Below, in pieces: positions 1-64,000 of a stretch of 64,000 bases of DNA (position 1 is its first letter; the number at the start of each line of letters is the position of its first letter). The translations under genes and the position numbers were made by a program. The notes beneath the pieces were generated by a model, which saw only the letters and a list, made by a program, of their open reading frames with translations, did not search any database and was not told where the DNA came from. The stretch is taken from the NCBI RefSeq assembly GCF_032854445.1, contig NC_088307.1, positions 3,412,001-3,476,000 on the forward strand. The letters are read 5' to 3'. This stretch comes from Liolophura sinensis (taxonomy: Eukaryota > Mollusca > Polyplacophora > Chitonida > Chitonidae).

Positions 1-85
1 CCAAGCATTTATATACAGTCCTGTAGACGCCGTGGAGCCGGTTACTGTCAACTAGACCACTGGAATCACAAAAACTATAGCCTAG
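1..85 (+). CDS. Possible partial exon running off the left edge
   Basis: Frame 1 is open from the first base for 28 codons. It contains two cysteines (SCRRRGAGYCQLDHW core) and ends at a canonical donor, CTAG|GTAAGT, after base 85, leaving one base of the next codon. I do not recognise the protein. A phase-compatible but weak acceptor lies near 1126, leading into an open Cys-rich frame that stops at 1367. An open frame this short is easily due to chance; only the strong donor argues for it. Confidence 0.25.
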
Positions 86-137
86 GTAAGTTTATGTTCA
101 CTGTTCTAAACGCATACTTATGTCAAAACAGAGAGGC

Positions 138-1113
138 TATCTCAGTATGCTAAGTGTGTTATGCCGTAGATATCTGAGGATCAGATTATAGAGGCTGTCT
201 AAAGTGCTCTAACAACAGTGTTATATCATAGATATCTGAGGATCAGATTATAGAGGCAGTCTAAAGTGTTCTAACAACAGTGTTATATCATAGATATCTG
301 AGGATCAGATTATAGAGGCAGTCTAAAGTGTTCTAACAACAGTGTTATATCATAGATATCTGAGGATCAGATTATAGAGGCTGTCTAAAGTGCTCTAACA
401 ACAGTGTTATATCATAGATATCTGAGGATCAGATTATAGAGGCTGTCTAAAGTGTTCTAACAACAGTGTTATATCATAGATATCTGAGGATCAGATTATA
501 GAGGTTATGTAAGTGTTCTAACAACAGTGTTATGCCGTAGATATCTGAGGATCAGATTATAGAGGCTGCCTAAAGTGTTCTAACAACAGTGTTATATCAT
601 AGATATCTGAGGATCAGATTATAGCGGCTGTCTAAAGTGTTCTTACAACAGTGTTATGTCATAGATATCTGAGGATCAGATTATAGAGGCTGTCTAAAGT
701 GTTCTAACAACAGTGTTATATCATAGATATCTGAGGATCAGATTATAGAGGCTGTCTAAAGTGTTCTAACAACAGTGCTATGTCATAGATATCTGAGGAT
801 CAGATTATAGAGGCTGTCTAAAGTGTTCTAACAACAGTGCTATGTCATAGATATCTGAGGATCAGATTATAGAGGCTGCCTAAAGTGTTCTAACAACAGT
901 GTTATATCATAGATATCTGAGGATCAGATTATAGAGGCTGTCTAAAGTGTTCTAACAACAGTGCTATGTCATAGATATCTGAGGATCAGATTATAGAGGC
1001 TGTCTAAAGTGTTCTAACAACAGTGCTATGTCATAGATATCTGAGGATCAGATTATAGAGGCTATGTAAGTGTTCTGACAACAGTGTTATGTCATAGATA
1101 TCTGGAGATCAGA
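138..1113. repeat. 62-bp tandem satellite, about 16 copies
   Basis: The core TCAGATTATAGAGGC recurs at 181, 243, 305, 367, 429, 491, 552, 614, 676, 738 and onward to about 1109, a strict 62-bp period with one 61-bp unit. Copies differ by a few substitutions (GTCT/GCCT, TATATC/TATGTC). The first and last units are the most degenerate, as is usual at array edges. No coding is supported. Confidence 0.95.
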
Positions 1114-1372
1114 TCTGAGAATTTGAAGATTTTGTGGATTTCTGTGTTCCAAAAATACACGAATGCAAAATATGTCTGAGTTACGAACCATTGAGTGGAA
1201 TCCGACACGTGATTATGACAATATGTTCATGTCATGTATTTGCGCAGGCTCAGACAAGTCAAGCGCTGACCTTCTGCGACTATCAGGCCGTCGCGAGTTC
1301 GAAATTAGCTCTCGCCAGTAGTTCGTTTAGTCGGAAGGTTTGTCAGCTACCTAATAAACGTCGGTGATTCAC

Positions 1373-1440
1373 TTGACTCCTTTAAGTCATATAAGTGAGC
1401 AATTCTTGAGTACGGCGAAAAACGCCAAATAAACAAATAA
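1373..1440 (+). mobile_element. SINE-A 3' fragment
   Basis: Matches the 3' end of the window's main SINE: 'ataagtgagcaattcttgag', then 'acggcg', then an AAATAAACAAAT tail. The tRNA-like head is absent, as in a 5'-truncated insertion or a decayed copy. Confidence 0.6.
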
Positions 1441-1680
1441 AGCCACAAGCGCAAATTCACTGCAGTTGTGTTGTCCGCCTTTAGTGTCGTGTCGTTTTAC
1501 AGGCAGCCCACTCGTTAAATGAGTGGCAAATGTTAATACATAGGACGCTCTTCAGAAAAGATGGGGAGTCAGAACCAGCTGACCGACCGGTCTGTCTCGA
1601 TTGACCGACACAGGGACACAACTAAGTAGAGGGCTGGTTTGTCGCAACTAACAAATTAATTCCTGATCAGAATTTCTCAC

Positions 1681-1848
1681 CTCTCCTGCCGAAACAACTG
1701 TAAAGTTAGGACACTGGTATGACCCACAGAACTCTGGCCTGCCTGTCACTTCCCGTCTCCGAAACAATCGGTCAATGATACTCCCAGAGCTTACTGGGAG
1801 GCAGATCAGACACAGCAACACAGCCAACTTACACACACCCATCATCAT
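1681..1848 (-). CDS. SOUL/heme-binding-like secreted protein, coding exon 1 (partial gene)
   Basis: Three consecutive ATGs open a 56-codon exon: signal peptide (VCKLAVLLCLICLPVSS, residues 5-21), a tribasic FRRRE site, then PEFCGSYQCPNFTVVSAGE. The pattern C-x4-C-P-x-[YF]-x-V-[VL] is the entry to secreted SOUL (HEBP2-like) domains and aligns with FCREFDCPPFEVLERGE in the larger gene at 29484-36101. It stops at the same residue with a phase-0 donor (GAG|GTGAGA) at 1681. A 3' splice-site-like CAG sits 5 nt before the ATG, suggesting a 5' UTR intron. The gene runs leftward; exon 2 is not found in 1-1680 (mostly satellite), so it lies outside the window or is lost. The family call is by motif only. 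Confidence 0.7.
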
Positions 1849-2159
1849 CTCGCCTGCTGTACTGAAACTGATAAATAGGTGAAAAGATCTGAATAAAATT
1901 ATTAAACCTAATAAAATTCAGTAAAATTCAGTGTGTATTGAATTAGTAAGACACTCAAACAAATGTCCAAATACCCCAACTACAAACATTACTCTTCATT
2001 TGTGTGGTATCTCCCTGGATAACTGCTGGATCCGCATCACCCCAAAACCAGGCTAAACAGTTCCCAAGCTTAAATTAAGATCCATGCAGAACTTTTAACG
2101 GAAATTTTCTGAAAGATGTTTGAGAGCGAATCCAGAAAAGGATAACCACCAAATGTAAT

Positions 2160-2292
2160 GGTTTGATGCCCCCCTCCCTCCCCCCCTCCTGTTTCCTCTC
2201 ACCATAATGCTGGCCGCCGTCGTATAAGTGAAATATTCTTGAATATGGCGTAATACACAAATCAAATAAATAAATCAAACAAATAAATCAAA
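2160..2292 (+). mobile_element. SINE-A, 5'-truncated copy
   Basis: Carries the conserved body segments 'ccataatgctggccgcc', 'gtcgtataagtgaaatattc' and 'cttgaatatggcgtaa', ending in a (AAATAAATC)n tail. A C-rich stretch replaces the tRNA-like head. Confidence 0.8.
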
Positions 2293-2359
2293 GGATTTAC
2301 ATTTTCTTTGAAGAAAGTAAATTATTGAGATTCGTTTTAGAAAAAAGGCCCCCCAAAAG

Positions 2360-2642
2360 GCCGAAGGCCGTTGACTTTCCTCTGGCACTCCCGCTTTTTC
2401 CACACAACAAGCAGTCCAGCACGCTCTTTTCGTAATCTAACGTTAGTTGAAGACCACTTGTCGTCCACAAATATGGTGTATATATCTATACGTCACATGT
2501 GGAAAAGCCCGCCAATAACTTGCCGAAGGCCGTTGACTTTCCTCGGGCACTCCCGCTTTTTCCACACAACAAGCAGTCCAGCACGCTCTTTTCGTAATCT
2601 AACATTAGTTGAAGACCACTTGTCGTCCACAAATATGGTGTA
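2360..2642. repeat. Direct duplication, about 120-bp units spaced 162 bp
   Basis: The segment starting 'ccgaaggccgttgactttcc' at 2361 recurs at 2523 and is nearly identical through 'gtccacaaatatggtgta' (two to three mismatches). It is a two-copy tandem duplication with a 40-bp spacer. Open frames across it in both directions are products of the duplication. Confidence 0.9.
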
Positions 2643-3029
2643 ATATATCTAATCTCAGTCATGGAAATCCTACGCGGACTTGATGGGTCATGATGAAAAC
2701 TACCCATAATCTTGTTATTGAATCCGTGTCTGATCCTGGTGTTACGATCTTCCCAGGCAAGGCGCCAGTGATACAATTAACTACAGGGTAAACCTTGATG
2801 CTCGTCCTCAGAGTTCGATTTCAAAAGACGAGTCATCCGGTACATCAGTACACTGCATGGTTGTTGTACACATTGCTACGAGCATGTATAAAACTGTGTC
2901 ATGTTTTGGACAGCACGTCCTTGAGAAAAGGGGGCGGCAGGTTCAAACCCAGAACGCGCTAGTTTGGCTGTAGAACTAAGTGCATGAGATGGTGCGTCAG
3001 GTACATCCGTCATATAAGGTGTCGTGGTT

Positions 3030-3416
3030 TCACCCTGGATGTACCAGAGTTCCTCTATGACATTAAAGGCATTATATGGTACAACAGGCATATCTGTCAG
3101 ACAAAGTGCCGTGGAGTCCCCGCTGGATCTACCGGGGTTTCTCTATGACATTAAGGCATTATATGGTACAACAGGCATATCTGTCAGACAAAGTGCCGTG
3201 GAGTCCCCGCTGGATCTACCAGGGTTTCTCTATGACATTAAGGCATTATATGGTACAACAGGCATATCTGTCAGACAAAGTGCCGTGGAGTCCCCGCTGG
3301 ATCTACCAGGGTTTCTCTATGACATTAAGGCATTATATGGTACAACAGGCATATCTGTCAGACAAAGTGCCGTGGAGTCCCCGCTGGATCTACCAGGGTT
3401 TCTCTATGACATTAAA
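3030..3416. repeat. 87-bp minisatellite, about 4.5 copies
   Basis: The unit containing 'gctggatctaccagggtttc' repeats at 3123, 3210, 3297 and 3384, with an older diverged unit before it. The period is 87 bp, a multiple of three, so repetitive frames of 125 and 157 residues stay open. Two overlapping frames being equally open argues against real coding. Confidence 0.92.
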
Positions 3417-3596
3417 GGATACATTACTTATATTTTTATATGGGTCTACTTGATTGACAGAAAAACTAACAACCGGGCACTTCCGTGCGCATCATGAATA
3501 AATATTCATCATATTTGCATGTTTAAAAGTAAATATCTTGTAGGCCTACGTCTTTAATGCGGAACTTGTAAAACTCTTTTCTACCTTTAACAAAAT

Positions 3597-3805
3597 TTAT
3601 TGATTTATTTGATTGGTGTTAAACGCCTTATTCAAGAATATTTCACTTATACCACCTCTGCCAACATTATTGTGGGAGGAAACCTGGCAAAGCCCGGGGG
3701 AAACCAGCATGAGTTAGACTTGAACTCACAGCCGCTGCATTGGTGAGAGTCTCCTGAGTCATTGCGCTGCGCTGGGGCGCTAACCACTTTGGCCAGGACC
3801 CCCCT
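3597..3805 (-). mobile_element. SINE-A, internally deleted copy
   Basis: Read on the plus strand it begins with the reversed tail (TTTATTTGATTGGTGTTAAACG), continues through 'attattgtgggaggaaacc' and ends in the reversed tRNA-like head (ACTTGAACTCACAGC ... TGCGCTGCGCT). Part of the middle (Cs around the CCCGGG motif) is missing. Confidence 0.85.
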
Positions 3806-5865
3806 CCCCCCGCCCCACTCCTATTTCTCATTAAACGATCCCGAGATACACATATGTACTCTTTGGTTGGTCACACATTCTGAGAACATCACACTTTTTG
3901 GTGTATGTCTGTTTATGACGCACTTAGCCTGCATAATCATTGCAGTTAGACGCTAACACTGGAAAGGATGTAGAAAGTATGGCTGGCTCAGATGTTTAAA
4001 TCGAGAGTGACTGTCAAGCCCTTGAACACTGAGTTCGCGTGGTCGAATTTAGCTCTCCCAGTTTCCACTGTGGATTAAAGTCAGAATGTTTTATCAGCTA
4101 CGATGCACTGATTTCCCAGAACACTTTCCTCCACACTTAAGCATGATCGTTGTTAATAATAAATGAAAAATTCTTCAACACTACCTTAAACACCAATCAA
4201 AATAAACATATATGGATTTAACATGCATTCTGAAAAAACACATACGAAGTGTTTTTTTTCTTTCAATCATAAAATGTTGGGTATTTGCCACTGTATTAAA
4301 GCTAGTTTGTAACCAATTTATTTTGTAAGAAGTAAACAGTGCCTTTGGCGTTATGTATTATTTATATTGATTGATTTATTTAATTATTTTTCTGTTTGTT
4401 GTGTAACGCCTTACTCGGTGAATAAGTAACGGTCCTTTTACGGTTGAAGGAAACCACGAGCCTTTGGCAAGTTCCTAACGAACTTTCCCCCGTGCAACGT
4501 ACAGATGTAGACACCATACTAGTGTAAGACGAGTGCTCTTCGCGGGCAGTTATCTACAAACGGCCACAGGAACTTCGCTGATTCGAACAGCACTAATTGG
4601 GAATCTCCCAACCGATTGCCGGGTTTGAACACACCCCTTGCGGTCCTAACAATTAAAGCACCTAACATAATATAATATAATAATAAAGCACCTCATATTT
4701 TCTCATATACTCACCCTTTATGCCCTCTTTGCTCAGATAAGTCCGCTAGTCTTCTCAGTGGTTTGCGTTAATGCGCATATGAAGCCTGGAACCTGTAGTA
4801 GAATGTGACATCTCTGGCATGTAGGTATTGCATATGAGCATATATATATATATGGGTTTTGGTGCAAATGCATTGGATTTCACCGTCACGCATGCGTATT
4901 GGAATTCTGACCATCATTCAACATGCTGTTTTACATAACGTATCGTCTGTCAAACATTTAGCACGTGTCACGTCACGCTTGCATATTTACATAACCTCAA
5001 GGTTGGTTGAGGTTCCCATTGTGGTTTATATGACACTGAAGCAGGGTTTGTGTAAAAGTGAAGTTTGACAAAGTAGCTTTCGGCAGTACAACTATACATT
5101 TTAAAGCTATTATTTGATTTGGTGTTATACGCCCTATTCATTTACATCATGAATGCTTACTTTCATTTTAAACAAGATAGAAGGCCTAATGACTAATACC
5201 AGTCTGGCATATTGTAAATTTGGCGTATTTGACAGATATTCCCAAACTTTACAACAGATATTATAGTCATGTATGTTCAATACATAATTAGCATGTTTTG
5301 AAAATAAGAAATGACGAATTAAATTGATATTAAATACAATTTACACACCGAACTTAGATCCAAGACAACAATGTGAGCTATACACGTAAAGATGCATCCA
5401 CCAAGGGTTAAGTGAAGATTATCACTGAATCATGATCACGAAGGCTACTTCCGGCCTGTGTTTCCGTTCTATACTTGTCTATTGGGGTGTGACGCTAGAG
5501 AACAGTTCACTCGACAGCTTGGACCAAAGTTCCAATGATTGGACAAGGAACGGTATGCCTATTCAATCAGATCCTTCTGCTTTGAAAGCCCTTGTGGAAC
5601 GTCCAGTGTCTTCGGCATGGTGTTTCACCGAGGCGGTGTTGTAAATATGTCGTAGTTCAGACGGAGATGTTGTACTAGAAGCGCAGTATATGAAGTGTAA
5701 AACAAATGTAACTTACTAACATTGACCTGGATTAATCTAGTCATTTACTGAATTATTTTTTCGTTTTCATCGCCATTCTGCAGATTTTTCTTTGCCTACA
5801 CGATGATAGCCAATTTTATCGGTGGAGGAAGGACCGTACGAAAACAACAACTTTGGCGAGTTAAT
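3806..5865. other. Anonymous AT-rich non-coding DNA
   Basis: No supported gene. Short decayed SINE-A tail-like pieces sit near 4355-4425 and 5110-5135, and there is a short (TA)n tract near 4838-4852. Nothing else is recognised. Confidence 0.6.
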
Positions 5866-6015
5866 GGTAAACCAGAGCAGGGGCTCCCCTCCCCATGGTT
5901 TCAGCAAAATTAGGTTCAAAAATGCAGTGATTAATTGCAATTTATTAGACGTCGTCACTAGTTAGGAATTGCTCAATATCCTATGTTGTCATTACACTTA
6001 ATAAACAGTTACATC
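5866..6015 (+). repeat. Dispersed repeat B, 3' half
   Basis: Repeat B is a roughly 280-bp interspersed sequence seen at least 14 times here. This copy retains 'aattaggtt..aaaatgcagtga', 'aattgcaatttattagacgt' and the terminal 'ctatgttgtcattacactta' block. The repeat class is unassigned: it has no poly-A tail and no clear terminal inverted repeats. Confidence 0.75.
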
Positions 6016-6084
6016 TATACACTACGAAGAGACCTGGCCTCGATGACGTTTAGTCCACCAACAGTATCCTACTCTATGCAGGTA

Positions 6085-6390
6085 TACAAAATAAAAGACT
6101 ACAGCCTTGGGAATAAACCAGAGCAGAGATGACAGCGTTGTAGTTGGCAAATGCTTACACGTAATGAGTGAGATTCAGCTATGTTTAATTTCTAACCTTC
6201 CATGTATATGTGTAAAAAGTAACAATCTAATAACCCTCACCACTCCCACTCCCCCAAGCCCCACAGTTTAAGTAGAATTAGATAAAAAGTTGCAATGATG
6301 TTAATCTTAATTTATTAGATAATAAGAAATTGCTCGAAATGCTGTATGTGTTATCATCGCATTAAATAAACAACCACATGGAAACAATGC
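6085..6390 (+). repeat. Dispersed repeat B
   Basis: Near full-length and diverged. It has the head (AGACTACAGCCTTGGGAATAAACCAGAGC), 'gttggcaaatgcttacacgt' and the 3' block ending 'cattaaataaacaaccacat'. Confidence 0.7.
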
Positions 6391-8240
6391 AAATTAGAAT
6401 CCTGGTTTACGCATGAATGCGATATGAACGACAGCATAAAGAGTAAGCTCAAACAAGAGAACACGATCGATCACTTATTGCCAACAAGGCAATGAGAAAT
6501 ATGGAAGTAGAGTGGAATCGGGTAAATTCCCTGTCTGACACTGGATCTGTGCCCACGTCCTTCGTGATTATCCTACAGAGAGAAATTTGAGCACATTAAC
6601 CCCACGGCCACGTGCCGCTTCCAAAATAAATTTATAAAGTGTAAATACAACATAGCAATTCATCGTCAAAAATCTTTTATGTTTTTTTCCCATGACTGTT
6701 AAAGGCAATACTAGAATTCTTCTCGTGTAGCCAATATTTTATCGTTTTATAACATACCTAAGTGGCTGGCTTGGAAAGTCAGGCTACACTGACAAAATTT
6801 TCACCACTTGTGATACAAATCATATTGGTGGAAGGGGAGTGGTTTGCAGAGGAATATATGTACAACTACAAGAGAGAGAACCCTAGACAGTTTCTTGGTC
6901 CCCACTGAAGGCCCGAGAACAATGGAATCAGGGCTTTGTTTTTGGAAGCTGTAACAGTACCAACAGTATAGACCTTCTTAGTTATGCTCTATTCATTGAA
7001 TAGTTAACAAATAAAAGAAAAACGATATCGTCTTACAGAGTATCATTTTGCGTGATAAGGTGATTCACATTGGGATCGCCTTGTGCCATGGAACAGGGTA
7101 AGCGGGCTCTGGACGATTTCAACAGACGCTAGTGTTTCAATCTTTGAGGAACACGAATCTGGGTTCAATCCCGGCACTGGGCAGGGAATTTGTCGAATTT
7201 GCTATTCGCACCAGTGGTGGGACCTTGATGACAGAAGGTAGCCGACGACCACGTGTCTTAAGCCAGTACGCCGACTCTATCTTTAAATTGCCAAAGGTCG
7301 ATCGTTTACCCAGCTATAAAACTGACCGTTATTTTAGCACTGAAAAAGTCTGGCATTAATCAGTGAAATAAGTACATCACATACACGGAAAATGGTATTA
7401 GGCGCGAGAGACAGAAATACACAAGCAAATTCATTGCTTCAGCCAACCTTGGAGCATTTTGTGTTCGCAGGAAGCGTGGGGATTTTCCGCATTCAGCAAA
7501 GAAACGCCAATCTATGAGTTACTTGCACGAACTGTGTCGTTTTGCATTCTGGTGTTATGCGACCGTCATGCTGAAAAGTTTTAAACACTATACGTTATAA
7601 GTAACAAAAAGAACCTACTTGTACAGATCTGCACGTGCTATAGCATCTTTTCGAAATATTTTGAAAGTTCCGTACTTTTGTAGAAAGCATGTGGGCCCCA
7701 CACTGCCAACCAAGACAGACATTTTGACCGCAAACTACTGATCAAACCTACTGAACGGCGATATTCTTGTTCCCCCGAACTCTTAACATATACCAGTTAT
7801 AACGTTTATGAATCAGATGTGTGGGTGCATGAACACAAAATTAATCAAATTGGTGAATGAAAATTTGTTCAGATAATTTTAAACGAAATACAACTGAAAA
7901 CTTCATTTGTACTCACTCCTTAATATAGATAACATGGTGGGTGCAAATGCCAAACTAATTAAAAACTCAAAAAATTTAAAAAGCATGGTTTTCGAATTTT
8001 AACACCTTTTGCTTTCTTAACTGCATGGTTTTAAATAGAAGCGTCTGTGGTTTTCGTTTTGAATTTGGATGCTTTCATTCTCATTTTCATAGCCAGAACT
8101 GTATCCTGAGTGTAATATGTTCTGGCCAGAATGAGCATGGATGGAATATTGTCAATGTCCCAGTAACATATCATCCATGCAGTTCAATGACAATTTCAGT
8201 GAAATTTCTATTTCATATTAATATGGGAGGTTAAATATAA
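6391..8240. other. Anonymous non-coding DNA with a tRNA-like box
   Basis: No supported gene. At 7135-7200 the sequence 'gggttcaatcccggc' resembles a Pol III B box, so a decayed tRNA-derived repeat may lie at about 7085-7380, but I cannot define its ends. Confidence 0.4.
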
Positions 8241-8244
8241 TTAA

Positions 8245-8512
8245 AGACGTACAGCACAGAGAGTAAGACCAGGGCAACCGGTGAAACGCGACACCTTGTC
8301 AATTTACTTCAGTCGAGGTTTTATTCTAACTGTTCATGTCAATGCCTAAATAGCAACAACTTACACGTCCCCTAGCACCATGACTTAGGCAGAATTAAGT
8401 AAAAAAAACTCAGTGCAGTGATGTTAATTACAATTTATTAGAAGTAACTCGTCTAGAATTACTCAAAACCCTGTGTTGTCATCACATTTAACATACAATC
8501 ACAGGCAGTTCT
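8245..8512 (+). repeat. Dispersed repeat B, near full length
   Basis: One of the best copies: head 'tacagcacagagagtaagac', then 'ggttttattctaactgttca', 'cccctagcaccatgacttag', 'cagtgatgttaattacaatt' and the end 'cacatttaacatacaatcac'. It is useful as a reference for the other copies. Confidence 0.85.
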
Positions 8513-9707
8513 ATTTTATATGCATATACAATTAAGAATTTCGTAACACTAAAATGACTACGTCCTCCTGCACTTAACCGGTAGACTTGCAGGAGTTAAA
8601 TTCTCTAAGCTTGTGGTAAATTTTTTTCATTGAGTTAAATTTCAAAATCCGCCAGACATTGCCGGTTGCAGAGTGACATGTTGGTTGCTATAAAACTGAA
8701 CATGGACATTTGTGGACAATCTCGTGTCATATAGACTCCTCTGTTCTGACATCTCGTTGAGCAGTAATAGGGGACGAGTTCAAATAACAATTTAAGATAC
8801 TAAACAAAAACAAGAAATGGAAGTAAAAATCCAGAATGGAATAAATAGACTTTATAGTCACGTACACAAAACATTTAAATCAAAATGATACAATTATACA
8901 GGTATGTAAAAGTGTACAGGGCTCGTCCGAATTTCTGACTATCTTTGATCAAATAACTGAAAATCCCGAAATCATCGGTGACTTGATGGTTTTTGCCAAC
9001 AGCGTCTTGCCGTTCAAATTACCTAAAAGCTCTGCGTGCATATGTCCATAATATATGTGTGTTAACACCTGAATGTCTTCCAAGCTACCAGTTGATATAC
9101 GCGTTGTGCTTATAATCGTCATCTGCGTGTTTAGTTTTGTCACTCTAATATTTCCCAGTCAAGAAAACCTCACACACATGCTAAAAGAGGACATGTTTTC
9201 TTTGGTCTAGTTTGTGATCATTGTTTTGGTCAAATGCGAAAGACATTAATGTCATGGTTATGAAATTTATATGGTGGGCAATTACAGACGGTCCCTATAA
9301 CACCAGGCGATTTGTAAGCCCATTGTTGTTCGTCGATGTTATGACTCATCCCACATCTCGACTTTAGTAACTGCGAGCTTACCTTGATCAGACATATCTG
9401 TGTCACTGTGACTGGTAAACACTGAGTCTGGAAAGGTCAAAAGGCATGAAAGTGCACTCAGTGTAATAAGACTGAGCCCTGCACAGCCTGGCTTAGGCCC
9501 GCAAAAATATTGCTGTCGTCTGTGATAATTTGCATCTAATTAAAAAATTATATGAAATACTAATCAGCAAACTTGAGTTGTAAAGACCTTGATCATAGCT
9601 GTGTTGGTTAGCACGTATTTAGGGAGTAGTTTGAAAACTCTAAGAAACTAAGAAACAATATCTGTCTTCTGTTCATGCTAGCTTTCTGCTTTTTACATCC
9701 CATTTGC

Positions 9708-9709
<2 letters not shown>
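8513..9709. other. Anonymous AT-rich DNA
   Basis: No supported gene, RNA or recognisable repeat. Confidence 0.55.

Positions 9710-9787
<78 letters not shown>
9710..9787. repeat. (AT)n microsatellite
   Basis: About 39 uninterrupted AT dinucleotides. Alternating Tyr-Ile reading frames through it in both directions are artefacts. Confidence 0.98.
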
Positions 9788-9789
<2 letters not shown>

Positions 9790-9819
9790 GCATGGTAACA
9801 CGAGATTGCATCTATGCGT

Positions 9820-9935
9820 CCAAAGAGACATTCGTATACCAGCTGTCAACCAACATGGACGTTTCAGGTCAATAATCGTCAGGCCAATTTCCAAAACGAC
9901 GTTTAACACAAACCACCAAAGAACTAAGGATGTAT
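9820..9935. mobile_element. Fragment of TIR element M1 (see 47084-47330)
   Basis: Begins with 'gacattcgtataccagctgt', the terminal inverted repeat of the complete element at 47084-47330. It continues through 'gacgtttcaggtcaataatc' and ends at 'aaaccaccaaagaactaa', which recurs in reverse at 51510-51600. Only one terminus is present. Confidence 0.7.
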
Positions 9936-12060
9936 AGAAATTCTGCCAAATTAGGACAGAATGAGGCAACGAGAAGAAATCAACTTATTTCAGGGATGTT
10001 GGAAAGGCGCAAGATGTGTTCTAGACGAATGAGTTAAAGTAGTATTCAAATCGTGTATCATGCCAAAATATAAGTTGTCGATAACAAAATATGTATTTCG
10101 GTTTCGCTTTGATTGCAACTGTTCATATATCCTACAAGGCGGTCTAATTCAACACGATGATCATATAGCCCCTTGCTCCAAGTTAGGCGGAATTAGATAC
10201 AATCATGAAAAAGGTTACAAGGGATAGTGGACGCTCTGTCCATATTTATTTACAAGATAATTATACTCAGGGTAAAACTTAAGAGATTTAAAGTGAAGGC
10301 GTTTGATGGAATAACCTTTACACATTAGTTTTTGCAGTAATAGTAAATGTGACGTTGATTGAAATTGTCACGCAACACACAGGAACTAACAAATGCTACA
10401 AGGCGAGGTATTTACATGTCATATGCTGAACCCTTCGGTATATTGCTGTCCGGGTAAGGATAATTTACATTGTCAAAACTGAAACAATACCTCTTGTCAA
10501 AACATCTCCAAGACGGAATGAAAATTAAATCGCATAATATCTTATTTTTCTTTTTTTTTTTTTGCGAGAAAGCATGTTGAAGATCTACTGTCGACTTTTG
10601 TATGGATAAATCTTTTGATTTTCAAGGCACTCGTGTTCGATTTAAATAACTTGGTCGTAGTGTAAGGCCCCAAAACAGCAAGCAAGCAACGTGTGCCATA
10701 AAGTGACATTTTTCAACAGTATGACCGGCGCCGCCCATTGTGAGTAGTGTTGAAGTGTGTCCAAAAAGTGGAGTTGCTGAAAACTGGACAAAACAAAGAA
10801 AAGAAAAAAGACTAGTGGCAATAAACTAATAAAGAGGAAAGTACAGGATTGAGTCCGAAAATTGTATTCGTTGTAATAAGCGCTATGATGAGCACTGAAT
10901 TGTGACGAAAACGTGTAGTGGTGTGGATTTGAAGAGAAAAGGGACAGGAAGGTTAAAAAGGGAAGACGATGCAAAGAGGGTGGCAAATGTAGTCCACAAA
11001 CATCATTTAAACGAATGGATCTGTGTGCATTAAGTATAAGCTGACATCTGTGGATAGCTATATTTCAAACTGGCATTAGTACTTCGCAGTTCCGACACTT
11101 TGGATTTAAGCCACTAAGCGGTGTCAGAGGTTAATACTTTGGCGTTTTACTGGGCTCTTTGCGGGGTGGGGGTGAGGAGTGGGATGGGTGGGGAAGTCAG
11201 GGTGAAGGTGTCGAACATTCGATTCTGTCAAATGGCAGCTACTGGAGCTTGACTGTACACCATATAAATCCAATGACAGATTTAGCCCTCAATTAAAGAC
11301 ATTTAAATTCTTGAACAGGTTTAAATCGATCGTTAATCACTTATGTAAACAAGGGTTTACCATTGTCCCCAAGTTATTCTAACCAGAACAAGCAGTATTT
11401 AAACTTGTTTCGGTCATGCTTTCGGTCATGGTTTTGACCTTAGCAACACTTCTCCACACTTGCCCAAACAGAAAACTTCTAATGTGACACCTCTTCAATA
11501 GATACATGCGCATAATTCGGCTTCAAATTTCATGTAAGTTCTTTATTTATTGTCCGTTTTCCTCAAATATGTTGTTGTTATCATTTAGGTGTCCATTTAT
11601 ATTTCTTTTCAGAGGAAAAGTTTCCTTTTGTTTATATTAAACATATCAACATCTGCAACAAAATAAATCTAAGTGCATTTTATGGTCAGGAATGTTCAAT
11701 AAAGCCTGTACTATGACAGAATATGTTACATATTCCTTATATGCTAATAAGAAAGAGTCAACAGCCTGAAGGCTTTCAGAATGACCAGATCTGAAAACCG
11801 GCCCTAAGTAAACATTAGTCACTCCATCTTTAGTCACTCCAACTAAGTTTGCGTAGAATTGTATGTCGTTCTGTGTTTTAACACGGTCGGTTTTCGAAAC
11901 AACATGTTCAAAAAGGAACTACTTATCAGTACTATATAAATTCTTCTGCGTTACACAGGAGGTACGTGTATGTGTATCAATAGCAACCAGGAGCCTCACA
12001 CTAATGCGGTCACTGTGTATTAAGTCCAGCACAGGCTGACTTCCCCTCCGGCTGTACATG
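9936..12060. other. Anonymous non-coding DNA
   Basis: A (T)n run lies near 10548-10563. A hydrophobic open frame on the minus strand at 10642-10986 is low-complexity and unconvincing. No gene is supported. Confidence 0.55.
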
Positions 12061-12064
12061 GGAA

Positions 12065-12322
12065 GGTCTGTGATTTATTTATTTATTTACTTATTTATTT
12101 GTTTATTTATTTGATTGGTGTTTTTCGCAGTACTCAAGAACATTTCACTTATACGACGGCGGCTAGCATTATGGTGGGTGGAAACCAGGCAGAGCCCGGG
12201 GGAAACCCACGACAATCCGCAGGTTGCTGCCAGACCTCCCCACGTACGGCCGGAGAGGAAGCCAGCATGAGCTGGACTTAAACTCACAGCGACAGCATTG
12301 GTGAGAGACTCCTGGGTCATTA
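12065..12322 (-). mobile_element. SINE-A, near full length
   Basis: Plus-strand order is reversed tail (TTTATTTATTTGATTGGTG), 'cacttatacgacggcggcta', 'cagagcccgggggaaaccca', 'acggccggagaggaagccag', then the reversed head 'attggtgagagactcctggg'. The last part of the tRNA-like head is missing, and a plus-orientation fragment abuts it. Confidence 0.92.
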
Positions 12323-12323
12323 C

Positions 12324-12465
12324 GGGGAAGGTCTGTGAGCAACCTGTGATGATCGTTGGTTTCCCCAGGGCTCTGTCCGGTTTCTTTTCACCACAATGCT
12401 AGCCAACTTGCATAAGTGAAACATTCTCGAGTACGACGTAAAACACCAACCAAGTAAATAAATTA
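12324..12465 (+). mobile_element. SINE-A 3' fragment, head-to-head with the previous copy
   Basis: Contains 'ggctctgtccggtttctttt', 'accacaatgctagccaactt' and 'gtacgacgtaaaacaccaac', then an AAGTAAATAAAT tail. With the 12065-12322 copy it forms an inverted pair. Confidence 0.8.
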
Positions 12466-13160
12466 TATCAATAACTATTACGAGTACATACAATAACGTG
12501 GAAGATTGTGACTACACCGGCCTATAAGGGCCATTGCCTGTTCTCACCAGGTGTATTTATGAAATACTCCTACAGGCTGTTTCAGGTATACATCAGATGA
12601 TCATCAGAATAAACCAAGTCAACATGTACTTTTGAAATTAGAAATTTTTAAAAAATGTATATCATCATGGATTTTTCTACACATTACCTTGTTTACCAAA
12701 TCTCCCTCCTGTGCTAACTGCTTTCGAAAATATTTTCCTATATGGTAAAATGAAACTTGTGCTTATGATATACGCCATTTTCCAGGCTGCTAAATGTCCC
12801 GTTGAGAGGTGTTCGGGTCTTTCCTGAAGCAAAAACTCAGAAGGAGCAAAATTACCTTGAGCCGTTCTCGAGCCTTTAACCCTTGAGTGAATACTATAAC
12901 GAATAAGAAGGTCAAAAATGATAACGTTAGCTCCACATGATCTCATACTAAAACAAGAAAGTAACGCGTCTGACTCTCATACAGTATTATATGAACGTTT
13001 ATTTATTTGAATTTTGTCATATTCACTATATACACAAGTTAAAATGATTACCAGGCAATGAATAAATAAATAAATAAATAAATAAAGATAGCATAAAATT
13101 ATTTTACTTTAGTATAAATGTATATTAGCACTTTTTGGCAAACCATACCCGTTTGCCCTA

Positions 13161-13295
13161 TACAGGATGTTTCAAAAAGATGGACTCAATTTGAAATCGC
13201 TATTTCTCTACAACCACAAACCGCCCATGATTGAAATTATTAAAACTCGAAAGTGCGACAGACAGAGTTGGGCCCTGCCTTTTTTACACCCTGTA
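13161..13295. mobile_element. Short TIR element (MITE-like) with TA ends
   Basis: The left end TACAGGATGTTTCAAAAA and the right end TTTTTACACCCTGTA are imperfect inverted repeats about 135 bp apart. TA at both borders is the target duplication expected for Tc1/mariner-type insertion. It has no internal coding. It lies just 3' of family gene copy 1. Confidence 0.6.
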
Positions 13296-13437
13296 GCCTA
13301 CATCATTTTCAGTGTCCAGAAATATGGCAGCTAACGTACATGCAGTCCTCGGATGAACGATTTGGTCAGACCAAACCTTTGGATTTTGACATGAAGCCAT
13401 GACTGATACCAATTCCTCAGCCCGCAGAGAGATTTTT

Positions 13438-13909
13438 TCAGACAAACACTATGAAAGAAATATTGCAGTCACAATTCTTTCCGACAAAATTGGGAATTTG
13501 TAAATCCCTCCTCCCACACCTGTCCATTTTCCCGAATGCTGAAGGATAAAGACCGGGTGCTGTTTCACTGACGCTTGGAGCAGACGACTGTTCAATGACG
13601 ACGCTTCTCGATGAAGTCACGCGAGATCTCCTGGCCTTTCTCACAGGACAGTTCCGAACGAAGCTCTTCCGGGCTTGTTCGGAACAACTCAGACTTGCGT
13701 TTGAGTGTAGTCGTGTACACTGTGACGTATCTGTCAGATCGTTTTCTGGGACTATTTCCAATGACATTTGACTATCTTTGATGGAGGTAGTGAAGCGGCG
13801 GCGGAGGATTTCACTATGGCGTCTCTTCAATAGCACAGCACTTGTGCTGTTTGGTTTTTGAGATCCGCTCATCTCATTATACCAAGATTCCAGTAACTGT
13901 TTGGCAGAA
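13438..13909 (-). CDS. Copy 1, exon 2
   Basis: Follows TTTATTTCTTTCAG, a strong acceptor. It opens SAKQLLESWYNEM and stops at 13438. The KRRHSEILRR block is identical to copy 2 for ten residues. Confidence 0.72.
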
Positions 13910-14681
13910 CTGAAAGAAATAAATAGGTTTAAATTGTTTTCAGACATTCTTTGTATTATTTCTGTTGGTATATTAATTTATTGTAAAAAAGGACCCCACA
14001 CCAAATGCCCAACGTCTTCTTTTCCAAACCTTTAATGTGTTACAGATACACGTATACGTAACTTGTGCACATAACTTTTATGCAAATCGGCACAAATCGG
14101 CAGTCAAATAAATAAATAACTCTATTGAAGACAGTATGTTTTTCACTTGAACATTGCTGTGAATCAGAATTGGTTATCGCTAGTATGGCTGACGTTTGTC
14201 AGCTACTTCAGCAGATCTGACTGTGCTGCTCGACCTTCATATCAGTTGAGCCAACACAAAACACAAACATAAATGCACAAGCATAAAATTTATTTACAGC
14301 CACAGTACAAATCATTTGTGATTCAACGTTTTTCTTCAAAATTAAAAATTGGAAAAGATATTACAGACTTCACTTTAGCGATTATAAGTGTAATAGGTTC
14401 AACCACGACATGTTCATTTACCTGAATTTTCGCAGACTTTTTTCAGCCATAGAGAATTCTATGTCTTCCACGGTTGACTTGGTGATAGCCGTTTGTGGTT
14501 TAGGTTTTTGGGGCACTGGTGGTGGAGGGCCAGGTGGACTAATGAAAACCCTAGAGGACTCACAGCACCCTACAAACGATGGCTCTGTAACACCTTTCCT
14601 TGGAGTGCTCGTTCTGAAATCACCCTCAAAGGGATCAGTGTGAGATAGGCTCACATCGGATAAATCTAACAGCTCAACCAT
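13438..14681 (-). CDS. Unrecognised two-exon gene family, copy 1 (243 aa)
   Basis: Exons 14681-14422 and 13909-13438 join in frame (260+472 nt, 243 residues plus stop) across a 512-bp phase-2 intron with CAG|GTAAAT donor and TTTCAG acceptor. Start: ATG of MVELLDLSDVSLSHTDP, conserved in copy 2. Exon 1 holds TSTPRK (S/T-P-x-K/R site) and PPGPPPPVPQKPKPQTAITK. Exon 2 holds AVLLKRRHSEILRRRFTTS and SFVRNCPVRKARRSR, basic and possibly nuclear-targeting. There is no signal peptide, no membrane segment and no domain I can name. The Pro-rich motif is of SH3/WW-ligand type; the S-P sites resemble proline-directed kinase sites (inference). The C-terminus from about residue 205 reads through sequence that is 3' UTR in copy 2. 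Confidence 0.72.
14422..14681 (-). CDS. Copy 1, exon 1
   Basis: Encodes MVELLDLSDVSL through EKSLRKF and ends two bases into an AGT serine codon at CAG|GTAAAT. The junction phase is the same in all three family members. Confidence 0.72.
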
Positions 14682-15830
14682 GGTTGTGGTCAAATCCAAG
14701 ATGTGATCAGTAAGCCGAGAAATGGTGAAAGTACGGAGAAATGGAACTCTGTTTGGTTAAATAGTAGTGGACCCAGCATGCCGCCCTGTCACGCCCCATC
14801 ACTGGTCTACCCAGCTTTACCCCTATTCCTGTGCCAAGGTGTTCAGGTTAAACCCTCGGCGTCCATTGATGTCTACACAATGACACGCCAGCCCTAACGA
14901 GGTGATTAACAAAGTTGTCATTATTAACAATGATTTCTGACGATTTTTGCCTCTGTCCTAAGATTCAAACATACTGTTGATCAGAGGATTAAAAAGTACC
15001 CCCAGAACAACAGGCCATTAATCTTACACCCCCTCTCACAGCAGGCACCCTCCCTCCCCCCCCCCCCCCCCCCACCACCACGCTCATTTCTTACACTGTG
15101 CTAAAAAACAGATCTCTAGACACTAATCCCGGGTGTTTAAGTCATCTAACAACCCCTTGTTGGATTTTACAAGCACTACTCATTAAAAGTAATACGGCCT
15201 TTCTTTCCTGCTACCAAGGATTTAATTTTTACTGAATTCTACTTTCTCCGCCTACCAACAGGACATAAGCAGAATGGAAATTATAATCTGTCTCCACTAC
15301 TTTTGACCAATATCTCGTTAAACACATCATAAGTATTATGCTCATATATAATATTCCACTTCTCCTTTTGTTTTCTTAGTAACTAAAGTTGTTTTATTGC
15401 CACACATTATTCTCATATTCTTACAGCTATTTATACCCTTGTAAAATACCAATATAGAAGAGAAAACAAAGTTTTAAAAGTTGCAAAAAGCAGAGAAAAT
15501 CTTACATATATTGTATATTGCGGCATTATCTGACACAAAAAAATCCCAGAAACAATACATGTTCTTTTTCCACAAGTATAGAGGAGAATAAAAATCCGAT
15601 TAGTTGCCAAGACATTAATTCTACTGCGGTGCAGATTTCCGTTGTTATAGTGATGTAGGAGAGGAAGGAGGACCGTGTTAAGGCGGGGTGACGCGAGCCC
15701 AGCACGGGTGTCAAAATTGGCGTCCCGGCGGGTCATATGTTATAACGGTTGTTTGAATTAATGCCAATTTACGATGTGTATACAAACATGACACGTAACA
15801 AGCTTGGTTCAAACATGATCAATTTATTGA
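14682..15830 (-). promoter_or_regulatory. Upstream region of copy 1, duplicated with the gene
   Basis: Non-coding, but alignable to the region upstream of copy 2 (19458-20650) in several blocks: 'ctctgtttggttaaatagta' (14748/19524), 'ggattttacaagcactactc' (15163/19925), and 'cgtaacaagcttggttcaaa' (about 15795/20619). The blocks could simply be left from the duplication or could be promoter elements. A (C)n run sits at about 15054-15073. Confidence 0.5.
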
Positions 15831-15891
15831 CATTGTGTATAAAATTGAAAACGCATATTTGTAACACTTACGTACGATAGGTTGAATACTT

Positions 15892-16110
15892 TTAATTGTA
15901 ATAAATTGAGGAGCAGTTAATACCTGGAGTAAACGGCAGAATACAAAATAGCAATACAAAATGCAGACCCGTTTTTTTAAATACTAATAACTGATGGATT
16001 GATGGATGCATGACGGCCAGGTTTATGTGTGGAGGAAACTGGAATGGCTTTGGTGAATCACTGACCTTCGCCAGGTACCCCACAAATCTCCTGACGTAAA
16101 GCTGCAGCCG
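15892..16110. repeat. Possible decayed SINE-like fragment
   Basis: The segment 'tttatgtgtggaggaaactg ... accttcgccaggtacc' resembles bodies at 27785-27945 and 57130-57260 (a SINE-A-related variant with 'gtttatggatrgaggaaacc' and 'accgacctt'). Boundaries are uncertain. Confidence 0.35.
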
Positions 16111-16649
16111 AAACAGCGAAAGTTGGATTTGAACCTGCGGCCTTTATTATATTAATGTCACTTGAATGTTTGTTTGTTCGTTTGTTTGGAGTTTATCATT
16201 TCTTGCTGTCTTCATCACGTTGATCAAGCCAAGGCGCTATTGTCCGTGGAGTAAGACTGAAAGACTGAACAAGTGAAGTCGGGTATCCCCCCCCCCCCAC
16301 ACACACACACACCTCCTTCCCCTCCTCCCGTTCTAGTTTGACTGCGGCTTTCAGGCAGGGGATTTCTAACGTACCTGATCAGGTGGGCTGTCGGTTCCAT
16401 CCAGTCCCGAGCTCTGCGGGACTTTATTACTGGGAATGTTTGAGTGCAGTGTAATAAATTCCTTGGATGCCGAATGAAATTGAACATGTAAATGCATGAG
16501 CAAGAGGAAAACGGCACTCAACATGAAGTCTGAATCGGATACATACAAAAGTCAAGAGCTCAATGAAAAATCCCCTGTACACAGCCCGACTCCTGTCTCA
16601 TGCGTGTTCTCACGCAGAAATGATGAGAATGAGCATTTCTAGTGTTGTG

Positions 16650-17150
16650 GGATTTTGAGCCTACCCTGTTTATTGGAAGAAATTAAGTGGACTGTTGGTG
16701 CAAATGTGTCAATTTGCACACGCTGTGTTTGTGAAGAAACGAAATAGACTGCTGGTGCAAGGTAGCGTTTTGAACACATGGAGTATTTTTGAAGGAATAA
16801 AAGGACTGTTGGTAAATAAGGTGGCAAATTTATACCGCGCTGTGCAAGTGAGGAAGTGAAATGGCGTGGACTCTTGGTGCAGAGGTATCCGTTTGAACAC
16901 ACGCTGTATTTGTGAAGAAATTAAAATGATTGTTGGTACAAAGAAGCAATTTCACCCCGCGCGCTGCAAGCATGTGAAGACGCGAAGAAATGTAACGACC
17001 TACTGGTAAGGAATGAAACGGATTGCTGGTGCAAAGGTAGCACTTTGATCACATGCTTTATTTGTGAAGAAATAAAAAGGGCTTTTGGTGCAAAAGTGGC
17101 AATTTCACCTGCGCTACGCGTGAGGAAATGTAGTCGACTGTTGATAAAAA
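16650..17150. repeat. Strongly diverged tandem repeat, period about 60 bp
   Basis: The phrases 'tttgtgaagaaa', 'gactgttggtgcaaa' and 'tttgaacacacgctgt' recur every 55-65 bp about eight times with many substitutions. It looks like an old, decaying satellite. Confidence 0.7.
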
Positions 17151-17155
17151 GTACT

Positions 17156-17217
17156 GGGTACTGTACACAATGCGTGTTCAAATTGCTAAATTTGAACACG
17201 CATTGTGTACAGTACCC
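17156..17217. repeat. Perfect hairpin, 28-bp arms
   Basis: The left arm 17156-17183 begins GGGTACTGTACACAATGCG. The right arm 17190-17217 is its exact reverse complement, separated by six bases (TTGCTA region). It abuts the decayed satellite, and the arm sequence 'tttgaacacgc' is satellite-like, so it may be a fold-back duplication of the last monomer. Confidence 0.93.
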
Positions 17218-18492
17218 GGAGGAAACAGTCTAGGAATCACGTTGATGCTTTCCTGTTTAGATGAGAAGGTGAGAACTCGCTGTTTGCTAAATAAAACTAA
17301 CCGATTCTTTGTTTGTTTTCCTTGTGTTTAACACCCTTTCATTGAGGCGAACAGCTGTATTGGTTTTGTTGTTGTTGGTTACGGTGTTCTCCCTATTTTC
17401 TTGATTGTGCGGTGCATTTTGGGTACGCGTTTGCATATCGACATTTGTTTCATTTTTAGCGTTGTTTCATTCACATGACGACCTTATGACAATACACCAG
17501 ATTTGTCTTTTCTTTTGCTATATTTTACAGCGCTGCCTCACTGATATATCACAATACTCAAGAGTTCCAAAACGAGAGTTTCGGGTTCGAACTCTTTCAT
17601 AAACAAAGGTAAATGTTAGGCAAGTATGTTTTATCACATTTAGTACAGCATGGCCGTCTGAAAAAGTTTAACAACAGTAATTTAGATCAGACGCTGATGA
17701 AGAAAATTGAGGAGAATAACATAAGTGAACTTGAAGAAAATGGTGATTTATGCTTTTGGAACACGGTGAGACGAATGATCGGAAAAGTCATGTCAAAAAA
17801 GTTGTGTAATATTTTCACAAATCGCATGATACACGTCTGTTTTTACCCATGAAGGCACCCCCCCCCCCCTCCGAAAACTATCCTTTCGTTTTCCTTCTTT
17901 TCAGTGCATTTTTCACAACATATATTATAATGGTTTTGTCTGGAAATGACTTCCCAAACCGGTTTTAATACATGCATTTGGCACAAATCTGCCAACAATA
18001 CACCACAGGATAAGCGTTTTTCGCTTTTATTAATAGAGTATGATTTCATTTGCATTGAAGATAAGAATCAATATCAGATCTCCAACACAGGAAGATATAA
18101 AGAGGTAGATAGCATTACCAAAAAAAAAAAAAATAAAAACGACCAAGCATTGAATTTCTCTACTTTAATAACAGTTTTATTATTATATACACAAACAAAA
18201 ATAATTTGACAAGAATTGGTGTCTATTCAGTTACAGGTCAATCAATATAGCATAGAGGTATATTAGCACTTTGTTTGTGAAATGTTGTTAGAGAAAAGCC
18301 AGCAGCTGTCATAGGATTACCCTGTACACATATGTTTAACATAAACCACTCTCTGGTGTGGTAAATTCGATGTTCCTGGCAGTATAATGGTCTCCAGAGC
18401 ATCTCTGTTAAACAAAAGATAAGAATGATATCTTACAATTAAAGTTCCATCCCGAAAACTCTAGGGCTTTAGGAATTTGTAAATATTTCTCT

Positions 18493-18868
18493 CTATTCTA
18501 GGCGCAACTGATTTGATGTGTTTTCTTTGACGCTTGAATCAGACGTCGTTTTCCTAACGACGTTTCTTAACGAAGTCAATCGAGATCTTCTGGCTTTCCT
18601 GGTAGGACTGTTTCGAAAGAAAGTTTGTCGCGACATCTCGGAAGAATTCTGACTAGTGGGTGAACAGGTTCTGGTGCACTGATGCAGATTTGTCAGATCG
18701 TTTTCGGAAACTATATTCAATGACCTTTGATCCGCTTTGATTGAGGTAGTGAAACAGCGGCGGAGGATTTCACTATGGCGTCTCTTCAGTAACACAGCAC
18801 TTTTGGTGATTGGCGTTTTAGGCCCGTTAATCTCGTGAGTCCAGCACCTCAGCAACTCTCTAGCGGAA
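18493..18868 (-). CDS. Copy 2, exon 2
   Basis: Acceptor TTTGTTTTCAG; begins SARELLRCWTHEI and ends at TAG at 18493. Confidence 0.75.
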
Positions 18869-19457
18869 CTGAAAACAAATTAAAGCAGAGGATTAGAATC
18901 ACTAGATTTTCATTTGTGTTACATAGGCGTAATGTGCACTGGTAAATTTGCTTGACGAAATACCAGTGTCACATTCATCAATAGCTGTCATGAAAGTTAA
19001 ATTTTATTGACTTTTGTGTAAAGCACAAATAAAATAAGTAATGTGGTAAATACAGTGAGTCAGTGACCAAAGTTTACAAGTTTAACAAATTATATTATGG
19101 GAAATTCAGCGCTCAGCCACACACTGAAAAATGACATTGTATATTCACTGTAAAAACTTCCGACATAGTCCTTTTTTCTTCAATAATTTACCTGATCTTT
19201 CGCAAATTTTTATCAGCCACACAGAATCCACTGTCTTCCGCGGTAGACTTGGTGACAGCCGTTTGTGGCTTTGGTGTTTTGGGCAATGGTGGTGGAGAGC
19301 TGGACAGTCTGATTGAAACACCAGAAACATTCGGACGCTCCTTAAACGGTGGCTCCGTAACATCTCTACGAGGGGTGCTCGTTCTGAAACTGTATGTACT
19401 CTCAGAGGGATCAGTCTGAGACAGGCTTGCATCGGACAAATCCAACAGTTCTACCAT
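18493..19457 (-). CDS. Unrecognised two-exon gene family, copy 2 (213 aa)
   Basis: Exons 19457-19192 and 18868-18493 join in frame (266+376 nt, 213 residues plus stop); the 323-bp intron is in the same phase as in copy 1. Start MVELLDLSDASLSQTDP matches copy 1. Exon 1 has RTSTPRRDVTEPP and SSSPPPLPKTPKPQTAVTK; exon 2 has SARELLRCW, SAVLLKRRHSEILRRCFTTS, SENDLT and FFRNSPTRKARRSRLTS, ending NQLRLE. Conservation is confined to these blocks with freer linkers between, as expected of a short, largely disordered protein under selection. A plus-strand TTTATT at 18176 would give an AATAAA signal about 315 nt past the stop. Function unknown. Confidence 0.75.
19192..19457 (-). CDS. Copy 2, exon 1
   Basis: Runs from ATG to CAG|GTAAAT; phase-2 end. 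Its upstream flank aligns with that of copy 1. Confidence 0.75.
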
Positions 19458-20889
19458 GATTGCGGTCGAGTCCAAGATGTGATCAGAAAGCCAAGAAATT
19501 GTGAAAGTGCAGAGAAACGGAGCTCTGTTTGGTTAAATAGTAGTGGACTCAGCATGACACCCTGTCAGAGCGCATGAGGGTGGTCTACCCAGCTTCACCT
19601 CTCGTTTCCGCGCCACAATGTATGAGTCCCCCTCAGCGTCCACGGGTGTCTACACAATGACATGGCAAGCCATAACGAGGTGAAAAACTACGGCCATGAT
19701 TTCTGTCGAACTTGTTCTCTGTTCTGATTTTTAAACGACCTACTGACCATTTTAAAGAGGATTAAAACGGACCTTCAAATCCCGTTGGGGCGCTAATCTC
19801 ATACCATCTCATGCAGTAGGATATCTTCTTTGTTCCTGGCTCTTAAACCATAGGAGACAGAACTTAAACATATCCACACAGACACTAATACCAGGTGTTT
19901 AGGTCATCCAACAACCCATTGCAGGATTTTACAAGCACTACTCATTAAAATTGGTCAGCCCTTTCTTTCCGACAACCAGAAGTTTTACCGTAATCTCCGC
20001 CTACTGAAAAGCGAACAGAAAGGAGAGGGAAAAGGAAATAGCACTATTAATTTGATAGGCTGAACTCACCAAAAGAGTTGTGCTGTAACTTCAAAGTGGA
20101 AAGAAAAACTAAACAGAAAAAAACATTTTGTTCACAGTTTATTGAATTATTATTCATGTCGTTGTAAATCTGAGCTGAATTAATGCGTTTATGTCGCTTG
20201 TACAAATGGTAATTAACCGAGGTGTTACATGAATCAATAGACTTCACATAATTTCCATGAGACTTTTAATCATTAAAACCTTTGAATAAAAAATATCTTG
20301 ATATTTCCATGCATTAAGACCAGCAAGATATTTGTAGGCTATGCTCATGAAACATGTCGCTCATGCCCAGTCTTCGCTTTTATAGAAGAATTTATTGCGC
20401 TTCTCTGAAATGCAACTCCAATAAATCAAACATATTGAGTCACTGATTGAGTGCTGACAAGAATTCCCCACAGTGATATGGGATAGCGGGACCGTATTAA
20501 GACAGCCTGACGCGATCCCAGCCCAGATGTCATGTCTGGCATCCCGGGTGTCACATCACAATAGTTGTTATAAGGGTAGTTTGGATGAATGTCAGTTTGT
20601 GTGTATACAAACACGGCACGTAACAAGCTTGGTTCAAACATGATTTGAAATTTATAAGGTCATTTTCTATATTTAATAACTCTAGGGACATTTAGAGGTC
20701 GGTGTGAATTTGAAATCATCTTGGATTGGTATGATATCAATTCTAACCTTTCTGTACTGGATGTTTAATGTTGTGGCGCACTGGGGGATAAAAGTGCAAA
20801 TTTATGACAGAAAGGACGCAGAAGTATTTATTTAGACCACATCTATACACCTCGTCTAGCATTTCCGTATGCACCTATTGGGAATTTGT

Positions 20890-21003
20890 GAAATAAATGA
20901 TAATACAATCACTAGAAATAAATGATAATACAATCACTAGATATAAATGATAATACAATCACTAGAAATAAATGATAATACAATCACTAGAAATAAATGA
21001 TAA
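20890..21003. repeat. 25-bp minisatellite, about 4.5 copies
   Basis: The unit AAATAAATGATAATACAATC plus ACTAG repeats head to tail and is nearly perfect. Confidence 0.95.
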
Positions 21004-21204
21004 ACTCTGTATATGCCCTCTTTCAAACAACAAAAATTCAATTGCTTGATACTGATATAATGAAGTTTTAATCTATTTCATGATTAATGTGTTGAAACGC
21101 ATACTAAATGTGACCCTGACAGTTATCGAGAGGTGGCGGGAGGTGTCCAGTAATTAAGCACGAGTTCGAACATCTCTCGTCAACTGTGCATTGTCTACTA
21201 AAAT

Positions 21205-21480
21205 TTAGACCAGATCGGTGGCCCATTGGTTAGAGCCTCCACCACGAAGTCGGGAGACCCGGATTAAACCCGGGTCAGATCATATCAAAGACCTTGAAAA
21301 TGGCACCTCTTGCTGCCTCACTTGGCACTAGGTAATTATTTTAGGCCTAACGCGTAAGCACCATACATCAGATATCTTCAATCCTATAACACCCATTGTG
21401 GGTCAGATGGTCCGTGTATCATTCGTCCTCCATCAAACACGCCGTCATCCTCAGCCTACCGTAGGGTCATCGTATAATTT
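21205..21480 (+). mobile_element. SINE-C, tRNA-derived
   Basis: Has a tRNA-like head: A box 'tggcccattggttagag', an anticodon-arm-like segment 'ccaccacgaagtcgggagac' and B box 'ggattaaacccgggtcag'. The tail is unrelated to the SINE-A body. The same head recurs at 44102 and, reversed, at 44785 and 28935. The 3' end is not sharply defined. Confidence 0.7.
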
Positions 21481-21781
21481 TACGACATTCTTTCACTTGC
21501 TGGAGTTGTAACGACATCAGACGTAAACTGTAAGCCTTGTGTTATTCATGCAACTTTCTTTATAAATTTTAAGAACTTTATTACCGATTTTGAACCTAAC
21601 ACGTGCACAGTCGAGGCTGATAATTCATGAAAGGTAATTATTATTATTAAAGTGACAGCAAAAAACTCCGGTTTGGATTTTTACTTTCTTTGGCGTATTT
21701 TCATAATTGATACATGGATAGGTAGAGAAATATTCTCAAAATATGTAATACGTTGTATAGCTTGATTTTATGCAAGAGTAA

Positions 21782-21796
21782 GGCGTGAAGACATGC

Positions 21797-21862
<66 letters not shown>

Positions 21863-21877
21863 GCATGTCTTCACGCC
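21782..21877. repeat. (TA)n inside a perfect inverted repeat
   Basis: GGCGTGAAGACATGCGATGT at 21782 is the exact reverse complement of the sequence ending at 21877. Between them is a self-complementary (TA)n tract, so the whole 96 bp is one palindrome capable of cruciform extrusion. Confidence 0.95.
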
Positions 21878-22689
21878 TGCATAAAGGCCACATATGATGA
21901 TCGTCTTATGAATACGTTTTTGTGCTCATAAACATTAATAAACGACATAGGTTCGACAATTGTGAAAGTGGGGATACCATTTATGGACTCAAGATTAAAG
22001 GAGAAAATATTAACATACTGACATTTATGCGCGTCAGCGCTTTGAATTTTAGAAATTGTAGGCCTTGTGTAATGTACTGATATGACTCGTTACATATACA
22101 TTAATATACAACCCAATTTTTAAGCGTATATAAGCACATAGGCTGACACACGTCACACAGTAAAGTCAAATATTCTTACGTGATTTTGTATCCAACATGA
22201 AACTGTGTAAAATTGGCTGATAAGTCAAAGAACTCGAGTCAGTTTCCAAATTCTGAAACACCACTACCGTTGATATAGAGCGGTCATGTGCATCGTGGAC
22301 TTCAGAGAAAGCAATGTGTTGCATACACATATGTTTGTCGGCACATAACTCTACCATAAATGCCTCCAATTTGGCGTGTTATTTAATAATTAGTGAAGTA
22401 ATGTATATTAAAACAAAATACTCTTGACGAGCGGAACAAAGTTGAATCCCCTGTCCTTAAGAGAATGGTGTATATGGGTGGCGGATGAAAACAGTAGGGG
22501 TCCCAAACAGAAATCTATTAAAACTTGATTTTTGTGCGAAATTCGTGTGCAAGTGAAAAAGCTGCGAGCCATAACGGTGTTCATAATTAGCCTTAAAACA
22601 TTTGATGATCATGGGCCGACGGTCCGCTGAGGGTGGGCGTACAATGGCGGTAGAATCACGTCACGGTACGTGTATGACGGTACCGTCAG

Positions 22690-22920
22690 CGTATTCGCCA
22701 ACCAGAATGGGCGTAGGATTGATGGTTAGGATCCAACTGTACTCTATCTGTGCTTTTGCATCCCAGTTTGACTCATTGTTGTCGAAGGTTCGAATCCAGC
22801 TGTCGTTAGATTTTCTGCGGCGTTAAGTTTGCCAAGTACCTGAAACAGGGCTTGTGAGTGCTTATTTCACAACGTGAACTAAGATGTTAGTACACGGCGT
22901 TAAGCACCAATCAAAATGAA
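22690..22920 (+). mobile_element. Possible tRNA-derived SINE fragment
   Basis: 'gaaggttcgaatccagctgt' is a good B box. The sequence ends 'acggcgttaagcaccaatca', resembling the SINE-A 3' end ('acggcgtaaaacaccaatca'). It may be a diverged SINE-A subfamily. Confidence 0.5.
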
Positions 22921-22954
22921 GAACTAAGTATGTTTGTTTATGTAATATAAAAAT

Positions 22955-23180
22955 GTACAGCTTAGAAAGGACAGCAAATCAGCGACGACAGGTACTCTGC
23001 AAATGGTCAAACGTAACAGGTGAAATTAGCTCTTTTGTCAGCTCACCTCATTTAGGGTTTTATCTTAATTTCAGTTGCAAATACTTTGATATTAGGAACT
23101 TACACGTCCCCTAGAATCATGGCTAATGCAAAATTAGATAAGATCTAATGTTATTCTTTGATTTAAACAAGAGCTGTTAA
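22955..23180 (+). repeat. Dispersed repeat B, diverged
   Basis: Recognised by 'gcaaatggtcaaacgtaaca', 'aggttttatcttaatttcag'-like and 'cttacacgtcccctagaatc' blocks in the same order as in the 8245-8512 copy. The 3' block is poor. Confidence 0.65.
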
Positions 23181-24547
23181 TTACTAGCAGACCTCTTTTT
23201 TATGTTTATACCTTAGAGAAACGTTTCAACCCTTTTGGTAACAACGGAAGGCTTATCAGGCGAGAGAAACGAGGATTCCATTGTGCCTTAATAGCTGGTA
23301 ATGCAACGTTGTTTCTGAGGAATCAATTAAGAATAAAAACATTCAGGGTAAAGGAAACATTTTGTGATTAACATGAAACCAGGGACTTGTAATGTACACA
23401 GCTCTCCAGCAGGGTGGTAATGGTTCTGTTACAGATGTAGTAATACTTGCCAACCAGGCTGACGCGTTAAAGGTTGCACTGATCAGTGTAACAAAAACAG
23501 AAGTGACTCTTCTGAAACACTTTCCTTTACTGTCTATCTACACCATGTGGTTTGGACTGTTATCTTTCTCGGCTTGTGTCTTTTGTTGACGTTCCGTCGT
23601 CCATTTACACAATATCCCATGATTACTGACCTGTACATACCGACCGATCAGCGAAAGTCCTTTATGAACAATTGTCCATTCAGCGACAGGTTGTACAACG
23701 TGTCTATTGCAGCTCCACTGAACATCAATGGAACAATTGGCGCGGTACTGCGTTAGATCAGTCTGCGTGGTACCGTACAATGAAGATCCTGGGGGAATAA
23801 TGACGAGACGGGGGTGGGGGCTGGGGGTGGGGCGGACTCACTGGGTGCCGCTTTTTTACCTGCCCTCAGGCAAATAAACAGGGCTGTGTCAGTGGAGCCA
23901 GACGTAATCACTGTACACGTGGAATGTACAGGGACACATATTTATGTAGCTCTGTACTGCAAACATGAATGCTGACTTTCTGGTAAGCAGGACTTTGTGG
24001 ATTCAAAATCTGTGTTGGTCAAAGGGATTTCTGCTATTATAGTATCGCGTTGATCTTATTTACCTTGTTAAGTCAATGGAAAGAGGAAGTGAAATCGCCC
24101 ACTGGAATCGACTGCGGATTCATGATGAAATATGTGTATGAATTTGCTTTCTTTGTGACCAAAGAACTCAGTGCCACATTGCCGGGGTGAATTGAGTACC
24201 ATTTCTGACGCGTTTGGAGTTTTGTATTCTTGGGGACGTTTCCGGGGACTGATCCATCAAAAGTACATCCATGGACAGTGAAAAGGGTGTAGTACTCGAC
24301 TATGCTCAAACGGTCAACTGCGTTTGTGTATGGAGTGGTAACTCACGCATACATTGTACCTGTAACAAACGTGTTTAAAAACAACGCAATTGTTACACTG
24401 GAGATGAATTGTTCCCTATCTAATGTGATATTCCAATTATTGAACAAAACTTTTTGAACTGACATTCTTCCCGGGGAATTGCTGTGGATATTGTTATGCA
24501 TAAGCTCAGAGTGGGTACCCTGAAACCATAGTTGGTCCGACGTATGT

Positions 24548-24822
24548 ATGTTCTGTGCAGCTTTGTTGTCTCCTGCGATCCATGGAACTTTCCGCCTGAA
24601 CATGATAGAAGACGTCTTTACACATAAATTGACAATGATTGACCAAGCCCTACCCTTATATCTGACGGACAAACAGATTCTAAACCCTATTTGTATGCAT
24701 GGGGTCAGAACTGATATGATGGAGTCATATAGGCCCCGGGGTCCACCTCCTCCACTTCCCACTACGCCCAAACCGAAGACCGCCGTGACAAGGGAGATAA
24801 CTTTCCACAACGCCTCCCCAAG
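24548..24822 (+). CDS. Copy 3, exon 1
   Basis: Only the last 35 codons (from about 24716) are supported by paralog similarity. The exon ends at AAG|GTAAGC. Confidence 0.55.
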
Positions 24823-26607
24823 GTAAGCATTTTCTTTGCTGTTAACGTACCATTCTGAACTTGAGTATGTTATATTACCCACACCCAAATAACTAATTTG
24901 TTAAATTTAACATAATGTGGTGATTTCTGAGTGATACTAAAATGGATTATGTTGATGCAACGTAATATCATGTCATTATATAGACCACGCATATACCCCA
25001 TTACATCAACAAAACTATTCTGTCTGAAAAGCAGAGCTAACATGATATGCTGGTAACATTAACCTAATTTATTCTGCCATCGCTCAGAAAACATAGGATA
25101 TTGTCAATTTAACATATAATCTTTTAAGCGTAATTGCATTTTATTTGAGTCATTCGACCAACAGTAATTGAAAAACCACCCGCTTGAGACATTCCATCAA
25201 TGCCTGGTGCCAAGCATCCCCGAGGCCTGATCCCTTTCCGCTGCTTTCATTCTGTAAGACCTGTCGGGATTTGGAAGTCAAGTGACCACCCTTTCGTGTC
25301 TAAAACAAAATGGCCGCCCAGTGTTAGAGAATTGGGGAAAAGGTCACATTTTGTCACTTCGCTAGCGACCAGTAACGCCTAGTTTTACAAAATAGCGTCA
25401 CGAAAGCTCTGCAGAAATACTCAGACTATCTGGAAAGCTGAAAATTATACAAATCCAACGGTTACAAGATCGGTGACAGCGATTCAAAAATAGACATTTT
25501 CCTATGCAATAACTTTGGGAGGACGATTTTCTCCTCCCACGCCGTTTGTTACTAAGATCACGTGGTCTCTAGCTTCTGACACGTCTTACAGAATGTTATT
25601 ATTCATTGCATGTGATGACAACACAGTATTTTGAGTCATTGTAGGATGAAGCCTGATAAATCAAGTAAAACTATTGCATTCCATTTTTCCTAATTCTGCT
25701 TTTGCTGCTATTCAGGCATTTGCATGAGCTCTTAGAATATAACCCTAATTGCCGTAAATTGACTACAGCCCGTATTTCACCAGTTACGTGTGACCATTTG
25801 CCAAATATCACACTGGCACACCTGCTCTGGTTTTACTCTTTACGTTGTAAGTCTTTTATATGGCTTATATATTAAGCTGAGGTTGTATAACGAATATACC
25901 AGTAAAAGTCTTGTAGACAAGTCAGGATACAACGTTCGAAACTCCAGTGTTTTCTTCGTGAGACCTATGGTTTAGGTTACAAACATGTGGATGACTTCGT
26001 CACGATGTTTACACTACCAACTGCCGTTAATAGTCAGTTTAAACATGTATGATGAAAACGTAAAGAGTGATAGACCGGGAGAGGCTCTACAGTGTATCAT
26101 GTCGATGGGCGTTAATTATGCTTTTAATCACTGCATGGATTTGTTTTTAAACTCACATTTTATTTTGTGTGCAGACCCAAGACTGTTCATCGTGGCCTCA
26201 CTCCCACCAGGCCAACAGGTAGCATAGGGAATCCCCCGTCCGGAAACCGCCGAATCTGCCGACGTCACACCGAGAAACACAAGTGGAAACTTACGGAACT
26301 ACCGGAAGTGCTAAACCGCCGATGTCAAGAAGAGCTAAGAATGGACTCGTCATTTTTATCTACGACTGCTGATTCTAGATCCTGCCTGAGTGACTCTCCT
26401 AGTTCTGTGTTTATTCGAAACAGCCCGGTTCGGAGAGCTACACGACGCGTGTCTCGCGAGATTATGACATCCAACACGACAAAAACTATTCCAAGGCTCG
26501 ATGAGCACCTTACTATCCACAGTTATCCGCAAGACGGAGATAGGGGGAGACAAAAACAACGTGGGCAACGACTGACCAGACTCTTTCAGCGGATAATGCT
26601 GGTCTAA
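24548..26607 (+). CDS. Unrecognised two-exon gene family, copy 3 (about 235 aa)
   Basis: Exons 24548-24822 and 26175-26607 join in frame (275+433 nt) across a 1352-bp phase-2 intron (CCAAG|GTAAGC, TTTTGTGTGCAG), the same phase and position as in copies 1 and 2. The diagnostic blocks are present: RGPPPPLPTTPKPKTAVTRE before the intron; RRHTEKHKWKLTELPEVL and SSVFIRNSPVRRATRRVSRE after it. The N-terminus before the Pro motif does not align with the paralogs, so the start at 24548 is uncertain; later in-frame ATGs (24716) or an upstream exon are possible, since CTGTGCAG at 24553 looks like an acceptor. Opposite strand to copies 1 and 2. Function unknown. Confidence 0.6.
25600..25870 (-). repeat. 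Dispersed repeat B inside the copy 3 intron
   Basis: In reverse it shows the standard order; plus-strand markers are 'gatgacaacacagtattttg', 'cctaattctgcttttgctgc', 'ttgcatgagctcttagaata' and 'ctctggttttactctttacg'. Confidence 0.75.
26175..26607 (+). CDS. Copy 3, exon 2
   Basis: Follows a T-rich tract and GTGTGCAG. It opens PKTVHRGLTPTRPTG, carries FIRNSPVRRATRR and ends QRIMLV. Confidence 0.62.
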
Positions 26608-27384
26608 TCCAGTGATTATGCAAAACCAATCGTTGTCTGTTATCAAATTCAAATGCGTTCAGTGGTTGTCAGTGCTATACGTTGTAATCTTATTAACGAT
26701 TTAAAGGATAGATGAAACGCTTTGTTTCTGTTTCTAAATATAGACTATATGATGTAGCCTAACATGCAGAAGTACAAGGAAGCTTCTCAGCTGTCTTCTC
26801 GGGGCGTGAAATAATGGCTTTAAAATGGTTTTCCTAAGGCCCCAGCGGAAATTGAGTAGCCTCCTGTGGTGACGATAATAGTGATAGCAATCAAAGAAAC
26901 TTTGTCCTTCGTTGAACCCCAATTGAGAGCGCTGATCTGATCCCGTCACCAGTATGTTCTTCCATGACATCATTTCGAATAATTCCGATCACTGACAAAC
27001 AAATATGCATAAAATAGATAGGTTATTTAAATATAAAAGATATAAAATATGGCTCAAAGTGAACATTTAGTACTCATTATTTTGACATATCATTCCTTGT
27101 TTCCTTTGAAGCCACACTCGTGGTTTTATAATACCTTTTCACGTACCCTAAAGGATAGATTCTTTCCTCCGAAGTTGTTTCGGCCTAGATGATGACATTG
27201 CAACAATGTAGCGATAAAAGAAAACACTGTTGTGAAGTATACGTCTGCTGAAAGACCATCAAACACTGTCCATGAAAATAGTTTGATTTATTTATTTATT
27301 TATTGTTAAAATAGTAAAATGCATTTGAAACACTGGATTCTACTGGGACGAGTGACGTCACATCTGGCTTCTTCCAGTACAAAA

Positions 27385-27645
27385 TACATACACATATAGG
27401 TCTATGAATGCACTTCCTGAATGCATACACATATAGGGCTATGAATGCACTTCCTGAATGCATACACATATAGGGCTATGAATGCACTTCCTGAATGCAT
27501 GCACATATAGGTCTATGGATGCACTTCCTGAATGCATGCACATATAGGTCTATGAATGCACTTCCTGAATGCATACACATATAGGGCTATGAATGCACTT
27601 CCTGAATGCATACACATATAGGGCTATGAATGCACTTCCTGAATG
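27385..27645. repeat. 37-bp minisatellite, 7 copies
   Basis: 'atgaatgcacttcctgaatg' recurs every 37 bp with near identity (GGGCT/GGTCT and ATACAC/ATGCAC variants). Confidence 0.95.
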
Positions 27646-27784
27646 ACTTTGAAACGAATTATCTCAAGGAAAAACTCTGGATGTGACGTCGTGATACTCC
27701 TTACAAAAATTCAAAAGAAGTAAATCGATATTTTTTCGTGGACGAAAATACCTATATAATTCAGTTTAGTGTATTCTTTGAGTT

Positions 27785-27960
27785 TAATTTATTGATTGAC
27801 TGTGTTTTTAATGTCGTACTCAAGCACTTTTCACTAAGATGACGGCTGTCAGGTTTATGGATAGAGGAAACCGGCGTGCCCAGAGAAAACCACCGACCTT
27901 CCTCAAGTGTCGGACAAACTGCTAGACTTAAAGCTGCAGAAAAAGACTGGGAGAGCTAGA
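27785..27960 (-). mobile_element. SINE-A-related variant
   Basis: Reversed tail (TTTAATTTATTGATTGACTG), 'gtcgtactcaagcacttttc', then a variant body 'tttatggatagaggaaaccg' and 'accaccgaccttcctcaagt'. Similar variant bodies occur at 57130-57260 and perhaps 15892-16110. Confidence 0.6.
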
Positions 27961-27964
27961 CAGT

Positions 27965-28150
27965 AAATATTTATTTATGTTTAACTCCATACTCAAGAAT
28001 ATTTCACTTATACGACGGTGGCAAGCATTATGGCGGGAGGAAAACCGGCAAAGCCCGAGGGATACCCACGATCATGCGCAAGTTGATGGCAAATCTGTCC
28101 ACGTACGGATTTCACTTATACGACGGGGGTCAAAGAAGTAAACAAATAAA
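27965..28150 (-). mobile_element. SINE-A, truncated at the head
   Basis: 'tactcaagaatatttcactt', 'acgacggtggcaagcattat', 'ggcaaagcccgagggatacc', 'ctgtccacgtacgg'. The tRNA-like head is lost. It directly follows the variant copy at 27785-27960, in the same orientation. Confidence 0.85.
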
Positions 28151-28934
28151 TGTATGTATTTGGAACTGTTATCCAGACACACAGCAAGATTTGTTTTCTT
28201 CATGCTAACATATACATGTATGCAAGCGATTTATCCTGAACACAGGCATTAAATCTTATAACAATTCCTTTTTTCGCCATCTATATGTCCTGACAGTACA
28301 CTGACAGATAACTACTGCCGATTTCAAATTTTAGAAATCCAGGTAGTGATCACAACACAAGATTTTTATTTCGTCTGCACGTCTAAGCTCTGGTTTTCAA
28401 CATCTTATTTGTTGTTCCCTACCGAGGAAATTAAAGAGGCTAAAAACCATACCGCAGAAAAAACTCGATCTGTCCGCTCCAGTTGAATTTTTGCTATGAT
28501 TTAAAATGGCTCAAATAATTATCTGTTACAAAATAGCAGCCTCGTCTGCGCGAGTGTTACTGTTCAAAATCGGTAATACAGTTCTTAAACTTTATATAGC
28601 TCGTAACATTATGACTTTATAGAATCGGTTTAACACTAAAAATATTGTACGTATGAGTCTGATATTTACTGAAAGGCAATATTTTGAGTTATTCTTGGTA
28701 AATACAGAAAATTTGGTTTTCCTAAAATCTCCCTTATAGCCTCTTTAACAAACGCGTAACTTACATATTGTAACACGATTTTGGACAAGCCTTGCTAACA
28801 GATTAGAGTTGTATGTGTGTGTGTCGTATGACGATGGGGAGTCATAAGGTGCGTATACCTACACTGTTTCTTATTGTGGCAGGGTGAGTCAATGCCGCCT
28901 AAGTGTTGCCATCATCGAAGTATCATACCAAACA

Positions 28935-29115
28935 TACCAGACATGGCAGCCCACCGAGTCACATTATGCTGACATCGGGTCAACCAGTCATATTTCCCTG
29001 CTCTCTCAATAAGAGTGCCAAACAAATCAGCAACGAGTTCCGTTTTTAGAGTCTTTGGTATAAACTGACCCGGTTTTTATCCCAGGTCTCCCGACTTTGA
29101 GACGGGCACTTTATC
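28935..29115 (-). mobile_element. SINE-C, diverged
   Basis: The reversed head is readable: 'cccaggtctcccgactttga' and 'cactttatccatcttcccac', matching the SINE-C heads at 21205 and 44102. A possible tail part ('gtcgtatgacgatggggagt') lies at 28825-28850. Confidence 0.55.
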
Positions 29116-29483
29116 CATCTTCCCACAGTGTACAAACGTTATTTATGTATATATTTGATTAGTATATAACTTTAGTAGGTAAATAACAGCCCTGCTGACT
29201 TAGATTTCCTGCAGAACCAGAGAGAGCTGGGTTGGAACCAGCAACCTCAGTGGCCAAGGGCTGATTGACTTCGATGAGAGGTTTAATTTGATTAGAAATC
29301 TTCGTCTAGTTTATCGCAACAATCCCGAATATCTAGTCTTGTTTGTAACTACTTTATATTCGTTACTAAATTACAACCAGACTTAGTTTGATTTACAAAA
29401 TAAAATTTTATTCAACACTCGACATATTCTCACGACTTCATATACTTTACAATCTGTTCTGGTTTCTTGTTAATGGACATCTT

Positions 29484-30432
29484 TCAAAAAATATTAATCC
29501 CTGGGCGAATCTTGAACCTGTACGTAGATGGTATGTTGTTTTGTTGATTTAGGCGAGTGTTTGAGTCAGGTGAACGATTAGTGTTGTTATCCACGGCGTT
29601 AGGTTGATGATCTGGTCTGCCATCTCCAAGACTGGCCTGACTTCCTGAGTTGGTACCATCCGGCGAGGCATCAGTTTTAGGAACAGTGCCACCGTTGCCC
29701 GTCAACCAAGCCGGAGGGGCGGTGTAGTTAGTCTTTATCCAGGGAGGAGGGGTAGAGAAGTTACCCCTGAGCCAAGACGGAGGGGACACGTATTTCCGCT
29801 TTACCCAGGGAGGCGGAGAGGAATAGTTACTCCTTAACCAAGGCGGTGGTACGTCAAAATTGCCAACCATCCAAGGCGGAGGGGTGTTGCTGTTACCCGA
29901 TCCCGCAGGGTGGCTGGGTGTACTGGTGCTTGCACCGCCACGAGGCCTAGGTTCGTTGGGTGAGTTACCTCCCTTATCCGGCTGGGCTGTCGAAGAGCTA
30001 TGAGCTGAACCTGATGCATTGGACGCTGTGCTATTCGCTGACTTCGGTCTCCGTCGTCCTAATGGTCCTCCTCTATAGTAACCGAAGACCTTGTCGCCGT
30101 ATTTCTGATAAGCTTCGGCCAGTTCCGGCGGCATCTGACTGATGTCTGGAATGATCGGGCCGGAGGACGCATGATCGGGCGGCATGCGCTGTGCGCTTGG
30201 AATACCGAACGAGTCGCGTTCTCTTGCCATGGCCTTAATCCAAACCTTTTCTTCTGCGAGGAACTTAGATACCAGCCATACTTCGTTATACCGCTGACGA
30301 AATTTGAACATGGTGTCGTACCCGGCAGTTATGGTGACGTTCGAGAGGTACGTTGCGTTTGGCCCTAACTCTGCCTTTAAGGCGTCGAATTCTTTCTCAA
30401 ACTGTTTGTCTGACAGGTAACCAAATACAGGC
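29484..30432 (-). CDS. SOUL gene, coding exon 4 and C-terminal arm
   Basis: Acceptor TTTATTTCTAG; encodes the last SOUL strands (AGYDTMFKFRQRYNEVWLV) and then about 260 residues that are Ser/Asn/Pro-rich with the PPPW repeats, ending RFKIRPGINIF. Many N-x-[ST] sequons are present. An AATAAA (plus-strand TTTATT at 29407-29412) lies about 72 nt past the stop. Confidence 0.87.
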
Positions 30433-33400
30433 CTAGAAATAAACACAGGATATAGAATCAAACATGATGACTATGGCTTTATAGTGATTGCTGGTGGTTA
30501 TATTTAAAACGATGACGGCAATAACTATTCCGTGTCGATCAAGTAGGTTGATGACGCTTATTACAGCGAGTACGACGATGATGCAGTGACTATGACAATG
30601 ACGAAGATTTATATGATAATAACGGTAAATACTACGACGATATGATAACGATGTTAACGACTACAGCTATGATGGTAATGACTATGACTATGACAAAGAC
30701 AATAACGCAAATGACAGCGATGATAATGGTAATGTCTAATAGGATGACCGTGATGACTACGATAATATAAATGACATTCATGATGGCAATGACTAAGGCG
30801 ATGACTGTAATGACAAGGGTAATATTAACTTATACCGTAGGACTTAGTGTGCAACTAAACGTCAAAACAGACATTCGTATACCAGCCGTGAGAAAAAAAG
30901 AACGTTCAAGGTCAACAGAAGGTGTATATGAGTAGAAAGATGTTTTGGAAGACAACATCTGATTGAATAATGGAGGAAGACACCGTCTGATTGCATAATG
31001 AAGGAAGACACCATCTGATTGCATAATGGAGGAAGACACCATCTGATTGAATTATGGAGGAAGACACCATCTGGTTATGTATTGGAAGACGCCATCTGAT
31101 TGCATAATGGAGGAAGACGCCATCTGATTACATAATGAGGAAAACAACATCTGATTGCACAATGGAGGAAGACACCGTCTGATTGCATAATGAAGGAAGA
31201 CACCATCTGATTGTTTAATGGAGGAAGACACCATCTGATTGAATTATGGAGGAAGACACCATCTGGTTATGTATTGGAAGACGCCATCTGATTGCATAAT
31301 GGAGCAAGACACCATCTGATTACATAATGGAGGAAGACGACATCTGATTGCATAATGGAGCAAGACACCATCTGACTATTTATTGGAAGACACCATCTGA
31401 TTGCATAAAGGAGGAAGACACCATCTGATTGCATAATGGAGGAAGACGACATCTGATTGCATAATGGAGGAAGACACCATCTGATTGCATAAAGGAGGAA
31501 GACACCATCTGATTGCATAATGGAGGAAGACACCATCTGACCGTTTATTGGAAGACACCATCTGATTGTATAATGGAGGAGGACACCATCTGATTGAATA
31601 ATGGAGGAAGACACCATCTGATTTTTTATTGGAAGACTTCATCTGATTGCATAATGGATGAAGGCACTATCTGACTATGTACTGGAAGACATCATCTGAT
31701 GGCATAATGGAGGAAGACACCATCTGATTGTATAATGGAGGAAGACGACATCTGATTGCATAATGGAGGAAGACACCATCTGACTTTTTATTTTGGAAGA
31801 CACCATCTGATTGCATAAAGGAGGTAGACACGTTATTTTTAAAATCTCACCTGGATGATACCATTGTTCGTAACATGACGTTTGTTACCTTTGTTTTATC
31901 GAGTTCGTTTTTCTTTCCGGTTCAAGTGTTTTCTTTCCGGTTCAAGTGTTTTTTCCAGTTCGTGTTTCTTACCTGACATAGACTTCCATTGCGGGCATTC
32001 TAACAATCCGAATTTGGCTAGAGGTCGGAAGGGGAGGTTGTTTTTGACGCAGGTAAGGTAGGAGAAACATAATGGTCCGATTCGTGGGGGAAGTCTTTCG
32101 CGTCAAGACTGGCACGGTAAATGGCATTCTGAGATCTGTAACAGAAAGCAACGTGGAACCAAGAAACAGGTAATTCTCGACAAGTGGCATTTGATATATT
32201 ACAATTGCATCACTACATACTTTTTTACCTAATTTTGCTTAAGCCATGGTGCTAGGGGCGTGTAGTATGTTACTTTGTAAACATTCACATGAGCAGTTAG
32301 AATAAAAATTGTAATTGACAAGCCGCAAGTATGGAGAGGTGTCCTCACCGGAAGCTCACGAATATGTTCACCAAAGCTTAAATATCTAGTACATAATGTA
32401 AAGGATTACAGCATGGGGAACAAATCCAGAGCAGCGACAAGAGTGTTGCAGTTTGCAAATGCTCAGACTTATGTCTATCTTCGGTCAGAATTGTGTTTAA
32501 CTTTTTATGTTAATACCCAAATAGAAGCAACTTACAATACCCCTGGCACAATCGATAAAACCCATTTAGTTTTAAAAAATAATAAAAACACAGCACTGAT
32601 GTTGATTGCAATGACTGGGATTTCCATACGTCAAATACTAATACCTATCTAGTCATGAATAAAATGCATTCAAGCCCAACAATATCAGCTAATTAACTTT
32701 TGAAATTTTGACTCTGGTTATCTTACGGACATGATGGTCCTAGTATATATAGAATGCTCAAAGAGATTGTTATTTCTGATTAATTTATTTATTTTATGCA
32801 GTCTTTTAAATAGGTGCCTGAGTTGGGGTCTTGACGTTAGTTTATTTAAAGCGCTTACATAATCCCAACGTGGCAAATAATCACTTACTTTGGTAGCAAT
32901 TAGTCAATCCATCATTTTTAAAAAAAAATTTTGAAGGTGTTTTTGAGCGATGAGTGAAGGTTAATTGCGTATTTTAGTATATATTCGTATATGACTGGGC
33001 GATCTCCAAAGTGATTAGTCAAAGTTTATTAAAAACTAATCTTCATTATAATGTGTATTTTATTATCATACGCATACGTGTAGTTCAACATAGTCTGTGG
33101 TTCATTATAACACGTAGTTCATCATAGTGTGTGGTTCATTACAACGCGTAGTTCATCGTAATCTGTGGTTCATTGTAACTCGTAGTTCATCATAGTATGT
33201 GGTTCATTTTAACGCGTAGCTCATTATAATGACTAGTTCAAAAAGGTGGCAAAAGTTTAGATTGGGATACATTTGTCTCTTTAGACTCTTTAAACAAATT
33301 TAATCCGTGGGGCTGATAAATATTTTTTTCAGACTATCAGTCATGGAATTATCCAAAACTGACTTAAAAGGACCTCAAGAGGAAGCTTACCAGTAACTTG

Positions 33401-36101
33401 CCAAACATGGTGGTTTTTTTTGGGGGTTTTTTTTGCCACACTTAAAACTGACCACAATTGTATAAGCGAAAAAAAAATTAATTGTGACGTTAAGTGAATG
33501 AATGGACTAATGAGTGAATGAATCAATTTATCAACTGATGGACCAATCAATCGATCAATCAATCGAATATGAAATCAAGGTGTTTTCTGTTCCTGATCAT
33601 ACTCGATCTTGTGACTTACTTTCTGTGTTTCTGCCCTGCAAAATGTAGTCTGCCACAGCCCAGAAGGTAAGGATCTTGGCGTAAGGCCGCTTGGAGATGT
33701 CAGCCGCTGCATAGGTCAAGAAGGAGTAGCGCCGGAGCTCATAGTTCTGATTGAATATTATAGACATTTAAATTAATTAGTATAATATCATTTGAGAAAC
33801 ACATTGTGTATGACACAAAGAAAATAAACTGGCATAATATAAAAGACCACAGCATAGAGAGTAAAACCAGGGCGCTGGCGACAGCCTGATAGACGTACAG
33901 CATAGAGAGTAAAACCAGCTCGGTGGCGACAGCCTATAGACTTACAGCATAGAGAGTAAAACCAGCATGGTGGGGACAGCGTGATAGACGTACAGCAGAG
34001 AGAATAAAACCAGGGCGCTGGCGACAGTATGATAGACGTACAGCATAGAGAGTAAAACCAGGGCGGTGGTGACAGTGTGATAGACGTACAGCATAGAGAG
34101 TAAAACCAGGGCGGTGGCGACAGTGTGATAGACGTACTGCATAGGGAGTAAAACCAGGGCGGTGGCGACAGCGTGATAGACGTACAGCATAGAGCGTAAA
34201 ACCAGGGCGGTGGCAACAACGTGATAGACGGGCAGCATAGAGAGTAATACCAGGGCGGTGGCGACAGCGTGATAGTTGGCATATGGTCACGTATTACCGG
34301 TGAAATCTGGCCTCGTGCCAAGTTACGTCTGTCAAGGTTTCTTTTTCGACTGTTTATGTATATGCTTGAAGAGTGGCAACGTATAACCCACTGGCAACAT
34401 CGCTCAAGTAGAATTAGGTAACAGAAATTCAGTGATGTTAGTTGCAATTTAATAGATGTCAAAATGATTTGTTGTCATCACGTTTAATATACAATCACAT
34501 TAAAAGAATGGAAAGGGACAGCTGGACAACAGTACTAATGGTACAGGCTGCAGTATACAATTTTCAAGCAAATCTGGGAGAGGAAATGGTGTTTCTATTA
34601 TTATCAAATGTGATCTCAAGTCTTTTGGTTCATGAAGATAATATTCCATATCTGTATGCGATAGCTGTATCTAAGAGAGCAGAGATCATCCTCTATGCAA
34701 ATTTAGTTGCCAACATTGTAAGAAAAGTCCACAGTCTAGTTTAGAAGTACATCAAAGACTTGTTATTCCTTGTTAGAAGGTGGGTCAGGTCGTTTGAAAG
34801 GTACGTATCGAGAAGAAAATATTCACAAATGATGATCGGGCCAACTCGTTTACAGTATTTAGGTGAAGGGAGATAACCAAGATGCCATATTGCCTATCAA
34901 GTGTATGCTCGCAAAATAAAATAGTTACCTCCCCTCTTTCGAGCACCTCGAAAGGCGGGCAATCGAATTCCCTACAAAACAAAGGTTTTGGCTTGATTTC
35001 TTCTTGGGGTGGCGCACGACTAAGCGGACCTCGCATGCTTCCTATGTATCCCTGAACCATGTTGCTGAGGTATGTCTCAATACTAGTTGCCACATGAGGG
35101 GGTAAGACGTTTGGGGCCTCACCCACGAGCCCAGGGGATCCACTCACAGCGCCCAAAGATCCATTCGTTGGTGAACCCGCAATTCCCGGGGGCACTTCCG
35201 CACCCTCTGGAGGTATACCCGTACCTCCCGGGGGTACACGGCCGGCTCCTAAAGAGCTGCCCATGACTATCGGCATCGCTACCATCATCCCGTCCAATCT
35301 GATGGGCCGCCCGTTGGCATCAAACATGGAGGGGAATCCGGACAGAGGGTTGTTTGATGGTGGTTGCGAGCCAGTGCTGTTATCTGAAGTACCTTGACTT
35401 TTGTTGGTCATGGAGGAATTATCTCTTCCCATCGCGACTGAACCATTTTCTTGTTGTTGTTCTATTGGCACTAATCCACCTGCGTTACCAGGGACTACTT
35501 TTAAAGGTCGGAGGAGGTATGGTAGCACAACCATCTGCCGGCGACGGCCATAATACGGTGTACCAATGCCACCACCTCTGGCAACTCCTCCGTAAGGATT
35601 TCTTGATGCACCCTGGTAAGGAGTGCCCACCCCAGGGGACAAGACTTCAGGGCTCATCAGAGTGCTCTGTCCCTCCGAGGTGCCATTACTATCTTGTCCT
35701 CTAAACATGGGCGATATCATCGAGAACATGTCTTGCATCTGTTCAAACGGTGACGGCATTCCGCCACCAGGCAAGAGACCGCCTCCTGTATCATTTCCAG
35801 CCTGAGTCGAGTTGCTACGCGGTCCCATTCCGAACATGTTGCCGAAATTTCCGAACATGCCGGCTGCACCGGAGCTGCTATCGTTTGAAGAGGGCATGCC
35901 GGGCATCCCCTGAAACACTCCACTAAGCGACTCCGAGATCTTAGCGAACACTGAACTCATGAATTCCGGACTCATGGGGTCCGTCCGTGCACCTTGCCCT
36001 GATCCATCACCGGATGTCCCGTTACCAGGTTGCTCCACGGCTTGCTGGCAGACAGTCAGACCGACACACAGACATACGGCAACCCAACCGACACTCCTCA
36101 T
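29484..36101 (-). CDS. Secreted SOUL/heme-binding-domain protein with low-complexity arms (803 aa, 4 coding exons)
   Basis: Exons 36101-34929, 33746-33620, 32135-31973 and 30432-29484 join in frame (1173+127+163+949 nt = 803 codons plus stop) with intron phases 0, 1 and 2 and canonical GT-AG ends. Residues 1-19 are a signal peptide (MRSVGWVAVCLCVGLTVCQ). Residues 20-370 are Gly/Asn/Ser/Met/Pro-rich. The SOUL domain spans about 371-545: FCREFDCPPFEVLE, NYELRRY, ISKRPYAKILTFWAVADYI, MPFTVPVLTR, FLLPYLRQKQPPLPT, MPAMEVYVRPVFGYLSD, ITAGYDTMFKFRQRYNEVWL. SOUL proteins bind heme/porphyrin weakly; here the domain is extracellular. Residues 672-734 are six 11-residue PPPW-x-x-x-[NK]-[YF] repeats. The usual family length is about 200 residues, so the arms are exceptional. 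ATG 36101 is preferred over 36122, since TTTTCTGTCTCGCAG (an acceptor) lies between them. Confidence 0.85.
30490..30830. repeat. Degenerate GAY/ATGAC simple repeat in a SOUL intron
   Basis: Imprecise trinucleotide-like iterations of 'gatgac', 'aatgac' and 'tatgac', probably a decayed simple repeat. Confidence 0.8.
30940..31832. repeat. 28-bp minisatellite, about 30 copies, in a SOUL intron
   Basis: The unit ATAATGGAGGAAGACACCAT plus CTGATTGC repeats through intron 3 (between exons 3 and 4). Some units are 26 bp, where GGAGG is lost ('tattggaagac'). Repetitive open frames over it are artefacts. Confidence 0.95.
31973..32135 (-). CDS. SOUL gene, coding exon 3
   Basis: Acceptor TTTCTGTTACAG; encodes LRMPFTVPVLTRKTSP through MPAMEVYV; donor AG|GTAAGA, phase 2. 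It corresponds to the family's I-x-MTxPV ... FxxP core. Confidence 0.88.
32200..32340 (-). repeat. Dispersed repeat B fragment
   Basis: Plus-strand markers 'cctaattttgcttaagccat', 'ggtgctaggggcgtg' and 'ttcacatgagcagttagaat' are the reversed middle of repeat B. Confidence 0.75.
32395..32665 (+). repeat. Dispersed repeat B, in a SOUL intron
   Basis: 'attacagcatggggaacaaa', 'agcaacttacaatacccctg', 'cagcactgatgttgattgca'. It lies in opposite orientation to the 32200-32340 copy. Confidence 0.7.
33078..33236. repeat. 34-bp minisatellite, about 4.5 copies
   Basis: 'gtagttcatcatagtgtgtg' plus 'gttcattacaacgc' repeats with moderate divergence. It lies in the intron between SOUL exons 2 and 3. Confidence 0.88.
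33620..33746 (-). CDS. SOUL gene, coding exon 2
   Basis: Acceptor CAATCAG; encodes NYELRRYSFLTYAAADISKR and on to YILQGRNTE; donor A|GTAAGT, phase 1. NYELRRY is the family's YE[VL]R-x-Y signature. Confidence 0.88.
33841..34276 (+). repeat. 48-bp tandem array grown from the head of repeat B, about 9 copies
   Basis: The unit 'tacagcatagagagtaaaac' ... 'cagggcggtggcgacagcgt' repeats every 48 bp. The final unit continues into an ordinary repeat B body (34277-34505), so the array is an internal amplification of that element's 5' end. All minus-strand frames stay open because 48 is a multiple of three. Confidence 0.9.
34277..34505 (+). repeat. Dispersed repeat B body following the 48-bp array
   Basis: 'gttggcatatggtcacgtat', 'ggtgaaatctggcctcgtgc', 'cagtgatgttagttgcaatt' and 'cacgtttaatatacaatcac' occur in the normal order. 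Confidence 0.85.
34929..36101 (-). CDS. SOUL gene, coding exon 1
   Basis: Signal peptide plus about 350 residues of low-complexity sequence, including SSVFAKISESLSGVFQGM, GMFGNFGNMFGMG, a YGRRRQMVVLPYLLRPLKVV basic-hydrophobic stretch and Gly/Pro segments. It then enters the SOUL domain at PKPLFCREFDCPPFEVLERGE. Donor GAG|GTAACT, phase 0. Confidence 0.85.
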
Positions 36102-37304
36102 TTCCTGCGAGACAGAAAACATGCATTGACTGACTGATTGATTGATGGAATTTGTCCTTAATTAATCACACCACTTTGCTGACCAAACCGCTTTCTTCAA
36201 AACTGATTGAATCATTCATTTTCGAAAAGCGGATAAGTGGGAGGGGTACTTCCGAAAACCAGGAAGTACAGAGCTTTGTTATTTGATTTATTTTCGTATT
36301 TATTTATAAAAATTCAATATTTTTTTTATAATATATTCCATGATTCATTCATGTGTCGTGAATGAGGTTTGTAGATCTCGCACACCAGGTATATTCAGGC
36401 TGAGTGAGACCACCGCCCCGCCATTAATGCCAGATAAACTCTATAGCGCAGACCCGTAACCAATCCAATTAAGATCTGGTTTCTCATTAAACTCCACAAC
36501 GCGGCCTACGCTCACTGTGTATTACTACCACAACTGTCATGTTTCAAAAAGATATACTGAACAACTGTAAGGTCGTAGAAGATAGTGTAATATTCTAGAT
36601 TACAGTGTAAAACACCAATTAAATAAATAAAATAAATAATCAGGAACCGGAAAACTTCTGTGTGCATGTCATGCTTTCTCCCTCTTCTGCTCTAACCAAA
36701 GTTCACTCACTTTAGGGGAATGTTGTTAAGGTATTTTTTAAACACGAGATAGCGCGAGGTTTCGGGGGACTACAATTCAAGTGAACATTTGAGAAATGTC
36801 AGATGAATGCTGAGTACAAAATCCCTCGACGTTATAGACGATTAAACAACAACACAATAAAAAGAACACAAAAGTACTCTGACAAACGTTTTCAGTGTAC
36901 TTGATCAACATTATAAAGTGATCTTATTATCAGTTGTGGGATGAACATGTTTAAGTATTAAACATGTTACAATTAAACATTAAGCACGTTTATTATCGGT
37001 TGCAAAGAGGTGTTTAAATTTTAAACACTTGTTTTTTTTCTGTACTCTGAATGTAACAACAGTTTGCACAACATACACAGCACAGCGATAAGCTTTTAGC
37101 TATCTGACAAAACAAACACAACAAAACAAGTATGAACAGTTTAACTGTTTTCACTGTTGTAAATTTTGTTTAGGCAATATTGTAATAATAAAGTAGTAAG
37201 AGACTGTCAAACGACAAAAACGTTTCTCTAGCTGGCGTTAGCATCCAACTTTCAAACCTGCATATAATACATTTAAGTGAACAAACAAGGATAAAATAAC
37301 TCAC

Positions 37305-37400
37305 CTGACAAATCTGAATGTGCATGCAATGACAGGAAAGTTGGACTCGATCACTGCAACCGGTAATGTTAGGCAAATATCATAGCGGAGCGCAGCAGAG
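37305..37400 (-). promoter_or_regulatory. Candidate 5' UTR exon and promoter of the SOUL gene
   Basis: On the minus strand a consensus donor CAG|GTGAGT ends at 37305. Upstream is 'ctttctctctctgctgcg', and further up a CACGTG E-box next to TGACGT (around 37410-37420). This would pair with the acceptor CTGTCTCGCAG at 36105. The transcription start is not identified; this is inference from splice signals only. Confidence 0.35.
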
Positions 37401-38244
37401 AGAGAAAGTACGTCACGTGACACTGCACGTCTGAGATGTTGGCCTACATACATAACCGGCGTGCCTGATACATTTTTTCATAAATCTGTCATAAAATGAT
37501 TTAAATAACTGCCAAGCTATCCACTGATTGGATAAAGGACTCATCTTGTTATGAAACATACAAGTCACGGGACATACATTTACCATGAGTATTGTAGTCG
37601 CATATATAACAATGTATGGAGACCTGCCATAATGTTTAATCATAGACCTAATTCCCTCACGTAGCAGGTTTTTTGTACGTTTTTTCGCTGTTCTCACATG
37701 ACTTTCCACCAGAGACCGGTTTTATGAATTTCTGCAACTTTTTCTTCAATGTACGTTTATTTGTTGACCTATATACGCCTAAACACATGTCACGTTACCT
37801 CCAAAACAATGTCAGTCACAGTTTCTACCTGTTGTCTGCGAACTGAGAGCTTTGAATGAAACATACAGTTTAAAAGCTTTAAACATCAAAGTGGGACCGC
37901 TCATTTCATCTGTCGCTCCTTCAAAGCCCAGAAATGCATCTTTGTAGTATCCTAGTGGCTAGTACCCTGTCACTAATTGACAGTATTAATTGTTTAGGTA
38001 ATGGAAGTTTTGGTGTACACTGTATAATCTTAACAATGAAGGCAACGTCCACAAAACCCCACAAGGCTTCCTACAGACAAATTTAGTACACAGATCTATC
38101 GGCCGATTTAAAGGAATTTTTCTCGTTTTTTTATCGTAAAGCATTACGGTATGAGCCAGTACATGCATCATACGTACTACGAGTTGTTTTTGTGACCTTT
38201 GGCATGATACGATGACCTAAGTCATCCGAGAAAGAACAGGCATT

Positions 38245-38520
38245 AACGACCATTTAGGTGGTTAGCACGCCAGCGCATCGCCATGACATAGGAGCCTCTC
38301 GCCTATGCGGTCGCTCTGAGTTCTTGTCCAGCTCATGCTGGCTTGCTCTTCGGCCGTGCGTGGGAAAATCTGACAACGACCTGTGGATGGTCGTGTGTTT
38401 CCCACGGGTTCTGCCGGGTTTCTTCCTACCATAATGCTGATCGCCGTCGTACAAGAGAAATATTCTTGTGTACGGCCTAAAACACCAGTTAAATAAATGA
38501 ATACATAAATAAATTTAAAA
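38245..38520 (+). mobile_element. SINE-A, near full length
   Basis: Head 'ggtggttagcacgccagcgc', 'tgcggtcgctctgagttctt', body 'gtccagctcatgctggcttg', 'gatggtcgtgtgtttcccac', 'ataatgctgatcgccgtcgt', 'gtgtacggcctaaaacacca' and an AAATAAAT tail. Confidence 0.9.
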
Positions 38521-39227
38521 AATAAATCAATAAATCACTACCGATCAATGGGAGACTTTGACTGACTAAATAAGGATAATGTTAATTATAGTTTTCGTGG
38601 TAAACAAACACGAATGACGGCCTGCACAATAACTTACATATATACTTTTTATTCGGGTGTCTTCATCTACATTTAAAACACTCTTATATTCGTTGAGATA
38701 ATTAAATTAGGGTAGGCTGCATGTTAATAAAGGCACAATTGATTAATTAAACGTTTTTATATTATATGCTTATGATTACTGTGGGGCTTTCAGGAGTTAA
38801 TTCCATCGATTAACTTCAATTAGATAAGGCGTCAGGTCGTCGCTCCCATTAAACTCGCAAAAACTTCTCTGATGGCTTTATTGTCATGCATTCAGATTGC
38901 TAAGTTGCCAATCTAACATTTAATTTTGCGGGAAAACTATTATCATTCGTAATACCTTCGTAAATATTTATGAAAACTTGCGTTTAATTATCAAATGTGG
39001 TTCCTTTTGTGAAACTATAATGGTTTTATTATGTCCCAAGGACCATGAGATTCAATTTTTGTATCCGTTTCCAACTTTGTGGGTATTTTTGTCAACACGG
39101 TTTCCTATGATGTAGTTAACCAGACGTGCTGCTCGTATTCCCCTTCTCCTACATACAGTATAAATTTTAACCGCCTGCGTGTATGAATAAATTTCGTGAA
39201 TCATTTTAATAAATTAAAGTTTAGCAT

Positions 39228-39345
39228 GCTAGCGGAGCACTCGGAGTTTGCCCGGTTTCCTCCCACCATAATGCTGGTCGCCGTCGTATAAAGGAAATAT
39301 TCTTGAGTATGGCGTAAAACCGCAAAAGAAATAATTAAGTAAGAT
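39228..39345 (+). mobile_element. SINE-A 3' half
   Basis: 'tagcggagcactcggagttt', 'gcccggtttcctcccaccat', 'gtcgccgtcgtataaaggaa', 'gagtatggcgtaaaaccgca'. Confidence 0.85.
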
Positions 39346-39587
39346 TTAGAACATTATTCATTGTAAACTTGAAAAGCACGAGCGAAAGCTGCCTAGTTAT
39401 TCAGTACGCAAGTACGCAAAACATTATTGTTAATTGCAATGAGTTTTTGTCGTCTTTAAACCTACTATTTTATTAGAAGTAAGAATGTCTTTGACTCGTG
39501 AGATATTACAAACACTTATTTTCAGCTTTCTATATTTCCATCACATTAATTATAATCCGTAAAAGTTTCAGGTTAGAAACTGAAAGG

Positions 39588-39860
39588 GGCCTCCGTTGCC
39601 GAGGGTGTTAGAACTCTAGCGCGGCGCAATTGCACACCAGTGCGGTCGATGTGAGTTTAAGTCCAGCTCATGCTGGCTTCCTCTCCGGCCGTAAGAGGGA
39701 AGAAGGTCTGACAGTTACCTGTGGATGGTCGTGAGTTTCTCCCGGGCTCTGCCCGGTTTCCTCCCATCATTATGTTGGTCGCCGTCTTATATGAGAAGTA
39801 TTCTTGCTTACGGCGTAAAGCATCAGTCAAATGAACCAATAAATAAATAAATAATGAAAT
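39588..39860 (+). mobile_element. SINE-A, full length
   Basis: 'ggggcctccgttgccgaggg' head, 'gtgcggtcgatgtgagttta', 'ctcatgctggcttcctctcc', 'gtggatggtcgtgagtttct', 'cggtttcctcccatcattat' and 'cttacggcgtaaagcatcag', then a long (AAAT)n tail. Confidence 0.92.
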
Positions 39861-40224
39861 AAATAGGAACTTGATTTGAAAGACGTAATATTATCTATTA
39901 ATGGCTATAGCACTATCAGGAATTTTTTTTTGGTTTTGTTCTGTTTTTTTTGGGTGGGGGTATTTGTTGTTTTTTGATCACTCCATGATGATGTGTTTCA
40001 GGTTGGAGCAATATATTCAGTTACATTTTATGACAGCCGACGGCTCTCTCATGAATTACTCGCCAGCCTGGCTGGTTAATGCGCTTAAAGTTCTGACTAT
40101 TGAGCTCATAGGCTCGAATCTTGCTATCACTAGGGCAAAATGCTTGTCATGTACCTGGCAAAAGTGGGTGGTTTACTCTGAGCACTCGTTTTTTTCACTC
40201 ATAAACAAGAACGCCGTATATTTA

Positions 40225-40400
40225 TTTATACTGATCGATGTTTTGTGCTGTATTCAAGAACATTTCTTTCATACGACGTCGGCCAGCATTACGGTGGAAG
40301 GAAGCCGGGCAGAGCCCGTGGGAAACAAACGACCATCCCCACGTTGCCAACAGACCGTTCCACCTACGGCCGGTGAAGAAGCCAGCATGAGCTGGACTTG
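40225..40400 (-). mobile_element. SINE-A, head-truncated
   Basis: Plus-strand 'gtgctgtattcaagaacatt', 'catacgacgtcggccagcat', 'agagcccgtgggaaacaaac', 'cacctacggccggtgaagaa', 'gccagcatgagctggacttg'. Confidence 0.88.
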
Positions 40401-40644
40401 AACCCCCACATGTACATGTAAATGAAATAAATCCAGTCTTCTATTTATACATGAAAATGATGCATTGCATTTATGTGAAGCTTAAGAGTATCACTGAACT
40501 TACTCACACCTGGGATTAAGATGCGTGCACCTAAATGCCAGCTCAAATACTGCGGCTGTTTATGTGTTTTTGTTACCTGTGTTCACATTCCAGGCGACAT
40601 ATTATTACTAAAATTCCGCAAAAGACTACAACCATGCAAATTTT

Positions 40645-40895
40645 ACTATGTCATATACCGTCGATCCTAATTTTGCTACTATTTATGCATTTACATGAAC
40701 AGTTCGCTACCACTGATGCATTTACATGAACAGTTCGCTACCACTGATGCATTTGCATGAACAGTTAGAATAAAACCCTGACTGAGGTAAACTGACAAGA
40801 GGCTGGATTTCACCGGCTAGGCGCGACCATTTTGCCACCTGTCACACTTTCGTCGCTACTCTGATCTTACTCTCTATGCTGTACGTCTGCAGTTA
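40645..40895 (-). repeat. Dispersed repeat B with a local 42-bp triplication
   Basis: Reversed middle and head: 'cctaattttgctactattta', 'aattgacaagaggctggatt'-like and 'ctctatgctgtacgtctgca'. The piece 'gcatttacatgaacagttcg ctaccactgat' occurs about 2.5 times in tandem at 40686-40765. Confidence 0.75.
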
Positions 40896-40899
40896 TATT

Positions 40900-42340
40900 A
40901 TGTGGCTTCATGTTAAAGGATACAGGTAATAGGAGTTGTAGTTATTGTGGAAACAAAACGGGCTGGGGACATGAAATTTAAAACTTTATTACCAAATACT
41001 CAATGTGCATGTGATCTTGTAATGCCATTGCTATGGCTGTGTCTTTATTCTGGTATAAAATTTACTACGTGTTCACAATTTAAGCTCTATTGTGGTTCAA
41101 AACATGTAATGATGAAAATGTCGCTCTATTCACAAGTGAATCTGTATAAACATGGCACGTATTTCATGTCATTTATTTTATTAAATACTTGTCTATTATC
41201 TCTAGACGACGCTTCCATTCATAGCCAGTGGAATTTTTTTATCTCCCAGCTTTTGCGTTACGGGAATGAATTAATATTGACGACATCTAGAGTGTCATCG
41301 TGCCAATATGTCGCTATAGGCCTATACACGGTCCCCAGAAACAACTAACCGAGCCCTGTGGAAACATGCGTGTATGTGGCAACTTTACACGTCTCGGGTA
41401 TTAACATCTGCTCTTTTATCTCCAAGACTACACATGTTTTACCTTGAACACTACATCCGCACCATCCATAGCTGTGATGAAGTGATCAATCAAATGGTAG
41501 AATACGAGTAAACAATAAGCGATGTTTTGACTTCATTTAATGTTGTTTTTTTTTTTTTTTGCTGTACTCTGTTTAGAGTTTGGAGCATGGAGTTCTATTT
41601 CTCGCATCATGCAGAAGACATCAATTATATTTACTTATGATTTTTCTGTAAACGAAAAGACGAGGTAAGCTTTTATAACGTGAATGTGATTATATGGTAG
41701 TCCGTCAGTGAGTAGAGCTACATCAAGGAACTTTCACTCACATGTCTACCTGACAGCTATAAATACCTCTTTCTAGTTTGATGGATTTACCGTCTGACAT
41801 AGAACATTGGTCGATTGTTCTAAACACATGTCACACGACCTGATCAGTTTATATAAGCTCACCTCGTGAATAGACCCTTTATCTCCGCACCTACACGTAT
41901 ATATATAAACATATAGAACCTAGTCAAAAGATAATTTCATTATATAAGCCCGTTTGCTCAAAATATGACAGAGACTTGAAATTACGCCAGTAAATCTTCA
42001 TTTCATTTTTTGTGCTCACGGTGATTTAAAAATAGTCAGGAGGGCAGTGAAGACAATGACAAGTGATGTCAACCGATAAAAAGAGGTCACGAGGTCGCGA
42101 TGCGTGTATTTCAGTCTAGCTGCGTGTATCCATGTGCAGTCTCCAAAGAGAGGCCAGTCAGTACTGGTAACCATTATATGGCCTTGTATAACCCAGTTGT
42201 CTTCCAGCTTTATACATTTCATCCAGGTAAGAGACTGGGATATATCTGTTGCCATCTGAACTATTTTTAGCGTGATAAAATAAAAGCAGCAGTGTTTCAC
42301 TTATAATGCTACGAGTAAAGTGTTAAAGAGTGATGTTGCT
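40900..42340. other. Anonymous DNA
   Basis: Contains two moderately long open frames (40947-41348 plus, 42016-42300 minus) that I could not support as genes, and a (T)n run near 41547. Otherwise nothing recognised. Confidence 0.5.
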
Positions 42341-42350
42341 TATATTGGTG

Positions 42351-42614
42351 GTGGGTCCTCCGTGGCTCAGTTGGTTAGCGCGCTAGCGCGTAATAATCCA
42401 GAAGTCTCCCACCAATACGGTCGCTGTGAGTTCAAGTCTAGCTCATGCTGGCTTCCTCTCCCGGCATACGTGGGAGGGTCTGTAGCAACCTGCGGATTGT
42501 CGTGGGTTTCCCCCGGGCCTTGCCCGGTTTCCACCCACCGTATTTCTGGCCGCCGTCGTATTAGTGAAATATTCTTGAGTACGGCGTAAAACACCAACCA
42601 AATAAATAAATAAA
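42351..42614 (+). mobile_element. SINE-A, full length with target duplication
   Basis: Head 'ggtcctccgtggctcagttg' (A box TGGCTCAGTTGG) and B-box region 'gtgagttcaagtctagctca', then body and (AAAT)n tail. 'tatattggtgg' before and 'tatattgatgg' after (42341 and 42615) form an 11-bp imperfect target-site duplication. Confidence 0.93.
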
Positions 42615-42824
42615 TATATTGATGGTTTAGTGTTCCGAAAACGATAGGAGCTTTTACAGCTCGCTAAACGCATCAATTCGAAAAGGCAGTCACAATTATA
42701 TTTATTGTTCAATTCACTCTGAGGCCCCTCACAATACTATTTTATTTGTTATAGGTGTGTTGCTGACCATTGACATTTCAGATCCATAAATAACTTAACT
42801 GGCAGCATTGTGGAAAGATTTATT

Positions 42825-42945
42825 TATTATTTATTTATTTGATTGGTGTTTTACGCCGCACTCAGGAATATTTCACTGGACGGCGACCAGCATTACGGTG
42901 GGAGGAAACCGTGCAGAGTCCGGGGGAAACCCACGACCATCCGTT
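42825..42945 (-). mobile_element. SINE-A 3' part
   Basis: 'tttatttgattggtgtttta', 'cgccgcactcaggaatattt', 'ttacggtgggaggaaaccgt', 'gggggaaacccacgaccatc'. Confidence 0.9.
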
Positions 42946-43394
42946 TGTGGAAAAAAGTAAAGAGAAAAAAATGTGAAATTTTAAAGGAAAATAAACTCAA
43001 GTTTAAGTAACCATTCACATACTTATAAATGGATATGAATGATTATGGCTTAACGCCTACACCTCGGCATTATTTCAGCCTGTTAAAAAAACTGCAAATC
43101 ATATCACCATATAGTAGATGTTATTCTTAAGATTTGTTCTCTGTGTGCTAAATAAGAGTCAAACGTCTAAGTTGCACATATAGCATGGGCCCTGCGAACA
43201 ATCTCGATAGCAGGCCTTCTTAATCATGCACACCCTTTTGTATTCTTTTGTAATCATTTGTATAAATGAACACAGTGTATATATGTACCTTATGTATAAT
43301 TTACCTACACTCAAACATAAGATATTAATATCATTATAAAACTATTCTCTACTAAATACTGTTCAAATTTTTAACTGTACTATGGCCCTTAGCA

Positions 43395-43525
43395 AGAACT
43401 TTCCTGGCATGGACTCACCCTGCCACAAGAAGACACAATATACACACACATCTAATGACTCCTCGTCGCCGTATGACTAAAAATTGTTAGGTACAACGTT
43501 AAACTCCAAGCATTCATTGATATAT
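43395..43525 (+). mobile_element. SINE-C-type 3' tail fragment
   Basis: 'tggactcaccctgccacaag' and 'gtacaacgttaaactccaag' with a CATTCATTG end; compare 57770-57850, which has the same end plus (CATA)n. Association with the SINE-C head is inferred from the 44102 copy. Confidence 0.45.
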
Positions 43526-43724
43526 TACCTGGCTGAGCAAGATTTATGGAACCTACCTGAGAAATCAGTTGCTTGCCTGTAATAAATGTGTGAACTCACA
43601 TTAAAAAAGAAAACAAATGAAAGTGTTTCTTGCCACTTTGAATGTTCTCTCGTATGATGTAGTCGCTTTCTTGTATTATTTTGGACAACAATCAAACCGT
43701 TCAACGTTCCCTTTGCATTGTTCA

Positions 43725-43830
43725 ATTAATTTATTAATTTATTTATTGATTTATTGATTTATTCGATTGGTGTTTTACGCCGTATGTTTGACTTATACGA
43801 CGGCGGTCAACATTATGGTAGGAGACTTTC
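43725..43830 (-). mobile_element. SINE-A 3' fragment
   Basis: 'ttattcgattggtgttttac' and 'gacttatacgacggcggtca', then 'cattatggtaggag'. Confidence 0.85.
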
Positions 43831-44021
43831 GGTCTGTTATGTAGCTCGCTTACCACGCAGGTGTTTAAGGACAGTCAAAAGCAATCAGATGGCGATGACC
43901 TGTTCTAAAGTCTAACATGTTTAGGAAAACATTCTTATGTCATTCGGCAATGCAGGAAAATGTCACCGTAATTAATATGTGTAGATTCATTTACTCCTCA
44001 CTGTATATTTATATGTTTATT

Positions 44022-44565
44022 TAGTATAAAAGACTACAGCACGGGGGGTAAAATCAGAACATCGACAACGGTGTGATTGTTTGCAAGTGGTCATGGGTAT
44101 CTGGGGCCGTTTCGGTGGCTTAATGGTTAAAGCGTCCCCCACGAAGTCGGGAGACCAGGAATCAAACCCGGGTAGGCTCATGCCAAAGATTTTAAAAATG
44201 ATGATTGTGACTGCCTCGCTTGTGGGAAAGGTTAGAGCAAGGAAACATGACTGGTTTTCAGTGTAATGTGACAAGAAGACACAATACCCCAAGAATACAT
44301 ACATTCATACGTAACACGTAACCGGCTAAATACGGTCTCTTGTCAGTTTTTCTCAGTCACGATTTTATTTTAGTTGTTAAGAAAATGCTTAAATACTAGC
44401 AACTTATACACCTCTAACACCATAACTTATGTAGAATTGGTAAAAAAAAAATGCGATAATAATAATTGCTATTTATTAGACATCACTGCTGTAGAGTTAA
44501 ACAAAATGTTGTTGCATCTAACAAACAATAACAAACTATGCACGCGAAAAGTGTTTAGGATTATC
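44022..44565 (+). mobile_element. Composite element: SINE-C inside repeat B (copy 1)
   Basis: Repeat B head to 'gcaagtggtcatgggtatct', then a SINE-C-like unit from about 44102 ('cggtggcttaatggttaaag', 'acgaagtcgggagaccagga', 'atcaaacccgggtaggc') to about 44295, then repeat B resumes ('ggtctcttgtcagtttttct') through its 3' block. The same insertion point is used in 44645-44975. Confidence 0.75.
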
Positions 44566-44644
44566 ATGAATTAAGTGAAATTCCCTGTCTATCAAAAGAG
44601 CCTGAGAATTTAATCGCTCAGTATAACCTATACAGAATAGTACA

Positions 44645-44975
44645 GGAAAATGTAGGAGACATATAAATAACAATTAACATTATTGCATTTTTTTTACCCT
44701 GCTTAAGTCATGGTGCTAGGAGCGTACGAGCTGCTACTATTTTCTTCGAACACTGAAAATAAAACTGTGACTGGGATAAACTGCCAAGTGGGTCAGCAGC
44801 AAGTACCATTTCTAAAGTGTTTACTATGAACATCCCCGGGTTTGATCCCAGGTCTCCCGACTTCAAGGTGGACGCTTTAATCATTAGGTCACCGAAGCGG
44901 TCCCAGTTAGATGTGACCACTTGCAACAATCACAATGTCGTTGTTGCTCTGGTTCTACTTTCTGTGCTGTAGTCT
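44645..44975 (-). mobile_element. Composite element: SINE-C inside repeat B (copy 2)
   Basis: Read in reverse: B head to 'gcaagtggtcacatctaact', SINE-C-like unit ('cgcttcggtgacctaatgat', 'cttgaagtcgggagacctgg'), then B body from 'acttggcagtttatcccagt'. The junctions match copy 1 and the two copies are inverted about 80 bp apart. Confidence 0.75.
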
Positions 44976-44979
44976 GCTA

Positions 44980-45128
44980 TACTTATTTGTCGTGGAAAGG
45001 TCTTCCAGCAACCTGCTCATGGCCGTGGGTTTTCCCAGGCTCTGTCCAGTTTCCTTCCACCATAGTGCTTGCCGATGTCGTATAAGAGAAATAATCTTGA
45101 GTACGGGATAAAACACAGAAAGAAATGT
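44980..45128 (+). mobile_element. SINE-A 3' half
   Basis: 'cgtggaaaggtcttccagca', 'atggccgtgggttttcccag', 'gatgtcgtataagagaaata', 'cttgagtacgggataaaaca'. Confidence 0.8.
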
Positions 45129-45466
45129 TAGCAAAAGCCCAACCTCTTTTGGCGGAAGTAATTAATACAGAGTATTTACTCATATTGAAACATATAATCT
45201 ACAGCAAAATAGATCAGAGAACAGGACAATAGAGATTCTTAAAACATTCAGAAGGCTGAAATTATCTGGTTATTGTTTTTATTGTTTAAGTACTTACGGG
45301 TGCTTATGGACACCTTTCATTGTTAAAAGTAATATTCTATACTAGCTCAAGTCTTGGATCCCGTATCTACATAAATCCGAGTTTTACATCAGGGCTGTGA
45401 GCTATTGCTGGGTAATCAGTCCGCGCTCAGAGGCGATGCATCCTTCTCTAACCTTCATTGACGACA

Positions 45467-46189
45467 TCATTGACGTCGCCTGGGTCGTCGCCTTCTTTGC
45501 ACGGGTCGTCGTCTTCTCTGTCCTTCGTCGCCACCGTCGTTGCCCGGCCTCGGTCGCCTTCTCCTCTGGCCTTCATCGCCGCCATCATTACTAGGTCTCT
45601 GGCGGACTCGCTTCCTGAGACCGCCTTCCACATCCACCACGGACTGCAGCCCTCCTCTTCCATTCGGCCTTAACTCCACTTCCTTTTCGTAATCCGGCGG
45701 CCTCGGTCCGGTACGTGCCGGCTGAGGGCCCTTTGCATCCACTTCTACAATCTCATTGAGTAATGCCGCCTGTATGGCACCCTGTGCACCACCCCCTCCA
45801 CCGCCACCACCACCACCACCTATTCCGAGCAAAGTCCCTAAAACGTCCAGAACACTGGATCCTCCACCTTTGCCACCACCTGATCCACCACCGCCACTAC
45901 CAGAACCAGCCGTTCTTCCAGAACCACCCTTGCCCCCTGTGGAAGCCGTTCCTCCAGAACCACCCGTTCCACCTGAGGCAGCCGTTCCATTCGCCGAGGT
46001 AGTTGCAGCCGTTGTGGTTGTCGCTGCTGCTGGGACAGCAATCGGCCCGAGGGTTACACCATCAGGTAACTCCAATTCGAGAAGGTCGGGATTCAGACCT
46101 GTGCCTGCCGCATTGGCTATCTGGCTTATCCCGGGAGGTATCCAGCACACCGTAAGCGTCATAAACACCAACAACCTGGATGTCCCCAT
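45467..46189 (-). CDS. Secreted Gly-rich protein with Arg-rich tail (240 aa)
   Basis: A single open exon from MGTSRLLVFMTLTVCWIPPG (signal peptide, likely cleaved after ISQ22). Residues 51-68 are Ala/Thr-rich and 72-110 Gly/Ser-rich; SSVLDVLGTLLGI (111-123) is hydrophobic and followed by eleven glycines. AIQAALLNEIVEVDAKG (138-154) may be helical. The tail 190-240 is strongly basic with two copies of NDGGDEGQRRRRP. An acceptor-like TTATTATCAAACAG ends 4 nt before the ATG, implying an untranslated first exon. AATAAA lies about 184 nt past the stop (plus-strand TTTATT at 45278). No domain is recognised. The mixed Gly-rich, acidic/basic layout is like extracellular matrix or biomineralisation proteins; that role is inferred. 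Confidence 0.72.
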   Translation of the reverse strand: MGTSRLLVFMTLTVCWIPPGISQIANAAGTGLNPDLLELELPDGVTLGPIAVPAAATTTTAATTSANGTAASGGTGGSGGTASTGGKGGSGRTAGSGSGGGGSGGGKGGGSSVLDVLGTLLGIGGGGGGGGGGGAQGAIQAALLNEIVEVDAKGPQPARTGPRPPDYEKEVELRPNGRGGLQSVVDVEGGLRKRVRQRPSNDGGDEGQRRRRPRPGNDGGDEGQRRRRPVQRRRRPRRRQ

Positions 46190-46509
46190 GTCCCTGTTTG
46201 ATAATAAAACAACACCAGTAAAGTGAATCTATGCCTACTTCACAAGCAACCAGACCATTAACACACCACCCCAGATATTCGCTGAAAATCAGTAAATTTC
46301 CCAGGAATGTGCCCGGTATTCAAACCTTGTCTACTTAATTCTTGCTCCTAGTGCGTGGCGTATATTGAGTATACAAGGGAAAAAACGATAACCTCTTAAA
46401 TACACAATTATTCAAAACGTTTTAAACTTAGGGTTTTGATATTTGAAGCACTATATAGACATCTTAATTCCATGAAAACGCCTGACTTGTTTTTTTTGTG
46501 AATGCGATT

Positions 46510-46775
46510 GTGTGTTAATTGTGATGACAGCAGTTTGAGTAATTCTAGACCAGTGACGTCTGATGATTTGCCATTAACATCGCTGCATTTTTGTACTTAA
46601 TTCTGGTTAAGTTAGGGAGCGTGTAAATTTGCAACCATTTATGCTTTTACATACAGAATGAAACTCTAACTGAGGTAAATTGACAAGAGGCCAGATTTCA
46701 CCGAATTACTTGTGACTATCACACTGTCGTAGCTGCTCTTGTTATGTACGTCTTTAACTATATCATATTTAGGTG
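46510..46775 (-). repeat. Dispersed repeat B
   Basis: 'gtgatgacagcagtttgagt', 'attctagaccagtgacgtct', 'acttaattctggttaagtta', 'ttgacaagaggccagatttc', 'gctgctcttgttatgtacgt': the reversed B order, fairly complete. Confidence 0.82.
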
Positions 46776-47083
46776 AAATAGTATAAAAGACAGACACAGG
46801 AACGCCGCATTCCAGCCGCTTAATACCACTGTGTTGCACTTTACATTTCGAGCGCGCACTTTTAAATGTGTTACTGTTTAAATACTCATTTGCCAAAAGT
46901 GCCAAAATATTATCCATTTTATAAAGTGCTTGAAATATCCAAGGTTTGTGTTAAAACATTTTGAATAATTACCTATCTAAGAGTGTTAGCGTATTTTTTT
47001 CTTCTCTGTGCCTGGAGCACTACAGGAAATGCTGATCTCGAAATAATGTAGCCAAAGCAATTAAAAAATGAATCTAGACATGA

Positions 47084-47330
47084 AAACAGACATTCGCATA
47101 CTAGCTGTCATCCTGAACGGACCTCCCGGGTCAGTAATCGCTGGATTTTACAGAAACCACACACTCTCCAGATGGTAGATCTTATCTGGACATGTATTTA
47201 TACAAAGGCCAAAGCGGTTTTCGCTGACATTACGAGGGACAATTTGAATTTTTGACATTTTGACAAGGTCCTGCGATTACTGACGCGGAACGTCCTTATT
47301 GGTTGACGGCTGGTATACGAATGTCTGTTT
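47084..47330. mobile_element. TIR element M1 (MITE-like, 247 bp), complete
   Basis: The left end AAACAGACATTCGCATACTA and the right end (reverse complement) AAACAGACATTCGTATACCA are inverted repeats about 27 bp long, extending to the 'gctgtca' position. There is no internal coding. Partial copies lie at 9820-9935, about 30862-30930 and 51515-51600. A target duplication is not clear. Confidence 0.85.
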
Positions 47331-48735
47331 CAACGAATAGATTGTTGCCTCTGACGTTAACACAGCGGTGACCAGTTTTATTAAACACCGAAACAATTAG
47401 TGATGAAATTCTATCCAATAAATCCTTGTGAAGAATCGTAGCAAAGAGAGTGGAGAAATCCCAAGCAACTTATACGGTATGTGTATTAGAGTGTCTAGAT
47501 CTTCAGTGAGACGTTTAGACTTTTTAAGTAACCACATACAGTTTACGCCTGAATTGTTTTTCAACTTCACAACAGTACTTCTTCCAAAATGACTGTACTT
47601 CTTGTAATGCTGTCGTTAACACAGTTGATGCAAGTTTAGTTGTGCAGTTAACACTGTGTCCACCAAGCGCGATTCAGACATACCGCGCTACCCAGTACAG
47701 CAACAGTTTCTTCTCGTGTTTCTCATTGAAATGCATGTCTGTAATTCTAAACATATCCTGCTTGAGCGTGTAACAAGTTCATTAAACAAAACAGATTAGG
47801 TTAATGCGACGTTATTTATAGAGTGAGCTACATGTCACAGCTACGATCGTCTCAAAGCGATTCTCTTGTAGGTGGGTTGAACTAGTCAGTGCCCTTTGTA
47901 GCTTTAAACCCTGGAGCTGACTTCGATGTCGAACTTATCTCTACTCGAGTAGTTTCTGTATCAGTGTTTTGTTAACTGAAATACAATCCGGTCTCCTAAA
48001 TGGTTCTGAATTAATGAGGAATTTTTTGATTCGTTCTAACAGCCGTCTGTCTGGAGGATTGAATTTCAAGCCAAGTTATAATCACTAAAAATGATAGTAC
48101 ACGACAAAATTAGATCTGGGATATTCTTGACAGATATACATTCTCGTATCAAACAATGAGTAACACTGCTGAATTTTTCTCGTGATAATCATACAGATGT
48201 ATTATTCCACATACATGTATTTGACTAACATTAATATGTTCGTGCACAAGCACTTTTCCGCCGAGTGCAGAATGTCTGATCGATTTTCCGATTGATTTTA
48301 TTGGTTTTCATCGTCGTATTGAAGATTTCCTTATTGATAATAAAATGGTTAGGTTTTTGAGTAGCAGTAACTGAAGGGCTAGGTGTAAAACACTGCCTAT
48401 TGCCAGGTACCTGACGAGCTTCCGTGTAAAAAGCAGCATCTCAAGTAACGAGAACTCGATTCGAACAAGGGTGTGACAGACGCAGTGAGACTTGCAATGT
48501 AAAGCAATGTAAATGTTGTTCAGAAAAAGGCTTAAAAATACTTTGGTCTGGATCTGATCTAAGATATGGTTCATATATCGTTTGCCTTATATACAATAGG
48601 AACGCTGTTTACAGGATAAAAACGGGCCCTTTGATGTCATTCATACGTTACAACAACAACAACAGGTTTAAGCATACCGGTATTAATAATCAACCATGAC
48701 AACACACGAAAGAGTTATGCCGATGTCATGCTCAC

Positions 48736-48883
48736 CTGCCTTAGACACGGTCATGTTCCATCTGCGCGAGATGGCACGTGATTCTTCAAATTGGCTCACT
48801 ACCTCAACCTCACAGCTATCAATATATTCTGATTTGAAGATATGGGTATAAATAATTAGGCTGTCTTTTGGAACTAAAACCAC
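48736..48883 (-). CDS. Candidate isolated exon
   Basis: Between a good acceptor (TTTGTTTGTTACAAG) and a good donor (GGCAG|GTGAGC) is an open 49-codon frame: VVLVPKDSLIIYTHIFK, then SEYIDSCEVEVVSQFEESR, ending RRWNMTVSKA. The composition is protein-like. I do not recognise the domain. A possible preceding exon at 49137-49202 ends in phase 0 at CTG|GTAAGT, but its frame is interrupted by TGA further upstream. It could be a relic. Confidence 0.35.
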
Positions 48884-49499
48884 CTTGTAACAAACAAATT
48901 AAAATCCTGCTCTCTTTTCCTTAGATAAACAACACCAGCATGTAAAGTGCCAATAACATATTTTCAAAATCACTAAAAATTTCTAGTTGAAAAAATTAAA
49001 TTTAAAATGAGATAAATCACCAGGGAATTTTTACCAGATATCAGAATCATTGAGTTCAACGAGAAATCAGCACTCTCAATGCCTCTGCAAAGAATATGGC
49101 TCTGACGTGAATGATGTTACCCATTATGTTACTTACCAGCGTCTTCTCTCTCCACGGAGAACTGGTGGGCCTGTATCTCAGTGTAATTTTCAGTTCGCCT
49201 CAGATGGCGTCCAGTGTCAGTCGTCAAACGGATTCACACTGAGACTGATCAGCATAGGTGGTGCTTCAGTTTGACACTAATGACCCCTGTCGCTGATTCC
49301 CGAGTTACACTGCTGAAGGACATGGGCTTAAATGTAGACACCCTTTCCAACTAGCAGCTTAAACCATTCGGGAAGCAATCTATTTGTTGAAGAAGGAACA
49401 ACTTGTGCAGTAAGCTGGAGGTGGTTAGTTTAAACTGTGACATTTTTTATGAAAGTTTTCCATATAAATTCCGCTACTATATTGAAGTATACATCACGG

Positions 49500-49725
49500 A
49501 TGCAGCACGATGGTGCGATAATTGGAAACCGGTGAAACACAGTCGGTGAATTTATCTCATTTACGGTTTTATTCCAACCATTAATGTAAATATTCAAATA
49601 GCAGCAAATACAGACCCCATTGCACCATGGCTTAAGCAGAATTAGGTAAAATCAAATGCAGTGATTGCAATTGCAATTAATAAGACGTCACTGGTTTAGA
49701 TTTACCGAAATCACAATTAACACAG
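49500..49725 (+). repeat. Dispersed repeat B
   Basis: 'cggtgaaacacagtcggtga', 'cggttttattccaaccatta', 'ccattgcaccatggcttaag', 'cagtgattgcaattgcaatt', 'cgtcactggtttagatttac'. Followed directly by the 31-bp array. Confidence 0.8.
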
Positions 49726-49749
49726 AATAACTGTAAAAGAATGCAAAGG

Positions 49750-50030
49750 AACCAGACTTCGTAGATGCTTGTCCACCAGGAACCAGACCTCGTGGATGGT
49801 TGTCCACCAGCAACCAGACCTTGTGGGTGCTTGTCCACCAGCAACCAGACCTTGTGGGTGCTTGTCCACCAGGAACAAGACCTTGTGGGTGCTTGTCCAC
49901 CAGTAACCAGACCTCGTGGATGCTTGTCCACCAGCAACCAGACCTCGTGGATGCTTGTCCACCAGCAACCAAATCCTCGCGGATGCTTGTCCACCATTAA
50001 CCAGACACCGTAGATGCTTGTTCACAAGCG
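49750..50030. repeat. 31-bp minisatellite, about 9 copies
   Basis: 'cttgtccaccagcaaccaga' plus 'ccttgtgggtg' repeats at 31-bp spacing (49801, 49832, 49863 and so on). Since 31 is not a multiple of three, the same peptide rotates through all three frames, which is diagnostic of non-coding. Confidence 0.95.
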
Positions 50031-50214
50031 TCTTAAGACTTAAGTCAAAAATTCAGGGACTACTACAATTAAAATGTTTTCCTCTTTGAAGTTTAAAATT
50101 TGTACACTGATCCTTTACTATAGGGCGATGTATCGACCACAATTTCCGATCTTTTTCTGTTCTCAGTCTGGCTTTTTAATCACTTCCAATTTATGACTTG
50201 GGGCTTAAGATGCT

Positions 50215-50340
50215 TGATAAGTGTCCAGCAGAGTCCTGGTTTACCGTGTTTCATCGGAATTCTCTGGTAACGCTGCTCTGGTTTTACTCTCTATGCAGTA
50301 AGTCTTCAGTGATGCATATATTAAATGATACAGGTGCTAT
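50215..50340 (-). repeat. Dispersed repeat B, head part
   Basis: Plus-strand 'ctgctctggttttactctct' and 'atgcagtaagtcttcagtga' are the reversed B head. Confidence 0.7.
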
Positions 50341-50599
50341 GACAAGAGAATTTGCTTTGTCTTAGACTGCACGTATATTTGTTGTATTTGCAATACACAC
50401 GATCTGCCAATCAAAGAACGCTTCACTCGGTTAGATGTCAACGATGTAATGTTATCAGCTCAGGTGGCAATCCTCACTAAACAATGAGCTTCACTGATTC
50501 CTCGATTAATATTAACGACATCTGTTCTCTACAACAAGGCTTTGAAGAACCGAAATACTTACTAAACGTACACAATGAGGTATCTGATGCACATAACCT

Positions 50600-50855
50600 A
50601 TCACACGGTGTAAGCGATAGATGTGTGTGTATGCAGTAAGCAAATGATCACAAGTAACCAGCGAAATTTGGCCACTTGTCAATTCACCACGGTTATGGGT
50701 TTCTTCTGATTCTTCATGTAAATGCTTAATAAGTAGATATTTATACACCCTTCAGCACCACGGCCAAAATGAATTGGGTAAAATGCAGTGTTATTAATAC
50801 CAAGTTCCCGTTGTCTAGAGATGCTGAAAATGTTCGTCACATGACGAAAATAGTA
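50600..50855 (+). repeat. Dispersed repeat B
   Basis: 'gcaaatgatcacaagtaacc', 'gcgaaatttggccacttgtc', 'atgtaaatgcttaataagta', 'ccttcagcaccacggccaaa', 'aaatgcagtgttattaatac'. Confidence 0.75.
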
Positions 50856-50934
50856 TGATAACAATGTATTGAGAATACTCAAATTTTGACATAACCCTAA
50901 CCAATAATAATGCAGCAAATTTACGTTGTTTTAT

Positions 50935-51000
50935 TTAAGTATTTAAATGGTGTTTTACGCCGTACTGAAGAATATTTCATTTATAAGACGGAGATCTTGA
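50935..51000 (-). mobile_element. SINE-A 3' end fragment
   Basis: 'aaatggtgttttacgccgta' and 'ctgaagaatatttcatttat', then 'aagacgg', reversed. A repeat B copy follows immediately. Confidence 0.8.
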
Positions 51001-51180
51001 GTAATTCAAGAGCAGGGACTTCTAAAGAATTGTGACTGATATCAGTGCATTATTTTTACTTAATTCTGTTAGGTGTGTACGTTGCAGCCATTTAAGCATA
51101 TATCGTAGCAGATGGAATACAAATGTAACTCTGATAAATTGACAAGCGGCCGGATTTGAACTGTCTACGTTTCAGGCTTT
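51000..51180 (-). repeat. Dispersed repeat B, truncated
   Basis: 'gtaattcaagagcagggact', 'tttttacttaattctgttag', 'aattgacaagcggccggatt' in reversed B order. Confidence 0.75.
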
Positions 51181-51509
51181 CTACTGCAAAAACTGGTCTG
51201 TTATTCAGTTCCACATGAGTATATGCCAAATTCTCTTGTAAGTAATTACGGACATAGTGTTCAGAATCTCTGGCACTCTGCTTATCGTCTGAGTCTAATT
51301 TCGGTTAACCCGGGGTTAGGGTTGTACTCTTGTCGTTTTGAATTGTTTAACTTATATACTACATGTAGCATGGGACACGGTTTGCACACTGATCTAATTC
51401 ATTCGCCCCAAACATTCCTTGTTCCTTCCCAACATCAGTGAAACAAATATATCCGTTGTGTCTGTTTTTCTGTGCATGATTCCGTCCTAATTTCATACTT
51501 TATTTACGT

Positions 51510-51600
51510 TTTTAGTTCTTTGGTGGTTTGTGTTAAATGTCGTTTTGTGAAATGGCCTTGCGATTATTGACCCGGAACGTCCATTTTGGTTGACGACATG
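51510..51600. mobile_element. Fragment of TIR element M1
   Basis: 'tttagttctttggtggtttg', 'gcgattattgacccggaacg' and 'tccattttggttgacga' match, in reverse, the 9820-9935 fragment and the right part of 47084-47330. The terminal inverted repeat itself is lost. Confidence 0.7.
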
Positions 51601-52039
51601 ATTCCTGTACTGTAGTTTTTTTGTCTGTAAATCATCTGTCGGACAGTTTGCTACTTTGCAGGTGGATGCTTTCTGTCGTACACTTTGGTTTCTTCTCCAT
51701 ATAGAACTGATTATCATGGTACAATTGAATTTTTTTCCAACCTTCAAATAAATAAATGAACAACTGTTCTGCTTATCTCCATGTGCCCTGAAAAGTTTAA
51801 ATAGGTGTGCAAAAACCGAAATCAAGTTACGATCAGCAGCCACTGCTTTATTTTTTTCCACGGCGTATTCTGATCAAGGACATGGCTAACACTGATTATA
51901 ACGGTTGCTATAGTGACATGCTCAAGTCTGTTGTGAATGTGCCAATCTGGGCGTTGTAACAGACAATTGCCCGTGCACAGCCCAATTAGGCTTATACCAC
52001 AAATGCTGAAAATCGGCTTAGTATGTGACTATTCAAACC

Positions 52040-52202
52040 CTATGGGATGGTGAAGGTGAGGTCGGCCCCGATGTCAGGATGCCGGATGTTGATCTGGTGT
52101 CCTAGAAACGAAGCTTCACTTACTCAGCATAATTCATGTACAACAGGGTACAGACAGACTCCGTCGTCATCAATGCACACAACACTGAGACCGACTTTAA
52201 AA
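52040..52202 (-). pseudogene. Coding-like relic interrupted by one TGA
   Basis: After a pyrimidine-rich acceptor (TTGCTTACTTAG) one frame reads FKVGLSVVCIDDDGVCLYPV, VHELC, then TGA (52124-52126), then VSEASFLGHQINIRHPDIGA, DLTFTIP and TAG. Both halves are in one frame and look protein-like. A similar short tail, NITLDHPHSADEIS with stop, can be read at about 52530-52595 on the same strand. It could be a decayed exon (CGA to TGA change), an error, or chance. Family not recognised. Confidence 0.3.
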
Positions 52203-52374
52203 CTAAGTAAGCAATACAGACAAACGGTAATGATCAATGATGGGTACACAGCCCTTATACCCCCAGGGTAAAAGAATACAGGCCCATTACAATCAGTAGC
52301 TAACAGGCAAGCTTTATAAGACTTCTAATCATCAGGCGTGATCCCTTTACATTGTTTGATCTGATTGTATGTTA

Positions 52375-52480
52375 TATATGTAATGATAACATAGAATTTT
52401 GAGTAATTCTAGACAAGTCACGTCTAATGAATTGCACCTTTAAACCTATATTTTCCTGAAGCCATAATATGCAGAACAGT
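52375..52480 (-). repeat. Dispersed repeat B, 3' part
   Basis: 'aacatagaattttgagtaat' and 'tctagacaagtcacgtctaa', then 'aagccataatatgcaga', in reversed B order. Confidence 0.6.
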
Positions 52481-53119
52481 TTTGCTTGTTCACGTCTGTC
52501 CAACACAAGACGGTTAGAATATCATTTATGAAATTTCGTCAGCGGAATGCGGATGGTCAAGGGTTATGTTGCCATTGTTGTGTCTGTTTTGCAAGCGTTT
52601 CATGGGTACAACGATATCATCCAAAATATCTACTTGTCACTTAGACCGCAATTAGTTCAGTCACTATTTAGAAGAACAGTGGGAAGGATCCGGTATCTGC
52701 TCTATACGAATATTTTAAAACCACAAAATTACCAAACAGTATCCTTGCCTTGTAATGTATAACGGAGGACAAAGTAGACGGAAATCGCCCATTATTATAG
52801 CTGACTAAAGACGCCTTTCAAAGGCAAAACATTCAAAAAACCATCAGTTGAAGACGTTTGCAAACACTATTTTGAGAATATCTTTTGAATAAAATTGTAT
52901 TTGATCTTTTTACTTCTATTCCCATAAATACGTTTTAAGGGTAATGTCAGGTCCATTAACGTCACAGTGATGTTTCAGTTCTGTTCAGTTTGTTTGTAAG
53001 GGCAGTTTTATTAATTTTATCCACACCGATAAGTTCATAATACATTTAAGACTTATGCTCACATAAAATACTCAGTTCTCTAGCGCAATGTCTGTGACAT
53101 TGGTAAATTCTAATGTCAT

Positions 53120-53280
53120 TAGGGTTAGCGATCTTCCGTACGTTTGACGCAGAAGGTCTGTCAGCAAACCTGCGGATGGTCGTGGGTTTCCCCTGGGCTT
53201 TGTCCGGTTTCCACGCTGTCGTATAAGTGAAATATTCTTAAGTACGGCGCAAAACACCAATTAATTAAATAAATAAATAC
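53120..53280 (+). mobile_element. SINE-A, internally deleted
   Basis: 'gggttagcgatcttccgtac', 'gaaggtctgtcagcaaacct', 'gcggatggtcgtgggtttcc', 'cgctgtcgtataagtgaaat', 'taagtacggcgcaaaacacc' and an AAATAAAT tail. Confidence 0.9.
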
Positions 53281-53949
53281 TTTTGAAGAATACTGTTTAC
53301 GTCGTGGTATTGACTTTATCGCAACTATATACCATCCTAGTTTTACTGTATTTGTGCGTATATATCAGATATTTATTAGTGTTGCATTGAATGAGATTCT
53401 TTTTCAGTTACTCTTTTTTGTTGTTGTTGACAGTGAAATACTTAACTGTAAAAACAAACTAAAATCGAGTTGCTACTTTAAAAGCGCTACAACAACAAAG
53501 GAATAAGATTCAATTCATTTTTACTTCAGTCCAGACTACACCGCCCATTACTAATTCATCCAGTGTTCACAGTTCTTATGCATGACCTATTAGCTTAAGA
53601 TATTTTCGAAAGAGTTAAGAAACACTGCAAATAGGTCAAGACGTTCAACTTCTACCCCAAAATACGTCTGCTGAAAGAAAATTTGTTTCGCTGGCACAAC
53701 ACTTACTGCCATTCTTCAATTCTGAGTCTTGCTTGTTAAGAAATAATGGGAACTGCTGAATCTTACATAAAAACAATAGAATGGCATTTCTTTTCTGGGT
53801 AGCCGAGTCCAGATATTGTTCCATTTCTGTTTACTTCTCAAGTTTCAAGTTTGTTCTCCACTGTTCATAGCACACGAGTCATTCTTTTCCTTGATAGACC
53901 GGTTGATATTGTAGTGTCGAAACGGTTCGCGGAGAATAATTCCGGTTCT
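53281..53949. other. Anonymous DNA downstream of the Tyr/Gly-rich gene
   Basis: No gene or repeat recognised. The nearest AATAAA on the minus strand is several hundred bases past the stop at 53950, so the polyadenylation site is unknown. Confidence 0.5.
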
Positions 53950-54972
53950 CTAGACCCATCCACCGGCCATGGCGCCTCCCCTGTTCATCCCGGTACCTGG
54001 TACCCACATCCCCTGACTAGGTAACCCGTAACTGAACGCGTTGAGCCCTGCATGTGTTCCTGCTCCTAGCTCCCGCTCTATTTCCGTTGGTTGCTGCGCC
54101 GTGTTCGCTACACCTGTTCCAGCAGCGTTCATTACCGGTTCGATATCTAATAATTGCTGGACAACGGGGTCCATTGCCATGCCCGCACCTCCACCGTAGT
54201 GCCCGCCAGGAACTCCACCAAAGGGATAGCCACCGCCGTTAACATGATAGGGATAACCACCACCACTGGGAGAATAATGGTATGCACCGGCGCTGGGAGG
54301 ATAGTGGTAACCACCGGCGCTAGGAGGATAAGGGTAACCCCCACCGCTTGCTCCATGAAGAGGAGAGCCTCCGCCAAGAACAGAATGCGGGGCACCACCG
54401 CTTACGGCAGGATCGGTGGAACCAGCGCCCCCTCCTTGAGTTCTACTAATGCGTGCGCGTGTAGAACCAGGGCCCACACCTGCGCCAGGAGTACGACGGC
54501 CTGCACCTGTTCTTGAAGGACTTCGGCCTACACCTGTGGCTGATGCATCACGTCCTGTACCAGCGCTTGGCAGTCCCGAACCAACACCTGCCCCCGCTGA
54601 ACCTGCGCCTGCTGTCGGACGACTGTATCGGGCATCTAGACCAGGAGGAGCCTGATTGTGATACCCTGTATGTGCTCCGACCCTGTCCGGATAATGTCGT
54701 GGAGGGCCGTAGCTCTGAACCGGCACATATATCACCTGGTAGCCAGGAGGAGGCATCGCCCCGCTGTATGGGCCCCAACCACCTGCTGTTCCATAGCCTG
54801 TCATGCCCATTCCGATCCCTGCGCCGCCTGCCGCCACTTCTGGCGTCTCTACTTCCACAGCTTCCGCCGCTGGCGCCGCTCTACCAGCTGCAGGGTTGTG
54901 AAGCACCATTGATAGGCTGGTTATGCACTGACAGGATAACAGGAATACGATACTCGGGCTGAAGACCACCAT
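53950..54972 (-). CDS. Secreted Tyr/Gly/Pro-rich protein (340 aa)
   Basis: A single exon opening MVVFSPSIVFLLSCQCITSL (signal peptide, residues 1-20), with an acceptor-like TATATTCAACAG 2 nt before the ATG. Residues 28-46 are Ala/Glu-rich. Residues 47-108 hold Gly/Met/Tyr stretches (GYQVIYVPVQSYGP). Residues 119-180 are GAG-type Gly/Ala/Arg repeats. Residues 209-262 form a 9-10-residue tandem repeat of the type GGYHYPPSA. The C-terminus (266-340) is less repetitive, with DPVVQQLLDIEPV and GLNAFSYGLPSQGMWVPG. Y-rich Gly/Pro repeats are common in structural secreted proteins (silks, adhesives, ligament and shell matrix); I know no exact family. Possible Tyr cross-linking is inference. GC-rich coding contrasts with AT-rich flanks. 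Confidence 0.75.
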   Translation of the reverse strand: MVVFSPSIVFLLSCQCITSLSMVLHNPAAGRAAPAAEAVEVETPEVAAGGAGIGMGMTGYGTAGGWGPYSGAMPPPGYQVIYVPVQSYGPPRHYPDRVGAHTGYHNQAPPGLDARYSRPTAGAGSAGAGVGSGLPSAGTGRDASATGVGRSPSRTGAGRRTPGAGVGPGSTRARISRTQGGGAGSTDPAVSGGAPHSVLGGGSPLHGASGGGYPYPPSAGGYHYPPSAGAYHYSPSGGGYPYHVNGGGYPFGGVPGGHYGGGAGMAMDPVVQQLLDIEPVMNAAGTGVANTAQQPTEIERELGAGTHAGLNAFSYGLPSQGMWVPGTGMNRGGAMAGGWV

Positions 54973-55069
54973 CTCTGTTGAATATAAGACATAAAAAAAA
55001 CATTTTAAAGAAATGTATTATAAGGAATGTATAGCTATAAATGACAGCATTTTTTTTTACACATCTGGT

Positions 55070-55347
55070 CTATTTATTTATTTATTTAATTGGTGTTTTA
55101 CTGTCTGTACTCAAAAATATTTCAATTATGCGACGATGGCCAGCATTGCGGTGGTAGGAAACCGGGCAGAGCCCGGGGGAACCCACGACGATCCACAGAT
55201 TGCTGCATACCTTCCCACGTACGGCCGGAGAGGAAGCTAACATTAGTTAGTCACTGACCAATGGAAGCTGAACTCACAACGGCCGCATTGATGAGAGGCT
55301 CCTGGGGCATTGTGCCATGCTGGCGCGCTATCCAGCTCGGCCACCCG
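55070..55347 (-). mobile_element. SINE-A, full length
   Basis: Reversed tail (TATTTATTTATTTAATTGGTG), 'gcgacgatggccagcattgc', 'gcagagcccgggggaaccca', 'cacgtacggccggagaggaa', 'gatgagaggctcctggggca', and head end 'gctggcgcgctatccagctc'. It lies about 95 bp upstream of the Tyr/Gly-rich gene's splice acceptor, so it is probably in its 5' UTR intron. Confidence 0.92.
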
Positions 55348-55390
55348 CATCTGGTCACATGGAAACTATACTAAACTGACTATACTGACG

Positions 55391-55662
55391 ACAGGGGCCT
55401 CCGTAGCTCAGTTGGTTAGCGAGCTAGCGCAGCGTAATGACCCAGGAGTCTCTCACCAATGCAGTCGCTGTGAGTTCAAGTCGAGCTTCCTCTCCGGCCG
55501 TACGTGGGAAGATTTGCCAGCAACCTGCCGTGGGTTTCCCTGGTCGTGGGTTTCCCCCGGGCTGTGCCCGGTTTCCTCCCACCATAATGCTGGCCGCCGT
55601 GGTATAAGTGAAATATTCTTGAGTACGGCGTAAATCACCAATCAAATAAATAAATAAATAAA
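55391..55662 (+). mobile_element. SINE-A, full length with perfect 10-bp target duplication
   Basis: Head 'ggggcctccgtagctcagtt' (A box TAGCTCAGTTGG) and B-box region 'gtgagttcaagtc'. The body has a local duplication ('cgtgggtttccc' twice) and an AAATAAATAAAT tail. TATACTGACG occurs exactly at 55381-55390 and 55663-55672. It is inverted relative to 55070-55347, with a 43-bp spacer. Confidence 0.96.
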
Positions 55663-56224
55663 TATACTGACGGCCGAAATGCGAATTTATTTTTATTTGA
55701 TTGGTCTTTCACGCCTTTTTGAAGAATTTTTGCACTTTTTGTACGGTGGCTTGGTTTTTGGAAGGAGCTTTCACCAGATACCTGACAAACTCTCTGACTT
55801 CAAGAAAGAAATGAAATAACTAGCTACCCAATCTTATGGTCATTTTATATTTTCACCAAATAAGCTATGTGTATACGATGAGATACACAGGACGTCATTA
55901 TCACATAAATAAGTGAAACGTCCAGTTAACTAGTTAAATAAGCAAACCAAATATGTCAAGATGGGAGCGGGCCGAGTGAGTAAGACGTTTTTGCTTCAAT
56001 CGCCAGGACACACAACGTTGGGGTTCAGTTAATGTGGAAAATTTCCACAAGTCCCGAGGCGTCATGGAGCGGGAACAGGTTTCATTCCTCTACTGTTTGT
56101 TGAAATATACTTCTCTTCCATCAATATAATTTGCATGTTTGTATGGATTGAATAGTCTGTCAAAAGCCGGTGTTTTTATTGTGGGCACATCAGTTTTCTC
56201 TACACCTGATGCTCATCCCCAATG

Positions 56225-56285
56225 TACATTTTTTTAGTGTAACGTGAAATTAAAATCAAATAAATAAATAAATAAGTAAATAAAT
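56225..56285 (+). mobile_element. SINE tail fragment
   Basis: 'gtgtaacgtgaaattaaaat' followed by (AAATAAATAAGT)n. Only the 3' end of a SINE-like element. Confidence 0.5.
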
Positions 56286-56399
56286 AAACCAGTCAGAATT
56301 CTCGACAATTGACTTATCGCACTACACTGAACATTGGACTTACCATCCCTCTTATTTCAAACCGAGGATCGTATTTGTTAAAAAGAAATCTGTATATTT

Positions 56400-57112
56400 T
56401 AGCATCACTAACATGACGTCAGAGTACATAGAACGAAATAATTTTAACATCACTAACATGACGTCAGAGTACATAGAACGAAATAATTCTAACATCACTA
56501 ACATGACGTCAGAGTACATAGAACGAAATAACTCTAACATCACTAACATGACGTCAGAGTACATAGAACGAAATAATTCTAACATCACTAACATGACGCC
56601 AGAGTACATAGAACGAAAAAATTCTAACATCACTAACATGACGTCAGAGTATATAGAACGAAATAATTCTAACATCACTAACATGGCGTCAGAGTACATA
56701 GAACGAAATAATTCTAACATCACTAACATGACGACAGAGTACATAGAACGAAATAACTCTAACATCACTAACATGACGTCAGAGTACATAGAACGAAATA
56801 ATTCTAACATCACTAACAGGACATCAGAGTACATAGAACGAAATAACTCTAACATCACTAACATGACGTCAGAGTATATAGAACGAAATAATTCTAACAT
56901 CACTAACATGACGTCAGAGTACATAGAACGAAATAACTCTAACATCACTAACATGGCGTCAGAGTACATAGAACGAAATAATTCTAACATCACTAACATG
57001 ACGTCAGAGTACATAGAACAAAATAATTCTAACATCACTAACATGACGTCAGAGTACATAGAACGAAATAATTCTAACATCACTAACATGACGTCCGAGT
57101 ATATAGAATGAA
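56400..57112. repeat. 45-bp minisatellite, about 16 copies
   Basis: 'atgacgtcagagtacataga' plus 'acgaaataattctaacatcactaac' (given in parts) repeats at a strict 45 bp. Plus-strand unit peptide MTSEYIERNNSNITN (with N-x-[ST] sequons); minus-strand unit MLVMLELFRSMYSDV. Both strands are open for more than 230 codons only because 45 is a multiple of three. Confidence 0.95.
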
Positions 57113-57129
57113 ATATATGATAGCTTTGT

Positions 57130-57262
57130 AATTTTATTTATTTATTTGATTGCTGCTTAACTCGATACTCAAGAGCTCATACTTATACGATGAGGTTCAG
57201 TTTACGGATGGAGGACATCAATGTCTGGCGTAAACCACCGACATTTGGCAAGATACTGGGGA
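57130..57262 (-). mobile_element. SINE-A-related variant
   Basis: 'tttatttatttgattgctgc', 'tactcaagagctcatactta', 'cagtttacggatggaggaca', 'aaaccaccgacatttggcaa'. Same variant body as 27785-27960. Confidence 0.65.
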
Positions 57263-57599
57263 ACTCCCATATTTGACATACAAACACATGTACTCATCAC
57301 ATATCTTCAACGAACGTTAGACTGCTCAAACGACCACAAGAGCGCCATTTACCGCTTATTGTCATCAATTAGGCTTGACTAGAAGCGAGAGCGGGGCAAT
57401 AAACGCTTTGTGGTTTTAAGTGTGAACAATATTTAGAGTGTATATATAATCGCTGCATTTTCAGGTTTCAACTTAATTGGCCAGTTAATATTTATTCTCA
57501 AAGCTGATATAAGAAAATAGAAAGATATTCCTCACTGCTATGTACTTATGATGTATTCATGTGCTCTGAAATGAGTGAGACAGTGAGCTGCAACTTCCT

Positions 57600-57690
57600 C
57601 TTGCGGTCTTAGGTGTGACCCGATCCAGGACTGACTCTGGATCTACTGCCTCCGAAGCGGACGCTCTACCAAATGAGCCATCGGGGCGGG
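57600..57690 (-). mobile_element. tRNA-like SINE head
   Basis: In reverse: 'ccgatggctcatttggtaga', 'gcgtccgcttcggaggcagt', 'agtcctggatcgggtc'. A and B box-like elements are present, close to a real tRNA cloverleaf order, but there is no CCA-ready acceptor stem pairing that I can establish. Confidence 0.55.
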
Positions 57691-57764
57691 TATATGCTCT
57701 GAAACCACTTTGTGATGAAGTGATTCTTTTCAGCCATTCAGTGCAAACCGGGGTTTGGTCATAC

Positions 57765-57850
57765 CATAGACTTTAACATTGGAAAAATTGTTATGTACGA
57801 CGTTAAACCCCAAGCATACATACATACATACATACATACATACATACATT
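57765..57850 (+). repeat. SINE-C-type 3' end with (CATA)n
   Basis: 'ttgttatgtacgacgttaaa' then 'ccccaagcatacatacatac', about nine CATA units. Confidence 0.75.
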
Positions 57851-58444
57851 CAGTGACCCAGTGATCAGTGGTGTACTTAATAATTTAGGATGACCAGTCT
57901 TACAGAAGATTAGCTACGACAGCAAATGTGTTTACAAACCCTTCCACCATAATTGTGTGTACATTTCTGTCCTGTTATTATTGAGCACGTTTTGTTTCAA
58001 CGTATGATGATCTGTCACGGATAAGGAAAGATTGAAACTTCTATTTTTACTTATACCGAAACGACGTCACATACCTCATTTATTTATCTATCGCCTTAAA
58101 ATGTTTCCCATGTCCGTCAGCGTGCTTGTCGCTATTCCGTGTTTTTGATACAACATTTGTTGTCACCCGGTCTACATATACTATGGACCAGTGCACTAAC
58201 TATAGAATTTAAATCTAAACTTAGCTACTTTCATGACTGACGGCATCAACACCGTGATGAAGAGATCGCGTTTCTAAGTGAACTGAAGTGATTGAAATAC
58301 TTGAACTAACTATTTGCACGATGTTAAATGTGTGTACACGATTTCCTGATTAGCTTGAAGTCGTGTCTGGTTGCATTCAACATTGTACGATCTGACTGAG
58401 AAAAATTCAAATATTCAAATTTTAATCAAATTCCTTACTGACCT

Positions 58445-58612
58445 ATTTATTTATTTTATTTATTTGATTGGTGTTTTACGCCGTACTCAAGAATAAGTCA
58501 ATTACATGACCATTCCACTTGCGGTTGGAGAGAAATCCAAAATCAGCTGAACTTGAACTCACAGCGACTGCATTGGTGGGAGTTTCCTTGGTCATTGCGC
58601 TCTTATTGATAA
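58445..58612 (-). mobile_element. SINE-A, internally deleted
   Basis: 'tttatttgattggtgtttta', 'cgccgtactcaagaataagt', 'tgaacttgaactcacagcga', 'ctgcattggtgggagtttcc'. The central CCCGGG part is missing. Confidence 0.88.
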
Positions 58613-58639
58613 ATGATTGATTGGCTCTTTATTGTTTCA

Positions 58640-61600
58640 TTTTGTATAGCGTAATACTGTGATTTGTCTGTTTGTGGTGTAACGTAATGCTGTGATCTAT
58701 CTGTTTGTGGTGTAACGTAATACTTTCTATCTGTTTGTGGTGTAAGGTAATCCTGTGACCTATCTGTTTGTGGTGTAACGTAATACTGTGATCTATCTGT
58801 TTGCGGTGTAACGTAATGCTGTGATCTATCTGTTTGTGGTGTAACGTAATGATGTGATCTATCTTTTTGTGGTGTAACGTAATACTTTCTATCTGTTTGT
58901 GGTGCAACGTAATACTGTGATCTATCTATCTGTGGTGTAACGTAATCCTGTGACCTATCTGTTTGTGGTGTATCGTAATCCTGTGACCTATCTGTTTGTG
59001 GTGTATCGTAATACTGTGATTTATCTTTTTGTGGTGTAACGCAATACTTTGATCTATCTATATGTGGTGTAACGTAATACTTTGATCTATCTATTTGTGG
59101 TGTATCGTAATACTTTGATCTATCTGTTTGTGGTGTAACGTAATCCTGTGATCTATCTATTTGTGGTGTAACGTAATGCTGTGATCTATCTGTTTGTGGT
59201 GTAACGTAATACTGTGATCTGTCTGTTTGTGGTGTAACGTAATACTGTGATCTATCTGTTTGTGGTGTAACATAATGATGTGATCTATCTGTTTGTGGTG
59301 TAACGTAATACTTTCTATCTGTTTGTGGTGTAACGTAATACTATGATCTATCTGTTTGTGGTGTAACGTAATGCTGTGATCTATCTATTTGTGGTGTAAC
59401 GTAATACTTTCTATCTGTTTGTGGTGTAACGTAATACTGTGATCTATCTATTTGTGGTGTAACGTAATACTGTGATCTATTTGTTTGTGGTGTAACGTAA
59501 TGGTGTGATCTATCTGTTTGTGGTGTAACGTAATACTTTGATCTATCTGTTTGTGGTGTAACATAATACTTTGATCTATCTGTTTGTGGTGTAACGTAAT
59601 GCTGGGATTTATCTAGTTGTGGTGTAACGTAATCCTGTGATCTATCTATTTGTGGTGTAACGTAATGCTGTGATCTATCTGTTTGTGGTGTAACGTAATA
59701 CTGTGATCTGTCTGTTTGTGGTGTAACGTAATACTGTGATCTATCTGTTTGTGGTGTAACATAATGATGTGATCTATCTATTTGTGGTGTAACGTAATAC
59801 TTTCTATCTGTTTGTGGTGTAACGTAATACTATGATCTATCTGTTTGTGGTGTAACGTAATGCTGTGATCTATCTATTTGTGGTGTAACGTAATACTTTC
59901 TATCTGTTTGTGGTGTAACGTAATACTGTGATCTATCTATTTGTGGTGTAACGTAATACTGTGATCTATTTGTTTGTGGTGTAACGTAATGGTGTGATCT
60001 ATCTGTTTGTGGTGTAACGTAATACTTTGATCTATCTGTTTGTGGTGTAACATAATACTTTGATCTATCTGTTTGTGGTGTAACGTAATGCTGGGATTTA
60101 TCTAGTTGTGGTGTAACGTAATGCTGTGATCTATCTGTTTGTGGTGTAACGTAATACTGTGATCTATCTGTTTGTGGTGTAACGTAATGCTGTGATCTAT
60201 CTGTTTGTGGTGTAACGTAATACTTTCTATCTGTTTGTGGTGTAACGTAATACTGTGATCTATCTGTTTGTGGTGTAACGTAATGCTGTGATCTATCTGT
60301 TTGTGGCGTAACGTAATGCTGTGATCTATCTGTTTGTGGTGTAACGTAATACTTTCTATCTGTTTGTGGTGTAACGTAATACTGTGATCTATCTATCTGT
60401 GGTGTAACGTAATCCTGTGACCTATCTGTTTGTGGTGTATCGTAATCCTGTGACCTATCTGTTTGTGGTGTATCGTAATACTGTGATTTATCTTTTTGTG
60501 GTGTAACGCAGTACTTTGATCTATCTATATGTGGTGTAACGTAATACTTTGATCTATCTATTTGTGGTGTATCGTAATACTTTGATCTATCTGTTTGTGG
60601 TGTAACGTAATCCTGTGATCTATTTATTTGTGGTGTAACGTAATGCTGTGATCTATCTGTTTGTGGTGTAACGTAATACTGTGATCTGTCTGTTTGTGGT
60701 GTAACGTAATACTGTGATCTATCTGTTTGTGGTGTAACGTAATACTGTGATCTGTCTGTTTGTGGTGTAACGTAATACTATGATCTATCTGTTTGTGGTG
60801 TAACGTAATGCTGTGATCTATCTATTTGTGGTGTAACGTAATACTGTGATCTGTCTGTTTGTGGTGTAACGTAATACTGTGATCTGTCTGTTTGTGGTGT
60901 AACGTAATACTATGATCTATCTGTTTGTGGTGTAACGTAATGCTGTGATCTATCTATTTGTGGTGTAACGTAATACTTTCTATCTGTTTGTGGTGTAACG
61001 TAATACTGTGATCTATCTATTTGTGGTGTAACGTAATACTGTGATCTATTTGTTTGTGGTGTAACGTAATGGTGTGATCTATCTGTTTGTGGTGTAACGT
61101 AATACTTTGATCTATCTGTTTGTGGTGTAACATAATACTGTGATCTATCTGTTTGTGGTGTAACGTAATACTGTGATCTATCTGTTTGTGGTGTAACGTA
61201 ATGCTGTGATCTATCTGTTTGTGGTGTAACGTAATACTTTCTATCTGTTTGTGGTGTAACGTAATACTGTGATCTATCTGTTTGTGGTGTAACGTAATGC
61301 TGTGATCTATCTGTTTGTGGCGTAACGTAATGCTGTGATCTATCTGTTTGTGGTGTAACGTAATACTTTCTATCTGTTTGTGGTGTAACGTAATACTGTG
61401 ATCTATCTATCTGTGGTGTAACGTAATCCTGTGACCTATCTGTTTGTGGTGTATCGTAATCCTGTGACCTATCTGTTTGTGGTGTATCGTAATACTGTGA
61501 TTTATCTTTTTGTGGTGTAACGCAGTACTTTGATCTATCTATATGTGGTGTAACGTAATACTTTGATCTATCTATTTGTGGTGTATCGTAATACTTTGAT

Positions 61601-62745
61601 CTATCTGTTTGTGGTGTAACGTAATCCTGTGATCTATTTATTTGTGGTGTAACGTAATGCTGTGATCTATCTGTTTGTGGTGTAACGTAATACTGTGATC
61701 TGTCTGTTTGTGGTGTAACGTAATACTGTGATCTATCTGTTTGTGGTGTAACGTAATACTGTGATCTGTCTGTTTGTGGTGTAACGTAATACTATGATCT
61801 ATCTGTTTGTGGTGTAACGTAATGCTGTGATCTATCTATTTGTGGTGTAACGTAATACTGTGATCTGTCTGTTTGTGGTGTAACGTAATACTGTGATCTG
61901 TCTGTTTGTGGTGTAACGTAATACTATGATCTATCTGTTTGTGGTGTAACGTAATGCTGTGATCTATCTATTTGTGGTGTAACGTAATACTTTCTATCTG
62001 TTTGTGGTGTAACGTAATACTGTGATCTATCTATTTGTGGTGTAACGTAATACTGTGATCTATTTGTTTGTGGTGTAACGTAATGGTGTGATCTATCTGT
62101 TTGTGGTGTAACGTAATACTTTGATCTATCTGTTTGTGGTGTAACATAATACTTTGATCTATCTGTTTGTGGTGTAACGTAATGCTGGGATTTATCTAGT
62201 TGTGGTGTAACGTAATGCTGTGTTCTATCTATATGTGGTGTAACGTAATGGTGTGATCTGTCTATCTGTGGTGTAACGTAATGCTGTGATCTATCTGTTT
62301 GTGGTGTAACGTAATGCTGTGATCTATCTGTTTGTGGTGTAACGTAATGCTGTGGTCTGTCTATATGTGGTGTAACGTAATGCTGTGATCTATCTGTTTG
62401 TGGTGTAACGTAATGCTGTGGTCTGTCTATATGTGGTGTAACGTAATGCTGTGATCTATATCTTTGTGGTGTAACGTAATACTTTCTATCTATCTATCTG
62501 TGGTGTAACGTAATACTGTGATTTATCTTTTTGTGGTGTAACGTAATGCTGTGTTCTGTCTATATGTGGTGTAACGTAATACTTTGATCTATCTATTTGT
62601 GGTGTAACGTAATGCTGTGATCTATCTGTTTGTGGTGTAACGTAATGCTGTGTTCTATCTATATGTGGTGTAACGTAATGCTGTGATTTATCTTTTTGTG
62701 GTGTAACGTAATACTGAGATCTATCTCTTTGTGGTGTAACGAAGT
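58640..62745. repeat. 33-bp satellite, about 4.1 kb, with higher-order structure
   Basis: The monomer TGTGATCTATCTGTTTGTGG plus TGTAACGTAATAC (33 bp) is repeated about 125 times, with a recurrent 30-bp variant (CTTTCTATCTG in place of CTGTGATCTATCTG). Rare variant monomers (CTGGGATTTATCTAGTTG, GGCGTAACG, CGCAGTACTTTG) mark higher-order repeats: 60121-61134 and 61135-62148 are near-identical 1014-bp units, and a 489-bp spacing occurs at 59601/60090. Minus-strand frames (YYVTPQTDRSQ, ITLHHKQIDHS) are broken by TAG in CTATGATC monomers, so no protein is supported. Confidence 0.97.
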
Positions 62746-64000
62746 CATTCTTTGAAAAGGATGCATTTGAATAGGGACCTACATAACCCGCCTGGATATG
62801 TAGGTATCCAGGCATACTTTATAGGTGAACTCAACGATTATCGACGGCAATATTGAAAGCCCGACCACCACTATTGTACAATTTGTTTACATCAGATTAC
62901 CCTGATAATAAAACATTTTTTCCTTAAATTCCAAGTTTATAGTTGGAAAAACTCTTGAAGTTCATGAAAGCAATAAATAACATCTTATTACATATAGCAG
63001 TACAAGTAACTACAAGCAGATTTATTTTTTTGCCGGCCGGTAAATACATATTACCTCTAATTATAAAGGCTTTAATGGGATTTTTTTTATATAGAACTTA
63101 GCACTGGTCGTAACAGTAATGTACATATTTAACCTCTCTTACTGTTATTAATAAGAACACAATATGACAGTAGCCTATTACTTTGGTGCAAAACTTTTTT
63201 CGAATTCAAATGGTGATATTCCGCTTACTCACCGAACGTTATGGAGGCTTGTGTCAAGTACTGGTCGTCTCAAATTCCAAACAGGCGGTTAGCGGTTTAG
63301 TTCTGATTGTGTAACAGCGTACTCCCCATTCCCACTGGAACTAATCGGTGGACTTGTTTTAACGACAGAGGGCGCTGTGCTCTATCTCAAAAGCGGTATA
63401 TCAGATTGGTGAGTCCCACTCTCGCAAAAAAATGTTTCCTTTGCAGAACAGTCAACCTTCTTTGTCCGCTTTTCTAAACGCAATGGACCTTTCTAAACCT
63501 GATTATTTATTTTGCATAATAAAAGAAAAAAACGTTACCACGCCCATCTCATGATTAACTCGGTTCTGTCATTTGCAGTTTACAAAGTACTGTAATTGTG
63601 TATCAAAATGAGAGAAATGAAGTCTGCTTCGCTACATGTCCTTTTAGACTTCTAATTACAAATACAAATTGCAAAGATCAGTAAAAAAAATAAACACTTT
63701 TCTACCTCCATCTATGAAGAGGTGGTTCTATTCATTTTCTCTACAGGATTACATGAATATGCATAATTCCTCATTATTATTCACAATAATATCCAATATC
63801 ATGCATAAGTTCAAATGATGTGTCTACTTTAGGAATCTTGACTTCTAGTTGTGGTACATCCGTCAGATGCCCGATCGTCACGTACTAAAAGATTTTCCAT
63901 TCATCAGAACTGTCAGCAATTTCCTCACGACCTGTTTATAAATATTTTTACAGCGTGCAACAGAGGTTATTTTTGTCATAGCAACATATGTCAAAGCAGC
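62746..64000. other. Anonymous AT-rich DNA
   Basis: No gene, RNA or repeat recognised between the satellite and the right edge. Confidence 0.55.

Follow-up and report, generated by a model that had tools for sequence, protein, structure and literature searches.

In the window, a 64,000-nucleotide stretch of a Liolophura sinensis contig, four coding exons on the minus strand join into gene C, a reading of 803 codons and a stop with no internal stop (Table 1). The junctions are GT-AG with intron phases 0/1/2. The original prediction had described a stop-free join of four exons with these ends and phases, and the 803-residue protein was reproduced at its junctions. An origin of the junctions by chance is improbable, since these phases recur in the modelled paralogues of the contig (A, B, D, and F). 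A splice-acceptor-like CAG ending 3 nt before the ATG is common to C, D, E, and F, which suggests an intron in the 5′ UTR of gene C. The protein looks secreted, leaders having been assessed by eye and with a simple hydropathy filter.

Table 1. Gene C, its protein features, and other genes of the window (coordinates in window positions)
Feature	Coordinates	Strand	Basis and remarks
Putative signal peptide, ~aa 1-19	36045..36101	-	By eye; paralogues also begin with hydrophobic leaders
N-terminal arm: Gly 17.5%, Ser 12.4%, Pro 11.3%	34986..36044	-	Composition over aa 19-372
Cys376 and Cys381, Cx4C pair	34959..34976	-	Kept in A, B, D, F, K7, and the E exon 1 frame
SOUL domain, aa 380-541, across introns	30273..34964	-	Pfam profile match
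C-terminal arm, aa 546-803, Pro/Ser/Gly/Asn-rich	29487..30260	-	Composition
Six 11-residue repeats PP[PSA]W[MLVI]xxN[FY]xx, aa 672-737	29685..29882	-	Unit 3 has K for N, unit 6 G for F/Y
Coding exon 1 (aa 1-391): putative signal peptide, N-terminal arm, SOUL start, phase 0 donor	34929..36101	-	Joined reading; donor position common to A, B, D, F
Coding exon 2 (127 nt): SOUL domain	33620..33746	-	Joined reading and paralogue comparison
Coding exon 3 (163 nt): SOUL domain	31973..32135	-	Joined reading and paralogue comparison
Coding exon 4: SOUL end, C-terminal arm, stop	29484..30432	-	Joined reading and paralogue comparison
AG of acceptor-like site, 3 nt before gene C ATG	36105..36106	-	Sequence; putative
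AATAAA polyadenylation signal, ~70 nt past gene C stop	29407..29412	-	Sequence
Paralogue B exon 1: signal peptide and short linker, armless	1681..1848	-	Remaining exons of B fall outside the window, on its left
N1: secreted-looking Gly-rich protein, 240 aa, Arg-rich end	45467..46189	-	Without Pfam match
N2: Gly/Ala/Pro/Tyr-rich protein, 340 aa, moderately hydrophobic start	53950..54972	-	Without Pfam match; unflagged by leader filter

The conserved domain of gene C runs from Cys376 to near residue 545. The full SOUL domain that had been claimed was confirmed by a Pfam search of the joined exons, which match PF04832 at 104.5 bits (cut-off 27; E 8.6e-30) over profile positions 2-172 of 173. In the PDB, gene C matches HEBP2 (5gqq, E 7.1e-12) and HEBP1 (E 3e-9); nine distinct sequences, all HEBP1 or HEBP2, fall between E 7.1e-12 and 3.5e-9, and the 17 others among the matches listed have E-values of at least 0.14. 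Proteins of the SOUL/HEBP family are usually, if not by requirement, small and composed of one globular domain, a form from which gene C departs. Like HEBP2 and HEBP1, it covers nearly the whole 173-position domain, but it is secreted-looking, is 803 residues long, carries an arm on each side, and has a domain without histidine. The loop after the MTxPV motif is about 6 residues shorter in gene C than in the SOUL genes K3 and K7, as it is in the other four modelled array genes.

Five further SOUL genes (A, B, D, E, and F) lie on the same contig and the same strand as gene C. Exon 2 measures 127, 127, 127, 124, and 130 nt and exon 3 measures 163, 163, 163, 163, and 148 nt in A, B, C, D, and F, respectively. 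A and B encode proteins of 209 aa without arms, D (267 aa) and F (265 aa) carry short arms, and C carries long arms confined to exons 1 and 4. Rather than a SOUL domain built into a larger protein, as originally worded, gene C is better described as a duplicate of an ordinary secreted SOUL gene whose arms look like growth within its two terminal exons. The order of C relative to A+B and D+F was not resolved in a midpoint-rooted tree of seven proteins, in which two of four inner branches were starred. Since exon 2 of E is one base shorter than that of F and its frame does not match, E was omitted from the tree and from the protein and sequon counts; for pN and pS, exons 1 and 4 of E were set against those of F.

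Both arms look coding because they are stop-free, the protein shows an excess of N-glycosylation sequons, and the repeats of the C-terminal arm diverge mostly at synonymous sites. In-frame stops are absent from exon 1 (373 codons, leaving out the first 18) and from exon 4 (315 codons), against shuffle means of 14.1 and 11.8, and none of 2000 shuffles was without stops for either exon; these 688 codons take in the SOUL parts of both exons. Gene C contains 20 sequons where 6.7 are expected, a count reached by 0 of 5000 shuffles, and 10 of them fall in the N-terminal arm (aa 19-372; 2.8 expected). None of A, B, D, F, and the neighbouring genes N1-N3 showed such an excess at p<0.05. The PPPW repeats diverge mostly at synonymous sites (pS 0.66 and pN 0.33 over all columns; pS 0.56 and pN 0.07 over PPPW), a moderate signal given six short units. 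Matches to the PPPW stretch occur at 61 other places in the genome at E 7.2e-6 or worse with 20-45% identity, and the N-terminal arm is single copy, its next genome match having an E-value of 0.53. By the charge-hydropathy rule, which is crude for Gly-rich chains, the N-terminal arm and the whole protein are classed as folded and the C-terminal arm alone as disordered.

The leading reading, given a probability of roughly one in two, is that gene C encodes a secreted extracellular-matrix protein, probably with heavy N-glycosylation. An ordinary secreted SOUL gene would have been copied in tandem; the copy would have retained its folded core, and two long low-complexity arms would have arisen by growth within the first and last exons. 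Once secreted, the protein would be anchored in a hydrated organic matrix by the Gly/Ser stretches, the sugars, and the Trp and Phe/Tyr residues set at regular intervals in its arms, most likely in the girdle cuticle, the sheath of the spicules, or the shell plates. The SOUL core would then act as a folded node, possibly with a hydrophobic ligand or partner bound to it. Low-complexity and repetitive regions, common in molluscan shell matrix proteins, are present in gene C. The earlier description of a SOUL protein that looks secreted and bears two low-complexity arms is supported, with the leader judged by eye and filter, and its source is a mollusc with a shell. Many mineral-binding proteins are acidic; the arms of gene C are not, which counts against the matrix reading, with 20 K+R and 24 D+E in the N-terminal arm and 28 K+R and 18 D+E in the C-terminal arm.

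Comparable proteins have been listed in mollusc shells. The shell proteome of Perna viridis includes Unigene33532, which by its table entry resembles gene C in having a signal peptide (1-18) and a SOUL domain (PF04832), with a count of 2, taken here as peptides (PMC6641155). The shell proteome of Nautilus pompilius includes contig_13424, whose likeness to gene C is by BLAST name only (HEBP2-like, 3e-8), the word SOUL being absent from the main text (PMC8700984). The main texts of two papers on Crepidula shell proteins use neither SOUL nor HEBP as a name, and the heme-binding passages of two further papers make no mention of SOUL (PMC8334855; PMC8270824). In another chiton, Cryptochiton, none of the 22 proteins specific to the mineralised cusp of the radula is named SOUL or HEBP (PMC6351634), which, like the silence of the Crepidula texts, counts against the matrix reading. 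Literature searches yielded no paper pairing the SOUL domain with shell matrix or with a signal peptide, or chitons with a heme-binding protein. An RTMP1-type radular protein resembles gene C in plan only, having a signal sequence, a Gly/Ser-rich disordered part, and a Trp/Phe-rich part; it differs in its length of 539 aa and its His-rich end, and, having been reported to be without similarity to known proteins, has no reported SOUL domain. A SOUL protein with a signal peptide and a protein of HEBP2-like name are already on record for mollusc shell, and what is read as new in gene C is the form of a SOUL-cored extracellular-matrix glycoprotein.

Gene C could instead encode an extracellular carrier or scavenger of heme or porphyrin, whose arms would provide solubility or an anchor and whose pocket would bind a tetrapyrrole without histidine. 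The clear SOUL homology favours such a role, and HEBP1 binds heme without an axial histidine. However, the gene C domain (376-545) contains no histidine, all five His of the protein lying outside it. In the PDB alignment, Arg in gene C stands opposite the only His of the aligned human HEBP2 stretch, which we take to be the counterpart of mouse SOUL His42. The latter, a feature of the HEBP2 branch only, is a reported heme ligand (PMC6321638), and the axial heme histidine of mouse SOUL would thus be replaced by Arg at the likely position in gene C. Among seven modelled SOUL genes, His occurs at this position in K3 alone, a gene on contig C3 in which a hydrophobic leader could not be made out by eye. 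Gene C is not expected to bind heme by way of the known SOUL histidine, and the heme- or porphyrin-handling role proposed originally is weakened because the domain is without histidine and has Arg at the likely ligand position. The mineralised tooth cusp of chitons does hold globins, peroxidasins, and ferroxidase (PMC6351634), but ligand carrying leaves the long arms and repeats unexplained, and this role is considered unlikely.

A role as a mucus, egg-coat, or immune glycoprotein, in which a glycosylated low-complexity secreted protein would act outside mineralised tissue, accords with the sequon excess, the apparent secretion, and the local array of secreted duplicates, and a tomato heme-binding protein 2 is described as antimicrobial in the title of one paper (PMC10663603). 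It is nonetheless a doubtful reading in view of the SOUL or HEBP2-like proteins listed in the two shell proteomes. It is quite improbable that the arms are functionless, drifting low-complexity growth on a protein that works like A and B. The arms do vary among paralogues, neither arm of gene C has a PDB match at E <= 1, and constraint on the short arm of E and F is unsupported because pN (0.037) about equals pS (0.041; 4 differences), but the sequon excess, the stop-free exons, and the synonymous bias among the six short C-arm units, the last of moderate weight, all argue against drift. That exon 1 is a separate one-exon gene falsely joined to the others is scarcely credible: its frame continues 47 codons beyond the donor and the donor, GTAACT, is not of the strongest form, but A, B, D, and F have donors at the homologous place and in phase 0, and the domain start with its Cx4C pair sits at the end of exon 1.

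Returning to the extracellular-matrix reading, the array keeps no-arm, short-arm, and long-arm stages, and a broader scenario may be put forward tentatively on sequence grounds. A secreted SOUL array interleaved with Gly-rich, apparently secreted genes might have converted a protein with a heme pocket into a scaffold: two glycosylated, repeat-bearing arms would have grown on one copy, which lacks the ligand histidine, to give a structural matrix protein with a SOUL core. The matrix proteins of shells and skeletons often seem to be of no traceable origin, and the array on this single contig offers a possible route, in which a small secreted globular gene is copied, its core retained, and its first and last exons lengthened, with steps that can be compared gene by gene within the array. 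Such a route could also account for the HEBP2-like names listed in shell proteomes, where no heme role is obvious.

The neighbouring genes N1-N3 are Gly-rich, apparently secreted (the leader of N2 being unflagged by the filter), and on the same strand as gene C, which favours the matrix reading. Derivation of the arms from these neighbours was rejected, as the best BLASTP match of C to N1-N3 has an E-value of 0.052 and lies inside the signal peptide. Gene C also contains GRRR at 185-188 and 613-616, a pattern of amidated peptide precursors, and a precursor function was set aside as weak because a protein of 803 residues with a globular domain has two such sites. In keeping with a molluscan source, eight matches to a mollusc haemocyanin domain lie in one row in the same genome.

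When the four exons of the SOUL gene in the window (C) are joined at the junctions 34929/33746, 33620/32135 and 31973/30432, they encode 803 residues with a terminal stop only, which bears out the four-exon join of the original prediction. As that prediction also expected, the joined exons match Pfam SOUL, with residues 380-541 covering profile positions 2-172 of 173 (104.5 bits, E 8.6e-30). Among the 26 PDB sequences found for C at E <= 1, nine have E < 1e-8 (best 7.1e-12), all of them HEBP2 or HEBP1, and the other 17 lie at E 0.14 or worse. The observation is confirmed and is stronger than first stated, and the gene structure as modelled is very nearly certain. In C and in D, E, and F, which are further SOUL genes on the same contig (C13), a splice-acceptor-like CAG ends 3 nt 5′ of the ATG, while the SOUL genes A and B carry TTTCAG ending 13 nt 5′ of it. 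An acceptor-like CAG so close to the ATG suggests an intron in the 5′ UTR and lends weight to the start codon. Some 70 nt 3′ of its stop, C has an AATAAA.

A PF04832 search of the genome (609,464,459 bases, 632 contigs) yielded 13 matches to exons (E <= 0.001), spread over contigs C3, C7, and C13, and a search with the SOUL domain of C itself added two loci on C13. Six SOUL genes, all on the minus strand, form an array at 3.39-3.56 Mb of C13 in the coordinate order A, B, C, E, F, D. Five were modelled; E was left out: relative to its near copy F, exon 2 of E lacks one base, which breaks the frame, and this may reflect a pseudogene or an assembly error. Intron phases are 0/1/2 in all five modelled genes, and exon sizes show that the inner exons are nearly constant while the outer two expand, with the long arms of C confined to exons 1 and 4. 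Outside the array, single SOUL genes lie on C3 (K3) and C7 (K7). The cysteine pair at the domain start (Cx4C; Cys376 and Cys381 of C) is kept in A, B, C, D, F, and K7; K3 lacks it and, by eye, a hydrophobic leader. C is 42% identical to A and 39% to B (180 columns), 27.5% to D (193 columns), and 31.7% to F (189 columns), and the tree does not decide between placing it with A and B or with D and F. In B, the 3′ end of exon 2 with its donor recurs within the following intron, where KYTVRGYNS is repeated at four further places and open frames are offset by 71 bases.

Location and character of the SOUL genes, their neighbours, and other features
Feature	Location	Strand	Coding exons (nt)	Character
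A		minus	168/127/163/172	209 residues
B		minus	168/127/163/172	209 residues
B, recurring exon 2 end	L002 ~8000-9300
C	window 36101-29484	minus	1173/127/163/949	803 residues
C, intron 1 minisatellite	window 33849-34275			48-nt unit, 8.9 copies
C, intron 3 minisatellite	window 30947-31831			28-nt unit, 32 copies
E, exon 2	L006 ~5200-5327	minus
F		minus	219/130/148/301	265 residues
D		minus	249/124/163/268	267 residues
N1	window 46189-45467	minus		Gly 24%, Arg-rich end
N2	window 54972-53950	minus		Gly 22, Ala 13, Pro 11%, Tyr repeats
N3	C13:3483864, L009 7295-7864 (outside window)	minus		Gly 38, Ala 25%
Repeated frames	window 13441-14756, 18496-19532, 26128-26604			NSPVRKARRSR- and FTISxLxDHILD-like motifs
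Open minisatellites	window 56284-57137 and 58606-62818			SNITNMTSEYIERNN and YVTPQTDRSQ units
Transposon-protein-like frames	C13 ~3490600-3494900, 3500500-3502600, 3527000-3532000 (L010, L011, L013)

Both low-complexity arms, before (N-arm) and after (C-arm) the SOUL domain, behave as coding sequence. No stop occurs in frame in 373 codons of exon 1 or 315 of exon 4, compared with means of 14.1 and 11.8 in dinucleotide shuffles (zero reached in 0 of 2000). The two remaining frames contain 16 and 21 stops in exon 1 and 9 and 22 in exon 4. Mature C contains 20 N-X-S/T sequons, whereas its composition predicts 6.7 (0 of 5000 shuffles). Of the 20, 10 fall in the N-arm (2.8 expected; 0 of 5000 shuffles), seven in the C-arm (3.2 expected; p 0.028), and three in the SOUL domain (0.8 expected; p 0.029). 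No such excess is seen in A, B, D, F, or the Gly-rich neighbour genes N1-N3 (p 0.27 to 1.0). Residues 672-737 of the C-arm form six 11-residue units (PP[PSA]W...), with pS 0.66 and pN 0.33 when all columns are counted and pS 0.56 and pN 0.07 for the PPPW columns. The genome carries a single copy of the N-arm (second match E 0.53). For E and F, the short arm in exon 1 gives pN 0.037 and pS 0.041; these values are nearly equal and rest on four differences, so they say nothing for arm coding there. GRRR occurs once per arm (residues 185-188 and 613-616), possibly as candidate protease sites.

The best reading of C, to which we assign a probability of about 0.5, is a SOUL-cored matrix glycoprotein, which would have emerged as the outer exons grew within a tandem SOUL array. 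A secreted SOUL protein in mollusc shell has precedent, as shell proteomes list a protein with a signal peptide (1-18) and SOUL in Perna viridis (PMC6641155) and an HEBP2-like match (3e-8) in Nautilus (PMC8700984). In a chiton radula study, none of the 22 cusp-specific proteins bears a SOUL or HEBP name; RTMP1, which combines a Gly/Ser arm with a Trp/Phe-rich part, has a plan similar to that of C but no reported SOUL domain (PMC6351634). Excerpts of the open-licence literature yielded no description of a SOUL core with long arms.

C had been proposed to be a heme-handling protein adapted to a matrix; the shell or matrix half of this interpretation is plausible, whereas the heme half, which came from the family name, is weak, as the SOUL domain of C has zero histidines. 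Mouse SOUL is reported to bind heme via His42 (PMC6321638). The sole histidine in the aligned stretch of human HEBP2 (in IRHY), probably the counterpart of His42, aligns with an arginine of C (LRRY). Across the seven modelled SOUL genes this position holds Gln in A and B, Arg in C, D, and F, Lys in K7, and His in K3 only; F has a histidine two places before it. HEBP1 binds heme without such a histidine ligand, so the domain of C may still bind heme.

N1-N3 are low-complexity, apparently single-exon genes on the strand of C, between C and E. In all three, a splice-acceptor-like CAG stands 2-4 nt 5′ of the ATG. A hydropathy filter flagged leaders in N1 and N3 and not in N2; we read all three as putatively secreted. 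They have no Pfam match at E <= 0.1 and no BLASTP likeness to the arms of C, and they may be part of one matrix programme. Elsewhere in the window, repeated frames form a gene family, four frames of which had no Pfam match at E <= 0.1. By eye, the transposon-protein-like frames on C13 include reverse-transcriptase-like ones and, in L013, a large DNA-transposon polymerase-like frame.

CCACCGCCYTGGTT is common to the units of the intron 1 minisatellite and one run of PPPW codons in the C-arm, which may reflect chance or seeding; at <= 1 mismatch the window holds eight matches, seven of them inside that minisatellite. Two other long minisatellites are open as frames, and the second (58606-62818) sits at the strongest base skew. 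PF14830, a haemocyanin domain that we take to be mollusc-specific, has eight matches in one row on contig C8 and none in 14 control genomes. The chiton was first published as Liolophura japonica (PMC11068029) and renamed L. sinensis by correction (PMC12441733).
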